A DNA stretch of 50,355 nt from assembly GCA_902500705.1 (NCBI GenBank), contig CABVRR010000015.1:1-50355 (forward strand). The letters run 5' to 3'. Within the stretch, counting starts at the first letter, position 1; the number at the start of each line of letters is the position of its first letter. The position numbers and the translations under genes are program-made. Below the pieces are notes generated by a model. That model saw only the letters and a program-made list of their open reading frames with translations. It had not been told where the DNA came from and made no database searches. Positions 1 to 50,355 of the stretch are shown one piece after another. The stretch comes from an uncultured Nitrospira sp. Its GTDB lineage: Bacteria; Nitrospirota; Nitrospiria; Nitrospirales; Nitrospiraceae.

Positions 1-2
1 AA

Positions 3-68
3 GTCGCGCGCATTCAGGTGGAAGAGCCGATCTACATCCGGCCCGCCGAACGCGTTACCTGGCTGTAA
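3..68 (+). CDS. C-terminal end of an upstream gene (partial)
   Basis: An open frame enters from the left edge and gives 21 residues ending ERVTWL before a TAA. The composition (alternating hydrophobic and charged residues) looks coding, and a strong terminator-like hairpin follows about 30 bases later. Too little remains to name the protein. Confidence 0.5.
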   Translation, partial: VARIQVEEPIYIRPAERVTWL

Positions 69-98
69 AACACTGATTCATTCGGATCAGGAGAATAG

Positions 99-128
99 GG
101 CGGAGCCCATATGGGCTCCGCCTCTTGT
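99..128 (+). terminator. Intrinsic terminator-like hairpin
   Basis: GGCGGAGCCC and GGGCTCCGCC form a perfect 10-bp stem around an ATAT loop, followed by the short T-rich stretch TCTTGT. It lies just after the stop of the partial gene at the left edge. The T tract is weak, so the element may depend on stem strength. Confidence 0.65.
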
Positions 129-411
129 ACTCAGGGAAATTCAGCTTCCAGCTTTGGCGAACAGATCAACTTCATTGAACTCCCAATAGATAGGCCTCTG
201 CCGTAGTATGGCTAGAGAGGGCCTTTCTCTCAAATTCAAAGTCCTTCCCTCGGTATCTCTAGTCGGCATACGTGCGCATTTCAGAAAATGCTAGAGCCGA
301 TGTATCCAGCTTCATCAGCCTTTTGGCTCCCCATCTCTGAATCTTCTGCGCACTTGACGAGATACACAGCGTCCAGTACAGTTTTAAGAAAGTGTTTAGG
401 CAGTCTTTTGT
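129..411. other. Intergenic stretch, no gene recognised
   Basis: Between the left-edge terminator and the first small gene I see only short overlapping open frames on both strands with no ribosome binding site or recognisable motif. It may hold the promoter of the next gene, but I found no convincing pair of hexamers. Confidence 0.4.
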
Positions 412-765
412 ATGCCATTGGGGAGTACTTCCGGCGTGACATCACATCAGCAGCAATCAGTCCCCTTTGCTGCACAGGCTATTCCCTTTGAGGAGTTTCT
501 CGCTTCGGGTAAACTTCCAGATGGCTATCTAGATAGCGAATATGTCGCCCAGCAATTTGTCGAGCGCCTTGTCCATTACATTCTTAGCGTTCCCTCAGGC
601 AGCTATTCTATGGCTCAGTTGAGCCAACTCTTGGAGCAACTTGATCCACGCACACAGGTCTTCTTCTTTAAACGCTTGAAGGAAACCAGTCCGGACTGTT
701 TGAAAGATTTTGCGTCTCTGTACTATGGATTTATGAACGAGTTTCACTCCCTCCTCTTCACATAA
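412..765 (+). CDS. Hypothetical small protein (117 aa)
   Basis: The product is a soluble acidic protein with no signal peptide or membrane segment; I do not recognise a family. The central part (VERLVHYIL, SQLLEQLD, VFFFKRLKE) has the amphipathic spacing of a small helical bundle. The ATG at 412 has no Shine-Dalgarno sequence. A GTG at 436 (codon 9) is preceded by GGGGAG at a good distance and may be the true start. It stands alone, and the next gene has its own promoter. Coding is likely from composition and length, but function is unknown. Confidence 0.55.
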   Translation: MPLGSTSGVTSHQQQSVPFAAQAIPFEEFLASGKLPDGYLDSEYVAQQFVERLVHYILSVPSGSYSMAQLSQLLEQLDPRTQVFFFKRLKETSPDCLKDFASLYYGFMNEFHSLLFT

Positions 766-787
766 AAGTCACAACAAAAAATACTCC

Positions 788-815
788 TTGTCGGGACTCC
801 AATCTCATGTATAAT
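788..815 (+). promoter_or_regulatory. Sigma-70-type promoter of the 845 gene
   Basis: TTGTCG (788-793) and a perfect TATAAT (810-815) are separated by 16 bases. The predicted start of transcription, about 822, lies just before a strong ribosome binding site (AAAGGAGAAGGAG) and the ATG at 845. Confidence 0.65.
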
Positions 816-844
816 TATGCTTCATCCAAAGGAGAAGGAGTATC

Positions 845-1213
845 ATGAATCCATCGTTACAAAGGGCCGTTACCAGTTTCTATAATTTGATTTATGAAGC
901 ACAGACCTTCGCCACCGCGATGGCACGAATCGATACCGCTGAGCAGGAACATTACGCCGGGCGTATTGAAGGCCTCAACTGGGTTCTCGATCGCTGCCAG
1001 GAACTGGAAGACATGGATACCAACCTTACACCGTCGTCGCTCCAGCGCATCTTGGGAGAGGTCAAGTCCGATTTAGAGCATGAGCTTTCTGTGCAGCGAA
1101 GAGAGAAAGGACGCCGCGCAGACGGACGGGAGGAAGCCCTTAATTTTGTTGCTGATTATCTCTCTAGTCTCATCACGGCCACAGAGATCGAATCCGCAAA
1201 AACTACGGTATAA
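845..1213 (+). CDS. Hypothetical helical protein (122 aa)
   Basis: This small cytoplasmic protein is rich in Glu, Arg and Leu and is predicted to be mostly alpha-helical. Helical stretches surround GLNWVLDRCQELEDMD, and a basic segment (RREKGRRADGREE) follows near residue 90. No domain is recognised. A consensus promoter and an excellent ribosome binding site precede the ATG, so expression is well supported. It appears to be monocistronic, with about 280 bases of apparently empty DNA behind it. A DNA-, RNA- or protein-binding role would be a guess. Confidence 0.7.
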   Translation: MNPSLQRAVTSFYNLIYEAQTFATAMARIDTAEQEHYAGRIEGLNWVLDRCQELEDMDTNLTPSSLQRILGEVKSDLEHELSVQRREKGRRADGREEALNFVADYLSSLITATEIESAKTTV

Positions 1214-1495
1214 GTAACGGTCTTTATTAATATGGGGTACCCGCTTCTCCTTGCGCCAAGAGGGTGTGGTTCCATTTTCATCACCACGTCTGCCTGGTCA
1301 ACGTGAATCATCATCTCTGGTGGCAGATGGTTGAGCTTTCCAGGCGGTTCCCGAATCACTTGCTACAGATCCTTGAAGGATGCATTCCTGCATAAGGCAA
1401 GGTCGCCCCAAAATAGCCTGTAGTATATGAGTGTAAGAGTTGGCAAAATCAAACAACCCTTGACCTCAACTTCAAGTTCTCACGACTATTAAATC

Positions 1496-1783
1496 ATGCT
1501 TCCCCCTTCGCGCAGGCCAAGTGCTCCATGGATGCAAGGAACTCACAGGACACCCCGAAATCGACCACGTCCCTCCACCGAAACTCCACAAGAGCAATTT
1601 GGCTCGCTCAACGCATCACTCCTATTCTGCCCTCGATGCCGCGTTGCTACACCCACGAGAGAGCGGCTCTTGCTCGTATTACCTACTGGAAATCTTTACG
1701 AATACCTCTGTGCTCATTGTGGGACGTCGACGGGATCAAAGACCGACAACCCCACCAAGACCGTTCATATCGTCGCTCCATAA
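1496..1783 (+). CDS. Small zinc-ribbon protein (95 aa)
   Basis: Two CxxC knuckles (CPRC at residues 45-48 and CAHC at 72-75) are spaced like a four-cysteine zinc ribbon, with a hydrophobic beta-like stretch (LLLVLPTGNLYEYL) between them. The first 35 residues are Pro/Arg/Thr rich and look disordered, so the real start may be further in. There is no clear ribosome binding site before the ATG. No enzymatic residues are visible; such ribbons usually bind nucleic acid or stabilise protein contacts. The other frames here also stay open but lack this motif. Confidence 0.55.
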   Translation: MLPPSRRPSAPWMQGTHRTPRNRPRPSTETPQEQFGSLNASLLFCPRCRVATPTRERLLLVLPTGNLYEYLCAHCGTSTGSKTDNPTKTVHIVAP

Positions 1784-2112
1784 CCTGAATACGCCAGGTT
1801 CCATCCCGACAGAGTTCAAGACTGTGGCCTGTCTTGCTCACATCGTCCCTCACCGTACAGCACTCAGGTGAAAGTCCTTCATGATGCGATTTGATCGCTT
1901 CTATTCGAATGCTGAGTTGTTGACATGGAGAAGGCGTGGAGGTGTCATTACAGGCTTCCTCAGAACAGAGTGAAATGAAACGATGGCTGTAAAAATCAAG
2001 GCTACGAGATGTGGTGCAAAGGACAGAGCAAACTCAAGGAGATACTCTGGTTAGAAACCGCTGATAATATTTCAACGGCGGAGAACGTAGAGCGCCCACG
2101 TGATTAATAAAT
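1784..2112. other. Intergenic stretch, nothing recognised
   Basis: About 330 bases with no convincing open frame on either strand and no clear hairpin or repeat. The neighbouring genes converge here (plus-strand zinc ribbon, minus-strand Trm112-like), so a terminator would be expected, but I do not see a canonical one. Confidence 0.4.
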
Positions 2113-2364
2113 TCAATCGAGAGGAATACCTTCTTCAATGAGCATGACCGGAATATTTTCCCGGATAGGATAAAGAATCTTCCGATCAGCACGTATCAGG
2201 CCACCATCGAGCTCAACAGACACAGGTCGTTTTCCAGAATTCATCAGCTCGCCACGAGCAATCGCCGCATTCAATTTTTGAATCATAGGGAGCTCAGCCA
2301 AACTCACCGCCTGCTTCGTTTCGGGGCAACAAAGAATCGCTAACAGTTCTTTATCGATACTCAT
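2113..2364 (-). CDS. Trm112 family protein
   Basis: The 83-residue product begins MSIDKELLAILCCPETK and ends with the block ILYPIRENIPVMLIEE. This is the Trm112/YcaR-type pattern: a CP near the N-terminus and a Y-P-I-x-x-x-I-P-V-M motif near the C-terminus. In bacteria the family consists of small zinc-ribbon-like proteins, sometimes partners of methyltransferases. An upstream ATG six bases earlier also exists, but GGAG sits only four bases before it and ten before the chosen ATG. The second CxxC of classical zinc-binding members is absent, so metal binding is doubtful. Confidence 0.85.
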   Translation of the reverse strand: MSIDKELLAILCCPETKQAVSLAELPMIQKLNAAIARGELMNSGKRPVSVELDGGLIRADRKILYPIRENIPVMLIEEGIPLD

Positions 2365-2496
2365 GACCATTGATCTCCAACTGTGTCACACGCAAATAGA
2401 ATAATCAATTAAGCGCCCCAAGCGCAAGCTGGATATGAATGCCCCATCCCACGGCATTTCTGCTACACTGAATGCGTTTTCACGGGAATATCTCGG

Positions 2497-3105
2497 ATGA
2501 TCAAAGCATTCTGGAAAACTTGCATGACCGGTCTGATTGTTTTGGTTCCGGCATGGGTTACATTCTTGATCCTGTCCACTCTTTTTTCAACATTGGACGG
2601 GCTAGTCGGTCGATATATGCTGGATCCTACTCCTGGCCTTGGCTTGCTCCTACTAGTCACCCTTCTGATTCTTGTCGGTCTGATTGCCGATCATGTGATC
2701 GGACAAAACCTCTTTGAACGCATCGAACGTCGGATAGAGCAAATCCCTTTGGTACAAAGTATTTATCTTACGCTGAAAGGCATGACAGACATCCTGAACT
2801 TTCGTTCTCGCTTTGGACGCAGCAAGGTCGTTGCGTTTCCGTTTCCCCGCGATGGATGTTGGGCATTGGGATTTATCATGGGGGCCGCGCCTCCGTCGGT
2901 ACAAGTTGAACCTTCCCATACGCTTTTCATGGTGTTCATTCCGACAGCGATTCACCCTTTCACTGGGTTTCTTGCCTTCATCCCGGAACATGCGCTGCGG
3001 CCGATCAATCTTCCGGTCGAAGAGGCTATGAAAATGGAGTTTTCAGCCGGCTTCTACAAGCCTCCACATGGATGGCTTGGCACATCGCCATCGCTTCCTT
3101 CATAA
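2497..3105 (+). CDS. DUF502 family membrane protein
   Basis: This 202-residue protein has two N-terminal membrane segments (about residues 8-32 and 47-68) followed by a soluble domain. The run IPLVQSIYLTLKG and the later FIPTAIHPFTGFLAFIP are hallmarks of DUF502 proteins, whose biochemical role is not established. It is the first gene of a tight plus-strand group: the acetyltransferase starts 3 bases after its stop and a lipoprotein follows that. The start is supported by GGGAA a short distance upstream. The family assignment is firm; the function is open. Confidence 0.85.
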   Translation: MIKAFWKTCMTGLIVLVPAWVTFLILSTLFSTLDGLVGRYMLDPTPGLGLLLLVTLLILVGLIADHVIGQNLFERIERRIEQIPLVQSIYLTLKGMTDILNFRSRFGRSKVVAFPFPRDGCWALGFIMGAAPPSVQVEPSHTLFMVFIPTAIHPFTGFLAFIPEHALRPINLPVEEAMKMEFSAGFYKPPHGWLGTSPSLPS

Positions 3106-3108
3106 GAC

Positions 3109-3609
3109 ATGAGGCCTGAGAGCATCACTATCAGACCGGCCGTCTGGGACGACGCGGACACCATCATCGAGTTCAATAAAGCGATGGCACTCGAAACAGA
3201 GAGCCGCCGACTCGATCTTGCCACACTGCGTAAAGGGGTCCTTGCGTGCTTAGGCAGTTCCGAGCATGGGTTCTATATCGTCGCCGAATTATCAGAGGAC
3301 CGGAGCCCCGAACCAATCGGCCAGCTTATGATTACATATGAGTGGAGCGACTGGCGGAATGGCGTCTTTTGGTGGATTCAGAGCGTCTATGTCGCACCTG
3401 ACCGGCGAGGATTAGGGGTGTTTCGAACCATGTATAATCATATCGTTGTAAAAGCCAAAGCGGACTCGCGAGTCTGCGGAATTCGATTATATGTCGAACG
3501 AGACAATCATAACGCCCAAGGTGTCTACCAACGCGTAGGACTGACTCCGTCGGTCTATACGGTATTCGAACAAGATTTCGTCCTTGGACATGACACGTCC
3601 ACGCCATAG
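3109..3609 (+). CDS. GNAT family N-acetyltransferase
   Basis: The 166-residue product has the GNAT fold signature. The N-terminal beta strand is ITIRPAVWDDADTIIEFN, and the acetyl-CoA-binding motif A is SVYVAPDRRGLGVFRTMY near residues 90-108 (R-R-G-L-G-V). The C-terminal motif B carries an N-x-x-A-Q-x-x-Y pattern (HNAQGVYQRVG). It would transfer an acetyl group from acetyl-CoA to an amine that cannot be named from sequence. It starts 3 bases after the DUF502 stop, so it is probably cotranscribed and translationally coupled. Confidence 0.9.
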   Translation: MRPESITIRPAVWDDADTIIEFNKAMALETESRRLDLATLRKGVLACLGSSEHGFYIVAELSEDRSPEPIGQLMITYEWSDWRNGVFWWIQSVYVAPDRRGLGVFRTMYNHIVVKAKADSRVCGIRLYVERDNHNAQGVYQRVGLTPSVYTVFEQDFVLGHDTSTP

Positions 3610-3628
3610 ATATAGATAAGGAGTTCCT

Positions 3629-4015
3629 ATGAAACAACTCGTTTGCTGTTTGCTTGGTCTCTCGATGGTCGCTGTATTATCTCAAGGATGCGCCTTTATT
3701 CGAGGAAACTATGGGGAAGAACTCGGACAAGGTGATGTGACTTCGATCCAAAAAGGCGTCAGCACGAGGGCAGATGTCGCTGCAGTCTTAGGCGCACCAG
3801 ACCGTATTATTGGTGCGAATGATCGAGAAATATTTCATTACTACCACTACGATGTGAAATCTGGATCCGTGTTCATTTTTTCTCGCACCAACATCAAAAG
3901 TGATGATACGTATGTCATCTTTAATGGAGCCGGAATAGTAGAAGAAGTCGTCTCTGGAAAACGAAAAGGTCCCTTAGAGTTTCAGTTTTGGCCCTTCGAC
4001 TGGCCCTTCAACTGA
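3629..4015 (+). CDS. BamE/SmpA-like lipoprotein
   Basis: The 128-residue precursor has a short signal peptide and a lipobox ending at Cys21 (LSQGC), so it should be lipid-anchored in the envelope. The region around KGVSTRADVAAVLGAPDRI matches the helix and glycine turn of BamE/SmpA-OmlA proteins (G-x-T/S-x-x-x-V-x-x-x-L-G-x-P). A strong AAGGAG precedes the ATG. It sits 19 bases after the acetyltransferase and is followed by a second lipoprotein of similar design, suggesting an old duplication. Whether it takes part in the BAM complex is unknown. Confidence 0.75.
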   Translation: MKQLVCCLLGLSMVAVLSQGCAFIRGNYGEELGQGDVTSIQKGVSTRADVAAVLGAPDRIIGANDREIFHYYHYDVKSGSVFIFSRTNIKSDDTYVIFNGAGIVEEVVSGKRKGPLEFQFWPFDWPFN

Positions 4016-4029
4016 TTTCTTATGCTGCT

Positions 4030-4476
4030 ATGACGATGCTGCGAAATGTGTCTATTTATCTGATCTTAGCACTGACGTTTGTGTCCTTGGACGGATGTTC
4101 TCAAGGACCTCTAATATGGCGACGAGTGACGCTGAATCAACCTATTTCTAGCGGAGATGTGGTCTTCATCGTACCCGGCAAGACTGATATCACGGCGGTC
4201 GCTGAGAGACTGGGTGCGCCAAACGAGATTCTCACCTCACAAGGTGGAATCGTAACGCGTTACTATTTTGCAGATGGAAAATATTTCAAAGCGAATTACG
4301 GATGGGGATTTCGCTTTCTCATCCCCTTCTTTTCACCTGACCTCGATTTGGGAGGTGGTGGAATAGGTCGGGATGTCTTCCAGGTAACCTATGACCAGCA
4401 CTGGCGTGTTCGTGATCATGCGTTTGCGTTCCATTCACGCTCGTCCGAATTCATGGTGTGGCCGTTTAAAGACTGA
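4030..4476 (+). CDS. Second BamE/SmpA-like lipoprotein
   Basis: From the ATG at 4030 the product is 148 residues, with a signal peptide and lipobox ending at Cys23 (SLDGC). The segment PGKTDITAVAERLGAPNEIL repeats the BamE-like helix and G-A-P turn of the preceding lipoprotein. A Gly-rich stretch (LDLGGGGIGRD) and a C-terminal beta-rich part follow. A longer reading from 3988 would overlap the previous gene and spoil the signal peptide, so I chose the internal ATG; 4036 is also possible. It probably belongs to the same operon. Confidence 0.7.
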   Translation: MTMLRNVSIYLILALTFVSLDGCSQGPLIWRRVTLNQPISSGDVVFIVPGKTDITAVAERLGAPNEILTSQGGIVTRYYFADGKYFKANYGWGFRFLIPFFSPDLDLGGGGIGRDVFQVTYDQHWRVRDHAFAFHSRSSEFMVWPFKD

Positions 4477-4491
4477 GCTCATCTGGTTCAA

Positions 4492-4520
4492 TTGCCGCAT
4501 GGTATGAGTATGGATATAAT
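4492..4520 (+). promoter_or_regulatory. Sigma-70-type promoter giving a near-leaderless mRNA
   Basis: TTGCCG (4492-4497) and a perfect TATAAT (4515-4520) are separated by exactly 17 bases. Transcription should begin about 4527-4528, only one or two bases before the ATG at 4529, and no Shine-Dalgarno sequence precedes that ATG. Confidence 0.6.
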
Positions 4521-4528
4521 GACGATCC

Positions 4529-5383
4529 ATGGAACCAGATTCCTCTGATCGCGACACAGACCTTCGCGCGGACGTCGTCTCTTCTTCCTATATTCCGGCC
4601 GATCAGGATGCCGAATTTCTTCAGCGGGATGAGCTGCGTCCCATTCGAATCGGACTCGAGCTGCTGAAGCCAGAGCTCATTCAACAAGAAGAACATATCA
4701 GGTCCACTATTGTGGTCTTCGGCAGTGCGCGGCTTCACGAGCCGGATGTGGCAAAGCAGGCGTTGCACAAGGCGGAAGCAGAAGCCGCTCGTGCTCCGGG
4801 TGATCCGGCTCGCCAGCAGCAAGTCGCCATTGCCAGACGGAAGCTCGAGCTCGCTGCGTATTACGACGTGGCGAGAGAATTCAGCCGATTGGTCTCATCG
4901 ACCTGTCAGATCAACGGCCTTTGTGACTACGTGATTGTGACCGGTGGCGGTCCAGGCATCATGGAAGCGGCCAACCGAGGGGCGGCTGATGTGAACGCCA
5001 AATCAATCGGTCTCAACATTACTTTGCCGCATGAACAACACCCGAACTGCTACATCACGCCGAAACTCAGTTTTCAGTTTCGCTACTTTGCGATCAGGAA
5101 AATGCATTTTCTCATCCGGGCCAAGGCGCTCGTCGCCTTCCCGGGGGGATTCGGCACCCTGGACGAATTGTTCGAAACGCTGACCCTCCTGCAAACGGGC
5201 AAGACCGACAAAGTCCTCGTCGTATTGGTCGGGCGGGACTTTTGGGAACGGTTGATCAATTGGCAGCTGCTTGTCGAGTACGGACTGATCGCACAACAGG
5301 ACCTTGAGCTGTTCCATTATGCTGAAACGGCTCAGCAAGCCTGGGACTTAATCGCACGCCACAATGGAGTCACCTCACCATGA
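4529..5383 (+). CDS. LOG family nucleotide phosphoribohydrolase
   Basis: The 284-residue protein carries both LOG-family signatures: GGGPGIMEAANRGA (about residues 139-152) and PGGFGTLDELFE (from about 205). It also has IVVFGSAR at the first beta strand of the Rossmann-like fold. LOG proteins, often misnamed lysine decarboxylases, cleave nucleoside 5'-monophosphates at the base-ribose bond, or are related nucleotide-binding proteins. The N-terminal 55 residues and the basic helical insertion after SARLHEPD are typical of the longer bacterial subgroup. Its stop overlaps the start of the next gene (ATGA). Confidence 0.88.
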   Translation: MEPDSSDRDTDLRADVVSSSYIPADQDAEFLQRDELRPIRIGLELLKPELIQQEEHIRSTIVVFGSARLHEPDVAKQALHKAEAEAARAPGDPARQQQVAIARRKLELAAYYDVAREFSRLVSSTCQINGLCDYVIVTGGGPGIMEAANRGAADVNAKSIGLNITLPHEQHPNCYITPKLSFQFRYFAIRKMHFLIRAKALVAFPGGFGTLDELFETLTLLQTGKTDKVLVVLVGRDFWERLINWQLLVEYGLIAQQDLELFHYAETAQQAWDLIARHNGVTSP

Positions 5384-6777
5384 AACTCTCATTCTACGGC
5401 GCCGCTCGTTCAGTCACCGGAAGCCGACATTTGGTAGAAGTACCGGGGTTTCGATTCTTGTTCGACTGTGGAATGTTTCAGGGGCGACGTGAAGAAACAG
5501 TTCGACGAAACCGAGACTTCGGCTTTGAGCCAAAGTCCGTGGGAGCGGTCCTGCTCTCACATGCCCATATCGACCATTCAGGAGCCCTACCGGTCTTGCC
5601 CAAGCAGGGTTTTTCAGGGAAGGTCTATCTTACCAGGGCATCCGCTGACCTCGCAGGCATTATGCTTGAGGATTCGGCACGGGTACAAGAAAACGACTGT
5701 CGGTACGTCAATAAGCAAGAAAAAAGACGAGGGAAGACATGCATCCAGCCGATTTACGACGGCAACGACGTTAAAAAGACCATCAGACGTTTTGAAGGCA
5801 GTCGATATGGAGATCAATTAAAAATCGCGCCCCGTGTCACGGCCTCGTTTCACGACGCCGGACATATCTTGGGATCCGCCGCCGTTCGCGTGAAATATAC
5901 GGGGCGTGGGAACAGCACGACGGTTCTATTCAGCGGCGACTTGGGTCGATCCCATATGCCGATTCTGCGTGATCCCGAACCACCGCCCTCTTGCGACGTC
6001 TTGATTCTCGAATCAACGTACGGCGATCGACTGCACGAGCAGGTCGGCGAGGAAATGAAACAAAAGGCTCAGGATCTTTTAAACCATGCACGGATCCACA
6101 AAAGTAAGATCATCGTGCCGGCCTTTGCAGTGGGAAGAACGCAGGAATTAGTCATGCGGATTAAGGAGTTGGTCGGTGAAGGCCGCGTGGACCCGGTTCC
6201 GATTTATATCGACTCGCCGCTGGCCCTGAAAGCCACAGACGTATTTAAGCGACATCCTGAGTGTTACGATGAGGAGACGCTCAAAACCTTCTCGTCCGAC
6301 CGCGATGTTTTTGGATCCCGGTACATTCACTTCATTTCGTCGCAGGAGGACAGTAAGCGGCTCAACGCCATGCGTGGTCCTTGTGTGATTATTTCTTCAT
6401 CCGGTATGTGCGAAGGCGGTCGGGTCATCCACCATCTCAAGCACGCCATTCAGGATGAGGCGAACGTCATCGTGTTTGTCGGCTTTCAAGCCGAACATAC
6501 GCTCGGACGCAAGCTCGTGGAAGGGTGGGATGTGGTGCCGATCTTCGGCGTGCCGACACCACGCCGCGCACAAATCGTCAAGCTCAATGGCCTGTCCGCC
6601 CACGCCGATCGCCATGACCTGCTGGCCTATGTGCGGGCGATCAATCCGCGCCCCAGCATCATCTTCGTGGTGCATGGCGAAGAAAAGCAGGCCCTTTCGC
6701 TGGGTACTGCAATTCAAACAGAACATCCGGCAATCGATGTACGGATTCCACATTATGGCAGCACACATGAGGTTTAG
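5380..6777 (+). CDS. MBL-fold beta-CASP RNase-like protein
   Basis: The 465-residue protein opens with FYGAARSVTGSRHLVE, carries the metal-binding HAHIDHSG motif near residues 61-68, and has a later H-D-A-G-H-I-L-G-S block. A beta-CASP insertion follows (VPAFAVGRTQEL, then IISSSGMCEGGRVIHHL), and the C-terminal GLSAHADRHDLL is the usual RMMBL segment. Relatives are zinc-dependent RNA-processing nucleases similar to CPSF73 and the bacterial YsgA/MBL group. It overlaps the LOG gene by four bases, so the two are translationally coupled. The exact RNA substrate cannot be inferred. Confidence 0.9.
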   Translation: MKLSFYGAARSVTGSRHLVEVPGFRFLFDCGMFQGRREETVRRNRDFGFEPKSVGAVLLSHAHIDHSGALPVLPKQGFSGKVYLTRASADLAGIMLEDSARVQENDCRYVNKQEKRRGKTCIQPIYDGNDVKKTIRRFEGSRYGDQLKIAPRVTASFHDAGHILGSAAVRVKYTGRGNSTTVLFSGDLGRSHMPILRDPEPPPSCDVLILESTYGDRLHEQVGEEMKQKAQDLLNHARIHKSKIIVPAFAVGRTQELVMRIKELVGEGRVDPVPIYIDSPLALKATDVFKRHPECYDEETLKTFSSDRDVFGSRYIHFISSQEDSKRLNAMRGPCVIISSSGMCEGGRVIHHLKHAIQDEANVIVFVGFQAEHTLGRKLVEGWDVVPIFGVPTPRRAQIVKLNGLSAHADRHDLLAYVRAINPRPSIIFVVHGEEKQALSLGTAIQTEHPAIDVRIPHYGSTHEV

Positions 6778-7996
6778 AGCGGCGTCTTCCTTGCCTGCCA
6801 CGAGAAGAAGATTAGCGTTGCTGCTCATCTTGTCGTCCATTGTCGCTCCGATCACAGGGTGTCTTTCCATAGCCGCCGCCGAGCCTGAACAAGCACGCAA
6901 GCGCCTGAGGGAGTTGGGCATCGTCATCGGTCGGTATCAGACGGGCCCCTTCAACGCCATTACTGATGTCGAAGGAGTGAAAGTCGGCCACCAGACGCTC
7001 ATACAGGGAGAAGGTCTTCTCAAGCCTGGTGAGGGGCCGGTACGTACTGGTGTGACGGTTGTCATTCCTCGTGACGATGTCTGGCATAAAAAAGTGTCCG
7101 CCGGATCCTTCGTGCTGAACGGGACCGGGGAGATGACCGGCCTCTCGTGGGTTGCAGAGTCAGGCTTTCTCGAATACCCCATTGCACTCACGAACACGCT
7201 GAACATCCCACGTGTCGCAAACGGCGTGATGAGCTGGATGATCAAGCAATATCCGGCCATCGGTATCGAAGACGATACGCTGACACCGGTCGTTGCCGAA
7301 TGCGACGACGGACGGCTGAACGATATACAAGGGCGACATGTGTCGGAACAAGACGTCGTCACGGCACTCGACGGGGCCGTCGGTGGTCCGGTGACGGAAG
7401 GCACGGTCGGTGCCGGTACCGGCATGGTGTCCTATGGATTCAAAGGGGGAATCGGAACTGCGTCGAGAAGGTTACCGGTGGAAGAAGGCGGCTATACCGT
7501 CGGCGTGCTCGTAAACGCAAACCATGGCCGAAGACCGGAGTTGGTCGTCGCCGGCGTGTCGGTCGGAAAATTGTACGATCCACCAGCACAGATGTCGGGG
7601 GCGCTCTTACCAGGACAGAGCGAAGGCTCCATCATCATCGTCGTCGCCACCGATGCCCCGCTCGACAGTCGGCAACTCACGCGGCTGGCCAAGCGCGCCG
7701 CGCTCGGTCTGGCCCGCACCGGTTCGACGGCACGGCACAGCAGCGGTGATTTCATGCTGGCGTTCTCTACGGCGAATGTCATCCCGCACTATCCAAAAGA
7801 ATCGACCTACAGTTTGATTCATCTTGCCGACACCCATCTGAATCCGGTGATCTCAGCCACGGTCGAGGCCACCGAAGAAGCAATCCTCAACGCACTGACG
7901 ATGGCCACCACGGTTGTCGGCCGCGACGACCGCCGTATCGACGCGATCGATCTCACCCGCCTCACGACACTTCTGTCCAAGGCGCGACACAACTGA
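6767..7996 (+). CDS. P1 family (DmpA-like) peptidase, probable lipoprotein
   Basis: The 409-residue protein has a signal peptide with lipobox ITGC and then the P1/S58 fold (ITDVEGVKVGH, GTGEMTGLSWV, VGAGTGMVSYGFKGG). DmpA-type enzymes cleave themselves between Gly and Ser to expose an N-terminal nucleophile. Here Gly287-Ser288 in EGSIIIVVATDAPL fits, leaving a beta chain of about 120 residues, as in known members. They act as N-terminal aminopeptidases or amidases. The start at 6767 lies inside the end of the upstream gene; longer readings would run through that gene out of frame. Confidence 0.88.
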   Translation: MRFRAASSLPATRRRLALLLILSSIVAPITGCLSIAAAEPEQARKRLRELGIVIGRYQTGPFNAITDVEGVKVGHQTLIQGEGLLKPGEGPVRTGVTVVIPRDDVWHKKVSAGSFVLNGTGEMTGLSWVAESGFLEYPIALTNTLNIPRVANGVMSWMIKQYPAIGIEDDTLTPVVAECDDGRLNDIQGRHVSEQDVVTALDGAVGGPVTEGTVGAGTGMVSYGFKGGIGTASRRLPVEEGGYTVGVLVNANHGRRPELVVAGVSVGKLYDPPAQMSGALLPGQSEGSIIIVVATDAPLDSRQLTRLAKRAALGLARTGSTARHSSGDFMLAFSTANVIPHYPKESTYSLIHLADTHLNPVISATVEATEEAILNALTMATTVVGRDDRRIDAIDLTRLTTLLSKARHN

Positions 7997-8092
7997 CAAC
8001 GGAGCATTTCACCACGCGGTGCAAGATGAGTGATGCTTGCAAATGTGACGACTCACTCGCTATTCTGCGGATCGTTAACCAGGAGGGACGGC

Positions 8093-8320
8093 ATGGGCGA
8101 CTATCAAATCGGTGGGGGGTTGCAGCTCATGACGGCGGTGCAAAAGACCGAAGCCTTTGCCGAGTTCCTCAAAGCACGAATGACGCACGCCTTGGAAACT
8201 GAAGATCCGACAGAGCTGCATTACCTTCTGGCGCAAGTCGACGACTACCATTCGTATCTGTGGCGATATTATAAAAAGCTCGCGCAGACTCGATCCCAAC
8301 GGATGGATCCGGGGGTCTGA
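8093..8320 (+). CDS. Hypothetical small protein (75 aa)
   Basis: The ATG at 8093 is preceded by AGGAGGG at ideal spacing, which decides it over the open frame that extends back to 8030. The product is a soluble helical protein with an aromatic, basic segment (DDYHSYLWRYYKKLAQ). No family is recognised. It lies between the P1 peptidase and the FIST gene on the same strand, with gaps of about 100 and 76 bases, so operon membership is uncertain. Confidence 0.65.
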   Translation: MGDYQIGGGLQLMTAVQKTEAFAEFLKARMTHALETEDPTELHYLLAQVDDYHSYLWRYYKKLAQTRSQRMDPGV

Positions 8321-8396
8321 CTCTCGACGCGCTCAGGGCTGGTCCCTCTGTAGTCATGTCGGGCTCATCCGCTTTTCCTCAACACGAGGCACGGCA

Positions 8397-9566
8397 GTGC
8401 GATTTGCAGTGGCTCTCTCGAAAACAGCTGCAACGGAATCTGCGGCACTGACTGTAGCCGACGACATTCGAGCGCAACTGGGTGCTGATCCAATTGACCT
8501 CGTCTGCGTCTTCTTTTCGGCTCATCACGTAGCCACGGCTGATGTCCTCGCGCAGGTGCTGACAGAAACGCTGCAACCGATCCTGCTGATCGGTTGCAGC
8601 GGAGAAGGCGTCATTGCCGGGGCAGAGGAATTAGAAACCGTCCCGGCGATCACCGTCTGGGCTGCCGCACTTCCCGACGTGAACGTGCACCCGCTGCGCT
8701 CATCCTTTTCTCCGACGCAGGATCAATTCACGCTCGCGGGATGGCCTGAACCTGGAGTCGAAGACGGTTCATTTCTTCTGCTTGCCGATCCCTTCACCAC
8801 GCCGGTTCAAGATATTCTCGGACTTCTGGAAGAGCGGTATCCTGGAGCCAAGGCTATCGGAGGATTAGCCGGTGGTGGACAAGAGCCCGGTATGAATCGG
8901 CTGGTGCTCAACGACCAAGTGCTTGAGGATGGACTCGTGGGCGTCCATCTTTCGGGAGCCATCGACATTCGGCCGGTCATCTCGCAAGGGTGCCGTCTGA
9001 TCGGTGAGCGGTTTGTCGTGACCAAGGCCGAACGCAATCTGATTCATGAACTCGGAGGTGTGCCGGCGTTGGAACGACTGGAAGCCGTCTACGAATCACT
9101 GACGGGGGAAGACCGACAACGCGCACATCGGGCGTTGCATCTCGGCATCGTTATCGATGAACACCGAAACCGGTTTGAGCGAGGAGATTTTCTTATTCGC
9201 AACCTCCTCGGAGCTGATCGTACCACGGGAGCAGTCGCAATCGGCGATGTGGTTCAGGAAGGTCAGACGGTGCAGTTCCACCTGCGCGACGCGGAATCCG
9301 CAACGGAAGATTTGAACGCTCTGTTGACAACAGATCGGATCCGTCATCGGCACCCTCCGCTCGGCGCACTCATGTTCAGCTGTTGTGGCCGTGGTCAAGG
9401 ACTCTTCGGGCGACCGAATCATGATGCAGCTGCGACCACCGATCGTCTGGGCTCAATTCCGCTCGCGGGGTTTTTCGCACAAGGAGAGATCGGCCCGGTC
9501 GGCCACAGAAATTTTTTACATGGGTACACAGCCAGCATCGCCCTCTTTGCCGAACGGGATCGCTAG
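8397..9566 (+). CDS. FIST N- and C-domain signal protein
   Basis: The 389-residue protein matches the FIST architecture. The FIST_N part includes LLIGCSGEGVIAG and KAIGGLAGGG, and the FIST_C part includes ALMFSCCGRGQGLFG followed by PLAGFFAQGEIGPVG. FIST domains are predicted ligand sensors, often for amino acids, and are usually linked to other signalling proteins. Here the protein is free-standing. The start is a GTG with a weak AGG upstream, and no in-frame ATG fits the conserved N-terminus better. No kinase or regulator gene is adjacent, so the partner is unknown. Confidence 0.88.
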   Translation: MRFAVALSKTAATESAALTVADDIRAQLGADPIDLVCVFFSAHHVATADVLAQVLTETLQPILLIGCSGEGVIAGAEELETVPAITVWAAALPDVNVHPLRSSFSPTQDQFTLAGWPEPGVEDGSFLLLADPFTTPVQDILGLLEERYPGAKAIGGLAGGGQEPGMNRLVLNDQVLEDGLVGVHLSGAIDIRPVISQGCRLIGERFVVTKAERNLIHELGGVPALERLEAVYESLTGEDRQRAHRALHLGIVIDEHRNRFERGDFLIRNLLGADRTTGAVAIGDVVQEGQTVQFHLRDAESATEDLNALLTTDRIRHRHPPLGALMFSCCGRGQGLFGRPNHDAAATTDRLGSIPLAGFFAQGEIGPVGHRNFLHGYTASIALFAERDR

Positions 9567-9624
9567 TCCGTTCAGGTTGACCAAGTCGTCCTGACCATGC
9601 CATACAATGAGAGGAGAAGATCGT

Positions 9625-10053
9625 ATGAAATCACTATACATTTCATCTGTCGTAATGATGGTGATTCTGACATCAACAATAGGATTAGGAGGTCCCATGA
9701 CTGAGAATAAGCAGGACATCACAATGCCCTCTGGGCTGAAATATGTCGATCAAGCGGTCGGCACCGGAGACGTGGCGGTGGCAGGGAAAACAGTGAGTGT
9801 CCACTATACGGGGTGGTTGGAGAACGGCAAAAAATTCGATAGCTCCGTTGATCGGGGGGAGCCTTTCTCGTTTCCTCTCGGGGCCGGGCGGGTCATTAAG
9901 GGTTGGGATGAAGGCGTGCAAGGGATGAAAGTAGGCGGCAAGCGCAAGCTCACTATCCCATCCGATTTGGGCTATGGTTCGCGTGGGGCTGGTGGTGTTA
10001 TCCCACCCAATGCCACACTGATTTTTGACGTCGAGCTTCTCGGGATTCGCTGA
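9625..10053 (+). CDS. Periplasmic FKBP-type peptidyl-prolyl isomerase
   Basis: The 142-residue product has an N-terminal signal-like segment and one FKBP domain: [36 protein letters not shown] and [19 protein letters not shown]. The active-site aromatic and Asp residues are in their usual places. It should speed cis-trans proline isomerisation of envelope proteins. The ATG at 9625 follows GAGGAG at good spacing; an ATG at 9607 is in frame but lies before that site. The aminomethyltransferase starts 6 bases after the stop. Confidence 0.9.
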
Positions 10054-10059
10054 CATATC

Positions 10060-11163
10060 GTGCAGCAGACCCCCCTCATTGCTCAACATCGCGCCGCCGA
10101 CGCAAAGCTGGTCGATTTCGCTGGATGGGAAATGCCCATCCAGTACAGCGGTGTAGTCGATGAGTATCACGCGGTTCGCAGCAAAGCCGGTCTCTTTGAC
10201 GTGAGCCATATGGGACGGATCAGTGTGACCGGCCCCGGGTCCGTCGGTTTTCTCCAATATGTGACGACGAACGATGTCTCGAAAGTGTCCGTAGGCCGGT
10301 CGCAGTACTCGATGATCTGTAATCCTGATGGCGGCATTAAGGACGACATCTTCATCTATCACGTCAAACCCTATCAGTTTCTCGTCTGCGTCAATGCTTC
10401 GAACCGGGAAAAAGTCGTTGCGTGGTTGCATGAAAAAGTGACCCATGTCCAAGGTTGCACCGTCAAGGATCGTTCACACGAACTGGCGCAGATTGCCGTT
10501 CAAGGTCCCGCTGCTCGTGACATCTTGATCGACGCCGGAGTCTCTGAGGTCGGCTCACTCAACGTAAGGCACTGCATGGAGTCAGCGGTATTCGGTGGAT
10601 CGACGCTCATTGCGCGTACCGGGTATACGGGTGAGCTGGGATATGAACTCTATTGCGCTGTGACATCGTCCACGTCTATCTGGGAGCGACTACGGGAGGC
10701 TGGACAGCAGCATGGTCTCAAGCCGGCAGGATTAGGCGCACGGGACTTGCTCCGATTAGATATGGGATATCTGCTGTACGGAAACGATATCAACGAAGCG
10801 ATCAGCCCGCTCGAAGCAGGGGCTGGCTGGATTGTGAGTTTCGACAAGTGCGAATTTGTCGGGCGACGGTCGTTGCTGGCACAACAGTCACAGGGTGTCG
10901 CGCGTCGACTCGTAGGATTTGAACTGCTTGAAAAAGCCGTGCCTCGCCATGGTTTCAAAATATTCTCGGCCGATCCGCCATTCAATCTGATCGGAGAAGT
11001 GACGAGCGGAAATCTGTCTCCTCATCTCCAGAAGGGGATCGGCCTGGGCTATGTGTCTTCGACCCATGCAGAACCAAACACACCTATCACGATCGATATC
11101 CGAGGAAAACTCGTTCCCGCAAAGATCGTCAAGCCACCGTTCTATAAGAAACCCAAGAGCTGA
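10060..11163 (+). CDS. gcvT: Aminomethyltransferase (glycine cleavage T protein)
   Basis: The 367-residue protein matches GcvT over its whole length. It has FAGWEMPIQYSG at the N-terminus, DVSHMG, the folate-site Asp in GGIKDDIFIY, RTGYTGELGYE, GLGARDLLRLDMGY and the C-terminal barrel with G-E-V-T-S-G. In the glycine cleavage system it transfers the aminomethyl carbon to tetrahydrofolate and releases ammonia. The start is GTG. The P, H and L protein genes are not in the window, so the rest of the system must be elsewhere. Confidence 0.93.
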   Translation: MQQTPLIAQHRAADAKLVDFAGWEMPIQYSGVVDEYHAVRSKAGLFDVSHMGRISVTGPGSVGFLQYVTTNDVSKVSVGRSQYSMICNPDGGIKDDIFIYHVKPYQFLVCVNASNREKVVAWLHEKVTHVQGCTVKDRSHELAQIAVQGPAARDILIDAGVSEVGSLNVRHCMESAVFGGSTLIARTGYTGELGYELYCAVTSSTSIWERLREAGQQHGLKPAGLGARDLLRLDMGYLLYGNDINEAISPLEAGAGWIVSFDKCEFVGRRSLLAQQSQGVARRLVGFELLEKAVPRHGFKIFSADPPFNLIGEVTSGNLSPHLQKGIGLGYVSSTHAEPNTPITIDIRGKLVPAKIVKPPFYKKPKS

Positions 11164-11249
11164 CGGCAGGGAGAGAGTCGCAGAAACGAAAAAATCGGAC
11201 GCGACGTGCGTAGGTGCATGAAGCCATTTGCAATCAGGTATCTGTTCTC

Positions 11250-11768
11250 ATGACACGAAACATCTATAGCGGACGAGTCATTACGTTGAACGTCGACACC
11301 GTTCGGTTACCGAACGGATTGACGGTTGATCTTGAGACCATTCGCCACCCAGGAGCAGCTGCGGTTGTTCCGATGAAAGAGGATGGAACGGTGGTCTTGA
11401 TCAAGCAGTTTCGGCATGCAGCCGGCGGATTCATCTATGAAATTCCCGCGGGGAAACTGGATCCTGGCGAAGATCCATTGCACTGTGCTGCCCGGGAACT
11501 CGAGGAAGAGGTCGGCTATCGAGCCTCTTCCTTTCAGCTGCTCTCGAGCATCTTTACGGCTCCAGGATTTGCAGACGAAGTCATCCATGTGTACAAGGCC
11601 ACCGGTCTCACGAAGGGTCGACAGCATCTGGATCGAGACGAGGTGCTGGAAGTCATCGAAATGCCGCTCGAGCACGCGATCAGACAGATTCAAGATGGGA
11701 CAATTCGAGACGGGAAAACAATCGTCGGATTGCAAGCTGTCTACATCGGAAGCATCACGAATCGATAG
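11250..11768 (+). CDS. NUDIX hydrolase, ADP-ribose pyrophosphatase type
   Basis: The 172-residue protein contains a complete NUDIX box from G-K-L-D-P-G-E through R-E-L-E-E-E-V-G-Y (about residues 69-91 from the chosen ATG). The preceding IKQFRHAAGGFIYEIPAGKL is the usual ADP-ribose pyrophosphatase context. It should hydrolyse ADP-ribose or related nucleoside diphosphate derivatives with Mg2+. A GTG 36 bases upstream is in frame, but the residues it adds are not family-like. It follows gcvT by about 90 bases on the same strand. Confidence 0.9.
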   Translation: MTRNIYSGRVITLNVDTVRLPNGLTVDLETIRHPGAAAVVPMKEDGTVVLIKQFRHAAGGFIYEIPAGKLDPGEDPLHCAARELEEEVGYRASSFQLLSSIFTAPGFADEVIHVYKATGLTKGRQHLDRDEVLEVIEMPLEHAIRQIQDGTIRDGKTIVGLQAVYIGSITNR

Positions 11769-12019
11769 TTGATCCGGTCGGGTATGAAAGCGTAGGCGGC
11801 CTGCCTCGATGGTCCATATGCAGCCTTGCCTCGATTCACAGTCAGGTGAAATCGTGGTATCTTCCAGGCCCGACGGTTCCCACAGGTTTCAGATTATGAC
11901 ACAGTCATATGGTGCACGATCGTGTTCTGCATCACGCCGACGGCGTGAGTGACGAGTGGTGATCGATGTCGTGCATGGCAACGAATGCTCGCGATCTCTA
12001 ACGAAGGAGAACAGTCTGT

Positions 12020-12811
12020 ATGTTACTCAAGGGGAAAAAAGGCCTCATCGTTGGCGTGGCCAACAAGCACAGCATTGCCTGGGCCATTGCACAATCGACG
12101 GCCGGCCAGGGAGCCCAGCTCCTCTTCAATTATCAGAACGAGCGTCTGAAGGAAAATGTGGAGGAACTTGCCGCCACCTTACCAGGGGCGAAGGCATTTC
12201 CCTGCGATGTCAGCAACGACGGCGAGATTACATCGCTCATGCAGCAGGTTCAGAAGGAAGTCGGCCAAATCGATTTTCTCGTTCATTCCCTCGCGTTTGC
12301 TCCGCGGGAAGAGCTGAGCGGACAATTTGTGAATACCTCTCGACAAGGGTTTTCCATGGCACTCGACATCAGTGCCTATTCCCTTGTGGCCGTCACCAGG
12401 GCTGCCTTGCCGCTGATGACCGCTGGAGGGTCCATTGTCACGCTCTCGTACCTTGGAAGCGAGCGTGTCGTGCCTCATTACAATGTGATGGGTGTCGCTA
12501 AAGCCGCGCTTGAAGCCACAGTGCGCTATTTAGCCTACGACCTTGGTCCATCGAATATTCGTGTGAATGCCATTTCCGCAGGACCGATCAAAACTCTGGC
12601 CGCACGAGGAGTTTCCGGGATCACCAAGATGGTCGATCTGCACAAGGAATTCGCCCCGCTCCGTCGTCCCACTGAGCAAGGGGAAGTCGGTGATACCGCG
12701 CTATTTCTGGTGAGTTCGTTAGGACGGGGGATTACCGGCGAAATCATCTATGTTGATGGGGGATTCAATATTTTAGGGATGATGGCGCCTGGTGAACAGA
12801 CTAATTCCTGA
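12020..12811 (+). CDS. fabI: Enoyl-[acyl-carrier-protein] reductase (NADH)
   Basis: This 263-residue short-chain dehydrogenase-like enzyme has the FabI glycine motif (GVANKHSIAWAIA) and the two active-site tyrosines Tyr144 and Tyr154, followed by Lys161 in YNVMGVAK. That is the Y-x6-K arrangement of FabI. It reduces trans-2-enoyl-ACP in the last step of each fatty-acid elongation cycle. AAGGAG precedes the ATG at good spacing. It stands alone, about 250 bases after the NUDIX gene. Confidence 0.95.
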   Translation: MLLKGKKGLIVGVANKHSIAWAIAQSTAGQGAQLLFNYQNERLKENVEELAATLPGAKAFPCDVSNDGEITSLMQQVQKEVGQIDFLVHSLAFAPREELSGQFVNTSRQGFSMALDISAYSLVAVTRAALPLMTAGGSIVTLSYLGSERVVPHYNVMGVAKAALEATVRYLAYDLGPSNIRVNAISAGPIKTLAARGVSGITKMVDLHKEFAPLRRPTEQGEVGDTALFLVSSLGRGITGEIIYVDGGFNILGMMAPGEQTNS

Positions 12812-13063
12812 CCTTTCGGCAAGCGAAGAGAAACGTCGAATCCAGACCCTTTGATAATAATATCTCGTATTACTCAGTTCGCACACGGATACTAATTTAC
12901 GCAACAGTCGCCGGTATTCATCGGATAACATAGACTCTACGAAGATGAGAGTAAGGGATCAATCCGTTGCAGACGTATCTCCACAGAGAGTCAGCGGACA
13001 CCGGAATTGCTATGAGCCTAGGTACTGATATCGGGTAACAAAATTCCTCTGTTGGATAAAGAA

Positions 13064-13729
13064 ATGAGACAGGTGAGAGCTCTCGTACTGAGAGGTATCT
13101 TGGGACTCAGCCTATTCTTCCTGTCGATGCCGTCTTTGGCACAGGAGGCAGGCGAGCGCCTTGCTAAACAGGCTCTTGAAGAATGTCATCAGGGGAGACT
13201 GGCTCCGGACCGTGCAACACGCCTCGCTCATTTTCAACAGGGGCAGACCTTGGGTGAGCGTGCGGTGGCAGCAGATGAAGGAAATGCCGATACACACTTT
13301 TCGCTGTTCTGTAATTTGGGAGAGCTGCTCCGCATCGACGGAGAATCGTTTACCTCGCTCTTCGGACTCCGCCGTATGATGAACGAACTTGATCGGGCTC
13401 TCGAAATTGATCCGGTTCACATCGACGCGCTCTCGGCGAAAGGCACATTGCTGGTGAAACTACCCGGTATCCTGGGGGGCGATTCAGAAAAAGGGGAGCA
13501 AATCTTACAAGAGGTGGTCTCGAAAGCTCCCAGAGCGGTCAATGCCAGGCTCGCGCTCGCGAGAGTGCGATGTCAACACGGTCGGCACGAGGAAGCCGCG
13601 CTGCTGGCCTCGGATGCGCTGGCCATTGCCAAAAAGCATAACCGGATTGAATTCATCCCTGAAGCGGAAGCAGTGCTGCAGCAAGCCCGATCCAACGCAG
13701 CTAAAACGACGAAGGAAGATCGTTCCTGA
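13064..13729 (+). CDS. Secreted TPR-repeat protein
   Basis: The 221-residue precursor has a signal peptide (GILGLSLFFLSMPSLAQ) and helical repeats with TPR spacing: ALEIDPVHIDALSAKGTLL and then APRAVNARLALARVRCQHG. The block between them (KLPGILGGDSEKGEQIL) resembles that in TatT-like and other periplasmic TPR proteins. It probably holds protein partners in the periplasm. A TTG at 13052 in the same frame is an alternative start. The gene has about 250 empty bases upstream and converges with arfB. Confidence 0.75.
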   Translation: MRQVRALVLRGILGLSLFFLSMPSLAQEAGERLAKQALEECHQGRLAPDRATRLAHFQQGQTLGERAVAADEGNADTHFSLFCNLGELLRIDGESFTSLFGLRRMMNELDRALEIDPVHIDALSAKGTLLVKLPGILGGDSEKGEQILQEVVSKAPRAVNARLALARVRCQHGRHEEAALLASDALAIAKKHNRIEFIPEAEAVLQQARSNAAKTTKEDRS

Positions 13730-13779
13730 GCCTCATCTTCACACAGACAATGATCGTCTGCCCATCCTGTCCGCGCTTG

Positions 13780-14190
13780 TCACTCAACGGTTCTCCGAAG
13801 CGCTTTTAAGCGTCCCTGTCGCTTCTTCCGCTCAATCCGTCGGTTATGAGAACCTCGGGTCGGTGCAGTCGCTTTTCGTTTCTTACGTGGGGTCGCTGCG
13901 CGAAGAATGAGCGCCCGTAAGCGATCCAGTGCGTCCTCACGGTTGCGTTCCTGTGTGCGATATTGCTGAGCCTTGATCGTGAGTACTCCATCCGCTGAGA
14001 TACGCTGATCGTGCAAGCTCAATAGGGCATCTTTATAGAACTGCGGCAAAGAGGATGTCAGGATATTAAAGCGCAGGTGGACGGCGGTTGAGACTTTGTT
14101 GACGTTCTGTCCCCCTGCACCTTGTGACCGCATGGCGTGCAGATTGATCTCGTGGTCCGGGATGGAAACAGACGAGGTAATGTACAGCAT
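13780..14190 (-). CDS. arfB: Alternative ribosome-rescue factor / peptidyl-tRNA hydrolase
   Basis: The 136-residue protein contains the release-factor GGQ motif (RSQGAGGQNVNKVSTAVHLR) and a very basic C-terminal tail (TPRKKRKATAP, RRIERKKRQGR). It lacks the codon-recognition domains of full release factors. This is the ArfB/YaeJ design: the tail enters the empty mRNA channel of stalled ribosomes and GGQ promotes hydrolysis of peptidyl-tRNA. It is encoded opposite to its neighbours and appears to be monocistronic. Confidence 0.92.
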   Translation of the reverse strand: MLYITSSVSIPDHEINLHAMRSQGAGGQNVNKVSTAVHLRFNILTSSLPQFYKDALLSLHDQRISADGVLTIKAQQYRTQERNREDALDRLRALILRAATPRKKRKATAPTRGSHNRRIERKKRQGRLKALRRTVE

Positions 14191-14426
14191 GATGCAGTAG
14201 CTAGCACAATCCTGTGATCATCGCAATGTGGCCACGGTTTCAATCGTTGACGGACGTCTATTCTCTGGATTCCTTCTTTCCTCGAGAAATTATTTCAGGG
14301 CTCCTATTTTTAAGTGGCGTTTCTGAGGTAAAAGCAGTACAAGGCTACGTCGATATTTGACTCGCCGACCTCAGAAAACCACCATGACAGATCTCTCAAC
14401 CTGGTAACTATCTTGAGGAGGAAGCT

Positions 14427-15227
14427 ATGCGATCCAGTCGAATAGAGCAGTGGAACCGGACTTGGGCAGGGTTCGTGGGAATTGGGGTGCTCATCGGAAG
14501 CCTAGCAGGAATCGAGATCGGTGTGACGCCTGCGCAGGCATATGAGCAATTGGGACCTAACACGAGATCGGACTTCCGGCTTTGGACTCCGGTCTATCTG
14601 ACCGTGTCTCTTCCATCGAAGTTCATCGCCTATATGGAAGTGAACCCTCGTATTGCGGACGATGTCACCAATATTGACCAGCTGTTACTTCGTCCCGCGA
14701 TCGGCTATCAACTGACCGAGCATATCTCTCTTTGGCAAGGCTATGCGTGGGTCGGCAACTTCAATCAACCCCATACGGCACCGCAGTCGCCGTTCTTTCA
14801 AGAGAACCGGATCTTTCAACAGGTTATCTATACACAAAAGTTCGGAGACTTCAAGTTCATGAGTCGCACCAGGATGGAAGAGCGATGGATTGAACATGCC
14901 GCCGGTACCGCGCTCCGGTTTCGCCAGATGCTGAAGTTGTCATACCCTCTCCCGGTCGCTCCGGACTGGGCACTCGTGGTGTATGACGAGATCTTCATCA
15001 ACTTGAATTCGGTCGATACGTTGGATGAGGCCAGACGAGGCGTCAGCAAAGGGCCAGGTGCCGGAATCGACCAAAACCGACTCTTTCTGGGTGTCAACAA
15101 GTCCTTTAATCAGTACGTCAATGTCGATCTCGGCTATCAAAACCAGATGCTCAATAGTCGAACGCTCCATGGTAATGCGAATCTAATCAACCACATGTTG
15201 CTGCTGCAGTTTTATATCAACCTGTAA
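14427..15227 (+). CDS. DUF2490 family envelope protein
   Basis: The 266-residue precursor has a signal peptide ending near TPAQA. A beta-rich body follows with the DUF2490 patterns RSDFRLWTPVYLTV, LRPAIGYQLTEHISLWQGYAW and RTRMEERWIEHAAG, and the chain ends in alternating hydrophobic strands (MLLLQFYINL). DUF2490 proteins are probable outer-membrane beta-barrels of unknown function. GAGGAGG sits before the ATG. A strong hairpin lies between this gene and the convergent carbonic anhydrase. Confidence 0.85.
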   Translation: MRSSRIEQWNRTWAGFVGIGVLIGSLAGIEIGVTPAQAYEQLGPNTRSDFRLWTPVYLTVSLPSKFIAYMEVNPRIADDVTNIDQLLLRPAIGYQLTEHISLWQGYAWVGNFNQPHTAPQSPFFQENRIFQQVIYTQKFGDFKFMSRTRMEERWIEHAAGTALRFRQMLKLSYPLPVAPDWALVVYDEIFINLNSVDTLDEARRGVSKGPGAGIDQNRLFLGVNKSFNQYVNVDLGYQNQMLNSRTLHGNANLINHMLLLQFYINL

Positions 15228-15294
15228 TCTGGTCAGGTGGAACCGTTGTCTCTCTGCAGCGTTTCCATCGGAAGAATTGGATGATAGGAAAGGT

Positions 15295-15323
15295 CACGGC
15301 GGGCAAGACCCCTGCCCGCCGTG
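15295..15323. terminator. Hairpin between convergent genes
   Basis: CACGGCGGGCA and TGCCCGCCGTG form a perfect 11-bp stem around a 7-base loop, between the DUF2490 gene and the convergent carbonic anhydrase. No T run follows on either strand, so termination is likely but not certain. A second inverted repeat (GCTCTAG/CTAGAGC, 15341-15365) lies just after it. Confidence 0.55.
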
Positions 15324-15382
15324 CTCACCCAATCACCACGGCTCTAGCACCTATGTCTCTAGAGCTTACATGAGGTCTATCA

Positions 15383-16363
15383 TCAGCGAATGTGGTGGCC
15401 TTGGCTGTGGTCGACATGCAGATCTTTGTGAATTTCTACGGTGCGTGCCGCAGTATTCTGAACGATACGGCTGTTTGTTGGGAAAAATGCCTGAAGTTGT
15501 TGAATCTGTGCGGGCGACACCTTCAGCGGTTCAGGCAAAACATACCAGCTGACCCCTTCACTGCAGGGTGGTGTCGTTAGAGAACCTGCATAGGTCAGAA
15601 CCTGTTCGTTGCCCACTGGAATCAACTTGGAGGGATCCAGAGAAAGCCCGGCAGCACTTTTATTGTACGCGTCGTGCTCTAGCGGAGTATTCTCGATGAT
15701 CTTTTTCAAGATAAGATTCTCTGCCGTCGCGCCTTGTGAATCGTCTAAGAAGATACCCAACACGGCAAGTCTTCCGTCCTCCCGCTGATGCACGAAATGC
15801 AATTCCCCTGCGTACTGTTTCGCAGCAGGAGACGTATCGGTGACGACGATGTGCTCGCTTGGGGTATGAAAGTGCAACTGAACTAGCGGATACGCATCTT
15901 TCCCGATGAGCAGTCTCCCTGGGTAACCAGTTGAGAAAGAGACTTGTACTGCATGGCCTGTGTTCCGAAAGACATAGGCATTACCCTTGTCGCTCGCAAT
16001 AGCAGCCCCCACTGTGCTGCTGATAGAAGGCGCGTACCGCACGTGCAAGGAATTGGCGTGTCGGTCTGGTTCGGCGGGCGGAGTATTGTCAGGACTCTGA
16101 GTCTTCGGGTTTATCGGGATTGGAATAGGGTTCGATGTCAAATTGAGCACGATCGGCGATTGATGAGACCCAATGGCACATTCGGCAAAGACAAGGGGCA
16201 TGGAAGCTTGGTTTGCGCTCGGTTCACCGGGAATATTCGCCCAGAGTGTCCCGTCCCATCCCTGACTCTCGTCTGAGTGGTCCCAATGACCTGCCAAGGC
16301 ATGAAGGCTTGGTACGACCATCGCCAGACCAAAAATGATAACGCCCATCGAATGCTTCTTCAT
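15383..16363 (-). CDS. Periplasmic alpha-carbonic anhydrase 1
   Basis: The 326-residue precursor has a signal peptide (MKKHSMGVIIFGLAMVV, ending near ALA) and a complete alpha-carbonic anhydrase domain. The zinc ligands are His164 and His166 (QLHFHTPSEH) and His189 (ELHFVHQ), spaced as in animal enzymes. The proton-shuttle His is in NTGHAVQV, and LTTPPCSEGVSWYV forms the active-site wall. It interconverts CO2 and bicarbonate in the periplasm. An unusual Pro-rich insertion (IPIPINPKTQSP) sits before the core. It is divergent in sequence from the tandem pair further right. Confidence 0.95.
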   Translation of the reverse strand: MKKHSMGVIIFGLAMVVPSLHALAGHWDHSDESQGWDGTLWANIPGEPSANQASMPLVFAECAIGSHQSPIVLNLTSNPIPIPINPKTQSPDNTPPAEPDRHANSLHVRYAPSISSTVGAAIASDKGNAYVFRNTGHAVQVSFSTGYPGRLLIGKDAYPLVQLHFHTPSEHIVVTDTSPAAKQYAGELHFVHQREDGRLAVLGIFLDDSQGATAENLILKKIIENTPLEHDAYNKSAAGLSLDPSKLIPVGNEQVLTYAGSLTTPPCSEGVSWYVLPEPLKVSPAQIQQLQAFFPTNSRIVQNTAARTVEIHKDLHVDHSQGHHIR

Positions 16364-16393
16364 ATGTTTTTCACCCTCACGGTTATTGTGTAA

Positions 16394-16409
16394 TGCAACG
16401 TCTATTGCA
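16394..16409. promoter_or_regulatory. Inverted repeat upstream of carbonic anhydrase 1
   Basis: TGCAA and TTGCA flank a 6-base spacer about 30-45 bases before the start of the minus-strand carbonic anhydrase gene. The position and symmetry would suit a dimeric regulator, but the half-sites are short and I recognise no known operator. Confidence 0.25.
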
Positions 16410-16558
16410 CGGCATGTGGTATCTTTCGACGGCTACGCGTCGTAGTGAGGCTCAGTACGGTTCGTAGCAGCAGCTCCGGCACATGCTCTCTTGCGTAAGT
16501 CGCTCATCTACGAGCAAGAACGCACTCACCTCGGCATGGCCGCCAGTTCTGGCTACGA

Positions 16559-16714
16559 TTAGCAGGTTTGTATTCGGCAATCCGGAGCTGACACTCCTAG
16601 AGAATGAGCGCCCAACATGTTGGAGAGAAAAGGCGATTGAAGAGAGTAACTTTCCCCAACACTTGGGCAAACAAAGAGGATGGAGAACAGGACAAGACCG
16701 ATCACTTCTTTCAT
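16559..16714 (-). CDS. Short secreted peptide (51 aa), possibly frameshifted
   Basis: A near-perfect ribosome binding site (AAAGGAGG) precedes an ATG that opens a classical signal peptide (MKEVIGLVLFSILFVC). The frame then gives only about 30 more residues and ends DCRIQTC. An overlapping minus-strand frame continues to 16452 with LLIVARTGGHAEVSAFLLVD and a C-C-Y-E-P-Y end. The gene may therefore be a longer secreted protein broken by a frameshift, or a genuine Cys-containing small peptide. It lies behind the carbonic anhydrase on the same strand. No family is recognised. Confidence 0.4.
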   Translation of the reverse strand: MKEVIGLVLFSILFVCPSVGESYSLQSPFLSNMLGAHSLGVSAPDCRIQTC

Positions 16715-17145
16715 GAGACCTCCTTTTAATGATGAGTAGATGATGAAATGGGCTGGAGAGGGGGCAACGGCATCCGCCTTCTCCCTGAGACGACTAGCAT
16801 GAATAGAGCAGCATTTATGCGAAGCCATGCAACGGCCCTGGCGCATCACTCATGGCACGGACAGAAGCTTCTCGACCGTGGTTGTGGCAGCATGGCACCA
16901 TGCTGTTGACACAGGACGGATCGATCAAGCAGATGGTTGGACGAATCTCCTGGTCTTGCCGGCCAGCATTGACGGTACAGATGCCGCACGTGCGCACCTG
17001 GGCTTCACAAGAATACTCTGGCATGTACCTGCGTAGGTGCGCAACGTAAGCGGTTAGCACATCACCTCTCGGTCTAGGAGGTCTTCTCGAGTCAGCACAG
17101 CGCTTGGCAACGCAGGATCAATGAGAATATCAATGGCCTGCTCCG
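16715..17145. other. Intergenic stretch, no certain gene
   Basis: About 430 bases between two minus-strand genes. The best open frame (16815-17060, minus) contains several cysteines (TCGIC, SCVNS, PCCHNHG) but has no ribosome binding site or signal peptide, so I do not call it. No hairpin or repeat stands out. Confidence 0.35.
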
Positions 17146-17844
17146 CTAATACTTGCCCAATGAAATGTCTTGGTTTTGCGACGTTGCTGGAAGTCCATGC
17201 GCACTCGCGCCATGGTCCACCGACTGCCATTCACCCGTTGTACGTGGAACGTGAAACCGTCGATCGCTGGCCGTGGACAAGTTCATCCCTCTGTCCTCTT
17301 TTCGGCAGAACGTTCGTCGTTCCGATGGGTAGTATCCCATCGTGCCTTCATAGGGGAATGTGTCGGTTTCGAGTCGTTCGGTTTTCCAGATGAGCAGACA
17401 TTGAGCAAGAAGGTGGGGAAGTCCTACGCTCGGCGTCGAATCGCTTGATTCTGGACGGAAACCGTCCATCTCTCCGACTACCGCAAGTTGATTACCCTTC
17501 TTCAGCATGTCATCGTCTGGAAACCCAGTAAAGACTATGGCAAACCTGAATGGCTCTTCCGGTCCCTTACTCGTAGGACTATAGCCAAGATATCGATTGG
17601 TTGGTTGCTCTTCTGCCAGAATAACGACACCGCCTGGTTTCGGGATAACTTGCGTGATCCGCCCTGCTAATTGCACTTTTGAAGAAATGAAATTCGCTCC
17701 CGAAGTGTAGCTCGCCTGCTTCTTCCAAGCCGTGATGACAGAGGTGTCGGTCGTGATATCGTTCGTAATCTCCGGAGGAAACAGCGGAGCAGTTGCGCAG
17801 GCGTTCAACCATAGACACATCGCAAGCAAGTAGATGGTACGCAT
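17146..17844 (-). CDS. Slp family outer-membrane lipoprotein
   Basis: The 232-residue precursor has a short signal peptide with lipobox ending at Cys16 (WLNAC), then ATAPLFPPEI, a glycine/valine-rich beta core (KVQLAGRITQVIPKPGG), ILAEEQP and FTGFPDDDMLKKGNQLAVVG. These are the marks of Slp (starvation-inducible) lipoproteins. The ATG at 17844 follows AAGGAG, which excludes the 24-residue upstream extension. The C-terminal 40 residues beyond GYYPSERRTF are longer than in classical Slp. Its role is thought to be envelope stress or stability. Confidence 0.82.
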   Translation of the reverse strand: MRTIYLLAMCLWLNACATAPLFPPEITNDITTDTSVITAWKKQASYTSGANFISSKVQLAGRITQVIPKPGGVVILAEEQPTNRYLGYSPTSKGPEEPFRFAIVFTGFPDDDMLKKGNQLAVVGEMDGFRPESSDSTPSVGLPHLLAQCLLIWKTERLETDTFPYEGTMGYYPSERRTFCRKEDRGMNLSTASDRRFHVPRTTGEWQSVDHGASAHGLPATSQNQDISLGKY

Positions 17845-18690
17845 GGCGAATCTCCTTAAATTATATTGCTGAGCGGAACGGTGAGGCTGTTCTTGCTTCG
17901 CACGTCCAACCTGCATGACGATTGTTGGGATCGCTCAAATGACACGTTCCATTGTGAGTCTTCGGTCAGTGCCTTGTGCAAAGTGTCTGCCTAGTTCTGC
18001 GTATGAACAGACGTGTTGCACCGATTCAAATGAATCTCAGTATTTAGAATGATGAGGGGACTATTTTTCTGATTTTGTGCGGGTGGGTAGCCGCACAGAC
18101 ATCATGCGGAAAAAGAAGAAGAGAGCGAAACCGCACAGGTCATACGGTGCGCAATAGTAAAATGACGACCGCGTGTCGATTGGGATTCCCGCCACAATTC
18201 ATGTGATTCCGTTCTAGTCGCCGACAAAATCCATCCAAAAGAGCGAATTCGCACTGTGCGTTAAGGGCGAAATAGCACCTTTTATATTGATTCTGCGTTT
18301 TCCACTTTGTCATAGTAGGGACCGCTTAGAGCCTGGGAGGTGCCATTCGTAAGTCCGGTCTAGACACTCTGGACAGACCGGACGAAGGAGCCCGTACCGT
18401 GTATCTCCAGACTGACTCATCAACCCTTCCTCAACATACAACTCTGACAGTGGAAGCATCGCTGGTCAGCCGGCGCGTATCACCATCGGTCATCAGCATA
18501 TGTGATGGGTCACTAAGCGTCTCAGGCCTTACAAGAGGAATGGGAATGTTATTAAGGGTCTTGTTTTTTACATTGATGCTTCTGGTCTAGGCCGCGGTGC
18601 ACACGCAGCCGATCGGATGAATAACCGTCACTCAGTCGTGTGCATATTGGTGTGACGGGCACTCGTGAGCTGAAGTGGAAAGGACACGGA
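17845..18690. other. Long intergenic region with a hairpin and a doubtful short frame
   Basis: This stretch separates the divergent Slp and outer-membrane genes. It contains two inverted repeats, one at 18076-18097 (TGTGCGG/CCGCACA) and a stronger one at 18353-18383. A GTG-initiated 63-codon frame at 18399-18590 has GAAGGAG upstream but ends at a TAG right after a hydrophobic segment, so it is not called as a gene. Promoters for both flanking genes should lie here. Confidence 0.45.
18353..18383 (+). promoter_or_regulatory. Perfect 9-bp hairpin upstream of the outer-membrane gene
   Basis: GTCCGGTCT and AGACCGGAC are exact inverted repeats around a 13-base loop. GAAGGAG and a GTG codon follow immediately, so the hairpin may sit in a leader RNA. 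No T run follows, so it is not a standard terminator. Confidence 0.35.
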
Positions 18691-19686
18691 ATGCGATCGA
18701 GGGTTTTGTTTTTGATCGTAATTGTTTTGCTGGGAGAAATATCGCCGGCATTAGCCGAATGGTCGGTTACGGCGAGCGGGAATATTTTCTACACAGATGA
18801 CGTGGCCCTGTTTTCGGCGACGCGGCGATCAGGCCTTGACGGCGATCCTTCCCAGCCCGTCTTGGATTCCACTCGGACCGGACTCGGGTCCGACATGGTC
18901 TTTGAGCCGGGATTCCTCATTGCCAATGGGATCACCACGAGCTTGGGCCGCACGGTCTTCTCCATCAAGCCCCAAGGGTTTATTTATGCGGTGAATCCTG
19001 AATGGAGCCAAGCCAGCGTCGCCCTCGAGGTGTTACATGCCTTTACTCCCAACACGGCACTCCGACTTCGCTACTTTGCGGCTCCCGACCAGCTCCTTGG
19101 GAATAGTGAAGTGAGTCGTGCCGAACCGGAAGTGTTCGCGAGCGAGAGAGTGACCTCCCATGTCGGATACATCAGGCTCGAACAGCGATTGTCGGAGAAT
19201 TGGGAGTTCCGATTACAAGGGCGAGTTGGAAAGCGGCTCTACAACGAGGCCTTCGCCAGACGCAATACGACATTTTGGACAATCGGCCCCCATGTGTTTT
19301 GGCGGGTTAGAGAGCATCTCAGGCTCTTTGCCGGCTATCAGTTTGAACGAGGGCTCGCAAACCATCGGCACGACTTCGAGGCCGAAGAAGACAATTCTTA
19401 CGTCCATCATTTTGTCGCGGTCGGCCTGGATGCTGAGCTCATGCCGCATCTAGAGTTGGAACTAGACTTTCACTACGAACGAAACAATTGGAGCAGTGGA
19501 ATTCGTGGCGATGAGCGAAACGGGGAACATGAGAACATCTTTCAGGGAACCGGGCGCCTTCTTTACCAGCTAACAGACAGCACGGCAGTGGCGTTGTACG
19601 TTCAGAGGGCAAATCGTCGGGTGAATATTCACCAGACAGTCGATCACAACACCAACGTGGGAGTTGGAGTCAATCATCGGTTTTGA
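18691..19686 (+). CDS. Outer-membrane beta-barrel protein
   Basis: The 331-residue precursor has a signal peptide (RVLFLIVIVLLGEISPALA) followed by repeated amphipathic beta strands. It ends in VGVNHRF, with the terminal Phe typical of proteins folded by BamA. The start WSVTASGNIFYTDDVALFS and strands such as RLFAGYQFERG suggest a barrel of roughly 14 or more strands. I recognise no specific porin or receptor family. The ATG at 18691 has AAAGGA upstream and opens the signal peptide; an in-frame start at 18640 would bury it. It lies just before the tandem carbonic anhydrases on the same strand. Confidence 0.8.
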   Translation: MRSRVLFLIVIVLLGEISPALAEWSVTASGNIFYTDDVALFSATRRSGLDGDPSQPVLDSTRTGLGSDMVFEPGFLIANGITTSLGRTVFSIKPQGFIYAVNPEWSQASVALEVLHAFTPNTALRLRYFAAPDQLLGNSEVSRAEPEVFASERVTSHVGYIRLEQRLSENWEFRLQGRVGKRLYNEAFARRNTTFWTIGPHVFWRVREHLRLFAGYQFERGLANHRHDFEAEEDNSYVHHFVAVGLDAELMPHLELELDFHYERNNWSSGIRGDERNGEHENIFQGTGRLLYQLTDSTAVALYVQRANRRVNIHQTVDHNTNVGVGVNHRF

Positions 19687-19803
19687 GCACCACATATGGT
19701 CGCTGTTACCTCTATTATAAGGCCTCCTCCGTTCCGTTTCTGAGGCACTTTGGTTCTCCGGTAACCACTCGTGCAGTGTTATCAAACTAAGGAAGGGCTC
19801 ATC

Positions 19804-20649
19804 ATGAGGATATTCTCGTTGGTACTTGCTGGTTCAGCGTTGACCCTACTAGCCAATTTCTCATACGCGGGTGAGCCTCACTCCATTCCTTGGGGCTACG
19901 AGGGTGACCAAGGACCGTGGCATTGGGGGAGCATAGGGCCGGAATTCAATCTCTGCGATAAAGGCATGGCACAATCTCCCGTTGATTTATTGCAAAGTCG
20001 CCCGCTTGTGCTCGATGACATTCAGTTTTCTTACAAAGATGCGCCGTTCCATGTCATCAACAACGGGCATACGTTACAAGAACTTGAACCAATCTCAGAC
20101 ACCGTCAAGTCCCGGTATCCGAAGCACGGTCAGACCGTACTCCATTTTGACAAAGACAGCGCCATTATGCTCGATGGAGACCTGTACCTCTTGGAACAGT
20201 TCCATTTCCATGCTCCAAGTGAGCACACCATCGATCACAAGCACTATCCGATGGAACTGCACCTCGTCCATCATAATGAACATCACGAAGCGGCGGTGGT
20301 GGCGGTTTTCATGGAGGAGGGTAAGCACAATCCGTTCTTTGAAACCTTCTTGAACCACGCCCCTAAAAAAGCCGGTGAATTCATCGAGGACCGGAGCAAT
20401 GTCATCAATCCAGCTGAGCTTCTACCGAAACGGCGTAGCTATTACAGCTACTTCGGATCGTACACGACCCCACCCTGTCACGAGGGTGTTCTGTGGACGG
20501 TGATGCACGATCCTATCGAAGTGTCCGCCGAGCAGATCCAGAAGTTCCGTTCCCTCGTCGGCCACGACAATGCCCGACCGATTCAACCGTTGCACAAGCG
20601 CTTTGTGATGGAATCAAATTCTGTGGAGACTGCAGCTGTACGAAAATAG
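19804..20649 (+). CDS. Periplasmic alpha-carbonic anhydrase 2
   Basis: The 281-residue precursor has a signal peptide (LVLAGSALTLLANFSYA) and a complete alpha-carbonic anhydrase domain. The zinc ligands are His134 and His136 (QFHFHAPSEH) and His153 (ELHLVHH); the proton-shuttle His is in NNGHTLQE, and YTTPPCHEGVLWTV follows. It should hydrate CO2 in the periplasm. AAGGAAGG precedes the ATG at 19804, so the longer frame from 19771 is rejected. The next gene encodes a close paralogue (roughly three quarters identical by eye) about 140 bases downstream. Confidence 0.95.
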   Translation: MRIFSLVLAGSALTLLANFSYAGEPHSIPWGYEGDQGPWHWGSIGPEFNLCDKGMAQSPVDLLQSRPLVLDDIQFSYKDAPFHVINNGHTLQELEPISDTVKSRYPKHGQTVLHFDKDSAIMLDGDLYLLEQFHFHAPSEHTIDHKHYPMELHLVHHNEHHEAAVVAVFMEEGKHNPFFETFLNHAPKKAGEFIEDRSNVINPAELLPKRRSYYSYFGSYTTPPCHEGVLWTVMHDPIEVSAEQIQKFRSLVGHDNARPIQPLHKRFVMESNSVETAAVRK

Positions 20650-20787
20650 CGATGCTGATCGCTCGCTACTTATGGCAAGTGAGGAGGCGAGTGAATCTTA
20701 CCGATATTCCCAGAGGGTGCGGTAGGCAAAAGTTTCGCGTCGAGCTACTGGAAATTCTGATCACCTATTTGGGGAGGAAGTTTATTT

Positions 20788-21609
20788 ATGCGACCCTTAA
20801 TGCGAAATATACTGGTTCTGTTCACGCTAACGTTGCCGGTTCTGACCCTTCATGCAGCTGAGTCGGAACCCACCCCGTGGGGATATGAAGGGGCACATGG
20901 ACCGCTTCAGTGGGGAAACCTTGGACCCGAGTTTTCCCTCTGTGATAAAGGCATGTCGCAATCCCCCATTGATCTGTTGCGCAGTCACAAAATTGGGCTT
21001 GACGACATTCAGTTCTCTTACAAGGATGCACCGTTCCATGTCATCAACAACGGGCATACGTTACAGGAACTTGAGCCTCTTTCGGAAACGGTCAAATCCC
21101 GGTATCCAAAGCACGGCCAGACGGTGGTCCATTTTGATAAGGACAGCACCATCATGTTCGATGGTGATCTCTACTTGCTCGAGCAGTTCCATTTCCATTA
21201 CCCGAGTGAACACACCGTTGATCAAAGGCACTACCCGATGGAGCTTCATCTCGTCCACCACAACGAACGGCATGAAGCAGCGGTGATAGCGGTTTTTATG
21301 GAAGAGGGCAAACACAATCCGTTTTTTGAGACGTTTTTGGAGCATGCGCCGGCCAAGATCGGGGAAGTCATCGATGATCATGAGCACTTCGTGAACCCAA
21401 ATGATCTCTTGCCCAAGCGCCGATCCTATTACCGCTATTTTGGGTCATATACGACTCCACCCTGCCACGAGGGTGTCATTTGGGCTGTGATGCATGATCC
21501 TATACAAGTATCGGCGGAACAGATCCAGCGGTTCCGCACTCTTTTAGGTCATAACAACGTGCGACCTACGCAACCGCTGCATAAGCGTTTTGTTCTGGAG
21601 TCACAGTAA
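20788..21609 (+). CDS. Periplasmic alpha-carbonic anhydrase 3 (tandem paralogue)
   Basis: The 273-residue precursor repeats the preceding enzyme almost residue for residue. It has a signal peptide ending near LHAA, WGYEGAHGP, NNGHTLQELEPLSETVKSRY, zinc ligands His135, His137 and His154, and TTPPCHEGVIWAV. All catalytic positions are kept, so both copies should be active. Differences are concentrated in the signal peptide and in the segment after EHAP. GGGGAGGAAG lies before the ATG. The pair has separate spacers and may be transcribed together or singly. Confidence 0.95.
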   Translation: MRPLMRNILVLFTLTLPVLTLHAAESEPTPWGYEGAHGPLQWGNLGPEFSLCDKGMSQSPIDLLRSHKIGLDDIQFSYKDAPFHVINNGHTLQELEPLSETVKSRYPKHGQTVVHFDKDSTIMFDGDLYLLEQFHFHYPSEHTVDQRHYPMELHLVHHNERHEAAVIAVFMEEGKHNPFFETFLEHAPAKIGEVIDDHEHFVNPNDLLPKRRSYYRYFGSYTTPPCHEGVIWAVMHDPIQVSAEQIQRFRTLLGHNNVRPTQPLHKRFVLESQ

Positions 21610-21650
21610 TGGCAAGAGGATAATTCGGACGCCATAGCGGTTTTCTCTTC

Positions 21651-21681
21651 TGAGGGCCTCGGTCTCCATGCCGGGCCCTCA
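21651..21681 (+). terminator. Hairpin after the tandem carbonic anhydrases
   Basis: TGAGGGCC and GGCCCTCA form a perfect 8-bp stem around a 15-base loop, 42 bases after the last carbonic anhydrase stop. There is no T run, so it is a probable but not certain terminator. Confidence 0.45.
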
Positions 21682-21785
21682 CATTAGGCCAAGCCTGTCT
21701 TTGAATTCCCCTCCCTTTGAGGCATTGTGCGGGTCGAATGGTCTCAGGCATAAGTGGTATCTCCAAATTACATTTGGTGACGACC

Positions 21786-22010
21786 ATGCCACAAATTCTC
21801 AACTTGAGCCGGCACACCAGTGATGAAGATGCACAGCACCTCACTTCCCTACTGATCTTCCACCTCGTCGAACGCTGTGGAGGACAGTTGCAATTCACTG
21901 CGGAGGAAGTTCGACAGATCAAGAAGGAGCTCTCCACCAAGATGGTGCAGATCCAGCTTGGAGAGGACTTGCGGCTTCGCATCATCAATCGCCTGCCTGA
22001 GCTTTATTAG
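21786..22010 (+). CDS. Hypothetical small protein (74 aa)
   Basis: The product begins MPQILNLSRHTSDEDAQH and continues as a helical, charged protein (FTAEEVRQIKKELSTKM, then LRLRIINRLPELY). No signal peptide, membrane segment or family is recognised. The ATG at 21786 has GGTGA upstream; a longer frame from 21717 adds unlikely residues. It stands alone behind the carbonic anhydrase terminator. Its composition is protein-like but evidence for expression is limited. Confidence 0.5.
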   Translation: MPQILNLSRHTSDEDAQHLTSLLIFHLVERCGGQLQFTAEEVRQIKKELSTKMVQIQLGEDLRLRIINRLPELY

Positions 22011-22725
22011 ATACCTACCGAGGCCATTGGCAGCCGGTGATTTCCGTTTCATCAGCTGGCCCGATGTAGATCTCACAACTCTCGTGCCCTTCAGGTCCAA
22101 GCTTGGTTTCTAGGGCACCATTGCATCAAGACCTGCTTGAATATTAAGCCGACGATCACGGCAGGTGATTCTGATGAAGCTATCCAAAGGCCTCTCACCC
22201 TTCGCAAGGTCTTGCACAGACACTGATCTTCTTAGAGGCTCAATCCAAACATGATATGGCCGTGTTGTGCTCGGCGCTAGCCTGCAAGCCAACAAACACT
22301 ATCATCAGTCGGTTGCTCGGGTCAGTCATCGTCGAACATTGCCTCGATACGCACACTAAAGACAGTGCGCTATCGCTCACTTCTCTGCTGAGTACGCTAC
22401 TCCCCTGAGACCTGCGGTTGTGACGGAGCGCACACCAGAGTTGGTTTCACCATCCTAAACCTAGAGATTTCCATGGGAAGGCTCGCAATGACGGATTGGC
22501 GCGGCGCTAGGCAAACACTTTGCACAATGCCCTAAAACAGGAAGGGAATCTGAACCACATGATGAACGAAAGATTCCAATACGACTCAGACGGCTCTTTA
22601 CCTGTCAGGACTCCTGGCAGCTTCCCGCGAATCATGATCCCCTGCAATCAGAAATGTAGAAGCTTGGCTAGAGCGCTCTACCGGATAGCTACACCACAAC
22701 CATCGTCACCTGAAGGTCTTGTCGT
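22011..22725. other. Intergenic region upstream of the RND operon
   Basis: About 715 bases without a convincing gene. Short frames (for example 22520-22729) have no ribosome binding site at a good distance and no motif. A minus-strand segment near 22666-22700 resembles a tRNA D-arm, but no complete cloverleaf can be formed. The promoter of the efflux operon should lie in the right part, but I could not identify it with confidence. Confidence 0.4.
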
Positions 22726-25700
22726 ATGAATAAACTCGTCCAGGTTGCATTAAAAAAACCGTATACCTTCGTAGTTCTGGCCATCCTCATCCTCGTGTTT
22801 GGGACGATGACGGTGGTCGAGGCACCGACGGATGTCTTTCCAAATATTCAGATGCCGGTCAGCTCGGTAGTCTGGCTCTATGATGGCTTGATGCCGCAAG
22901 AAACCGAGGGTCGGGTCACGCGGGTCTTCGAGCAAATGCTGACCCAGACGGTGGAAGGCATCAAGACCATCGTAAGTACCTCGTATTTCGGACATTCCAT
23001 TATAAATATCTTTCTCCAAGACGGAGTTGACCTCGCTGGGAGCGAGGCCGACATCGTGGGCATCTCGCAGACTTCTGTCAAAGCGCTCCCTCCCGATGTT
23101 GCGGCACCGATGGTGATGCGCCTATTCCCTTCTCAAGTGCCGGTTGCCGTCTTGCAAGTTGAATCCGACGTGCAGACACCGGCAGAGCTCTACAACCTGT
23201 GCGTCATGCGAATTCGGCCCATGCTTGTGACGATACCTGGTGCGATTCTGCCGCACCCCTATGGCGGGCAAGACATGCAGGTCATGATCAACGTTGATCA
23301 AGACAAGCTGAGGGCCCGTCATCTCACCACGGAGGATGTGCACCAAGCTATTGAGAAGCAGAATCTCGTGCTGCCGGGCGGAGACATGAAGATCAAGGAA
23401 ACCGACTGGCTCGTGCTGACGAATGCCTCTCCATTAAAGATTGAAGAGTTCGATGACATCCCAATCAAGCGAGAGGGCAACTCCTTCATTCATTTGCGTG
23501 ATGTGGCCACGGTGAGACTGGCCGGGCGGGTGCAAACCAACTCCGTGCTCGTTGACGGCAAACAGGCGGTCATTGTCGTCGTGATGAAAAGCAGCGAGGC
23601 CTCAACCATTGACATCGTGGACGGGATCCGAAAAATGATCCCTCGAATTCAGGAGGTGGTGCCTGCTGACGTGAAAGTGAGTCTGCTCAGCGACTCCTCG
23701 GTCTTCGTGAAGGATGCGATCGCTGACGTCGTCCATGAAATGATCATTGCCGCGGCCTTGGTGGGATTCATTGTCTTACTCATGCTCGGATCCTGGCGTC
23801 CGACCGTCATCGTGCTGACCTCGATTCCGCTCTCCATTCTTAGTTCGATGATCTGTCTCCATCTTCTCGAACAATCAATCAATATCATGACGCTCGGTGG
23901 GCTCGCGCTGGCGGTCGGCATTCTTGTCGATAATGCGGCCGTCATGATTGAAAATATCGACACGCACCTAGCTATGGGGAAGCCGTTGGAGGAAGCGATC
24001 ATCGACGCCGCCAATCAGATCATCCTTCCGACGTTTGTTGCGACGCTGGCTATCACGATCGTGTGGGTTCCACTGTTCCATTTAACCGGTATTGCCGGTT
24101 GGATATTTCCGGCCATGGCCGAGGCGGTGGTCTTCGCGATGCTGGCGTCCTTTATCCTGACCTACACGCTTGTTCCGACCATGGCGAAGTATGTGTTGAA
24201 AATTCATCATGCAACTGGAACTGAGGGCGGCATATTTGCCCGCTTTCAACATGAATTCCAACAAGCGTTCGAACGTTTCCGTGATCGATATACTGCGCTG
24301 CTTGAACAGGCGGTGGCTCATCGGGTGGGATTCGTTGCGATCTCCATGATGGTTGCATTGCTATCTCTTGTGCTGTTTGCCTTTGAAGGCCAGGAGTTTT
24401 TCCCCCAGATCAAGGGAGGGCTATTGCAGATGCATATGCGGGCACCCCTTGGCCTACGAATCGAGGCTGCGGGAAGAATCGCATCGCTCATCTCGAACGA
24501 TATCAAGGAGATGCTGCCGGGTAATGTTGACACGGTCGTCAGCAATTGTGGCCTCCCCGTCGGCGCCCATAACCTAGCCTTTATTCCCACGCCAACAATC
24601 GGGACTCAGGATTGCGATCTCACCATCGCACTGAAGGATGAAAAGTCACCGGTCTGGGACATTCGAAATACGCTCCGTAAAGGATTGTCCGAACGCTATC
24701 CTGGAACAGAGTTCACCTTTCAGCCGGCTGACTTGAGCGATAAGATTTTAAACTTCGGCTCGCTCGCGCCGATCGACTTGCAGATCAACGGTCCTGACCT
24801 CTATGCCAACTACGAGTACGCCCAAAAATTGGCCGGGAAGTTTCGACAAATCCCTGGAGCGGTCGACGTGTACATCTATCAGACGATGTTTCAGCCGACG
24901 ATCTTAGTCGAAGGCGACCGGAGATTTGCGCTCGGCTTGAATCTGAGTCAACGCGATTTTGGATTCAATATGCTCCTGGCCACCGCCGGCAGCCAACAGA
25001 TCGATCAGAAATATTGGCTTGATCGTTCGACTCAACAGTCGTATCGGCTCAATGTCTATACACCGCAGCCACAGTTGGCGAGTATCGGAGATCTCCAGAC
25101 CATTCCTGTAGCCCCAGAAGAGCGCGAAGCATCAGATGGTGGAGAGGCGAAGCTGCATTTGCTCGGCAATGTCACCAAACTGTCGCTGATTGGTACGCCT
25201 GGTGTGGTGACGCACCGAAATCTCTTGCCCATGATCGACGTGTTGATTTCAGCTGAGGGGCGGGATCTCGGCGGCGTGTTGGCTGAAGTCAAAGGTATCG
25301 CGGCAAGTATGAAAGATGATCTGCCGCGTGGGGCCGAGGTGGAAATACATGGCCAAGCCGAGGTCATGCACGACGCCTTCGTTGAGCTAGGAGGTGGTCT
25401 CCTGATTGCAATCGTGTTGATCTATCTCCTCATTGTCGTCAATTTCCAATCCTGGCTCGACCCATTTATTATCGTAACGGCCCTGGTAGGAGCGTTTGCG
25501 GGCATTGCCTGGTCACTGTTCATCACCCACACCTATATTTCCGTGCCGGCCTTGACGGGAGCGATTATGACAATGGGCACGGCAACCGCCAATTCCATTT
25601 TGCTCGTTGCCTATGCACGAGAACGAATAGCGGTTCATGGTGACGCCATCAGGGCAGCGGTTGAAGCCGGGAAAGCGCGTATTCGCCCGGTGCTCATGAC

Positions 25701-25881
25701 AGCTGCCGCCATGATCTTTGGCATGCTCCCGATGGCCATGGCCAACTCCCAGAACGCGCCGCTAGGGCGAGCCGTCATGGGAGGATTAACCGTCGCAACA
25801 CTATTCACCCTGTTCTTCGTCCCCTGCATCTATGCCATCGTTTATCATCGGCGAACAGTTCTCCAAAAGGAGCATGCTTGA
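22726..25881 (+). CDS. RND efflux transporter permease
   Basis: The 1051-residue protein has the AcrB/MdtC-type layout: an N-terminal membrane segment (KPYTFVVLAILILVFGTMTVV), FPNIQMPVSSVVW, a first periplasmic domain, membrane segments 2-6 near residues 340-490, a second periplasmic domain, and segments 7-12 at the end. The proton-relay site in segment 4 reads ILVDNAAVMIEN, with Asp402 followed by Asn403 where AcrB has two Asp. It would pump compounds out using the proton gradient. It opens an operon with the fusion protein and outer-membrane factor. The substrate is not predictable. Confidence 0.92.
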   Translation: MNKLVQVALKKPYTFVVLAILILVFGTMTVVEAPTDVFPNIQMPVSSVVWLYDGLMPQETEGRVTRVFEQMLTQTVEGIKTIVSTSYFGHSIINIFLQDGVDLAGSEADIVGISQTSVKALPPDVAAPMVMRLFPSQVPVAVLQVESDVQTPAELYNLCVMRIRPMLVTIPGAILPHPYGGQDMQVMINVDQDKLRARHLTTEDVHQAIEKQNLVLPGGDMKIKETDWLVLTNASPLKIEEFDDIPIKREGNSFIHLRDVATVRLAGRVQTNSVLVDGKQAVIVVVMKSSEASTIDIVDGIRKMIPRIQEVVPADVKVSLLSDSSVFVKDAIADVVHEMIIAAALVGFIVLLMLGSWRPTVIVLTSIPLSILSSMICLHLLEQSINIMTLGGLALAVGILVDNAAVMIENIDTHLAMGKPLEEAIIDAANQIILPTFVATLAITIVWVPLFHLTGIAGWIFPAMAEAVVFAMLASFILTYTLVPTMAKYVLKIHHATGTEGGIFARFQHEFQQAFERFRDRYTALLEQAVAHRVGFVAISMMVALLSLVLFAFEGQEFFPQIKGGLLQMHMRAPLGLRIEAAGRIASLISNDIKEMLPGNVDTVVSNCGLPVGAHNLAFIPTPTIGTQDCDLTIALKDEKSPVWDIRNTLRKGLSERYPGTEFTFQPADLSDKILNFGSLAPIDLQINGPDLYANYEYAQKLAGKFRQIPGAVDVYIYQTMFQPTILVEGDRRFALGLNLSQRDFGFNMLLATAGSQQIDQKYWLDRSTQQSYRLNVYTPQPQLASIGDLQTIPVAPEEREASDGGEAKLHLLGNVTKLSLIGTPGVVTHRNLLPMIDVLISAEGRDLGGVLAEVKGIAASMKDDLPRGAEVEIHGQAEVMHDAFVELGGGLLIAIVLIYLLIVVNFQSWLDPFIIVTALVGAFAGIAWSLFITHTYISVPALTGAIMTMGTATANSILLVAYARERIAVHGDAIRAAVEAGKARIRPVLMTAAAMIFGMLPMAMANSQNAPLGRAVMGGLTVATLFTLFFVPCIYAIVYHRRTVLQKEHA

Positions 25882-25882
25882 T

Positions 25883-27085
25883 ATGAATAAGTTAGGTGGG
25901 AAGCTCATTCTGATTCTCGTCATCATCGGATTTGCCGTGATCATCTTTTACCGAATCAATGAGGGACAGCACGAAGCGTCTGCCCTTCAGAAGAGTGCGG
26001 TGGAAAGTGCTGTCACCCCAGTGGCCCTCACCATGGCTAAGGTAGTGGATCCGAATGAGTCGATTACATTACCGGGAAATATCGTGGGTTGGTATGAAGC
26101 ACCCATCTATGCGCGTGTCGAAGGCTATGTGAAGGCCTGGCACAAGGACTATGGGGACGTTGTGAAGAAAGGCGATGTTCTCGCCGAAATCACCACGCCG
26201 GATCTTGATGCCGAATATAAACAAGCTCATGCCGATCTGGAATCCGAGCGTGCCATGAACTCGCTGGCCCAACTGACGGCACAACGCTACGTAGCGATGC
26301 GGGAGCATCAAGCGCTTTCGGAGCAAGCCATCTCCGTTCAGCTCGCAGAGGCGCAGGCCGCGGCTGCCAAAGTCAAGGCTGCTGAACAAAAAGTCAAAAA
26401 CATTGAGGCCTTCATCGGATTCAAAAAGATCACGGCTCCCTTCGACGGAGTGGTGACACAGCGGAACATCAATGTAGGTGATCTCGTGAGTAAAGAGGGG
26501 AACCTCAGCGGAACCGACAGCAAAAATAACCTCTTTACGGTAGCTGAGGTCGATAAACTACGACTCTTCGTGAACGTGCCTGAAGCATTCGGGCCGTTTC
26601 TTGCCGAGGGCATGGCGGCAGATGTGACGGTGCCTCAAATCCCTAATCGTCATTTTAAATTCAAGTTCCTCACTGTTGCGAAAGGGTTCGATGTGAACAC
26701 GCGCACGGCGGTGACGGTCTTCACCATCGACAATAAGGATCGAGCGCTCTGGCCAGGTTCTTACGCCAGTGTACATCTGACCGCTCCGGTCGATCGCAAA
26801 GTCGTGACCATCCCAACAAGTGCGCTGGTGTTCCAAGAGCACGGCACTCAAGTCGCTGTGGTGGTAGACGATGATCGGTTGCACTTCAAAGGCATTACAG
26901 TGGCCAAGATCTATGACAATTATATCGAAGTGTCTGAAGGACTCACTGGGAACGATCGAATCGTAAACAATCCCAGTGCCGCGTTGCTCGAAGGTGACAA
27001 GGTGCGGGTGGTCACACCGGTGGCCGGATATGACATTGTGACGCCACAAGCCAAAACGTCTGAACCTGCAGAGTTGAAACACTGA
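25883..27085 (+). CDS. RND periplasmic adaptor (membrane-fusion protein)
   Basis: The 400-residue protein has one N-terminal membrane anchor (KLILILVIIGFAVIIFY), then a lipoyl-like half (EGYVKAWHKDYGDVVKKGDVL), an alpha-helical hairpin (about residues 110-170), the second lipoyl half (KITAPFDGVVTQRNINVGDL) and beta-barrel domains. It should bridge the RND pump and the outer-membrane channel. The start at 25883 lies 2 bases after the permease stop and is preceded at good distance by AAAAGGAG, which is why I reject the frame reaching back to 25832. Confidence 0.92.
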   Translation: MNKLGGKLILILVIIGFAVIIFYRINEGQHEASALQKSAVESAVTPVALTMAKVVDPNESITLPGNIVGWYEAPIYARVEGYVKAWHKDYGDVVKKGDVLAEITTPDLDAEYKQAHADLESERAMNSLAQLTAQRYVAMREHQALSEQAISVQLAEAQAAAAKVKAAEQKVKNIEAFIGFKKITAPFDGVVTQRNINVGDLVSKEGNLSGTDSKNNLFTVAEVDKLRLFVNVPEAFGPFLAEGMAADVTVPQIPNRHFKFKFLTVAKGFDVNTRTAVTVFTIDNKDRALWPGSYASVHLTAPVDRKVVTIPTSALVFQEHGTQVAVVVDDDRLHFKGITVAKIYDNYIEVSEGLTGNDRIVNNPSAALLEGDKVRVVTPVAGYDIVTPQAKTSEPAELKH

Positions 27086-27115
27086 TCACTACAACTGCTG
27101 AATGGTATTTATCGT

Positions 27116-28747
27116 ATGAAGACCAAAAGCTACCGCACTCGATATATCAATAAACAGGCTCTGACGCGCACCTGCCCATCCTGGGTAGGGCGCAGCGTCG
27201 TCCTACTCGTGATCTTGAATCTGCCTGCTTGTGGTTGGTTTCCGGCCGTCAATCTTGCACCGAAGTATGAGCCGCCGCAATACGTCGTTCCTGATTCATG
27301 GCAAGGGTCGAGTCCCTTCGTTGTGGCAAAACCGTCCGATGAGGAGCTTCGTCCGGATTGGTGGAAACTGTATGCCGATCCGACGCTTGATCGGCTCATC
27401 GAGCAGGCCATGGTGGCCAATCCTGATCTGCATGCAGCGGCCGAACGTTTCGTGCAAGCCCGTGACATTATGATGGCGACACGATCTGAGTATTTCCCTC
27501 GCCTTGGCATAGGAATGGGTGCCTCTCACAACCGGCAATCGTTCGATCGACTCTTTCGTCCTGAGAACAGCCCGCTTCAATCAAGCACGGTTGATCCTGG
27601 CGGGATTGCCTCATGGGAGCCTGATTTCTGGTCGGCGCTCCGCAACGCTGCCCAGGCAGAAATTTACCGCGCAGAAGAACGTGCCGCCGAATACGGGCTG
27701 GCGAGACTGGGCATCCAAGCAGAAGTTGCCGCGAATTATTTCATCGTTCGCGGATTCGACGCGCAGACTGCGATTTATAAGCAATCGATCGATCTCTACA
27801 AAGATACGCTTAATGTGGTCAAGACGCAGTTCGCCGGGAAAATTGCCTCGGCTCTCGATGTGGCTCGCGTCGAATCGCTGCTGTATGGTACGGAATCCAG
27901 ATTGGCGCGCATTGAAGGCCAGCGTAAGGTGGCAGAGCAGGCCATCGCGGTTCTCATCAATATGACTCCGGACAGTTTTTCCATCGAGCCGGTGGACGAA
28001 CTCCGGATGGCAAATTTCGCAATTCCAACCACGCTTCCGTCCACCCTCCTCGAACGACGACCGGACGTAGCCATGATGGAGCGACGCATGGCCGAGGCGA
28101 ACCGGGTCATCGGTATTGCGCGGGCGGCCTTCTTCCCAAAAGTGTCATTCCGCCTCACGGGAGGATTTGAGGAGAAAGGTCTCGACTTAATCAAAATTGC
28201 CAATAGCTTTTGGTCCTACGGCGCGGCGTTTGAGCTGCCGTTATTCCAAAGCGGGTACCGCCGTGCCCAACTACAGCAAGCCTGGTCGGCTTATCGGGAA
28301 ACGGAGGACCTCTACCGCCAGACTGTCTTGAAAGCTTTTCGTGAAGTGGCAAATAATTTGACGATGACCAATCGCCTGACGGTTGCGGTGGAGCGACAGC
28401 AAGCTGCGGTTGGGGCCAATTCTAAAACGCAAAACCTTACCCTGCAACTGTATCGCGGTGGATTGGCGAATAGTCTGGAAGTGATTTATGCGCAGCTTGG
28501 CACTCTTGAGGCTCGCATCAGCTCAGTGGAAATCAAGACGGAGTTGCTGAAATCATCCGTTGAACTCGTCCGCGCGTTTGGCGGTGGGTGGAATCGTAAT
28601 CAACTCCCGTCTGATGACGAGATTCAACCCTTCGGAATTTTTGACTATTCCAACCTCGACAAGCCAAAGCCAGTCGGGGGAATCGACGTCAATACGGGGG
28701 AATCATCAAAGCCGTATCATGATTTGACGAAACCAGTTGGTCCATGA
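27116..28747 (+). CDS. NodT family outer-membrane efflux lipoprotein
   Basis: The 543-residue protein has a lipobox after a hydrophobic segment (VILNLPAC) followed by VNLAPKYEPPQYVVPDSW, the usual start of NodT-type outer-membrane factors. The rest is the TolC-like duplicated helical barrel (EQAMVANPDLHAAAERFVQA, then LLERRPDVAMMERRMAEANR). It forms the exit duct for the RND pump encoded just upstream. It is longer than most NodT proteins because of a tail of about 40 residues rich in Pro, Lys and Asp. Confidence 0.92.
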   Translation: MKTKSYRTRYINKQALTRTCPSWVGRSVVLLVILNLPACGWFPAVNLAPKYEPPQYVVPDSWQGSSPFVVAKPSDEELRPDWWKLYADPTLDRLIEQAMVANPDLHAAAERFVQARDIMMATRSEYFPRLGIGMGASHNRQSFDRLFRPENSPLQSSTVDPGGIASWEPDFWSALRNAAQAEIYRAEERAAEYGLARLGIQAEVAANYFIVRGFDAQTAIYKQSIDLYKDTLNVVKTQFAGKIASALDVARVESLLYGTESRLARIEGQRKVAEQAIAVLINMTPDSFSIEPVDELRMANFAIPTTLPSTLLERRPDVAMMERRMAEANRVIGIARAAFFPKVSFRLTGGFEEKGLDLIKIANSFWSYGAAFELPLFQSGYRRAQLQQAWSAYRETEDLYRQTVLKAFREVANNLTMTNRLTVAVERQQAAVGANSKTQNLTLQLYRGGLANSLEVIYAQLGTLEARISSVEIKTELLKSSVELVRAFGGGWNRNQLPSDDEIQPFGIFDYSNLDKPKPVGGIDVNTGESSKPYHDLTKPVGP

Positions 28748-28899
28748 TCAAGCGGCGATACACATCGAATACAAGCGTAATCACAGCAGATGCGATGATA
28801 GATCGCTATCTCAACTCTGAAGGTGCGGTGTGTGATATTGACGGTCTCGATACAGACGTTGTCCGGACCGCCCGCACCACGAAAGCCAAAGAGGACATT

Positions 28900-29478
28900 A
28901 TGAAATTGACCACGAGCATCACCATCGCCTCACTGATCATGCTTTCGTGCCTTCCGGCAAAGACGCACGCAGCTGATGTGCCAAGCGTTGCTCCGGAAGC
29001 GGTTGCAGACTATATCCGTGCCGTGGTGCAAAGTCACCGAGCCTTCTACGAAGGTCATGTCGTCGATCTTCTGGAGGAACAGGGAGTTGCGAAGGCGGGC
29101 AGTGAGTGGAGCACTCAGAAAATGACCATTCCGTTACCGGTTCAAGTCGTGAATGAAACGAGCCAAATGTTTTCGACGAAATTCACCGGTCTTCGATACC
29201 AATTGATCAGCCTGTGGCCTATTAATCGAAAAAACTCTCCACGGGATCAAATCGATAAGAGTGGTCTAGAGGCTCTAGGTGCCAGGCCTGAACGGCCCGT
29301 TACTCGAACGGTCAAAATCAATGATCAAGTGTATTTTCATGCGATCTATCCTGACTTGGCTGTCAGCCAGTCGTGCGTTGCCTGTCATAATGGTCATCCG
29401 AACTCCTCTAAGAAGGATTTTCAGATAGGAGACATCATGGGCGGCTTAGTCATCGAATTTCCTTTGAGCGCTCAGTAA
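28900..29478 (+). CDS. Periplasmic DUF3365 one-heme c-type protein
   Basis: The 192-residue precursor has a signal peptide (TIASLIMLSCLPAKTHA) and a single c-type heme site CVACH (Cys159, Cys162, His163) near the C-terminus, followed by NGHPNSSKKDFQIGD and GGLVIEFPL. The architecture is that of DUF3365/Tll0287-like PAS-type heme domains, which may sense redox state or gases. A ribosome binding site lies before the ATG at 28900. The frame is also open from 28744, overlapping the NodT stop as ATGA, but that extension of 52 residues would hide the signal peptide. It probably belongs to the efflux operon. Confidence 0.85.
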   Translation: MKLTTSITIASLIMLSCLPAKTHAADVPSVAPEAVADYIRAVVQSHRAFYEGHVVDLLEEQGVAKAGSEWSTQKMTIPLPVQVVNETSQMFSTKFTGLRYQLISLWPINRKNSPRDQIDKSGLEALGARPERPVTRTVKINDQVYFHAIYPDLAVSQSCVACHNGHPNSSKKDFQIGDIMGGLVIEFPLSAQ

Positions 29479-29611
29479 GTGCTCCACAGAACTCAAGACA
29501 AAAGTAAGCGATTCAAGTCATGGATGCTTCGTCGTCAGATTAGGAGACCGATTCTTCCTATCTCAGATGGCATTGTCACTGTGGAAAGTCTCATGGCTCA
29601 CAGAATAGGAA

Positions 29612-29974
29612 ATGATGAAAGTCAGAAGTGAAATTCCATCGAACGGAGCTAACCTTGAGAAATCGGTCACAGATGCACGCGCATCTCGACAGATATCGGC
29701 AGGCCATGACTTACGATCGAGAAGCTCTATGAACAAAGATCACGGTCATATCCAGATAAAAGGCCTCATTGTGGAAGATGACCAGGGAAAAGAATTTGTG
29801 ATGGTGTGTGACGCACCCTCAAGTCAGATAGGCAGGGTTTTTTCACTGAGCGGCTGGCAGCGGAGGCGCCTGGTACCACTGCGTTACTCAAAACGGGAGC
29901 ATCAACAAGTTGTGGCGTCGGTATTACTCGCATTGAATCATCTGCTTGAGAATGTCCCACGGCTCCTCGGATAG
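29612..29974 (+). CDS. Hypothetical protein (120 aa)
   Basis: The C-terminal two thirds (GHIQIKGLIVEDDQGKEFVMV, then QVVASVLLALNHLLENVP) look like a small alpha/beta protein, while the first 39 residues are poorly structured. A second ATG at 29729 (MNKDHGHI) may be the true start, although the first ATG has an AGGAA just before it. No family, signal peptide or membrane segment is recognised. It lies between the efflux operon and the transposase remnant. Confidence 0.45.
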   Translation: MMKVRSEIPSNGANLEKSVTDARASRQISAGHDLRSRSSMNKDHGHIQIKGLIVEDDQGKEFVMVCDAPSSQIGRVFSLSGWQRRRLVPLRYSKREHQQVVASVLLALNHLLENVPRLLG

Positions 29975-30370
29975 ACCAATGTGCATTTTGCGGGTATCCT
30001 TGATGCGGTGGCTACGGTCATAGTGGGTGCCGCACTTGCGAAGCGTGTTGAGCACATGAGACAAAGGCCATCGGCCGCTGATTCGTACTAAGTATGTAAG
30101 TCAAAACTTCGTCTGACAGTCAACGAGCCCTTCCCTGGGTTACGCCGTTAAGATTTCCTCCTTCACCAACGACACTCAATCCAGCTCCTTCAGGAGCGCG
30201 ACACGATGGAGCTCGTTCAACGTGGTCTTATGGAAGCGCTCGCAAATCCCGTTCATACCCAGACCAAGAACGTTCTTGTAGCTCATGCTCACGCTGTTCC
30301 AGCACCCTGCAGTGCTTTGTCCCGAGGCTCAAAGGATAAAATCTGTAGAAACAAGTGCTTACAGCAAGAG
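29975..30370. other. Intergenic region with insertion-sequence debris
   Basis: About 400 bases holding a transposase remnant on the minus strand (listed separately) and no intact gene. The short plus-strand frame at 30206-30397 lies across this remnant and is not a gene. Confidence 0.5.
30176..30259 (-). pseudogene. IS481-type transposase (integrase core) remnant
   Basis: Read on the minus strand, the sequence gives MNGICERFHKTTLNEL followed by HRVALLKELD and a stop. NGICERFHKT plus a following N-E-L/F is the conserved segment around the third catalytic acidic residue (Glu of DDE) in IS481-type transposases. Nothing before or after it in the same frame continues the protein, so only a fragment of about 28 codons is left. 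It marks an old insertion next to the PII-like and SulP genes. Confidence 0.6.
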
Positions 30371-30676
30371 TCAAATCAATTCTCGACAGGGAAATGAGAA
30401 GAGCTTAAAGGGAATGGGGCGTCCTTGTGAATGCTTCAAGCGCTCGGCATGAAAGTTTTTCAACGCGCTGGTGATTTTATCCACCTGATCATCCTGAAGC
30501 ACAGCGATGATCACGGAATTCCTTCCAGGGTAGAAGAACGATCCGACCACATTCCCTGTTTCTCCTTTTCCCGTGGCGTTATCGATGAGAGTATACGCGC
30601 TGATACCGCTTTCGCGCATGGCCTCTTCCAGATCATTGGTCATTGACGAACGAAACACGATCAATAGTGCGACCAT
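30371..30676 (-). CDS. PII-like signalling protein
   Basis: The 101-residue protein has the beta-alpha-beta ferredoxin-like pattern of the PII superfamily: MVALLIVFRSS, an acidic helix, ISAYTLIDNATGKGETG (the T-loop-like segment), NSVIIAVLQDDQVDKITSAL, and a C-terminal strand. It lacks the uridylylated Tyr loop of GlnB/GlnK and resembles the shorter PII-like proteins that sit beside transporters. AAGGATG lies before the ATG. The SulP anion transporter and an efflux operon are its neighbours, so it may regulate transport in response to nucleotides or bicarbonate. Confidence 0.75.
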   Translation of the reverse strand: MVALLIVFRSSMTNDLEEAMRESGISAYTLIDNATGKGETGNVVGSFFYPGRNSVIIAVLQDDQVDKITSALKNFHAERLKHSQGRPIPFKLFSFPCRELI

Positions 30677-30823
30677 AAATCATCCTTACTGTTTCATGTG
30701 TGAATTCCGTTATGATTTCAGCTTTATGCGCTATACGATTGAGAGATGGCCAGGATTCCATTTCTCGCATTCTTCAAAAGCCGGATCACTTCCAAGATTA
30801 ATCGTGCAAGAAATCTATCGGCC

Positions 30824-31495
30824 TCACGGAGGTGAGGTCAATTCAGTTCCTTGGGTCCTGAAGGTCAAGATTAGCGGGCTTTCCCTCGCTGGTCCCAACT
30901 GGGCGATCATCGGTGGGCAGAGCCCATCATTCACAAAAGCTTTCACATCACGCTCTGCCATACTGCGTTGGTCGATAACCTGACGGGACACGGAACCGTC
31001 AAAAAATCCGGCCCTCATACGCAGCTCCCACGTGCCAAGATAGGTGCATCCCTGAGGGCTTACTGTAAAACTAGCCGGGAGAGACGTTTGCCAAATACCC
31101 AATGCTGTATCGAAACTAATCTCAGTGAGTTGGTAGGAACCAGTCGGCAATTTCAGTACAAATGGTCCTTGGCGTGGGAGGTCATCAATCACGATCTCCT
31201 TCCCGAAGGACTCTTCCTTGAGCCTCCACTGAATATGAAATGGGCCACGAAATGGCCGATCTGGAGACGCAAACTGTTCACCGTTACTTCCCAGGAGCTG
31301 GATGCGACCGAGAACCAAACCTTCGTCCAACTTCAACGAATCGGTTGATCCTGGATTCATCGGCGTGCGGACCGATGCGCAGCCAAGTGTAATAACTAGG
31401 CTGAGGCAGAGAAGGGTTACGAAGACTCTCGATTCACTGAACCGTTCAATACTTCTCTTATATTGCGTTGCTAGATGAGTCGCCAAGGCTCTCAT
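30824..31495 (-). CDS. Lipoprotein with a beta-sandwich-like domain
   Basis: The 223-residue precursor has a signal segment (VFVTLLCLSLVITLGC) with lipobox ending at Cys39, unusually late because of a basic N-terminal stretch. The body is beta-rich (PFVLKLPTGSYQLTEISFD, then SFTVSPQGCTYLGTWEL), resembling the carboxypeptidase regulatory-like folds of many envelope lipoproteins. GAAGGAG before 31495 decides the start against the frame reaching 31528. It is cotranscribed at most with the PII-like gene about 150 bases downstream. Function is unknown. Confidence 0.7.
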   Translation of the reverse strand: MRALATHLATQYKRSIERFSESRVFVTLLCLSLVITLGCASVRTPMNPGSTDSLKLDEGLVLGRIQLLGSNGEQFASPDRPFRGPFHIQWRLKEESFGKEIVIDDLPRQGPFVLKLPTGSYQLTEISFDTALGIWQTSLPASFTVSPQGCTYLGTWELRMRAGFFDGSVSRQVIDQRSMAERDVKAFVNDGLCPPMIAQLGPARESPLILTFRTQGTELTSPP

Positions 31496-32261
31496 GGCCG
31501 TCTCCTTCCGCAGAAGAATCGCTACCACTGATCAGTGTGAGCATGACGGAATCCCTGTTTCATGATCCGTAAGCACGAGGATTCCAATGACCGACCAGTT
31601 TTCCGCTTCCTTCTCCGGAGATCTTCTATGAAAGGAGTTGAGCAAAAACCGAGCCGTTGGCTATTGATAGGTTTGTGAGCCGGGTTTGTGAAATCTCCAA
31701 TATTGGAATCAGCAGGTTTTATCCTTCGAATAACGTCAAAGAACATTTAATAGAGTCAGAATTATGTGTTCTGCATGGTATCGCACAGTGTGGAGAGTGC
31801 GTATACGCTCCTTTTGTCGAATGAATTGCCATCGTCGAATGCACAGGGTTCTCAAGCTGGTCATGAACAACTCAGGAACGGTCTTTAACTGATGCCTTGT
31901 AAGGCTTGGGCAGGTAGAATTTCAAAATGCACGGCCTTGAGCGACCACGCACGATGCGCCCCAATAACTACCGCACATTTCATCAGTACGAGAAGAACCA
32001 CATTGGCAACAGACCGAACGTGAATGTGATGGACTACGTGCTAATCAGGAATCCTCAAGCCAATCTCGGAAGTAGGCGCATGTACAGACTCGAACGCATC
32101 ATCATGGCATCACATGTGCTTCAGAGAGACTATAAGAATATGGTCGTGTGCATCTATTCAGGTGAAAAACTGTAACTCCTCAGGTGAGACTCTAGCAGGC
32201 GGTTTCAACTAGGCTTCTGGTAAAGAAAGCCTGGGCAGTAGAACGTGGGAGAAGTGGTTCA
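31496..32261. other. Intergenic region between divergent genes
   Basis: About 765 bases between the minus-strand lipoprotein and the SulP gene. An 82-codon plus frame at 31927-32175 is open but lacks a ribosome binding site or any recognisable motif, and a 74-codon minus frame at 31522-31746 likewise. No repeats or strong hairpins are seen. Promoters for both flanking genes are expected here. Confidence 0.4.
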
Positions 32262-34016
32262 TTGGAAACAGCACACACATCGAAATCAGACAGCCCGCAA
32301 AACGGAATCTCAGGACTGAAGTTCTGGCGGAACGATCTCTTGGCAGGTCTACAGGTCGCGCTGCTTGGGCTCCCGCTTTCCTTGGGCATTGCTATAGCCT
32401 CAGGAGCCCCTCCGGTCGCGGGTCTGATATCCGCCATCATCGCGGGGTTTGTCTTCCCCCTTCTTGGTGGTGCCTATATTACGATCTCAGGTCCTGCAGT
32501 AGGACTAGCGCCTGCATTGCTGGCCGGCATGTATGTACTCGGTCAAGGAAGTTTGGAGGTGGGGTACCCGCTTGTGCTCGTGGCCGTTTGTCTCTCCGGC
32601 GGTCTTCAGGTGTTACTGAGTATCTATGATGCCGGACGACTTGCCATGTATTTCCCAAGTTCTGTTCTCCAAGGCATGTTGATGGCAATCGGGATCCTGG
32701 TCATTATCCAGCAGCTACCGGCTCTCCTCGGCCATCAGGTTCCTTATACGAATGACGTGCTAGGCGCGCTTGGTCGGCTCCCCGATCAAATCGTGAATCT
32801 CAACCTGCAAGTGTTTGCCGTCGGATTTGTCGCTGCTGTAATTCTCTTCATCTTCAATAGTACTCAGATCAAAGAGCAGTTTTGGGCGAAAACCATTCCT
32901 GCCCCACTGCTCGTCGTTATTTGGGGAGGACTCGCCGGATGGTTCTTGCAGTTCCCCTCGGAATATCTGATCTCGGTTCCGGATGAAATTCTGCAACAAG
33001 GCGTGCGCTTCCCAGATTTTGTCTCCGCCTGGACACATCCGGAGCTCTGGATCACGCTCTTGGTCACGGTGGTCATCCTCACTCTGATCAACACGACCGA
33101 GTCCTTGGTCACCCTCCGTGCGATTGATAAAATTGATTCCTTCAATCGTAGGTCGGATCCCAATATCGCGCTGCGAGCAATGGGGGTGTCCACTTTGCTC
33201 TCTGGTTTGGTCGGAGGGTTAATGATTATTCCAGGAGGAATAAAAAGCACAGCCAACATGCTTGCTGGGGGGAAAACGTTATGGGCGAATACATACTATG
33301 CTGGATTCACGGCAATTATCTTATGGTTCGGGAGCGCACTGATCAATCGAATTCCCCTCGCTGTCTTAGCCGCTCTGCTTATTTTCGTCGGTTGGAAACT
33401 CTGTAATCCATCGATTGTTCTCCGCATTTTGAGGGTTGGGAAAGAACAGATCGTCATCGCCCTTGCGTGTGTTATAGTCACCCTATTCACATCAAATCTC
33501 CTCATTGGAGTGTTGATGGGAGTTCTGACGAAAGTCGTTCTTCTTTTTTACGATGTGGTGAGAGCGTTATCGTTTGATTCGCGCTTCCGCCCAATCACTC
33601 AGGACTTCTTTTCCACGTATCTCACTGAGTCCCTAAAAGAACTATTCCGTGATCCCGTCATTCGTATCGGAGACGGTCGAATCTCGGGTGAACCTTCGCT
33701 CATGATCTGTGAGTCGGGGAGCCACATGCGTCATCCCTATAAAATTTATCTCTCATCGATCAGCTGCATGAACGTCTTGAAGCTTGATGCACGTCTCCGA
33801 GAGTTCTTGGCGGATGTTCCCCCAAAGCACGATTTGATGCTGATCCTACGTGGGCACGTGGTAGACCACACAGCCATGGAGTATTTGTGCTATTTTCGCC
33901 AGTACTGTTATCAGGCAGGATATAATTGCATTATCGTCGGGAACGAGTACTTTATTCCTTATTCAACCCATGCATTGGCCTACCGGGTGAATCACGCTCA
34001 TGAGAACGCGGCCTAG
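32262..34016 (+). CDS. SulP family anion transporter with STAS domain
   Basis: The 584-residue protein has about 12 membrane segments with SulP signatures: DLLAGLQVALLGLPLSLGIA, ISGPAVGLAPALLAGMYVLG, LVTLRAIDKIDSFNRRSDPN and GGLMIIPGGIKSTANMLAGG. A C-terminal STAS-like domain follows (about residues 480-575). SulP members carry sulfate, bicarbonate or other anions. The nearby carbonic anhydrases, PII-like gene and DAB operon make bicarbonate a plausible substrate, but sequence alone cannot decide. The start is a TTG with a GGGAGAAG upstream. It is preceded by a long non-coding stretch. Confidence 0.88.
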   Translation: METAHTSKSDSPQNGISGLKFWRNDLLAGLQVALLGLPLSLGIAIASGAPPVAGLISAIIAGFVFPLLGGAYITISGPAVGLAPALLAGMYVLGQGSLEVGYPLVLVAVCLSGGLQVLLSIYDAGRLAMYFPSSVLQGMLMAIGILVIIQQLPALLGHQVPYTNDVLGALGRLPDQIVNLNLQVFAVGFVAAVILFIFNSTQIKEQFWAKTIPAPLLVVIWGGLAGWFLQFPSEYLISVPDEILQQGVRFPDFVSAWTHPELWITLLVTVVILTLINTTESLVTLRAIDKIDSFNRRSDPNIALRAMGVSTLLSGLVGGLMIIPGGIKSTANMLAGGKTLWANTYYAGFTAIILWFGSALINRIPLAVLAALLIFVGWKLCNPSIVLRILRVGKEQIVIALACVIVTLFTSNLLIGVLMGVLTKVVLLFYDVVRALSFDSRFRPITQDFFSTYLTESLKELFRDPVIRIGDGRISGEPSLMICESGSHMRHPYKIYLSSISCMNVLKLDARLREFLADVPPKHDLMLILRGHVVDHTAMEYLCYFRQYCYQAGYNCIIVGNEYFIPYSTHALAYRVNHAHENAA

Positions 34017-34355
34017 ATCTGTCGCCACGGTAACGTGTGTCGAGAGTCGTTACCCAAAATATGATGCCTGACACAGATAAATAAGTGGAAAGGGACGGTT
34101 TTCAGCGATCGTTTTTTTCTCTGCCTCAGAAACCATGGGCTGTCACACAAGTCTGTACCAGACTGGACCGGTTCGTGGGGAGACGTGACCATTCGATGTG
34201 GAGATAATTCGACCAAGGCGTTTGAGATCGGGAGAATAGAGAAATCACTCTCTACATGTTTCATGGATCTTATTCTCAAGGACATGGAGGCGACCAGGAG
34301 GCAGACAGCCGAACGGTCCACTCAGCTTGTCATCTCACAGGAGGAACATCATCTG
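34017..34355. other. Spacer between SulP and the two-component genes
   Basis: About 340 bases. A tract of seven T at 34112-34118 follows only a weak stem (around CGATCG), so it may be a poor terminator for the SulP gene. The frame of the following response regulator is open back to 34185, but those residues do not look like a receiver domain. Confidence 0.4.
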
Positions 34356-35525
34356 ATGCAGGTTAGTATTTTCCTGGTCGATGACCAGCCGGCCTTTCGT
34401 GCTGCATTGGAAAAACGTCTTTCCAGAACGCAGCATTATGTGCGGTCGTTTGAGTCAGGAGAAGAGCTCCTCGAAGCAGTCGAGCAAGACCCGCCGGACC
34501 TGATCGTCCTGGATCTCAAAATGCCAGGTATGGACGGCATTCAAGTGCTAGAAGCCCTCCATTCGAAGTCGCCCGAAGCTCTGGTTGTCCTGCTGACTGC
34601 CTATGGGACAGTGGAAGATGCTGTTGAGGCGATGAAACTCGGCGCCTTTGACTTTCTCATAAAAACGGTCGACCTTGAAGACGTCGAGCGAGTCGTCGCT
34701 CGCGCCGTTAATCATATTCTCCTGCGGCGAAGAATAGCGTATGAACATCAGCACCAAGCCGATCAGTATAATTTAGGTGATCTCATTGCGTTCAGTCCCG
34801 CGATGAGAGCATTGGTCGGGCAGCTGCGGCACTTGATGCAACTCCCGAATGTGCCGGTCTTGCTCATGGGGGAGACGGGTACGGGGAAAGAGTTTTTGGC
34901 CCGTGTCATCCACCATAACAGCACACGGGGGAAAGGCCCTTTCGTCAAAATCAGTTGTACGAGTCTTTCTCCTCAGCGGTTCGAGCGTGACTTATTCGGG
35001 TATGAACGCGGGGCATTCGCCGGCGCAGAGCGGCGGAAACTCGGTCTCCTCGATCAATCGGAAAGCGGCACGCTCTTTCTCGATGAAATTGGAGACCTCG
35101 ATTTGTCGATGCAAGGAAAGGTGGTCGGAATCGTCGAAGATCAATCATTCCGAAGACTCGGCGGAACAGAAGATATCGTCGGAGACTTTCGTGTGCTCGC
35201 CTCCTCCTACCGTGACCTCAAGGCGGAAGTGGCGGCCGGTCGGTTTCGCGAGGATCTCTTTTATCGTCTCAACGCCGTCCCATTCGTGGTGCCGCCGATC
35301 CGGAATCGCCTGGAGGACATCGTCCCCCTTGCCAAGGTCTTCATGATGAAGTACGGACTGGAACTGGGAAAAGAGGTAACCGAAATCGAACCTCGAGCCA
35401 TTAAGCAGCTTCAACACTATACCTTTCCCGGAAATGTGCGCGAGCTTCAAAACATGATAGAGCGTGCGATGATGTTAGCCGTGGGCAGGACCTTAACTCC
35501 AGGAGACTTTCCTGGTGCTCAGTAA
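34356..35525 (+). CDS. Degenerate NtrC-like response regulator without DNA-binding domain
   Basis: The 389-residue protein has a receiver domain with phosphoacceptor Asp53 (IVLDLKMPGMDG) and a sigma-54-type AAA+ domain with Walker A (GETGTGKEFLARVIHH) and Walker B (GTLFLDEIGDLD). The sigma-54 contact loop reads GAFAGA (219-224) instead of GAFTGA, and the sensor I region reads LASSYRDL rather than ATNREI. The chain ends after FPGNVRELQNMIERAM plus 20-odd residues, so the C-terminal Fis-type helix-turn-helix is missing. It opens a group with a histidine kinase and an intact paralogue. AGGAGG precedes the ATG at 34356. Confidence 0.88.
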   Translation: MQVSIFLVDDQPAFRAALEKRLSRTQHYVRSFESGEELLEAVEQDPPDLIVLDLKMPGMDGIQVLEALHSKSPEALVVLLTAYGTVEDAVEAMKLGAFDFLIKTVDLEDVERVVARAVNHILLRRRIAYEHQHQADQYNLGDLIAFSPAMRALVGQLRHLMQLPNVPVLLMGETGTGKEFLARVIHHNSTRGKGPFVKISCTSLSPQRFERDLFGYERGAFAGAERRKLGLLDQSESGTLFLDEIGDLDLSMQGKVVGIVEDQSFRRLGGTEDIVGDFRVLASSYRDLKAEVAAGRFREDLFYRLNAVPFVVPPIRNRLEDIVPLAKVFMMKYGLELGKEVTEIEPRAIKQLQHYTFPGNVRELQNMIERAMMLAVGRTLTPGDFPGAQ

Positions 35526-35634
35526 GGGTGGGTCATTCGTGGATGCTTGACCAGCTTCTACCGACGGCCGGTATCCGGTATATAGAGAATGGTGGTCGCC
35601 CAGTTTTAGTAGGATTTCGATCAGACAAAATCTT

Positions 35635-37566
35635 ATGCAAATGGGATCCAAATACAGGCTATTCAATGATCTCCCGATTCTCCCCAAACTGCTGCTGATC
35701 CCAGTGGTGCCGCTGCTTTTCCTCCTCCTGCTAGGCACGATGACCTACATGGGTGTTCTGACATTTTTTGACGATGAAGAACGATTGAATGCGAGCTATG
35801 TCCTTCAGAAGACGGCTGCCCAATACATGCGATCAGTAGCCGATCTAGAAACCGCGTTCCAGGGATATATCATCACAAAAAACGAGCGGTACATGCAAAG
35901 TTTCGCAGAGGGAAAGACTACGCTCCTTGCTTTCGAGCGGGAATTGGCCGGAAGACTCCCCGTTGAAGAAGATCAACCATTCAGAGAGCTTCACAAGCTC
36001 GTCACGCAATATGTCGCGGAAAAGGAGAAATACATCCACAACGTCCAAGCTGGATCCCCTGCAGAAGCGGTTCGATACATTCAGAGCGGGAAGAGCAGGG
36101 AGATGATGGTCGAGATTCGCAATTGGATGACGCGGTTCGATCAGTTGGAGCGGCAAACGACGAAGGCGGAGTTGGCACAATTGAGCTACGATCAGAGCTG
36201 GGCGATTGCTATCATGTTGATCGGTGCGGTGGTCACCCTTGCCCTGGTCATCGTGGGGCAAGCCTATATCGCACAATCAATTGCGGCTCCTCTCGTCGAC
36301 TTATCGAAGATGGTGAGCTCAGGGAACGGAGAGACGATTCCCGTCATCCCTTCACTCGATCGCAAAGACGAAATCGGCGAGCTGACGAGAGTGATGGGAA
36401 ACATGAGCTCCCGGATCCGCCAGGATATGGAAAAACTCCAACAATCGGCATACGCACTCAAGAAACTCAATGCCTACTTGTCTACTTCGGAAGCCAAGTA
36501 TCGCGGCCTGGTGGATCACGCTCCGGTGGGTATCGTGATGACGAAAGGAGTGAAAATCACATTCAGCAACCGCTACAACCAACAGCTGGCTGGCCTCGAC
36601 CCCGAAGAGGAAGTCGCACCGGCCACATTTCTCCAGCGTATTCATCCCGAGGAACGAACCAGTGTGCTGACGACTCTGGCCCAAGCTGTTGCCGAAGGGC
36701 GGCCCTGTGAAACGATCTTCCGCTTCGTCCATGAGGACGGAAATGTTCGAAAGATTTTAAGCCGCCATGTACCGATCATGGATTTTGATTCTTCCGATAT
36801 CATCTATATGGGGTTCAATATCGATATCACTGCTCTCGAGAGTTTGCAGGTGCGTTTGAACCGGGCGGAAAATCTCGCGACATTGGGACAGGTCGCTGCG
36901 GGTATCGCGCATGAACTCAGAAACCCTTTAGTCGGCATCGGCTCGACGGCCAAGGTTCTGCTGGACGACCTCGAAGCCAACGATCCAAAACTGAAAGAGG
37001 TCGAAGCGATTCTGTCGGAGACTCGGCGGTTGGATCGGATCGTCAATGAAATCGTCGACTTTGCACGTGTCCGCCGCTTGACCCCGACAGAGGTCGATCT
37101 CGTCCAACTTGTGGATGAGGTGTCGAAACTGATGAAGGTGAGATTGGACGAGAAAGAACTCTCCATTAAGACGAATGTTTCTCCCATGATCAGCGAGATT
37201 CATGCAGACCGTGACCAACTCAGGCAGGTGATTTTGAACATCGTGCACAATGCGATTGACGCGACGCCACCGAGAGGTGGTCCTATACAGATCACCGCGG
37301 ATGAATTATTCCGCGAAGACAGGCCAGGGATCATGATTCAGGTAAAGGACACCGGACAGGGAATCCCACCAGGTCTTATCGGACAAGTATTTCAACCGTT
37401 TGTCACGGCAGGAAAACGCAGCGGGACAGGATTAGGTCTGGCGATTTGCAAGAATATCATTGAAGCTCATGGGGGCGATATTTACGTCACCAGCGAAGTC
37501 GGAAAAGGGACGATTCTCGGTCTGTGGATGCCGCTCGAGCAAGAGCCAACCTCAACGAAGGTTTAA
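35635..37566 (+). CDS. Membrane-bound sensor histidine kinase
   Basis: The 643-residue protein has an N-terminal membrane segment (about 15-40), a helical extracellular CHASE3-like domain (AAQYMRSVADLETAFQGYII), a second membrane segment (about 188-212), HAMP, and a PAS domain (about 285-400). The HisKA motif follows with His426 in GIAHELRNPL, then an HATPase domain with N-box NIVHNAIDATPP, DTGQGIPPG and GTGLGLAICKNIIE. It should phosphorylate one or both neighbouring response regulators. The stop overlaps nothing, but the next ATG is only 4 bases away. The signal is unknown. Confidence 0.92.
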   Translation: MQMGSKYRLFNDLPILPKLLLIPVVPLLFLLLLGTMTYMGVLTFFDDEERLNASYVLQKTAAQYMRSVADLETAFQGYIITKNERYMQSFAEGKTTLLAFERELAGRLPVEEDQPFRELHKLVTQYVAEKEKYIHNVQAGSPAEAVRYIQSGKSREMMVEIRNWMTRFDQLERQTTKAELAQLSYDQSWAIAIMLIGAVVTLALVIVGQAYIAQSIAAPLVDLSKMVSSGNGETIPVIPSLDRKDEIGELTRVMGNMSSRIRQDMEKLQQSAYALKKLNAYLSTSEAKYRGLVDHAPVGIVMTKGVKITFSNRYNQQLAGLDPEEEVAPATFLQRIHPEERTSVLTTLAQAVAEGRPCETIFRFVHEDGNVRKILSRHVPIMDFDSSDIIYMGFNIDITALESLQVRLNRAENLATLGQVAAGIAHELRNPLVGIGSTAKVLLDDLEANDPKLKEVEAILSETRRLDRIVNEIVDFARVRRLTPTEVDLVQLVDEVSKLMKVRLDEKELSIKTNVSPMISEIHADRDQLRQVILNIVHNAIDATPPRGGPIQITADELFREDRPGIMIQVKDTGQGIPPGLIGQVFQPFVTAGKRSGTGLGLAICKNIIEAHGGDIYVTSEVGKGTILGLWMPLEQEPTSTKV

Positions 37567-37570
37567 TGCC

Positions 37571-38959
37571 ATGCGCGCGATGGTTTTCGTAACAGATGAT
37601 GAGCAGGTCATTCGTACCGCGATGGTCAAGCGGCTGGTCAGACAAGGACATCACGCCGTCGGATATGAATCCGGTGAGGCGCTGATGGACGCGTTACAAC
37701 ACAAGCACCCAGACCTTGTGTTGCTCGACCTCAAAATGCCCGGCATGAACGGTCTTGAGGCGCTCAAGCATATTCGTCACCTGGCTCCCTCCGCGCTGGT
37801 CATCATGTTGACTGCCTATGGATCAGTACAGGACGCTGTGGAGGCGATGAAGTTGGGGGCCTATGATTTCTTGATCAAAACCGTTGATCTTGAGGGACTT
37901 GATGCGGTGACGGCTCGTGCTCTTGACATGTTGAAGCTTCGACGTCGTCTGGACGCGGAGCTCAGCGGGCAGGCCAGTCAATTCCATTTAAATACCCTCG
38001 AAGCCCATAGTCCAGCAATGAAGCACTTGCTGGAGCAGGTTCGTGGAGTTGCGGAAAATCCAAAATCCTCCGTCATGCTGCTGGGTGAAACCGGCACAGG
38101 AAAAGAATTTCTCGCACGAGTCATCCATCATAACGGACCGAGAGCGTCGGGGCCGTTTGTGGGAGTCAATTGTACTGCTATTCCAAAGGAACTCTTTGAG
38201 AGCGAACTGTTCGGGTACGAGCGAGGGGCGTTTACCGGCGCGAATCAGCGTAAGCTCGGTTTGCTCGAAAAAGCAGAAGGAGGAACCCTTTTTCTCGACG
38301 AAATCGGCGATCTTGACATGTCAATGCAGGCCAAACTACTGCGCGTGATTCAAGAGCGTTCGTTCAGAAGGCTCGGAAGTACCGATGATCTGGGTGTCGA
38401 TTTTCGCCTGATCACGGCGACAAATCGGGAAATTAAGAAAGATGTGGAACGCGGATCATTTCGCGAGGATCTCTACTTTCGCCTTAACGTCGTCGCCTTT
38501 GAAATTCCGCCCCTGCGCAAGCGCACAGAAGATATTCTGCCACTCTGCCAACGGACGATTGTGCGGTTCGCTCAGGAGTTCGGTAAATCGGTTCCCGAGC
38601 TTGATAATGAGGCCCGTCTGGTCTTGGAGCACTATCAATATCCGGGGAATATTCGAGAGCTTGAGAATATCATCGAACGGGCGATGATCTTTTGCGCCGG
38701 ACAACTGTTGACGGCCGATTACCTACCCAAGGAATTGCACGACACCATCAAGCAAACAGCTACCGCTGTCTCGGTGGGAGAAGAACGGCTCATCCGCATT
38801 GAAATGCATGTGGGGAAACAAACACTTGAGCAAATTGAAGAATCGATTATAGAAGAAACGTTACGTCTCGCAGACTACAACAAGAGTCTGGCTGCCAAAC
38901 AGCTAGGCCTCACTCGATTTTCGTTGGATCGACGTTTGAAAAAATATGGTGAAACATAG
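37571..38959 (+). CDS. Sigma-54-dependent response regulator (NtrC/AtoC type)
   Basis: The 462-residue protein has a receiver domain (Asp53 in LLDLKMPGMNG) and a complete AAA+ domain with Walker A GETGTGKEFLARVIHH, intact GAFTGA followed by NQRKLGLLEKAEGGTLFLDE, sensor ITATNREI and arginine finger GSFREDLYFRLN. A C-terminal Fis-type helix-turn-helix follows (LADYNKSLAAKQLGLTRFSL). It should activate sigma-54 promoters after phosphorylation. The start at 37571 follows the kinase by 4 bases; the frame extends back into the kinase gene but those residues are out of family. It is clearly the functional sister of the degenerate protein two genes upstream. Confidence 0.93.
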   Translation: MRAMVFVTDDEQVIRTAMVKRLVRQGHHAVGYESGEALMDALQHKHPDLVLLDLKMPGMNGLEALKHIRHLAPSALVIMLTAYGSVQDAVEAMKLGAYDFLIKTVDLEGLDAVTARALDMLKLRRRLDAELSGQASQFHLNTLEAHSPAMKHLLEQVRGVAENPKSSVMLLGETGTGKEFLARVIHHNGPRASGPFVGVNCTAIPKELFESELFGYERGAFTGANQRKLGLLEKAEGGTLFLDEIGDLDMSMQAKLLRVIQERSFRRLGSTDDLGVDFRLITATNREIKKDVERGSFREDLYFRLNVVAFEIPPLRKRTEDILPLCQRTIVRFAQEFGKSVPELDNEARLVLEHYQYPGNIRELENIIERAMIFCAGQLLTADYLPKELHDTIKQTATAVSVGEERLIRIEMHVGKQTLEQIEESIIEETLRLADYNKSLAAKQLGLTRFSLDRRLKKYGET

Positions 38960-38961
38960 GC

Positions 38962-38988
38962 TGGGGGGCATGCACGGTGTGCGCCCCA
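38962..38988. terminator. Imperfect hairpin between convergent genes
   Basis: TGGGG pairs with CCCCA and an inner GCAC pairs with GTGC, separated by an internal loop. It lies between the plus-strand regulator and the minus-strand PII-like gene. Only an A/T-rich stretch, not a T run, follows, so termination is tentative. Confidence 0.4.
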
Positions 38989-39076
38989 CACTCGTATATA
39001 TCGTATCTTGCAGTAAATGTTGGAAGGAGGGTTACTAGAAATATATAAAATGTTTAGCTCGTCACTGTATTGAGCC

Positions 39077-39415
39077 TTAAGCGGTAGGTCGTTTCTTCCC
39101 GAAATACTCCTGTCGCCCGACGGCCACGTCGGCGACGTACATGAAGCCGGAATGCCGCTCGAAAAGCGGACGGAGACCGGCGAGAATCGGCTCGACTTTG
39201 TCTTCCGGCACGACCGTGAGAATCATTTCGAGGCTTTCCTGCTCACTGAACATAAAGTGCGCCTCGCGGACACCATGGTGACCCTTCCCGGAAATATTGC
39301 CGATGATCGTGTAGCCGGACGCTTTGACTCGATCCAGCAGATCGGTGACGAAGGAGCGGTGTTCTCCTGCGATGATCACTCGAATTTCTTTCATCGGATG
39401 TAAAGTCAGTCCCAT
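39077..39415 (-). CDS. PII-like protein of the inorganic-carbon uptake operon
   Basis: The 112-residue protein shows the PII-type core: MKEIRVIIAGEHRSFVTDLLDRV, GYTIIGNISGKGHHGVREAHF, SLEMILTVVPEDKVEPILAGL and a C-terminal beta segment. PII-like proteins next to DabA or bicarbonate transporters are known, and some bind adenine nucleotides and bicarbonate; that function here is inferred. It is the last gene of the operon, 46 bases after dabA. The start at 39415 is placed by AAAGGAG at good spacing; a GTG six bases earlier is too close to that site. Confidence 0.82.
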   Translation of the reverse strand: MGLTLHPMKEIRVIIAGEHRSFVTDLLDRVKASGYTIIGNISGKGHHGVREAHFMFSEQESLEMILTVVPEDKVEPILAGLRPLFERHSGFMYVADVAVGRQEYFGKKRPTA

Positions 39416-39461
39416 CAGCACACTCCTTTCTTCACGTGTAGTCTGTGCAGGTCTGTCACGG

Positions 39462-42400
39462 CTACGACGACGGTTCTATGACGTTCCATACTCCATTCGG
39501 ATGATATCGATACCAGCCCCCGTCTTCAGGATCGAGCGCGATAAGATGAACCCACTGGTTATGATAGAAGTGCTGTAAAACCTCATGCCGCGCAATCAAT
39601 TTCTCGATCCGGGCACGGGGCGTCTCCACGATGGTCAGCAGCCGCATCGGCTCATGGTAGGGCGCCTCGCTGTTCATGACGGTTTGTCGGGCCAGCCCAA
39701 GCCGGAGATCGCTCCAGGGGCCGGACATGATGCCGAGCCGACCGACGACATTGTGGTAGATCTTGCTTCCGCTGCCGTACACATCGTTGTCGACGGCGGA
39801 GAAATAGTGTTCCATGTTGATCCACTGCGCCACGACCTGTGGGGCCGTGAGCAACACTTCAAGCAGTCGATTACTCGGGTCTTCTCGATAATTGTACGAG
39901 TGTAGGAAGACACGTCCTTCCAGGTCCAACCCTTTCGTGAGCTCCCGTCGTCCGATCAAGAACGACGTATTGTTCGACAGACCCCACTCTGGCCTGACTT
40001 GGCTCCAGTCGACGCTTCGCCTACGAACGTGTGCTTCAGCGGTTGCCTCAGGGAGCACCTGCTGAATATCGGGAAACCGCGCACAGCGTTCCTGGCTCGT
40101 CAGTCCCGAGGCGTCTTTGAGGTCTTCCTGCAGCCGAACGAGGTCTGCCCGGTGTGTCGGTGGTACGTCTTCCAAGTCGAAGAGCTGCACGGCGTCGGTT
40201 GTCGTATCCATTTGTCCGGCCAAGAAATGCGTATCGGACGGAATGTCGATCCGCAATTTGGCGAGTCGCTTGCGAACTTTGGGGTTGTTCGCCATCATCG
40301 CGAGGGCACGAGCGTTGGGTTTCCCCTCATTGCCGCCACAGGCTCCGCAATCGAGGGCAGATTCATAGGGGTTGTTATCTGATGTGCTCCCATGGGCGCA
40401 GAAAAGAACGAGCCGCGCGAAGTTCTTCGTTAGTCCCATCATTCGGAGCGCGGTGTCGACGGTCAGGGCTTGCTCCTCCACGGTGAAACCGGTTCTGGTC
40501 AGCCGCTCTTTATGTCGTGATGCGGACCGCGCCGTCAGATCGTATTGCCGACGCAGAGTCTCAATAAATGGGTTGATCGCCTCAGGCGCAAGGCCGGCTC
40601 GTTCAATTTCTTCGGCCGCGATCGGTGGCTCCGGGTCGCCTTCTATGGTCAATGCGCGCTGACGTAAGCCTTCGACAAGAGCCGGCGTGATACGGGAACT
40701 ACGAAGTCCGAACTGCTCATGCAAGGCCTCTCTGATCACAGCTTGCTGTTCCGCTTCGAGCATTTCGGCGGTTTCGCCAGGGGCCAACTTGTCGATCGTC
40801 AGCGTGGTGGCCAATGACGGAACGAACAGGCGCTTTAACCAGGCGGTCCAGCGGTGATAGAGCGCTGGGATCAATGTCTTGCCGAAAATCGGCAGACCAT
40901 AAAACCAGCCCAGCGATTCCACCATGACATAGGGAGTGACCACGTTTTCTTTCAGGTCGTGCAAGAGGGTATGCCCCGCCTGCACCCACTTGGCTCGAGC
41001 CGCGTGCAGTGAGACCTTATGATCGAGATAGCTGCGCGGAATTTCGCGTACCTCGTTCTTTGCCCGCATGATCACGGGGAACTGTTCCGTATCATGTTCC
41101 TTTCCCCAGGCTCGATAGCGGATGAAGGCGGCAAAGAAGCCGGCGAAGCCATAGGTTTCATGCGGGCCGACCGATTCGAGATGGCGGCGGAACGGTTCGG
41201 AGCGCACGTCGATACAGTAGACGGACTGCGAGTACGGACGCGTCGTCTCAACGGAAGCCACAGGCACGGTATGCGCCCGTAAGCGCGACAGCAGCTGTTC
41301 CTGGTAGCCCGCCTCCAGGGCCGTGAGCCAGACCGGTCCATGGTCCGATTCGGGGAACGCCTCTATCCAGTCGACGACTTGCTTGAGTTCCGTAGGGGAG
41401 CTCTCGATAAGAGCATCGACATCGATGGCCAATGAACGGGCCAGGGCGAGAAGCCTGCGGACGGCCCCACGGCGAACGGCTGCTTGCAGTTGGGGAATGA
41501 CGTCAGTACGGTACCGAACGAGGATATTGTTCCAGCTTTGCCCTTTCCGATGCGAAAGCCGATCGACTTCCTCGGCATAGAGAGCGGGCAATCGCCCGGC
41601 CACCCGCTGTCGTCGAAGATAGTATTCTTCGGGATAGTCACGCATATAGGCCGTCACGGCCTCATACCGCCCGTCGATGCCGAGATAGTCCTTGCACGCT
41701 TGTTGAACCAATTCATTCGCGTACCAGAGACGAATCGCCAAAAACTTGACCAGGCCGACCGGGTGCGCTTGCTGCCACGGGTACTCCCGTTCTTCTCCAC
41801 GCCACTTAATGAATCCGGCCCAACCGGGCAGCGCGGTCAATTGCAACGACAAGTAATCTTGTAATAGTTCGGAGGGAATGCCCAGCGAATCTAGGCTTTT
41901 CAGAAGTGCGTCTTCGGGATAGTCCGGCAGCTGTGCGATCTTCCTGCAGCTATCTTTGATTCCGCAGGGAGACCATTCGTGGGAGGCCATGGCCCGCCAG
42001 GCTTCGTACAGTCCCTTTTCACGGTTCGGCATGACCCATGTGGCATGCCCTTCGTCCAGAAACGCACCGCACCACTTGATCATCTGTTCGTTGATCTGCT
42101 GGACGATCTGTGTGCCGAGCGTATCGTCGCACCAGTGCGACAGCGTGAGCCATCGGCACAGCGAGGCTTGATTTTCATCTACGACTTTGCGGATGCGATC
42201 CTCCAGTGAAAAAGGAAGGAGGACAAGTTCCAGCTTCCGGGAGAGTGCGTCGATCAGCGGCCTGTCGGGATCCTCAAGCTGATGATCGAGCGGTTCCATG
42301 GACGGCGCGCACAGGCCGTCAACCAGGCAGGCACGCAAGACCGAGCCGTGCGTCACGGTATGTGATCCGATCGTCACGTGTTTATCGATGATGCGTGGTT

Positions 42401-42674
42401 TCAGCGCTTCCTCAATGTGAGACGACTGAATTCGGCCGGTCTGGAGGTACGCTCGATACAGATGGCTGGGAAGGTAACCGTTGCCGCCCATGAACTGTTT
42501 TCCGCGTTTGACGGCTTCATCAAACGGCAAATATTCGATGCTGTGGAGCGGATTATGGTGGACGAAGGTCCGCATCGGCCAATACTGCGCAATGACTTCC
42601 CCCGCAAGGCGGACGACCCCGCGCAATTCCATTCGCCGAGATTCAATATCGGTGAGGTGCGTCAGCGGTTCCAT
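39462..42674 (-). CDS. dabA: Inorganic carbon transporter subunit DabA (DUF2309)
   Basis: The 1070-residue protein is a DabA/UPF0753 member. The beta-carbonic-anhydrase-like zinc site is present: Cys487 and Asp489 (YCIDVRSEPF), His761 (CAHGS) and Cys776 (DCGACGG). The His-Cys spacing of 15 matches the characterised DabA of Halothiobacillus. It is longer than that protein, with extra length between the Cys and His motifs. DabA is thought to hydrate CO2 at the membrane, driven by its DabB partner, giving one-way bicarbonate accumulation. Its start overlaps the upstream NuoM-like gene by 13 bases. Confidence 0.93.
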   Translation of the reverse strand: MEPLTHLTDIESRRMELRGVVRLAGEVIAQYWPMRTFVHHNPLHSIEYLPFDEAVKRGKQFMGGNGYLPSHLYRAYLQTGRIQSSHIEEALKPRIIDKHVTIGSHTVTHGSVLRACLVDGLCAPSMEPLDHQLEDPDRPLIDALSRKLELVLLPFSLEDRIRKVVDENQASLCRWLTLSHWCDDTLGTQIVQQINEQMIKWCGAFLDEGHATWVMPNREKGLYEAWRAMASHEWSPCGIKDSCRKIAQLPDYPEDALLKSLDSLGIPSELLQDYLSLQLTALPGWAGFIKWRGEEREYPWQQAHPVGLVKFLAIRLWYANELVQQACKDYLGIDGRYEAVTAYMRDYPEEYYLRRQRVAGRLPALYAEEVDRLSHRKGQSWNNILVRYRTDVIPQLQAAVRRGAVRRLLALARSLAIDVDALIESSPTELKQVVDWIEAFPESDHGPVWLTALEAGYQEQLLSRLRAHTVPVASVETTRPYSQSVYCIDVRSEPFRRHLESVGPHETYGFAGFFAAFIRYRAWGKEHDTEQFPVIMRAKNEVREIPRSYLDHKVSLHAARAKWVQAGHTLLHDLKENVVTPYVMVESLGWFYGLPIFGKTLIPALYHRWTAWLKRLFVPSLATTLTIDKLAPGETAEMLEAEQQAVIREALHEQFGLRSSRITPALVEGLRQRALTIEGDPEPPIAAEEIERAGLAPEAINPFIETLRRQYDLTARSASRHKERLTRTGFTVEEQALTVDTALRMMGLTKNFARLVLFCAHGSTSDNNPYESALDCGACGGNEGKPNARALAMMANNPKVRKRLAKLRIDIPSDTHFLAGQMDTTTDAVQLFDLEDVPPTHRADLVRLQEDLKDASGLTSQERCARFPDIQQVLPEATAEAHVRRRSVDWSQVRPEWGLSNNTSFLIGRRELTKGLDLEGRVFLHSYNYREDPSNRLLEVLLTAPQVVAQWINMEHYFSAVDNDVYGSGSKIYHNVVGRLGIMSGPWSDLRLGLARQTVMNSEAPYHEPMRLLTIVETPRARIEKLIARHEVLQHFYHNQWVHLIALDPEDGGWYRYHPNGVWNVIEPSS

Positions 42675-43975
42675 GCGAGTGACTGCTCCATGACGGCGGT
42701 CGTGGGGGCGGCCTGATCCGGTGCGTACAAGCTGGTTGGAGCCAGGCCCAGAGCCAGCAAGGCGAGTACCACGATCAAGAGCGACGTAAATTCAGGATGC
42801 CGAAGGTCGGCATAGCGTAAATCCGGCCGGCGAGTGCCGAAGAGCAACTGTTGCACCATCTGCATGATATACCACGAGGCGGCCAGCCACGCCGTCAGCG
42901 CGATGAACAGGCCGATGGTCGACGAGGGAGGTGTGGTCAACAGCAACCCCATAAATCCCGCGAATACGCCGAAGGGCGGGAGTCCCATCGCCGCCAGGCC
43001 CAACAGAGAAAAGAGGACCGCATATTTCGGCATCGCCGCCGCAAGACCACTGATGGCCTGCGGATCCACATCGTCTCCGTATCGCGTGCGGATCACTTGC
43101 CAGGCGATCAACAGTCCGCCGGTCGCGAGGCCGACGGCTCCGGCCAGCACCGCCGCGCGCGGTGTCGCCTGGTGAGCCCCGGCGACAAACCACCAGAGAA
43201 TCGAGAAAAACGAGACGCTGCCGTAGCCGAGCAACAGACGGACTCGTGACTGAGCCAATGCTTTGATCGCACCGTATAATGAGCTCACCAAGGCCATGAG
43301 GCTGACGACCGCCACGAATTCATTCGGCATCGTCGGCATGGCCGTCGCCAGTCCGTGAAGGCCGAGTATCGGCAACAGCAACACAATGAACGGCGGCAAG
43401 CTTCCCGGCAGTCTGGTCAGCGCCGTGAGGTATCCATCATGAAACGGCATGAGCGGCAACAGCACGGCGCAGGTCGCCAGGGAAGCCACTGATGAGAGGG
43501 GCGGATCGACGATAAGAGAAAGCCCCGCGCCTACGACACCGACACCGAAGGAACCGATGCCCCACCAGGAGATGGGCCAGAGGGTCGTGTGATGCCGGTA
43601 CAACAGGAACATCAAGATCAGCATGAGCACGATCAGGCACAACGGGCCGAACACAGTCCCGGCAGTAAGGACACCCATTCCCAAACCAAGAAAGAGCAAG
43701 ATCATGCTCCAGGAAAGTCGGTGCTGTTCATGAACCGGCTGACCTAATGCGGACACCACGGCGGCGATGGGAAGCACATAGAGCGGTAAGAGACCATCAG
43801 GCAGCGTCGGAATCGGAATCAGATTGGCGATCGCCACGGTCAACGTGAGGGTGATGACAGAGCACATGATGGCCGTCATCTTCACGCGGTAGGGATCAGA
43901 CCAGACGGCCAGACAGACGAGGGCACCCGCGAACGGCATGCCGACGAACAACCAGGGTATGAACAGCTCGATCAT
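42662..43975 (-). CDS. NuoM/MrpD-like proton-conducting membrane protein
   Basis: The 437-residue protein is hydrophobic throughout, with 12 or more membrane segments and antiporter-like motifs such as LPLMPFHDGYLTAL, RLLLGYGSVSFFSILWW and MGLPPFGVFAGFMGLLL. It is shorter and more divergent than complex I NuoM and lies far from any nuo operon, so it is more likely a third ion-translocating subunit of the DAB system. The ATG at 43975 overlaps the upstream stop as ATGA. It is followed without a gap by dabA. Function within the complex is inferred. Confidence 0.8.
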   Translation of the reverse strand: MIELFIPWLFVGMPFAGALVCLAVWSDPYRVKMTAIMCSVITLTLTVAIANLIPIPTLPDGLLPLYVLPIAAVVSALGQPVHEQHRLSWSMILLFLGLGMGVLTAGTVFGPLCLIVLMLILMFLLYRHHTTLWPISWWGIGSFGVGVVGAGLSLIVDPPLSSVASLATCAVLLPLMPFHDGYLTALTRLPGSLPPFIVLLLPILGLHGLATAMPTMPNEFVAVVSLMALVSSLYGAIKALAQSRVRLLLGYGSVSFFSILWWFVAGAHQATPRAAVLAGAVGLATGGLLIAWQVIRTRYGDDVDPQAISGLAAAMPKYAVLFSLLGLAAMGLPPFGVFAGFMGLLLTTPPSSTIGLFIALTAWLAASWYIMQMVQQLLFGTRRPDLRYADLRHPEFTSLLIVVLALLALGLAPTSLYAPDQAAPTTAVMEQSLAWNR

Positions 43976-45678
43976 CGAGACCACCCACGTTCCAGCTTAT
44001 CGATTCGATGAACCAACTGCGCGGTCGTCGAGCCGATCAGTTGATAGAGCTCATCGGCATACAGTCGATTCAGGAATACCGTATAGAGTCGCAGGCGTAG
44101 GCTTTCGATCCAGGTCGGCATCCAGACCGTCCGACCGTGGGCGCGCAGGTACAGATAGCTCCAGCCGAAGATGGTCATGAGCGCGGCCATCACAACAATG
44201 ACGTCGAAGAGCCAGTCCGGAATATCGGCGGTCTTAAAATATGACGCCACTTCGCTCGGGTCGGGGTAGAGAAACGCAGTGAACGACTCAACGGCGAACA
44301 GATACACGAACACGGTGAAGAGAAGTGTCAGCAGCATAGCGGCGGAGACTTTCCACGAGGCGACGGCACGCAATCGTGTCAGCGTGAGAATCGCCTGCGA
44401 GGACGTGATCCAGATAAAAAAGAGGATGATAACGGTTCCTTGAGATTCCAGCAATGGGATACGCAGCACACCATGCGTGACCAATAAGATCAGCAACGGA
44501 ATAAACAGAGTCGTCACAAATCCGGTCGACCAGGTCAGGCGAGAAAATCCTGTTTCCTCATCTTCATGGCTCGTAGGAGGGAAGTGCGGTTCCTGTCTTG
44601 CCTTGTGGATGACATTGCCACAGTTGAGGAATACCGTGGCCTTGAAGAGACCGTGCGCAATCAGATGAAATACGGCCAGCGAGAAGGCGCCCAAACCGCA
44701 TTCCATGATCATGTAGCCCATTTGCCCGATCGTCGAGAAGCCGAGCGTCTTCTTGATGTCGTTTTGCGCCAGCATCATCGTCGCGCCAAGGACGGCCGTC
44801 AGGGTACCGACGACGAAGGCCATGTGCAGGGTGGTTGAGCTCAGGCCGAAGAGCGGCGCCAGACGGTTGATGAGAAAGCCCCCCGCATTGATGATGCCGG
44901 CGTGCAGTAAGGCGTGAACAGGCGTGGGAGCGAACAGCGAGCCTGGCAGCCACAGATGCAACGGAAACTGAGCGGACTTCCCCATCGCACCGATAAAAAG
45001 AAGGAAGGTCACAGCCGTGGTGGCGTTGACGTCGAGTCCTGGGAGAATCGAGAGTGTCATGGGGGTGGCAGCCGCCCTAGCGAATAGCTCGTGAAATTCG
45101 AGCGTGCCATAGAGTTGGTAGGCGAGGGCAATGCCGCCCAGAAACGCCATATCGGCGATACGCAGCAACGTAAAGGTCTTGAACGCACCCGCCAACGTCG
45201 CGGAGTGAATGTGATTGTGCGCAAGGAGATAAAGCAGGTAACTCAAGATCTGCCAAAAGAGAAACAGCATCATGAGGTTTCCGCTCGAGACCATGCAGAT
45301 CAAAACGAAGTCGGTGAGACAGATCAGCACCAGATACCGACGCGCATGACGATCCTGATACATATAGCGCGTCGAGTAGCAGTAAATAATGGTGCTGACA
45401 CCCGTGATCAGCGTCATCATGACCGCGCTCAGCCGATCAACGTAGAACCCGAGGGGAATAATGAATGACGCGACGGAGGACGGATCGTAGAGCCGAACCG
45501 TGACGGGACCTTGGGACGTGACCAAGACCAGTGTCCCGATGGCGCCTAGGAATGCCAGACCGATAGGGTAAGCAGCCAACTTCGCGCGGGTGACACGCGG
45601 CGTCTCGCCGCCGATCATCACGATACCGGCGGCGACCAAGAGAAGGCAAGGAACGATGAGGACTAGCGACAGGAGCAT
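43972..45678 (-). CDS. dabB: NuoL/DabB-like ion-translocating subunit, copy 1
   Basis: The 568-residue protein has the proton-conducting antiporter core with the ion-path Lys and His residues in GKSAQFPLHLWLPGSLFAP, then TPVHALLHAGIINAGGFLINR, and about 14 membrane segments. A C-terminal lateral part ends in LYLRAHGRTVWMPTW. NuoL-like DabB proteins couple the ion gradient to DabA. The neighbouring dabA and absence of other nuo genes support DabB over complex I. It closely resembles the next gene upstream, and its stop overlaps the NuoM-like start. Confidence 0.85.
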   Translation of the reverse strand: MLLSLVLIVPCLLLVAAGIVMIGGETPRVTRAKLAAYPIGLAFLGAIGTLVLVTSQGPVTVRLYDPSSVASFIIPLGFYVDRLSAVMMTLITGVSTIIYCYSTRYMYQDRHARRYLVLICLTDFVLICMVSSGNLMMLFLFWQILSYLLYLLAHNHIHSATLAGAFKTFTLLRIADMAFLGGIALAYQLYGTLEFHELFARAAATPMTLSILPGLDVNATTAVTFLLFIGAMGKSAQFPLHLWLPGSLFAPTPVHALLHAGIINAGGFLINRLAPLFGLSSTTLHMAFVVGTLTAVLGATMMLAQNDIKKTLGFSTIGQMGYMIMECGLGAFSLAVFHLIAHGLFKATVFLNCGNVIHKARQEPHFPPTSHEDEETGFSRLTWSTGFVTTLFIPLLILLVTHGVLRIPLLESQGTVIILFFIWITSSQAILTLTRLRAVASWKVSAAMLLTLLFTVFVYLFAVESFTAFLYPDPSEVASYFKTADIPDWLFDVIVVMAALMTIFGWSYLYLRAHGRTVWMPTWIESLRLRLYTVFLNRLYADELYQLIGSTTAQLVHRIDKLERGWSR

Positions 45679-45801
45679 GTCATCTACCAGATCAGTGAAC
45701 AGTATCGGTCTTCCTCTTAATCAGGCAATGGAGCATCCTCCTGCCACGATAGAAGGCTAACCATTAATACGGGGTCCCTATATTCGTCAAGCCGACGTCG
45801 A

Positions 45802-47505
45802 TCACAGCGAGCGTTCTTGCGCGCGCTTATCCATGCGCTGAATGACGGATGTCAAGATGTGGCCCACTCGATATAAGATGGTATCCACATAGAGTCGATT
45901 GACAAACAGGACATAGAGGCGAATCCGAAGCCCGTCGATCCACGGCGGGGTCCAGACGGTCCGGCCATGGGCCCGCAGGTAGAGATAGATCCAACCGATA
46001 ATCGTCACTGATGTCGAGAGTACGAGGAGCAGGTCGAAGAGCCAGTCGGGGAGATCGGCAGCCTTGAAGTAGGAGGCCACCTCGTCCGGGTCGGGATACA
46101 GGAACGCCGTGAACGATTCGACGGCAAACAAATAAACGAACACGATGAACAAGAGCGTCACCAGCATCGCGGCGGAGACCTTCCACGAGGCCACTGCGCG
46201 CAATCGTGTCAGTGTCAGGATTGCTTGCGAGGACGTGATCCAAATGAAAAAGAGAAAGATGACGGTACCCTGAGATTCCAACAGGGGGATTTGTAGCACG
46301 CCATGAGTCGCCAGCAGGATCAGTAAGGGAATCAGCAGAGTCGTGAACACCCCGGTCGTCCACGTCAGGGGTGAATACCCCTCTTCCTCTACCTGATGTC
46401 CGGCGTGCGGCATGAGTGGTTCTTGTCTCGCCTTGTGAATGACATTTCCGCTGTACAAGAAGACCGTCGCTTTGAACAGACCGTGTGCAATCAGATGAAA
46501 TACGGCCAGCGAGAAGGCGCCCAAGCCGCATTCCATGATCATGTACCCCATCTGGCCGATGGTCGAAAAACCAAGCATATTCTTAATGTCGTTTTGCACC
46601 AGCATCATCGTGGCGCCGAGGACGGCCGTCACCGTGCCGATAACGAGGGCGATATGTAATGTGGTTGAGCTTATTCCAAAGAGCGGCGCCAGACGGTTGA
46701 TGAGAAAGCCTGCAGCGTTGATGATGCCCGCATGCAGCAAGGCCGTCACAGACGTCGGGGCATAGAGATACCGAGGGAGCCAGCCATGGAAGGGGAATTG
46801 GGCCGACTTACTCATGCCGCCGACAAGAAGCAGCAAGGTCACGGCCGTCGCGCCGTCGAATTCGACGCCAGGAAAGAGGGACACGGTCGCCGTCGATTGC
46901 GCGGCGACGGCAAACAGGTCAGGAAATTCCAGCGTGCCGTACAGCGAGTACGCCAGCACGATTCCACCCAAGAAGGCGACATCCCCGACACGTAACAACG
47001 TGAACGTGCGGAACGCGCTCTTCAGCGTTTCTTGGTGGCTATGGTTATGGACAAGGATATAGAGGAGATAACTCAGCAGCTGCCACAGCATGAACAGCAT
47101 CAAGAGATTCGCGCTGGACACCATGCAGAGCAGAACGCTCACGGTGAGCCCGATCAAGGCGAGATACCGGCGCTCATGCACATCTTGGTACATATACTCG
47201 ACGGAGTAGGTGTAAATGATCGTGCCGATGCCGGAGATCAACACCATCATGACCGTGCTCAACCGGTCGACGTAGAGGCCGATCGGCAGGGCCAACACGG
47301 TGGACGCGTCCGGATCGTACAGTCGAAGCTCAATCGGGCCTTCCGTGGCCACCACGTACAGCGTGACGATGGCGCTGCAGAAGGCCAAGCCGATCGGCCA
47401 GGCAGCGATTTTCGCACGAGTCTGGCGTGTGGCCTCGCTGCCGACACTTACGATCAGCGCGGCAATCAGTGGAAGCAGCGGCACAAGCAATACAGCTGAC
47501 ATCAT
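45802..47505 (-). CDS. dabB: NuoL/DabB-like ion-translocating subunit, copy 2
   Basis: This 567-residue protein is the tandem paralogue of the next gene. Shared stretches include YMYQDVHERRYLALI-type segments, the core GGMSKSAQFPFHGWLPRYLY, TSVTALLHAGIINAAGFL and WITSSQAILTLTRLRAVASW. Most of the C-terminal half is near-identical between the copies. It is the first gene of the minus-strand operon and follows a structured leader. GAGGTG precedes two consecutive ATG codons (47505 and 47502), so the exact start is uncertain by one codon. The reading from 47532 is unlikely because it would enter the terminator-like hairpin region. Confidence 0.85.
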   Translation of the reverse strand: MMSAVLLVPLLPLIAALIVSVGSEATRQTRAKIAAWPIGLAFCSAIVTLYVVATEGPIELRLYDPDASTVLALPIGLYVDRLSTVMMVLISGIGTIIYTYSVEYMYQDVHERRYLALIGLTVSVLLCMVSSANLLMLFMLWQLLSYLLYILVHNHSHQETLKSAFRTFTLLRVGDVAFLGGIVLAYSLYGTLEFPDLFAVAAQSTATVSLFPGVEFDGATAVTLLLLVGGMSKSAQFPFHGWLPRYLYAPTSVTALLHAGIINAAGFLINRLAPLFGISSTTLHIALVIGTVTAVLGATMMLVQNDIKNMLGFSTIGQMGYMIMECGLGAFSLAVFHLIAHGLFKATVFLYSGNVIHKARQEPLMPHAGHQVEEEGYSPLTWTTGVFTTLLIPLLILLATHGVLQIPLLESQGTVIFLFFIWITSSQAILTLTRLRAVASWKVSAAMLVTLLFIVFVYLFAVESFTAFLYPDPDEVASYFKAADLPDWLFDLLLVLSTSVTIIGWIYLYLRAHGRTVWTPPWIDGLRIRLYVLFVNRLYVDTILYRVGHILTSVIQRMDKRAQERSL

Positions 47506-47522
47506 CACCTCACCAAGACCCT

Positions 47523-47580
47523 GAAAACACAAAAGCCAACCATCGGCTCGATGCAGGATCGAGACACGTTCGGTTGGCTT
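47523..47580 (-). terminator. Terminator-like hairpin in the leader of the DAB operon
   Basis: On the minus strand AAGCCAACC pairs with GGTTGGCTT (9 bp), with an inner CTCGAT/ATCGAG hairpin, and TTTTGTGTTTT follows directly. This has the form of an intrinsic terminator, yet it lies only about 18 bases before the first start codon of the operon and downstream of the probable promoter. It has no T run on the plus strand, so it is oriented toward the DAB operon. It is therefore a candidate attenuator. Confidence 0.55.
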
Positions 47581-47587
47581 GTACTGC

Positions 47588-47616
47588 GACCGGCCTCTTC
47601 TCGTGAATTGCCGGTC
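47588..47616 (-). promoter_or_regulatory. Leader hairpin 2
   Basis: GACCGGC and GCCGGTC form a perfect 7-bp stem around a 15-base loop, just upstream of the terminator-like hairpin in the DAB leader. It may compete or stack with neighbouring elements. Confidence 0.45.
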
Positions 47617-47650
47617 ACCCTACGGCCCGTCAGTCAAGAACCAGGTGCTC

Positions 47651-47684
47651 TTGCCGATCCCACTCACTCGCGTGGGACAGGCAA
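47651..47684 (-). promoter_or_regulatory. Leader hairpin 1
   Basis: TTGCC/GGCAA and TCCCAC/GTGGGA form a two-part stem with a small internal loop and an 8-base apical loop, near the 5' end of the predicted DAB leader RNA. Confidence 0.45.
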
Positions 47685-47712
47685 CATGACCGTGTGCTGA
47701 ATACGACTCCAT

Positions 47713-47741
47713 GAATAATATGGAGGACAAGAGAGCGTCAA
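47713..47741 (-). promoter_or_regulatory. Probable promoter of the DAB operon
   Basis: On the minus strand TTGACG (47741-47736) is followed by TTATTC at 17 bases or TATTAT at 15 bases. Transcription would start near 47706, leaving a leader of about 200 nt that contains the three hairpins before the first ATG. Confidence 0.45.
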
Positions 47742-47883
47742 GTCAGAAATGACGGACCAGGGCTTCCATCCTGCACGGTTCGGACTCGAAGGACCTAGAA
47801 CCTATCGAGAGAGAGAAACAAAAGACCTACGATGACACTTGTTCATCTCGTTGCAGGACCGTATAATTCTGCCGCACAATCTT

Positions 47884-48228
47884 ATGGAAAACGCAGTACG
47901 TAACGCCATCATCAAGTTTGAGCAGGAATTCATGGGACGCGGTCCCGATGAAGTGCGTGCGTGCATCGTGCGGGACTTGGTCGTGGTCCGGCTCAAGGGC
48001 GTGCTCACCCCGGCCGAGCGGCAGCTGGCAAAAACCGCAGAGGGGATCGAGATGGTGAAGCGGTTACGACAAACGCTGATCGTCTTGGGCCGCGACAAGC
48101 TCTGCGAGCAAGTCGGCGAAATCACCGGCGCCAAAATTCTGGGGGTATTCACCGATATCGACGTGCAGCTCGGAGAGCGCATCTTCGTCTTTACGATGGA
48201 TCGGGAAATCCAGAACGGGACAAGGTAG
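47884..48228 (+). CDS. DUF2294 family protein
   Basis: The 114-residue protein begins MENAVRNAIIKFEQEFMGRG and continues with PDEVRACIVRDLVVVRLKGVLTP, TPAERQLAKTAEG and the C-terminal KILGVFTDIDVQLGERIFVF. This is the DUF2294 pattern (sometimes labelled Na-translocating decarboxylase-associated), whose function is unknown. The ATG at 47884 fits the family start; the frame is open from a TTG at 47839. It is divergent from the DAB operon and shares its regulatory region, so a role in inorganic-carbon uptake or its control is an attractive inference. Confidence 0.82.
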   Translation: MENAVRNAIIKFEQEFMGRGPDEVRACIVRDLVVVRLKGVLTPAERQLAKTAEGIEMVKRLRQTLIVLGRDKLCEQVGEITGAKILGVFTDIDVQLGERIFVFTMDREIQNGTR

Positions 48229-48449
48229 CTACGCTCAGCGTCCCACACGAGTCATTCCGCACACAGCAGTCCGCAGATCTATGATCTCCTTGCATCTCTT
48301 TCGATAGCAGTATTTTCTTCAACCGTCATCGTCACCCACGGATCGACCGGCTCGCCTTGATGGACGTGTCATGCCTCAGCGGCTGACGCAAGCACAACCA
48401 TCGATCGAGTGGATTTTATAATCATGCCCCATGATTGAGCGAGACAGCA

Positions 48450-49082
48450 CTACATGAATTTAGAAGGAAACTGTTTCTGCAGAGCGATCGCGAGCATGTC
48501 GGCAATCACATAGACATGGTGCTCCATCGCCGGCCAGGCTTCTTCTTCTCCGGCATAATCTCGTTCTTGAAATTTGGTGATTTGAGTAACATGGTGCTCC
48601 ACATGAGTGGCAAATGCACTTCGAACCGCGTCTTTGGAGAGATGCGGATTGATCCGACTAAACAGTGCGGCCAGGTCGTCGTTATTCGACATGAGCAGTG
48701 TCATGGCGACATCTTGCTGGCGCACATTCTTCGCGACGGTGGCCTCGGAATAGGCTTGAATGGCTTCGTAGTGTTTCGTCAGTAATGCGTGAAGCTGGTC
48801 GGAGACCGCATCGCCATAAAAGGGCTGAAACGTCCGTGCGATATCTTTTATATTGGTCGCGACGGCATTTTCGGCAAAGCGTCTCGATCGGCGGTCGTTC
48901 TTCGCGATATCCAAGACGACATTGCGAGTCCAGAAAAGGTGCCGAGACCACTCGTCGCGCAAGACGGCCTGCAGATCGGCTGCGGTGGTAGGATGAGCAT
49001 CTGTGCCCCAGTCATGAGCACATCCGGTGAGGCCCACGCCTGCAAGTACGAGCACCGCCATGGACCGACAGAATACATTCAT
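48450..49082 (-). CDS. Helical lipoprotein of unknown function
   Basis: The 210-residue precursor has a signal peptide with lipobox ending in LTGC, then an all-helical body with regularly placed His and Trp residues (EWSRHLFWTRNVVLDI, YEAIQAYSEA, THVEHHVTQITKF, MEHHVYVIADML). This spacing suggests a four-helix bundle that could bind metal or heme, but no standard motif is present. GGGAGGG lies before the ATG at 49082, excluding the frame reaching 49133. I recognise no named family. Confidence 0.75.
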   Translation of the reverse strand: MNVFCRSMAVLVLAGVGLTGCAHDWGTDAHPTTAADLQAVLRDEWSRHLFWTRNVVLDIAKNDRRSRRFAENAVATNIKDIARTFQPFYGDAVSDQLHALLTKHYEAIQAYSEATVAKNVRQQDVAMTLLMSNNDDLAALFSRINPHLSKDAVRSAFATHVEHHVTQITKFQERDYAGEEEAWPAMEHHVYVIADMLAIALQKQFPSKFM

Positions 49083-49444
49083 ACAACCCTCCCATATGAA
49101 TAAGATCGCACTTCTCCTCTCGCCCTCGCCCATGAGTCATCCCTCAAGAACGTGAGTGAAATTGGACAGGTATGCAACCGGCACATCGAACGTCTTTCCG
49201 ATTAAACAAGCATGGACGCAGAAGTTCTTCGTCCGAAATCACACTGACGAATCTGGAATAGTGAGTCAAGCTTCCCGTGTAAAGAGTATGTTACGCTGGT
49301 GTAAATTTGTGTGGTGTGTATCGACGCCCCTCCCTCCTGATCGGCGAAAAGTCGAGCAGACAGCGTATACGGAAACAGTCCGCCGTGGAGGAAATGTAAT
49401 TCGAGAATGAGCAAGGACATGAAAGGATCGTGGTAGAGAACTCC
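49083..49444. other. Intergenic stretch between lipoprotein and selO
   Basis: About 360 bases between divergent genes. Several short frames overlap on both strands, none with a ribosome binding site and a protein-like composition together. It should contain the promoters of both neighbours; I could not single one out. Confidence 0.4.
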
Positions 49445-50355
49445 ATGACGCGGCGCACGCTTGAAACGCTGTCCTTTGACAATACCTATGCCCGCCTTCC
49501 GCACGCCTTTTATGCGCGAGTGAACCCGACACCCTTCTCGTCTCCACCGTATCTAGTTCATGCCAACCCGGCGGCGGCTGAGCTGATCGACCTTGATCCG
49601 GAGCAATCCACTCGATCCGAGTTTGCAGCGCTCTTCGGAGGGAGCGTATTGGCGCCTGGGATGGAGCCGCTCGCCATGCTGTATGCGGGCCATCAGTTCG
49701 GCGTGTATGTGCCGCAACTCGGCGACGGCCGGGCGATTTTGCTCGGTGAAGCGACGAACGTCCGAGGAGAACGATGGGATCTCCATCTCAAGGGCGCAGG
49801 CCTGACCCCGTTTTCACGGGATGGAGATGGTCGTGCAGTCCTGCGCTCGACGATTCGCGAGTATCTCTGTTGCGCCGCAATGCGGGGGCTCGGTATCCCT
49901 ACCACACAGGCGCTCTGTCTTGTCGGCAGTGACGACAAGGTCTATCGAGAACAGGTCGAAACCGGTGCCACGCTGGTCCGCATGGCGCCGTCGCATGTCC
50001 GCTTCGGCACGTTTGAAGTCTTCTATTACCGGAAACAGCATGAGCATCTGAAAGTCCTTGCCGACTACGTGATCGCACAACACTTTCCTCATCTTCACGA
50101 GGACAGAGACAAATATGCGCGCTTCTTCGCTGAGGTGGCTGAACGCACGGCAACGTTGATCGCCCAATGGCAGGCCGTGGGATGGGCGCACGGGGTGATG
50201 AACACGGACAACATGTCGATTCTCGGGTTGACGCTGGACTATGGACCCTACGGGTTCATGGACGATTACGATGCGGGCTTCATCTGCAACCACTCCGACC
50301 ACAACGGCCGCTATGCCTTCAACCAACAGCCCTACATCGGCCTCTGGAATCTGAG
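49445..50355 (+). CDS. selO: Protein adenylyltransferase SelO/YdiU (5' part)
   Basis: The first 303 codons are present before the window ends. The SelO motifs are clear: FDNTYARLPHAFYARVNPTP, MLYAGHQFGVYVPQLGDGRA, HLKGAGLTPFSRDGDGRA, VLRSTIREYLC, and the catalytic-site-like GWAHGVMNTDNMSILGLTLD. SelO pseudokinases transfer AMP to Ser, Thr or Tyr residues of proteins. The ATG at 49445 gives the family N-terminus; a GTG at 49430 in the same frame, with AAAGGA close before it, is possible. The C-terminal part lies outside the window. Confidence 0.93.
   Translation, partial: MTRRTLETLSFDNTYARLPHAFYARVNPTPFSSPPYLVHANPAAAELIDLDPEQSTRSEFAALFGGSVLAPGMEPLAMLYAGHQFGVYVPQLGDGRAILLGEATNVRGERWDLHLKGAGLTPFSRDGDGRAVLRSTIREYLCCAAMRGLGIPTTQALCLVGSDDKVYREQVETGATLVRMAPSHVRFGTFEVFYYRKQHEHLKVLADYVIAQHFPHLHEDRDKYARFFAEVAERTATLIAQWQAVGWAHGVMNTDNMSILGLTLDYGPYGFMDDYDAGFICNHSDHNGRYAFNQQPYIGLWNL

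Follow-up and report, generated by a model that had tools for sequence, protein, structure and literature searches.

Does a gene cluster that surrounds a single DabA with three antiporter-like membrane proteins encode an enlarged ion-driven machine for inorganic carbon uptake, or a known complex with a duplicated part, and how is it switched on? The question is raised by a locus in a 50,355-nucleotide stretch of DNA from an uncultured Nitrospira sp. (contig CABVRR010000015.1 of assembly GCA_902500705.1), hereafter the window, for which a first-pass annotation proposed the enlarged machine. The answer turns on the following features.

39077..39421, minus strand: PII gene, encoding a CPII-like PII protein of 114 aa (PF00543, 72 bits)
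39462..42674, minus strand: DabA gene, 1070 aa, the long, DAB1-like form (PF10070, 888 bits)
42662..43984, minus strand: gene for the third DAB subunit (the 'NuoM-like' protein), 440 aa, a degenerate antiporter fold with the proton-path residues lost
43972..45678, minus strand: DabB copy 2 (L2), 568 aa (PF00361 and PF00662)
45765..45791, minus strand: promoter-like element CTTGACG-N15-TATTA before DabB copy 2
45802..47505, minus strand: DabB copy 1 (L1), 567 aa (PF00361 and PF00662)
47524..47580, minus strand: predicted intrinsic terminator of the leader (AAGCCAACC...GGUUGGCUUUUGUGUUUU), z = -4.4
47576..47627, minus strand: aptamer-like domain, z = -4.2, matching model R2 with E 2.2e-13; covariation reached by 0 of 500 shuffles
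47716..47742, minus strand: promoter-like element CTTGACG-N15-TATTA upstream of the leader, conserved in relatives
47839..48228, plus strand: MpsC-family gene (PF10057, 112 bits), divergent from the dab operon

The five minus-strand genes described by that annotation are real, as the Pfam matches and coordinates attest, with the PII gene last in the order of transcription (L1, L2, NuoM-like, DabA, PII); the operon was rightly assigned to the DAB type, and the two tandem NuoL-like paralogues are two copies of DabB, each with both Pfam domains. The gene overlaps hold up in part: short overlaps of 13 nt occur at two of the four junctions (L2/NuoM-like and NuoM-like/DabA), neither of them ATGA, whereas the other two are gaps, of 40 nt between DabA and PII and of 123 nt between L1 and L2, the latter containing its own promoter-like site. 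Overlooked were the divergent MpsC gene, which also lies beside the dab operon in most relatives, and a structured leader (47524-47633, minus strand). The top PDB match of the operon's PII protein is 5d4n ('nitrogen regulatory protein P-II'), which aligns over 101 residues with a score of 120 bits and is one of a series that we take to be CPII. The window's genome, 86% complete, contains one DabA and gave no RuBisCO match. The window also carries, no more than 17 kb away from the dab operon, a SulP transporter gene (32262-34016, plus strand), without a copy of the leader, and a second, divergent PII-like gene (30371-30676, minus strand). The genes for a CHASE3/PAS histidine kinase and a sigma-54 response regulator (35635-38959, plus strand) end convergently against the operon, and their homologues occupy the same place in loci L042 and L049.

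The zinc-site residues recognised earlier in DabA, namely, Cys487, Asp489, His761 and Cys776, are indeed present, and they are, along with R491, invariant across 95 aligned DabA proteins. The five correspond, in this order with R491 third, to C351, D353, R355, H524 and C539 of the zinc and active site of Halothiobacillus DabA2 (numbering of PMC13144422), and to judge by these residues the active site is intact. The finger glutamate of DabA2, Glu444, coincides in the multiple alignment with E586, where 83 of the 95 proteins have Glu and 10 have Asp; a pairwise phmmer alignment puts it at a neighbouring Glu instead, which makes the assignment less sure. Just one site of this type is seen in the window's DabA. 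The zinc site, the finger glutamate and the conduit residues of DabB discussed below mark the operon, as far as residues can, as one of the DAB, or DIC-accumulating, type, in which DabA would be a zinc beta-carbonic-anhydrase-like vectorial enzyme with its finger helix docked into one DabB. DabA takes several other forms in the loci compared. Proteins of about 1440-1463 aa (L048, L063, L066 and L235) have a long extra segment after the N-terminal part; locus L053 (8123-14873) has two tandem DabA genes preceded by a single DabB and a single third subunit, and accompanied by PII, in a genome (G052) that encodes five DabA proteins; and in six loci (L134 at 8075-19070, L040, L210, L211, L234 and L241), DabA lies inside Mrp-type operons, along with MnhE, MrpF, MrpG, MbhD/E and several NuoL/NuoM-like proteins. 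These last are a real expanded DabA-antiporter arrangement in this order of bacteria, unlike the operon in the window.

The NuoM-like protein had been counted as one of three ion-translocating subunits. Its relationship to NuoM stands (hhalign, 96.6% against E. coli NuoM), but the antiporter-domain match covers only positions 89-274 of 294, that is, the second half, at 35 bits, and the key residues of a proton-pumping subunit are gone: K234, K265, H322, H348 and E407 of NuoM give way, in every one of 32 aligned relatives, to L/M/I/A, P, F, V/I/M/A and F/L/Y, respectively. Because none of the charged or histidine residues examined in NuoM is retained, the protein is predicted to translocate no ions. 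Its identity emerges from a different comparison. The middle protein of Halothiobacillus DAB1-type loci is matched by hhalign at 91.8% (E 7e-7) with the NuoM-like protein alone and at 96.2% (E 2.5e-9) once the tails of fused DabB proteins are added. These fusions, of 873-909 aa, come from other classes of the phylum (L122, L126, L128 and L155) and consist of DabB joined to the third subunit, their last ~305 residues reaching 100% (E 4e-64) against the NuoM-like protein, 97.9% against the Halothiobacillus middle protein and 98.3% against E. coli NuoM. Compared directly, the Halothiobacillus middle protein and NuoM reach 0.4%, and the link between the two runs via the intermediates. The middle protein of one further locus, L130, could not be joined to the family (14%). 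Beside dabA, the gene is kept, as the first-pass annotation required, in each of the 28 genus loci with a readable upstream context, one- and two-DabB alike. By homology, then, the NuoM-like protein is the third subunit of a DAB1-type complex and not an extra pump, and the fusion supports one such subunit per DabB; the third subunit of DAB1-type complexes would thus acquire a structural identity, that of a dead antiporter half. Upstream of the fused DabB, L122 and L126 have a different hairpin/terminator leader (about ACAGCCUGAAGGAU...GUCGGCUUUUU), which may be another attenuator.

The second NuoL-like protein, to go by residues and trees, is a duplicated DabB that was later lost again by different routes. 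Both copies keep R175, D178, K229, H254, K305, H334, H338 and K342 of NuoL, and both have Gln at the position of NuoL E144. In the 28 genus loci with readable context, there are two DabB genes in 18 and one in 10, so the two copies are not required together. The two-copy state is nested within the DabA tree, where it was lost more than once. In the DabB tree, L1 forms its own clade, and the single DabBs of one clade of loci (L036, L037, L039, L047, L049, L055 and L159) group with L2; the single DabB of L058 groups with L1, yet its last ~80 residues are L2-like. Such a hybrid is the expected product of a tandem collapse, although an assembly artefact is possible. Since relatives with a single DabB exist, in the clade that keeps L2 and in the one hybrid, natural loss of one copy shows that one DabB is enough.

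These observations bear directly on the enlarged complex, in which one DabA would be served by two NuoL-like and one NuoM-like ion-translocating subunits at a higher ion:HCO3- coupling. The five genes are adjacent and kept as a set in 18 of the 28 loci, the whole conduit is retained in both DabB copies, and the DabA-Mrp operons elsewhere in the order do join DabA with several antiporter-like subunits; but the NuoM-like protein has no equivalents of the five NuoM residues, single-DabB relatives exist, and in DAB2 one finger with one Glu completes one DabB channel (PMC13144422), one such site being seen here. The expanded three-pump complex is accordingly rejected on residue losses and lineage losses of DabB, and we regard the larger complex in general as improbable. 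Nor was the underlying idea new: passages of the COGNAT study (2017, PMC5700660) already propose, for NuoL-YbcC(DabA)-PII operons, that how many ions are involved may depend on how many membrane subunits are present.

Why, then, two DabB genes? The regions of L1 and L2 around residues 320-360 and 400-480 are 92-95% identical, but recent gene conversion can be rejected: these blocks are equally conserved between species, and the low divergence between the copies therefore reflects constraint. That L1 and L2 have stayed distinct over many species suggests some specialisation. The two could form alternative DabA complexes used under different conditions, L1 being expressed under the attenuator described below and L2 from its own promoter. 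The promoter-like site before L2 is conserved in all 15 of the two-copy loci that belong to the window's clade, the leader is found only before the first DabB, and the two lineages remain separate despite the near-identical blocks; the other clade, however, has six two-copy loci, and no promoter-like site was found before L2 in any of them. We consider such alternative complexes a serious possibility, if one that falls somewhat short of an even chance. More generally, the tandem copies would be interchangeable paralogues, serving dosage or providing isoforms, each with its own promoter-like site.

Exact CTTGACG-N15-TATTA sites occur twice in the window, compared with 0.1 expected. A sigma-54 promoter of the operon was rejected, there being no TGGCAC-N5-TTGC site in the dab intergenic regions. 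Between the conserved upstream element and the first dabB lies the leader, of ~110 nt, which in the relatives' loci, too, accompanies the first DabB only, with no instance upstream of L2. The aptamer-like domain folds into P1a (GGC/GCC), P1b (GUA/UAC), an internal loop (GG/AG) and P2, and the 3' part of the leader is the terminator with its T-tract. In an alignment of 39 leaders, all of which precede dabB and which partly overlap the 41 copies considered below, GUAGGG is invariant and CAGURC-NN-GCCA nearly so. Among 57 distinct leaders, a stem and T-tract equivalent to the terminator are present in all, and P1a, which has only 3 bp, can form in 56, with a variable junction of 0-3 nt. Because the GCC strand is common to P1a and the terminator, the aptamer and the terminator are predicted to be mutually exclusive. 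In the free minimum-energy folding of the window's leader, the terminator conformation is favoured over the P1a fold by 7.3 kcal/mol; from this we infer a default OFF state and an ON signal, and switching would need a real stabiliser. By default, the GCC strand would join the terminator and transcription would stop; when a signal stabilises the aptamer-like domain, the GCC strand would close P1a, the terminator would lose its base and the genes would be transcribed.

The helices of this fold are supported by covariation. For 34 diverse aptamers, none of five covariation measures was reached by any of 500 shuffles, nine base pairs have changed on both sides, and a shift of the partner strand by 1-3 columns lowers pairing from 91% to 25-48%; P2 pairing amounts to 0.883 in the 57 distinct aptamers and to 0.788 +/- 0.011 once strands are swapped among sequences. 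The leader thus combines a conserved, covarying 5'-UTR RNA structure with an expression platform that is, by prediction, exclusive with the aptamer, as in riboswitches. Comparison with Rfam 15 yielded no family for the window at gathering thresholds and none for the leader region at E up to 5, and the search over the other leader loci gave one sub-threshold chance match only; a limited literature search found no mention of an inorganic-carbon riboswitch. The leader RNA is, apparently, undescribed. A T-box was considered and rejected, UGGN not being conserved in the leader and Rfam giving no T-box match.

The distribution of the RNA connects it to carbon uptake. Of 296 genomes of the phylum, 86 have a match to model R2, which was built from the aptamer only; the 86 belong to one order (families f1, f2 and f33). 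The model has no match in 299 Pseudomonadota genomes. With model R1, the window's genome has one convincing copy (E 1.7e-30; the next has 0.012); reverse-strand echoes that this model gave at positions 53-100, owing to the near self-complementarity of the terminator, were ignored. Among 41 copies with downstream genes read, a set that covers part of the R2 matches, the leader precedes dabB in 12, a SulP transporter in 11, dabA in eight (including weak matches of 24 and 30 bits in L207 and L211) and an MnhE-F-G Mrp cluster, of the kind that accompanies dabA, in nine; Mrp genes follow in six of the eight dabA cases. The one exception, L204, is a weak, degenerate match of 38.9 bits without the aptamer, and no carbon gene was found downstream of it. 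Two loci, L134 (where the downstream gene families were Pfam-checked) and L234, have three separate leaders, before SulP, dabA and MnhE. Found ahead of SulP, dabA and dabA-associated Mrp operons alike within one order of bacteria, the RNA would define an inorganic-carbon-uptake regulon.

How might such a leader be read? That it is a mere constitutive terminator or hairpin that regulates nothing is exceedingly improbable: termination is, indeed, the thermodynamic default, but a plain terminator needs no near-invariant GUAGGG/CAGURC-NN-GCC domain, the 3' strand of which is the 5' strand of the terminator in 57 of 57 leaders, and would not occur before carbon-uptake genes only (the weak L204 match aside). 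An attenuator run by an RNA-binding protein, a tRNA or ribosome stalling, rather than by a metabolite, is a more substantial alternative, if still an unlikely one. Protein-dependent attenuators can resemble such leaders, P1a is short, the aptamer is small, and the RNA is confined to one order; by contrast, near-invariant loop strands (GUAGGG and CAGURC) around covarying helices typify ligand-binding RNAs, and the T-box results speak against a tRNA. The leader is, on its sequence features, a strong candidate riboswitch for inorganic-carbon uptake. Going further, it could represent a new riboswitch class that senses either HCO3-/CO2 or a metabolite reporting directly on the demand of carbon fixation, and that turns on the dab, SulP and DabA-Mrp systems for uptake in this order of bacteria, a tentative proposal to which we give a limited chance in this full form. 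As the leader precedes four kinds of carbon-uptake gene, its ligand, which like the switching and its ON direction is something we infer, would reveal the carbon-supply signal of these autotrophs.

Taken together, these data lead to an interpretation that we consider probable: the locus would encode a DAB1-type complex with one DabB and a non-pumping third subunit, with DabB duplicated and with an attenuator leader that defines a carbon-uptake regulon. It builds on what can be read directly in the alignments and annotations, namely, gene identities, conservation of residues and RNA, covariation, the terminator and gene association. The complex would be driven by the PMF and hydrate CO2, the third membrane subunit would complete it, the CPII-like protein encoded downstream would probably tune it, and the first promoter of the operon would drive the leader RNA as a transcriptional attenuator.

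Set beside the known systems, the operon has its closest counterpart in DAB1 of Halothiobacillus neapolitanus, a three-subunit system with a small membrane protein, hneap_0908 (PMC13144422), between DabA1 (hneap_0907) and DabB1 (hneap_0909). The order DabB, middle membrane protein, long DabA, PII is shared with the DAB1-type loci of Halothiobacillus and Guyparkeria (L162-L167), from which, rather than from H. neapolitanus itself, it was taken, and in which a ~250-aa protein precedes a ~1050-aa DabA; the middle membrane proteins are homologous by hhalign, giving the same three-subunit composition. The differences are the third subunit, 440 aa here versus about 250 aa, the duplication of DabB, the adjacent divergent MpsC gene and the attenuator leader. 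DAB2 of H. neapolitanus (PDB 9rd0/9rd8/9rd9), for which cryo-EM supports a PMF-driven vectorial carbonic anhydrase (PMC13144422), shares the DabA zinc site, the finger Glu and the DabB cytoplasmic conduit residues, but has two subunits, a shorter DabA and, at the position of NuoL E144, has Ile in DabB2, proposed to favour proton flow (PMC13144422), in place of Gln. The 'clade B' NuoL-YbcC-PII operons in the COGNAT passages (PMC5700660) are of the same type as that in the window, and those passages contain no analysis of the third subunit, DabB duplication or an RNA leader. DIC transporters of reductive-TCA autotrophs, including 'Nitrospirae', are noted in a 2024 minireview. The PII protein resembles CPII by sequence, with 5d4n as its best PDB match, but CPII is, by the title of the paper (Wheatley et al. 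2016), carboxysome-associated, whereas the window's genome has no RuBisCO match. Finally, although it matches no Rfam 15 family, the leader resembles terminating riboswitches in its aptamer-like domain with invariant loops, in the exclusivity of P1a with an intrinsic terminator and in the presence of several transport genes of the same pathway downstream. The operon, then, is of a known kind, with a duplicated subunit, and the surprising part is its leader.
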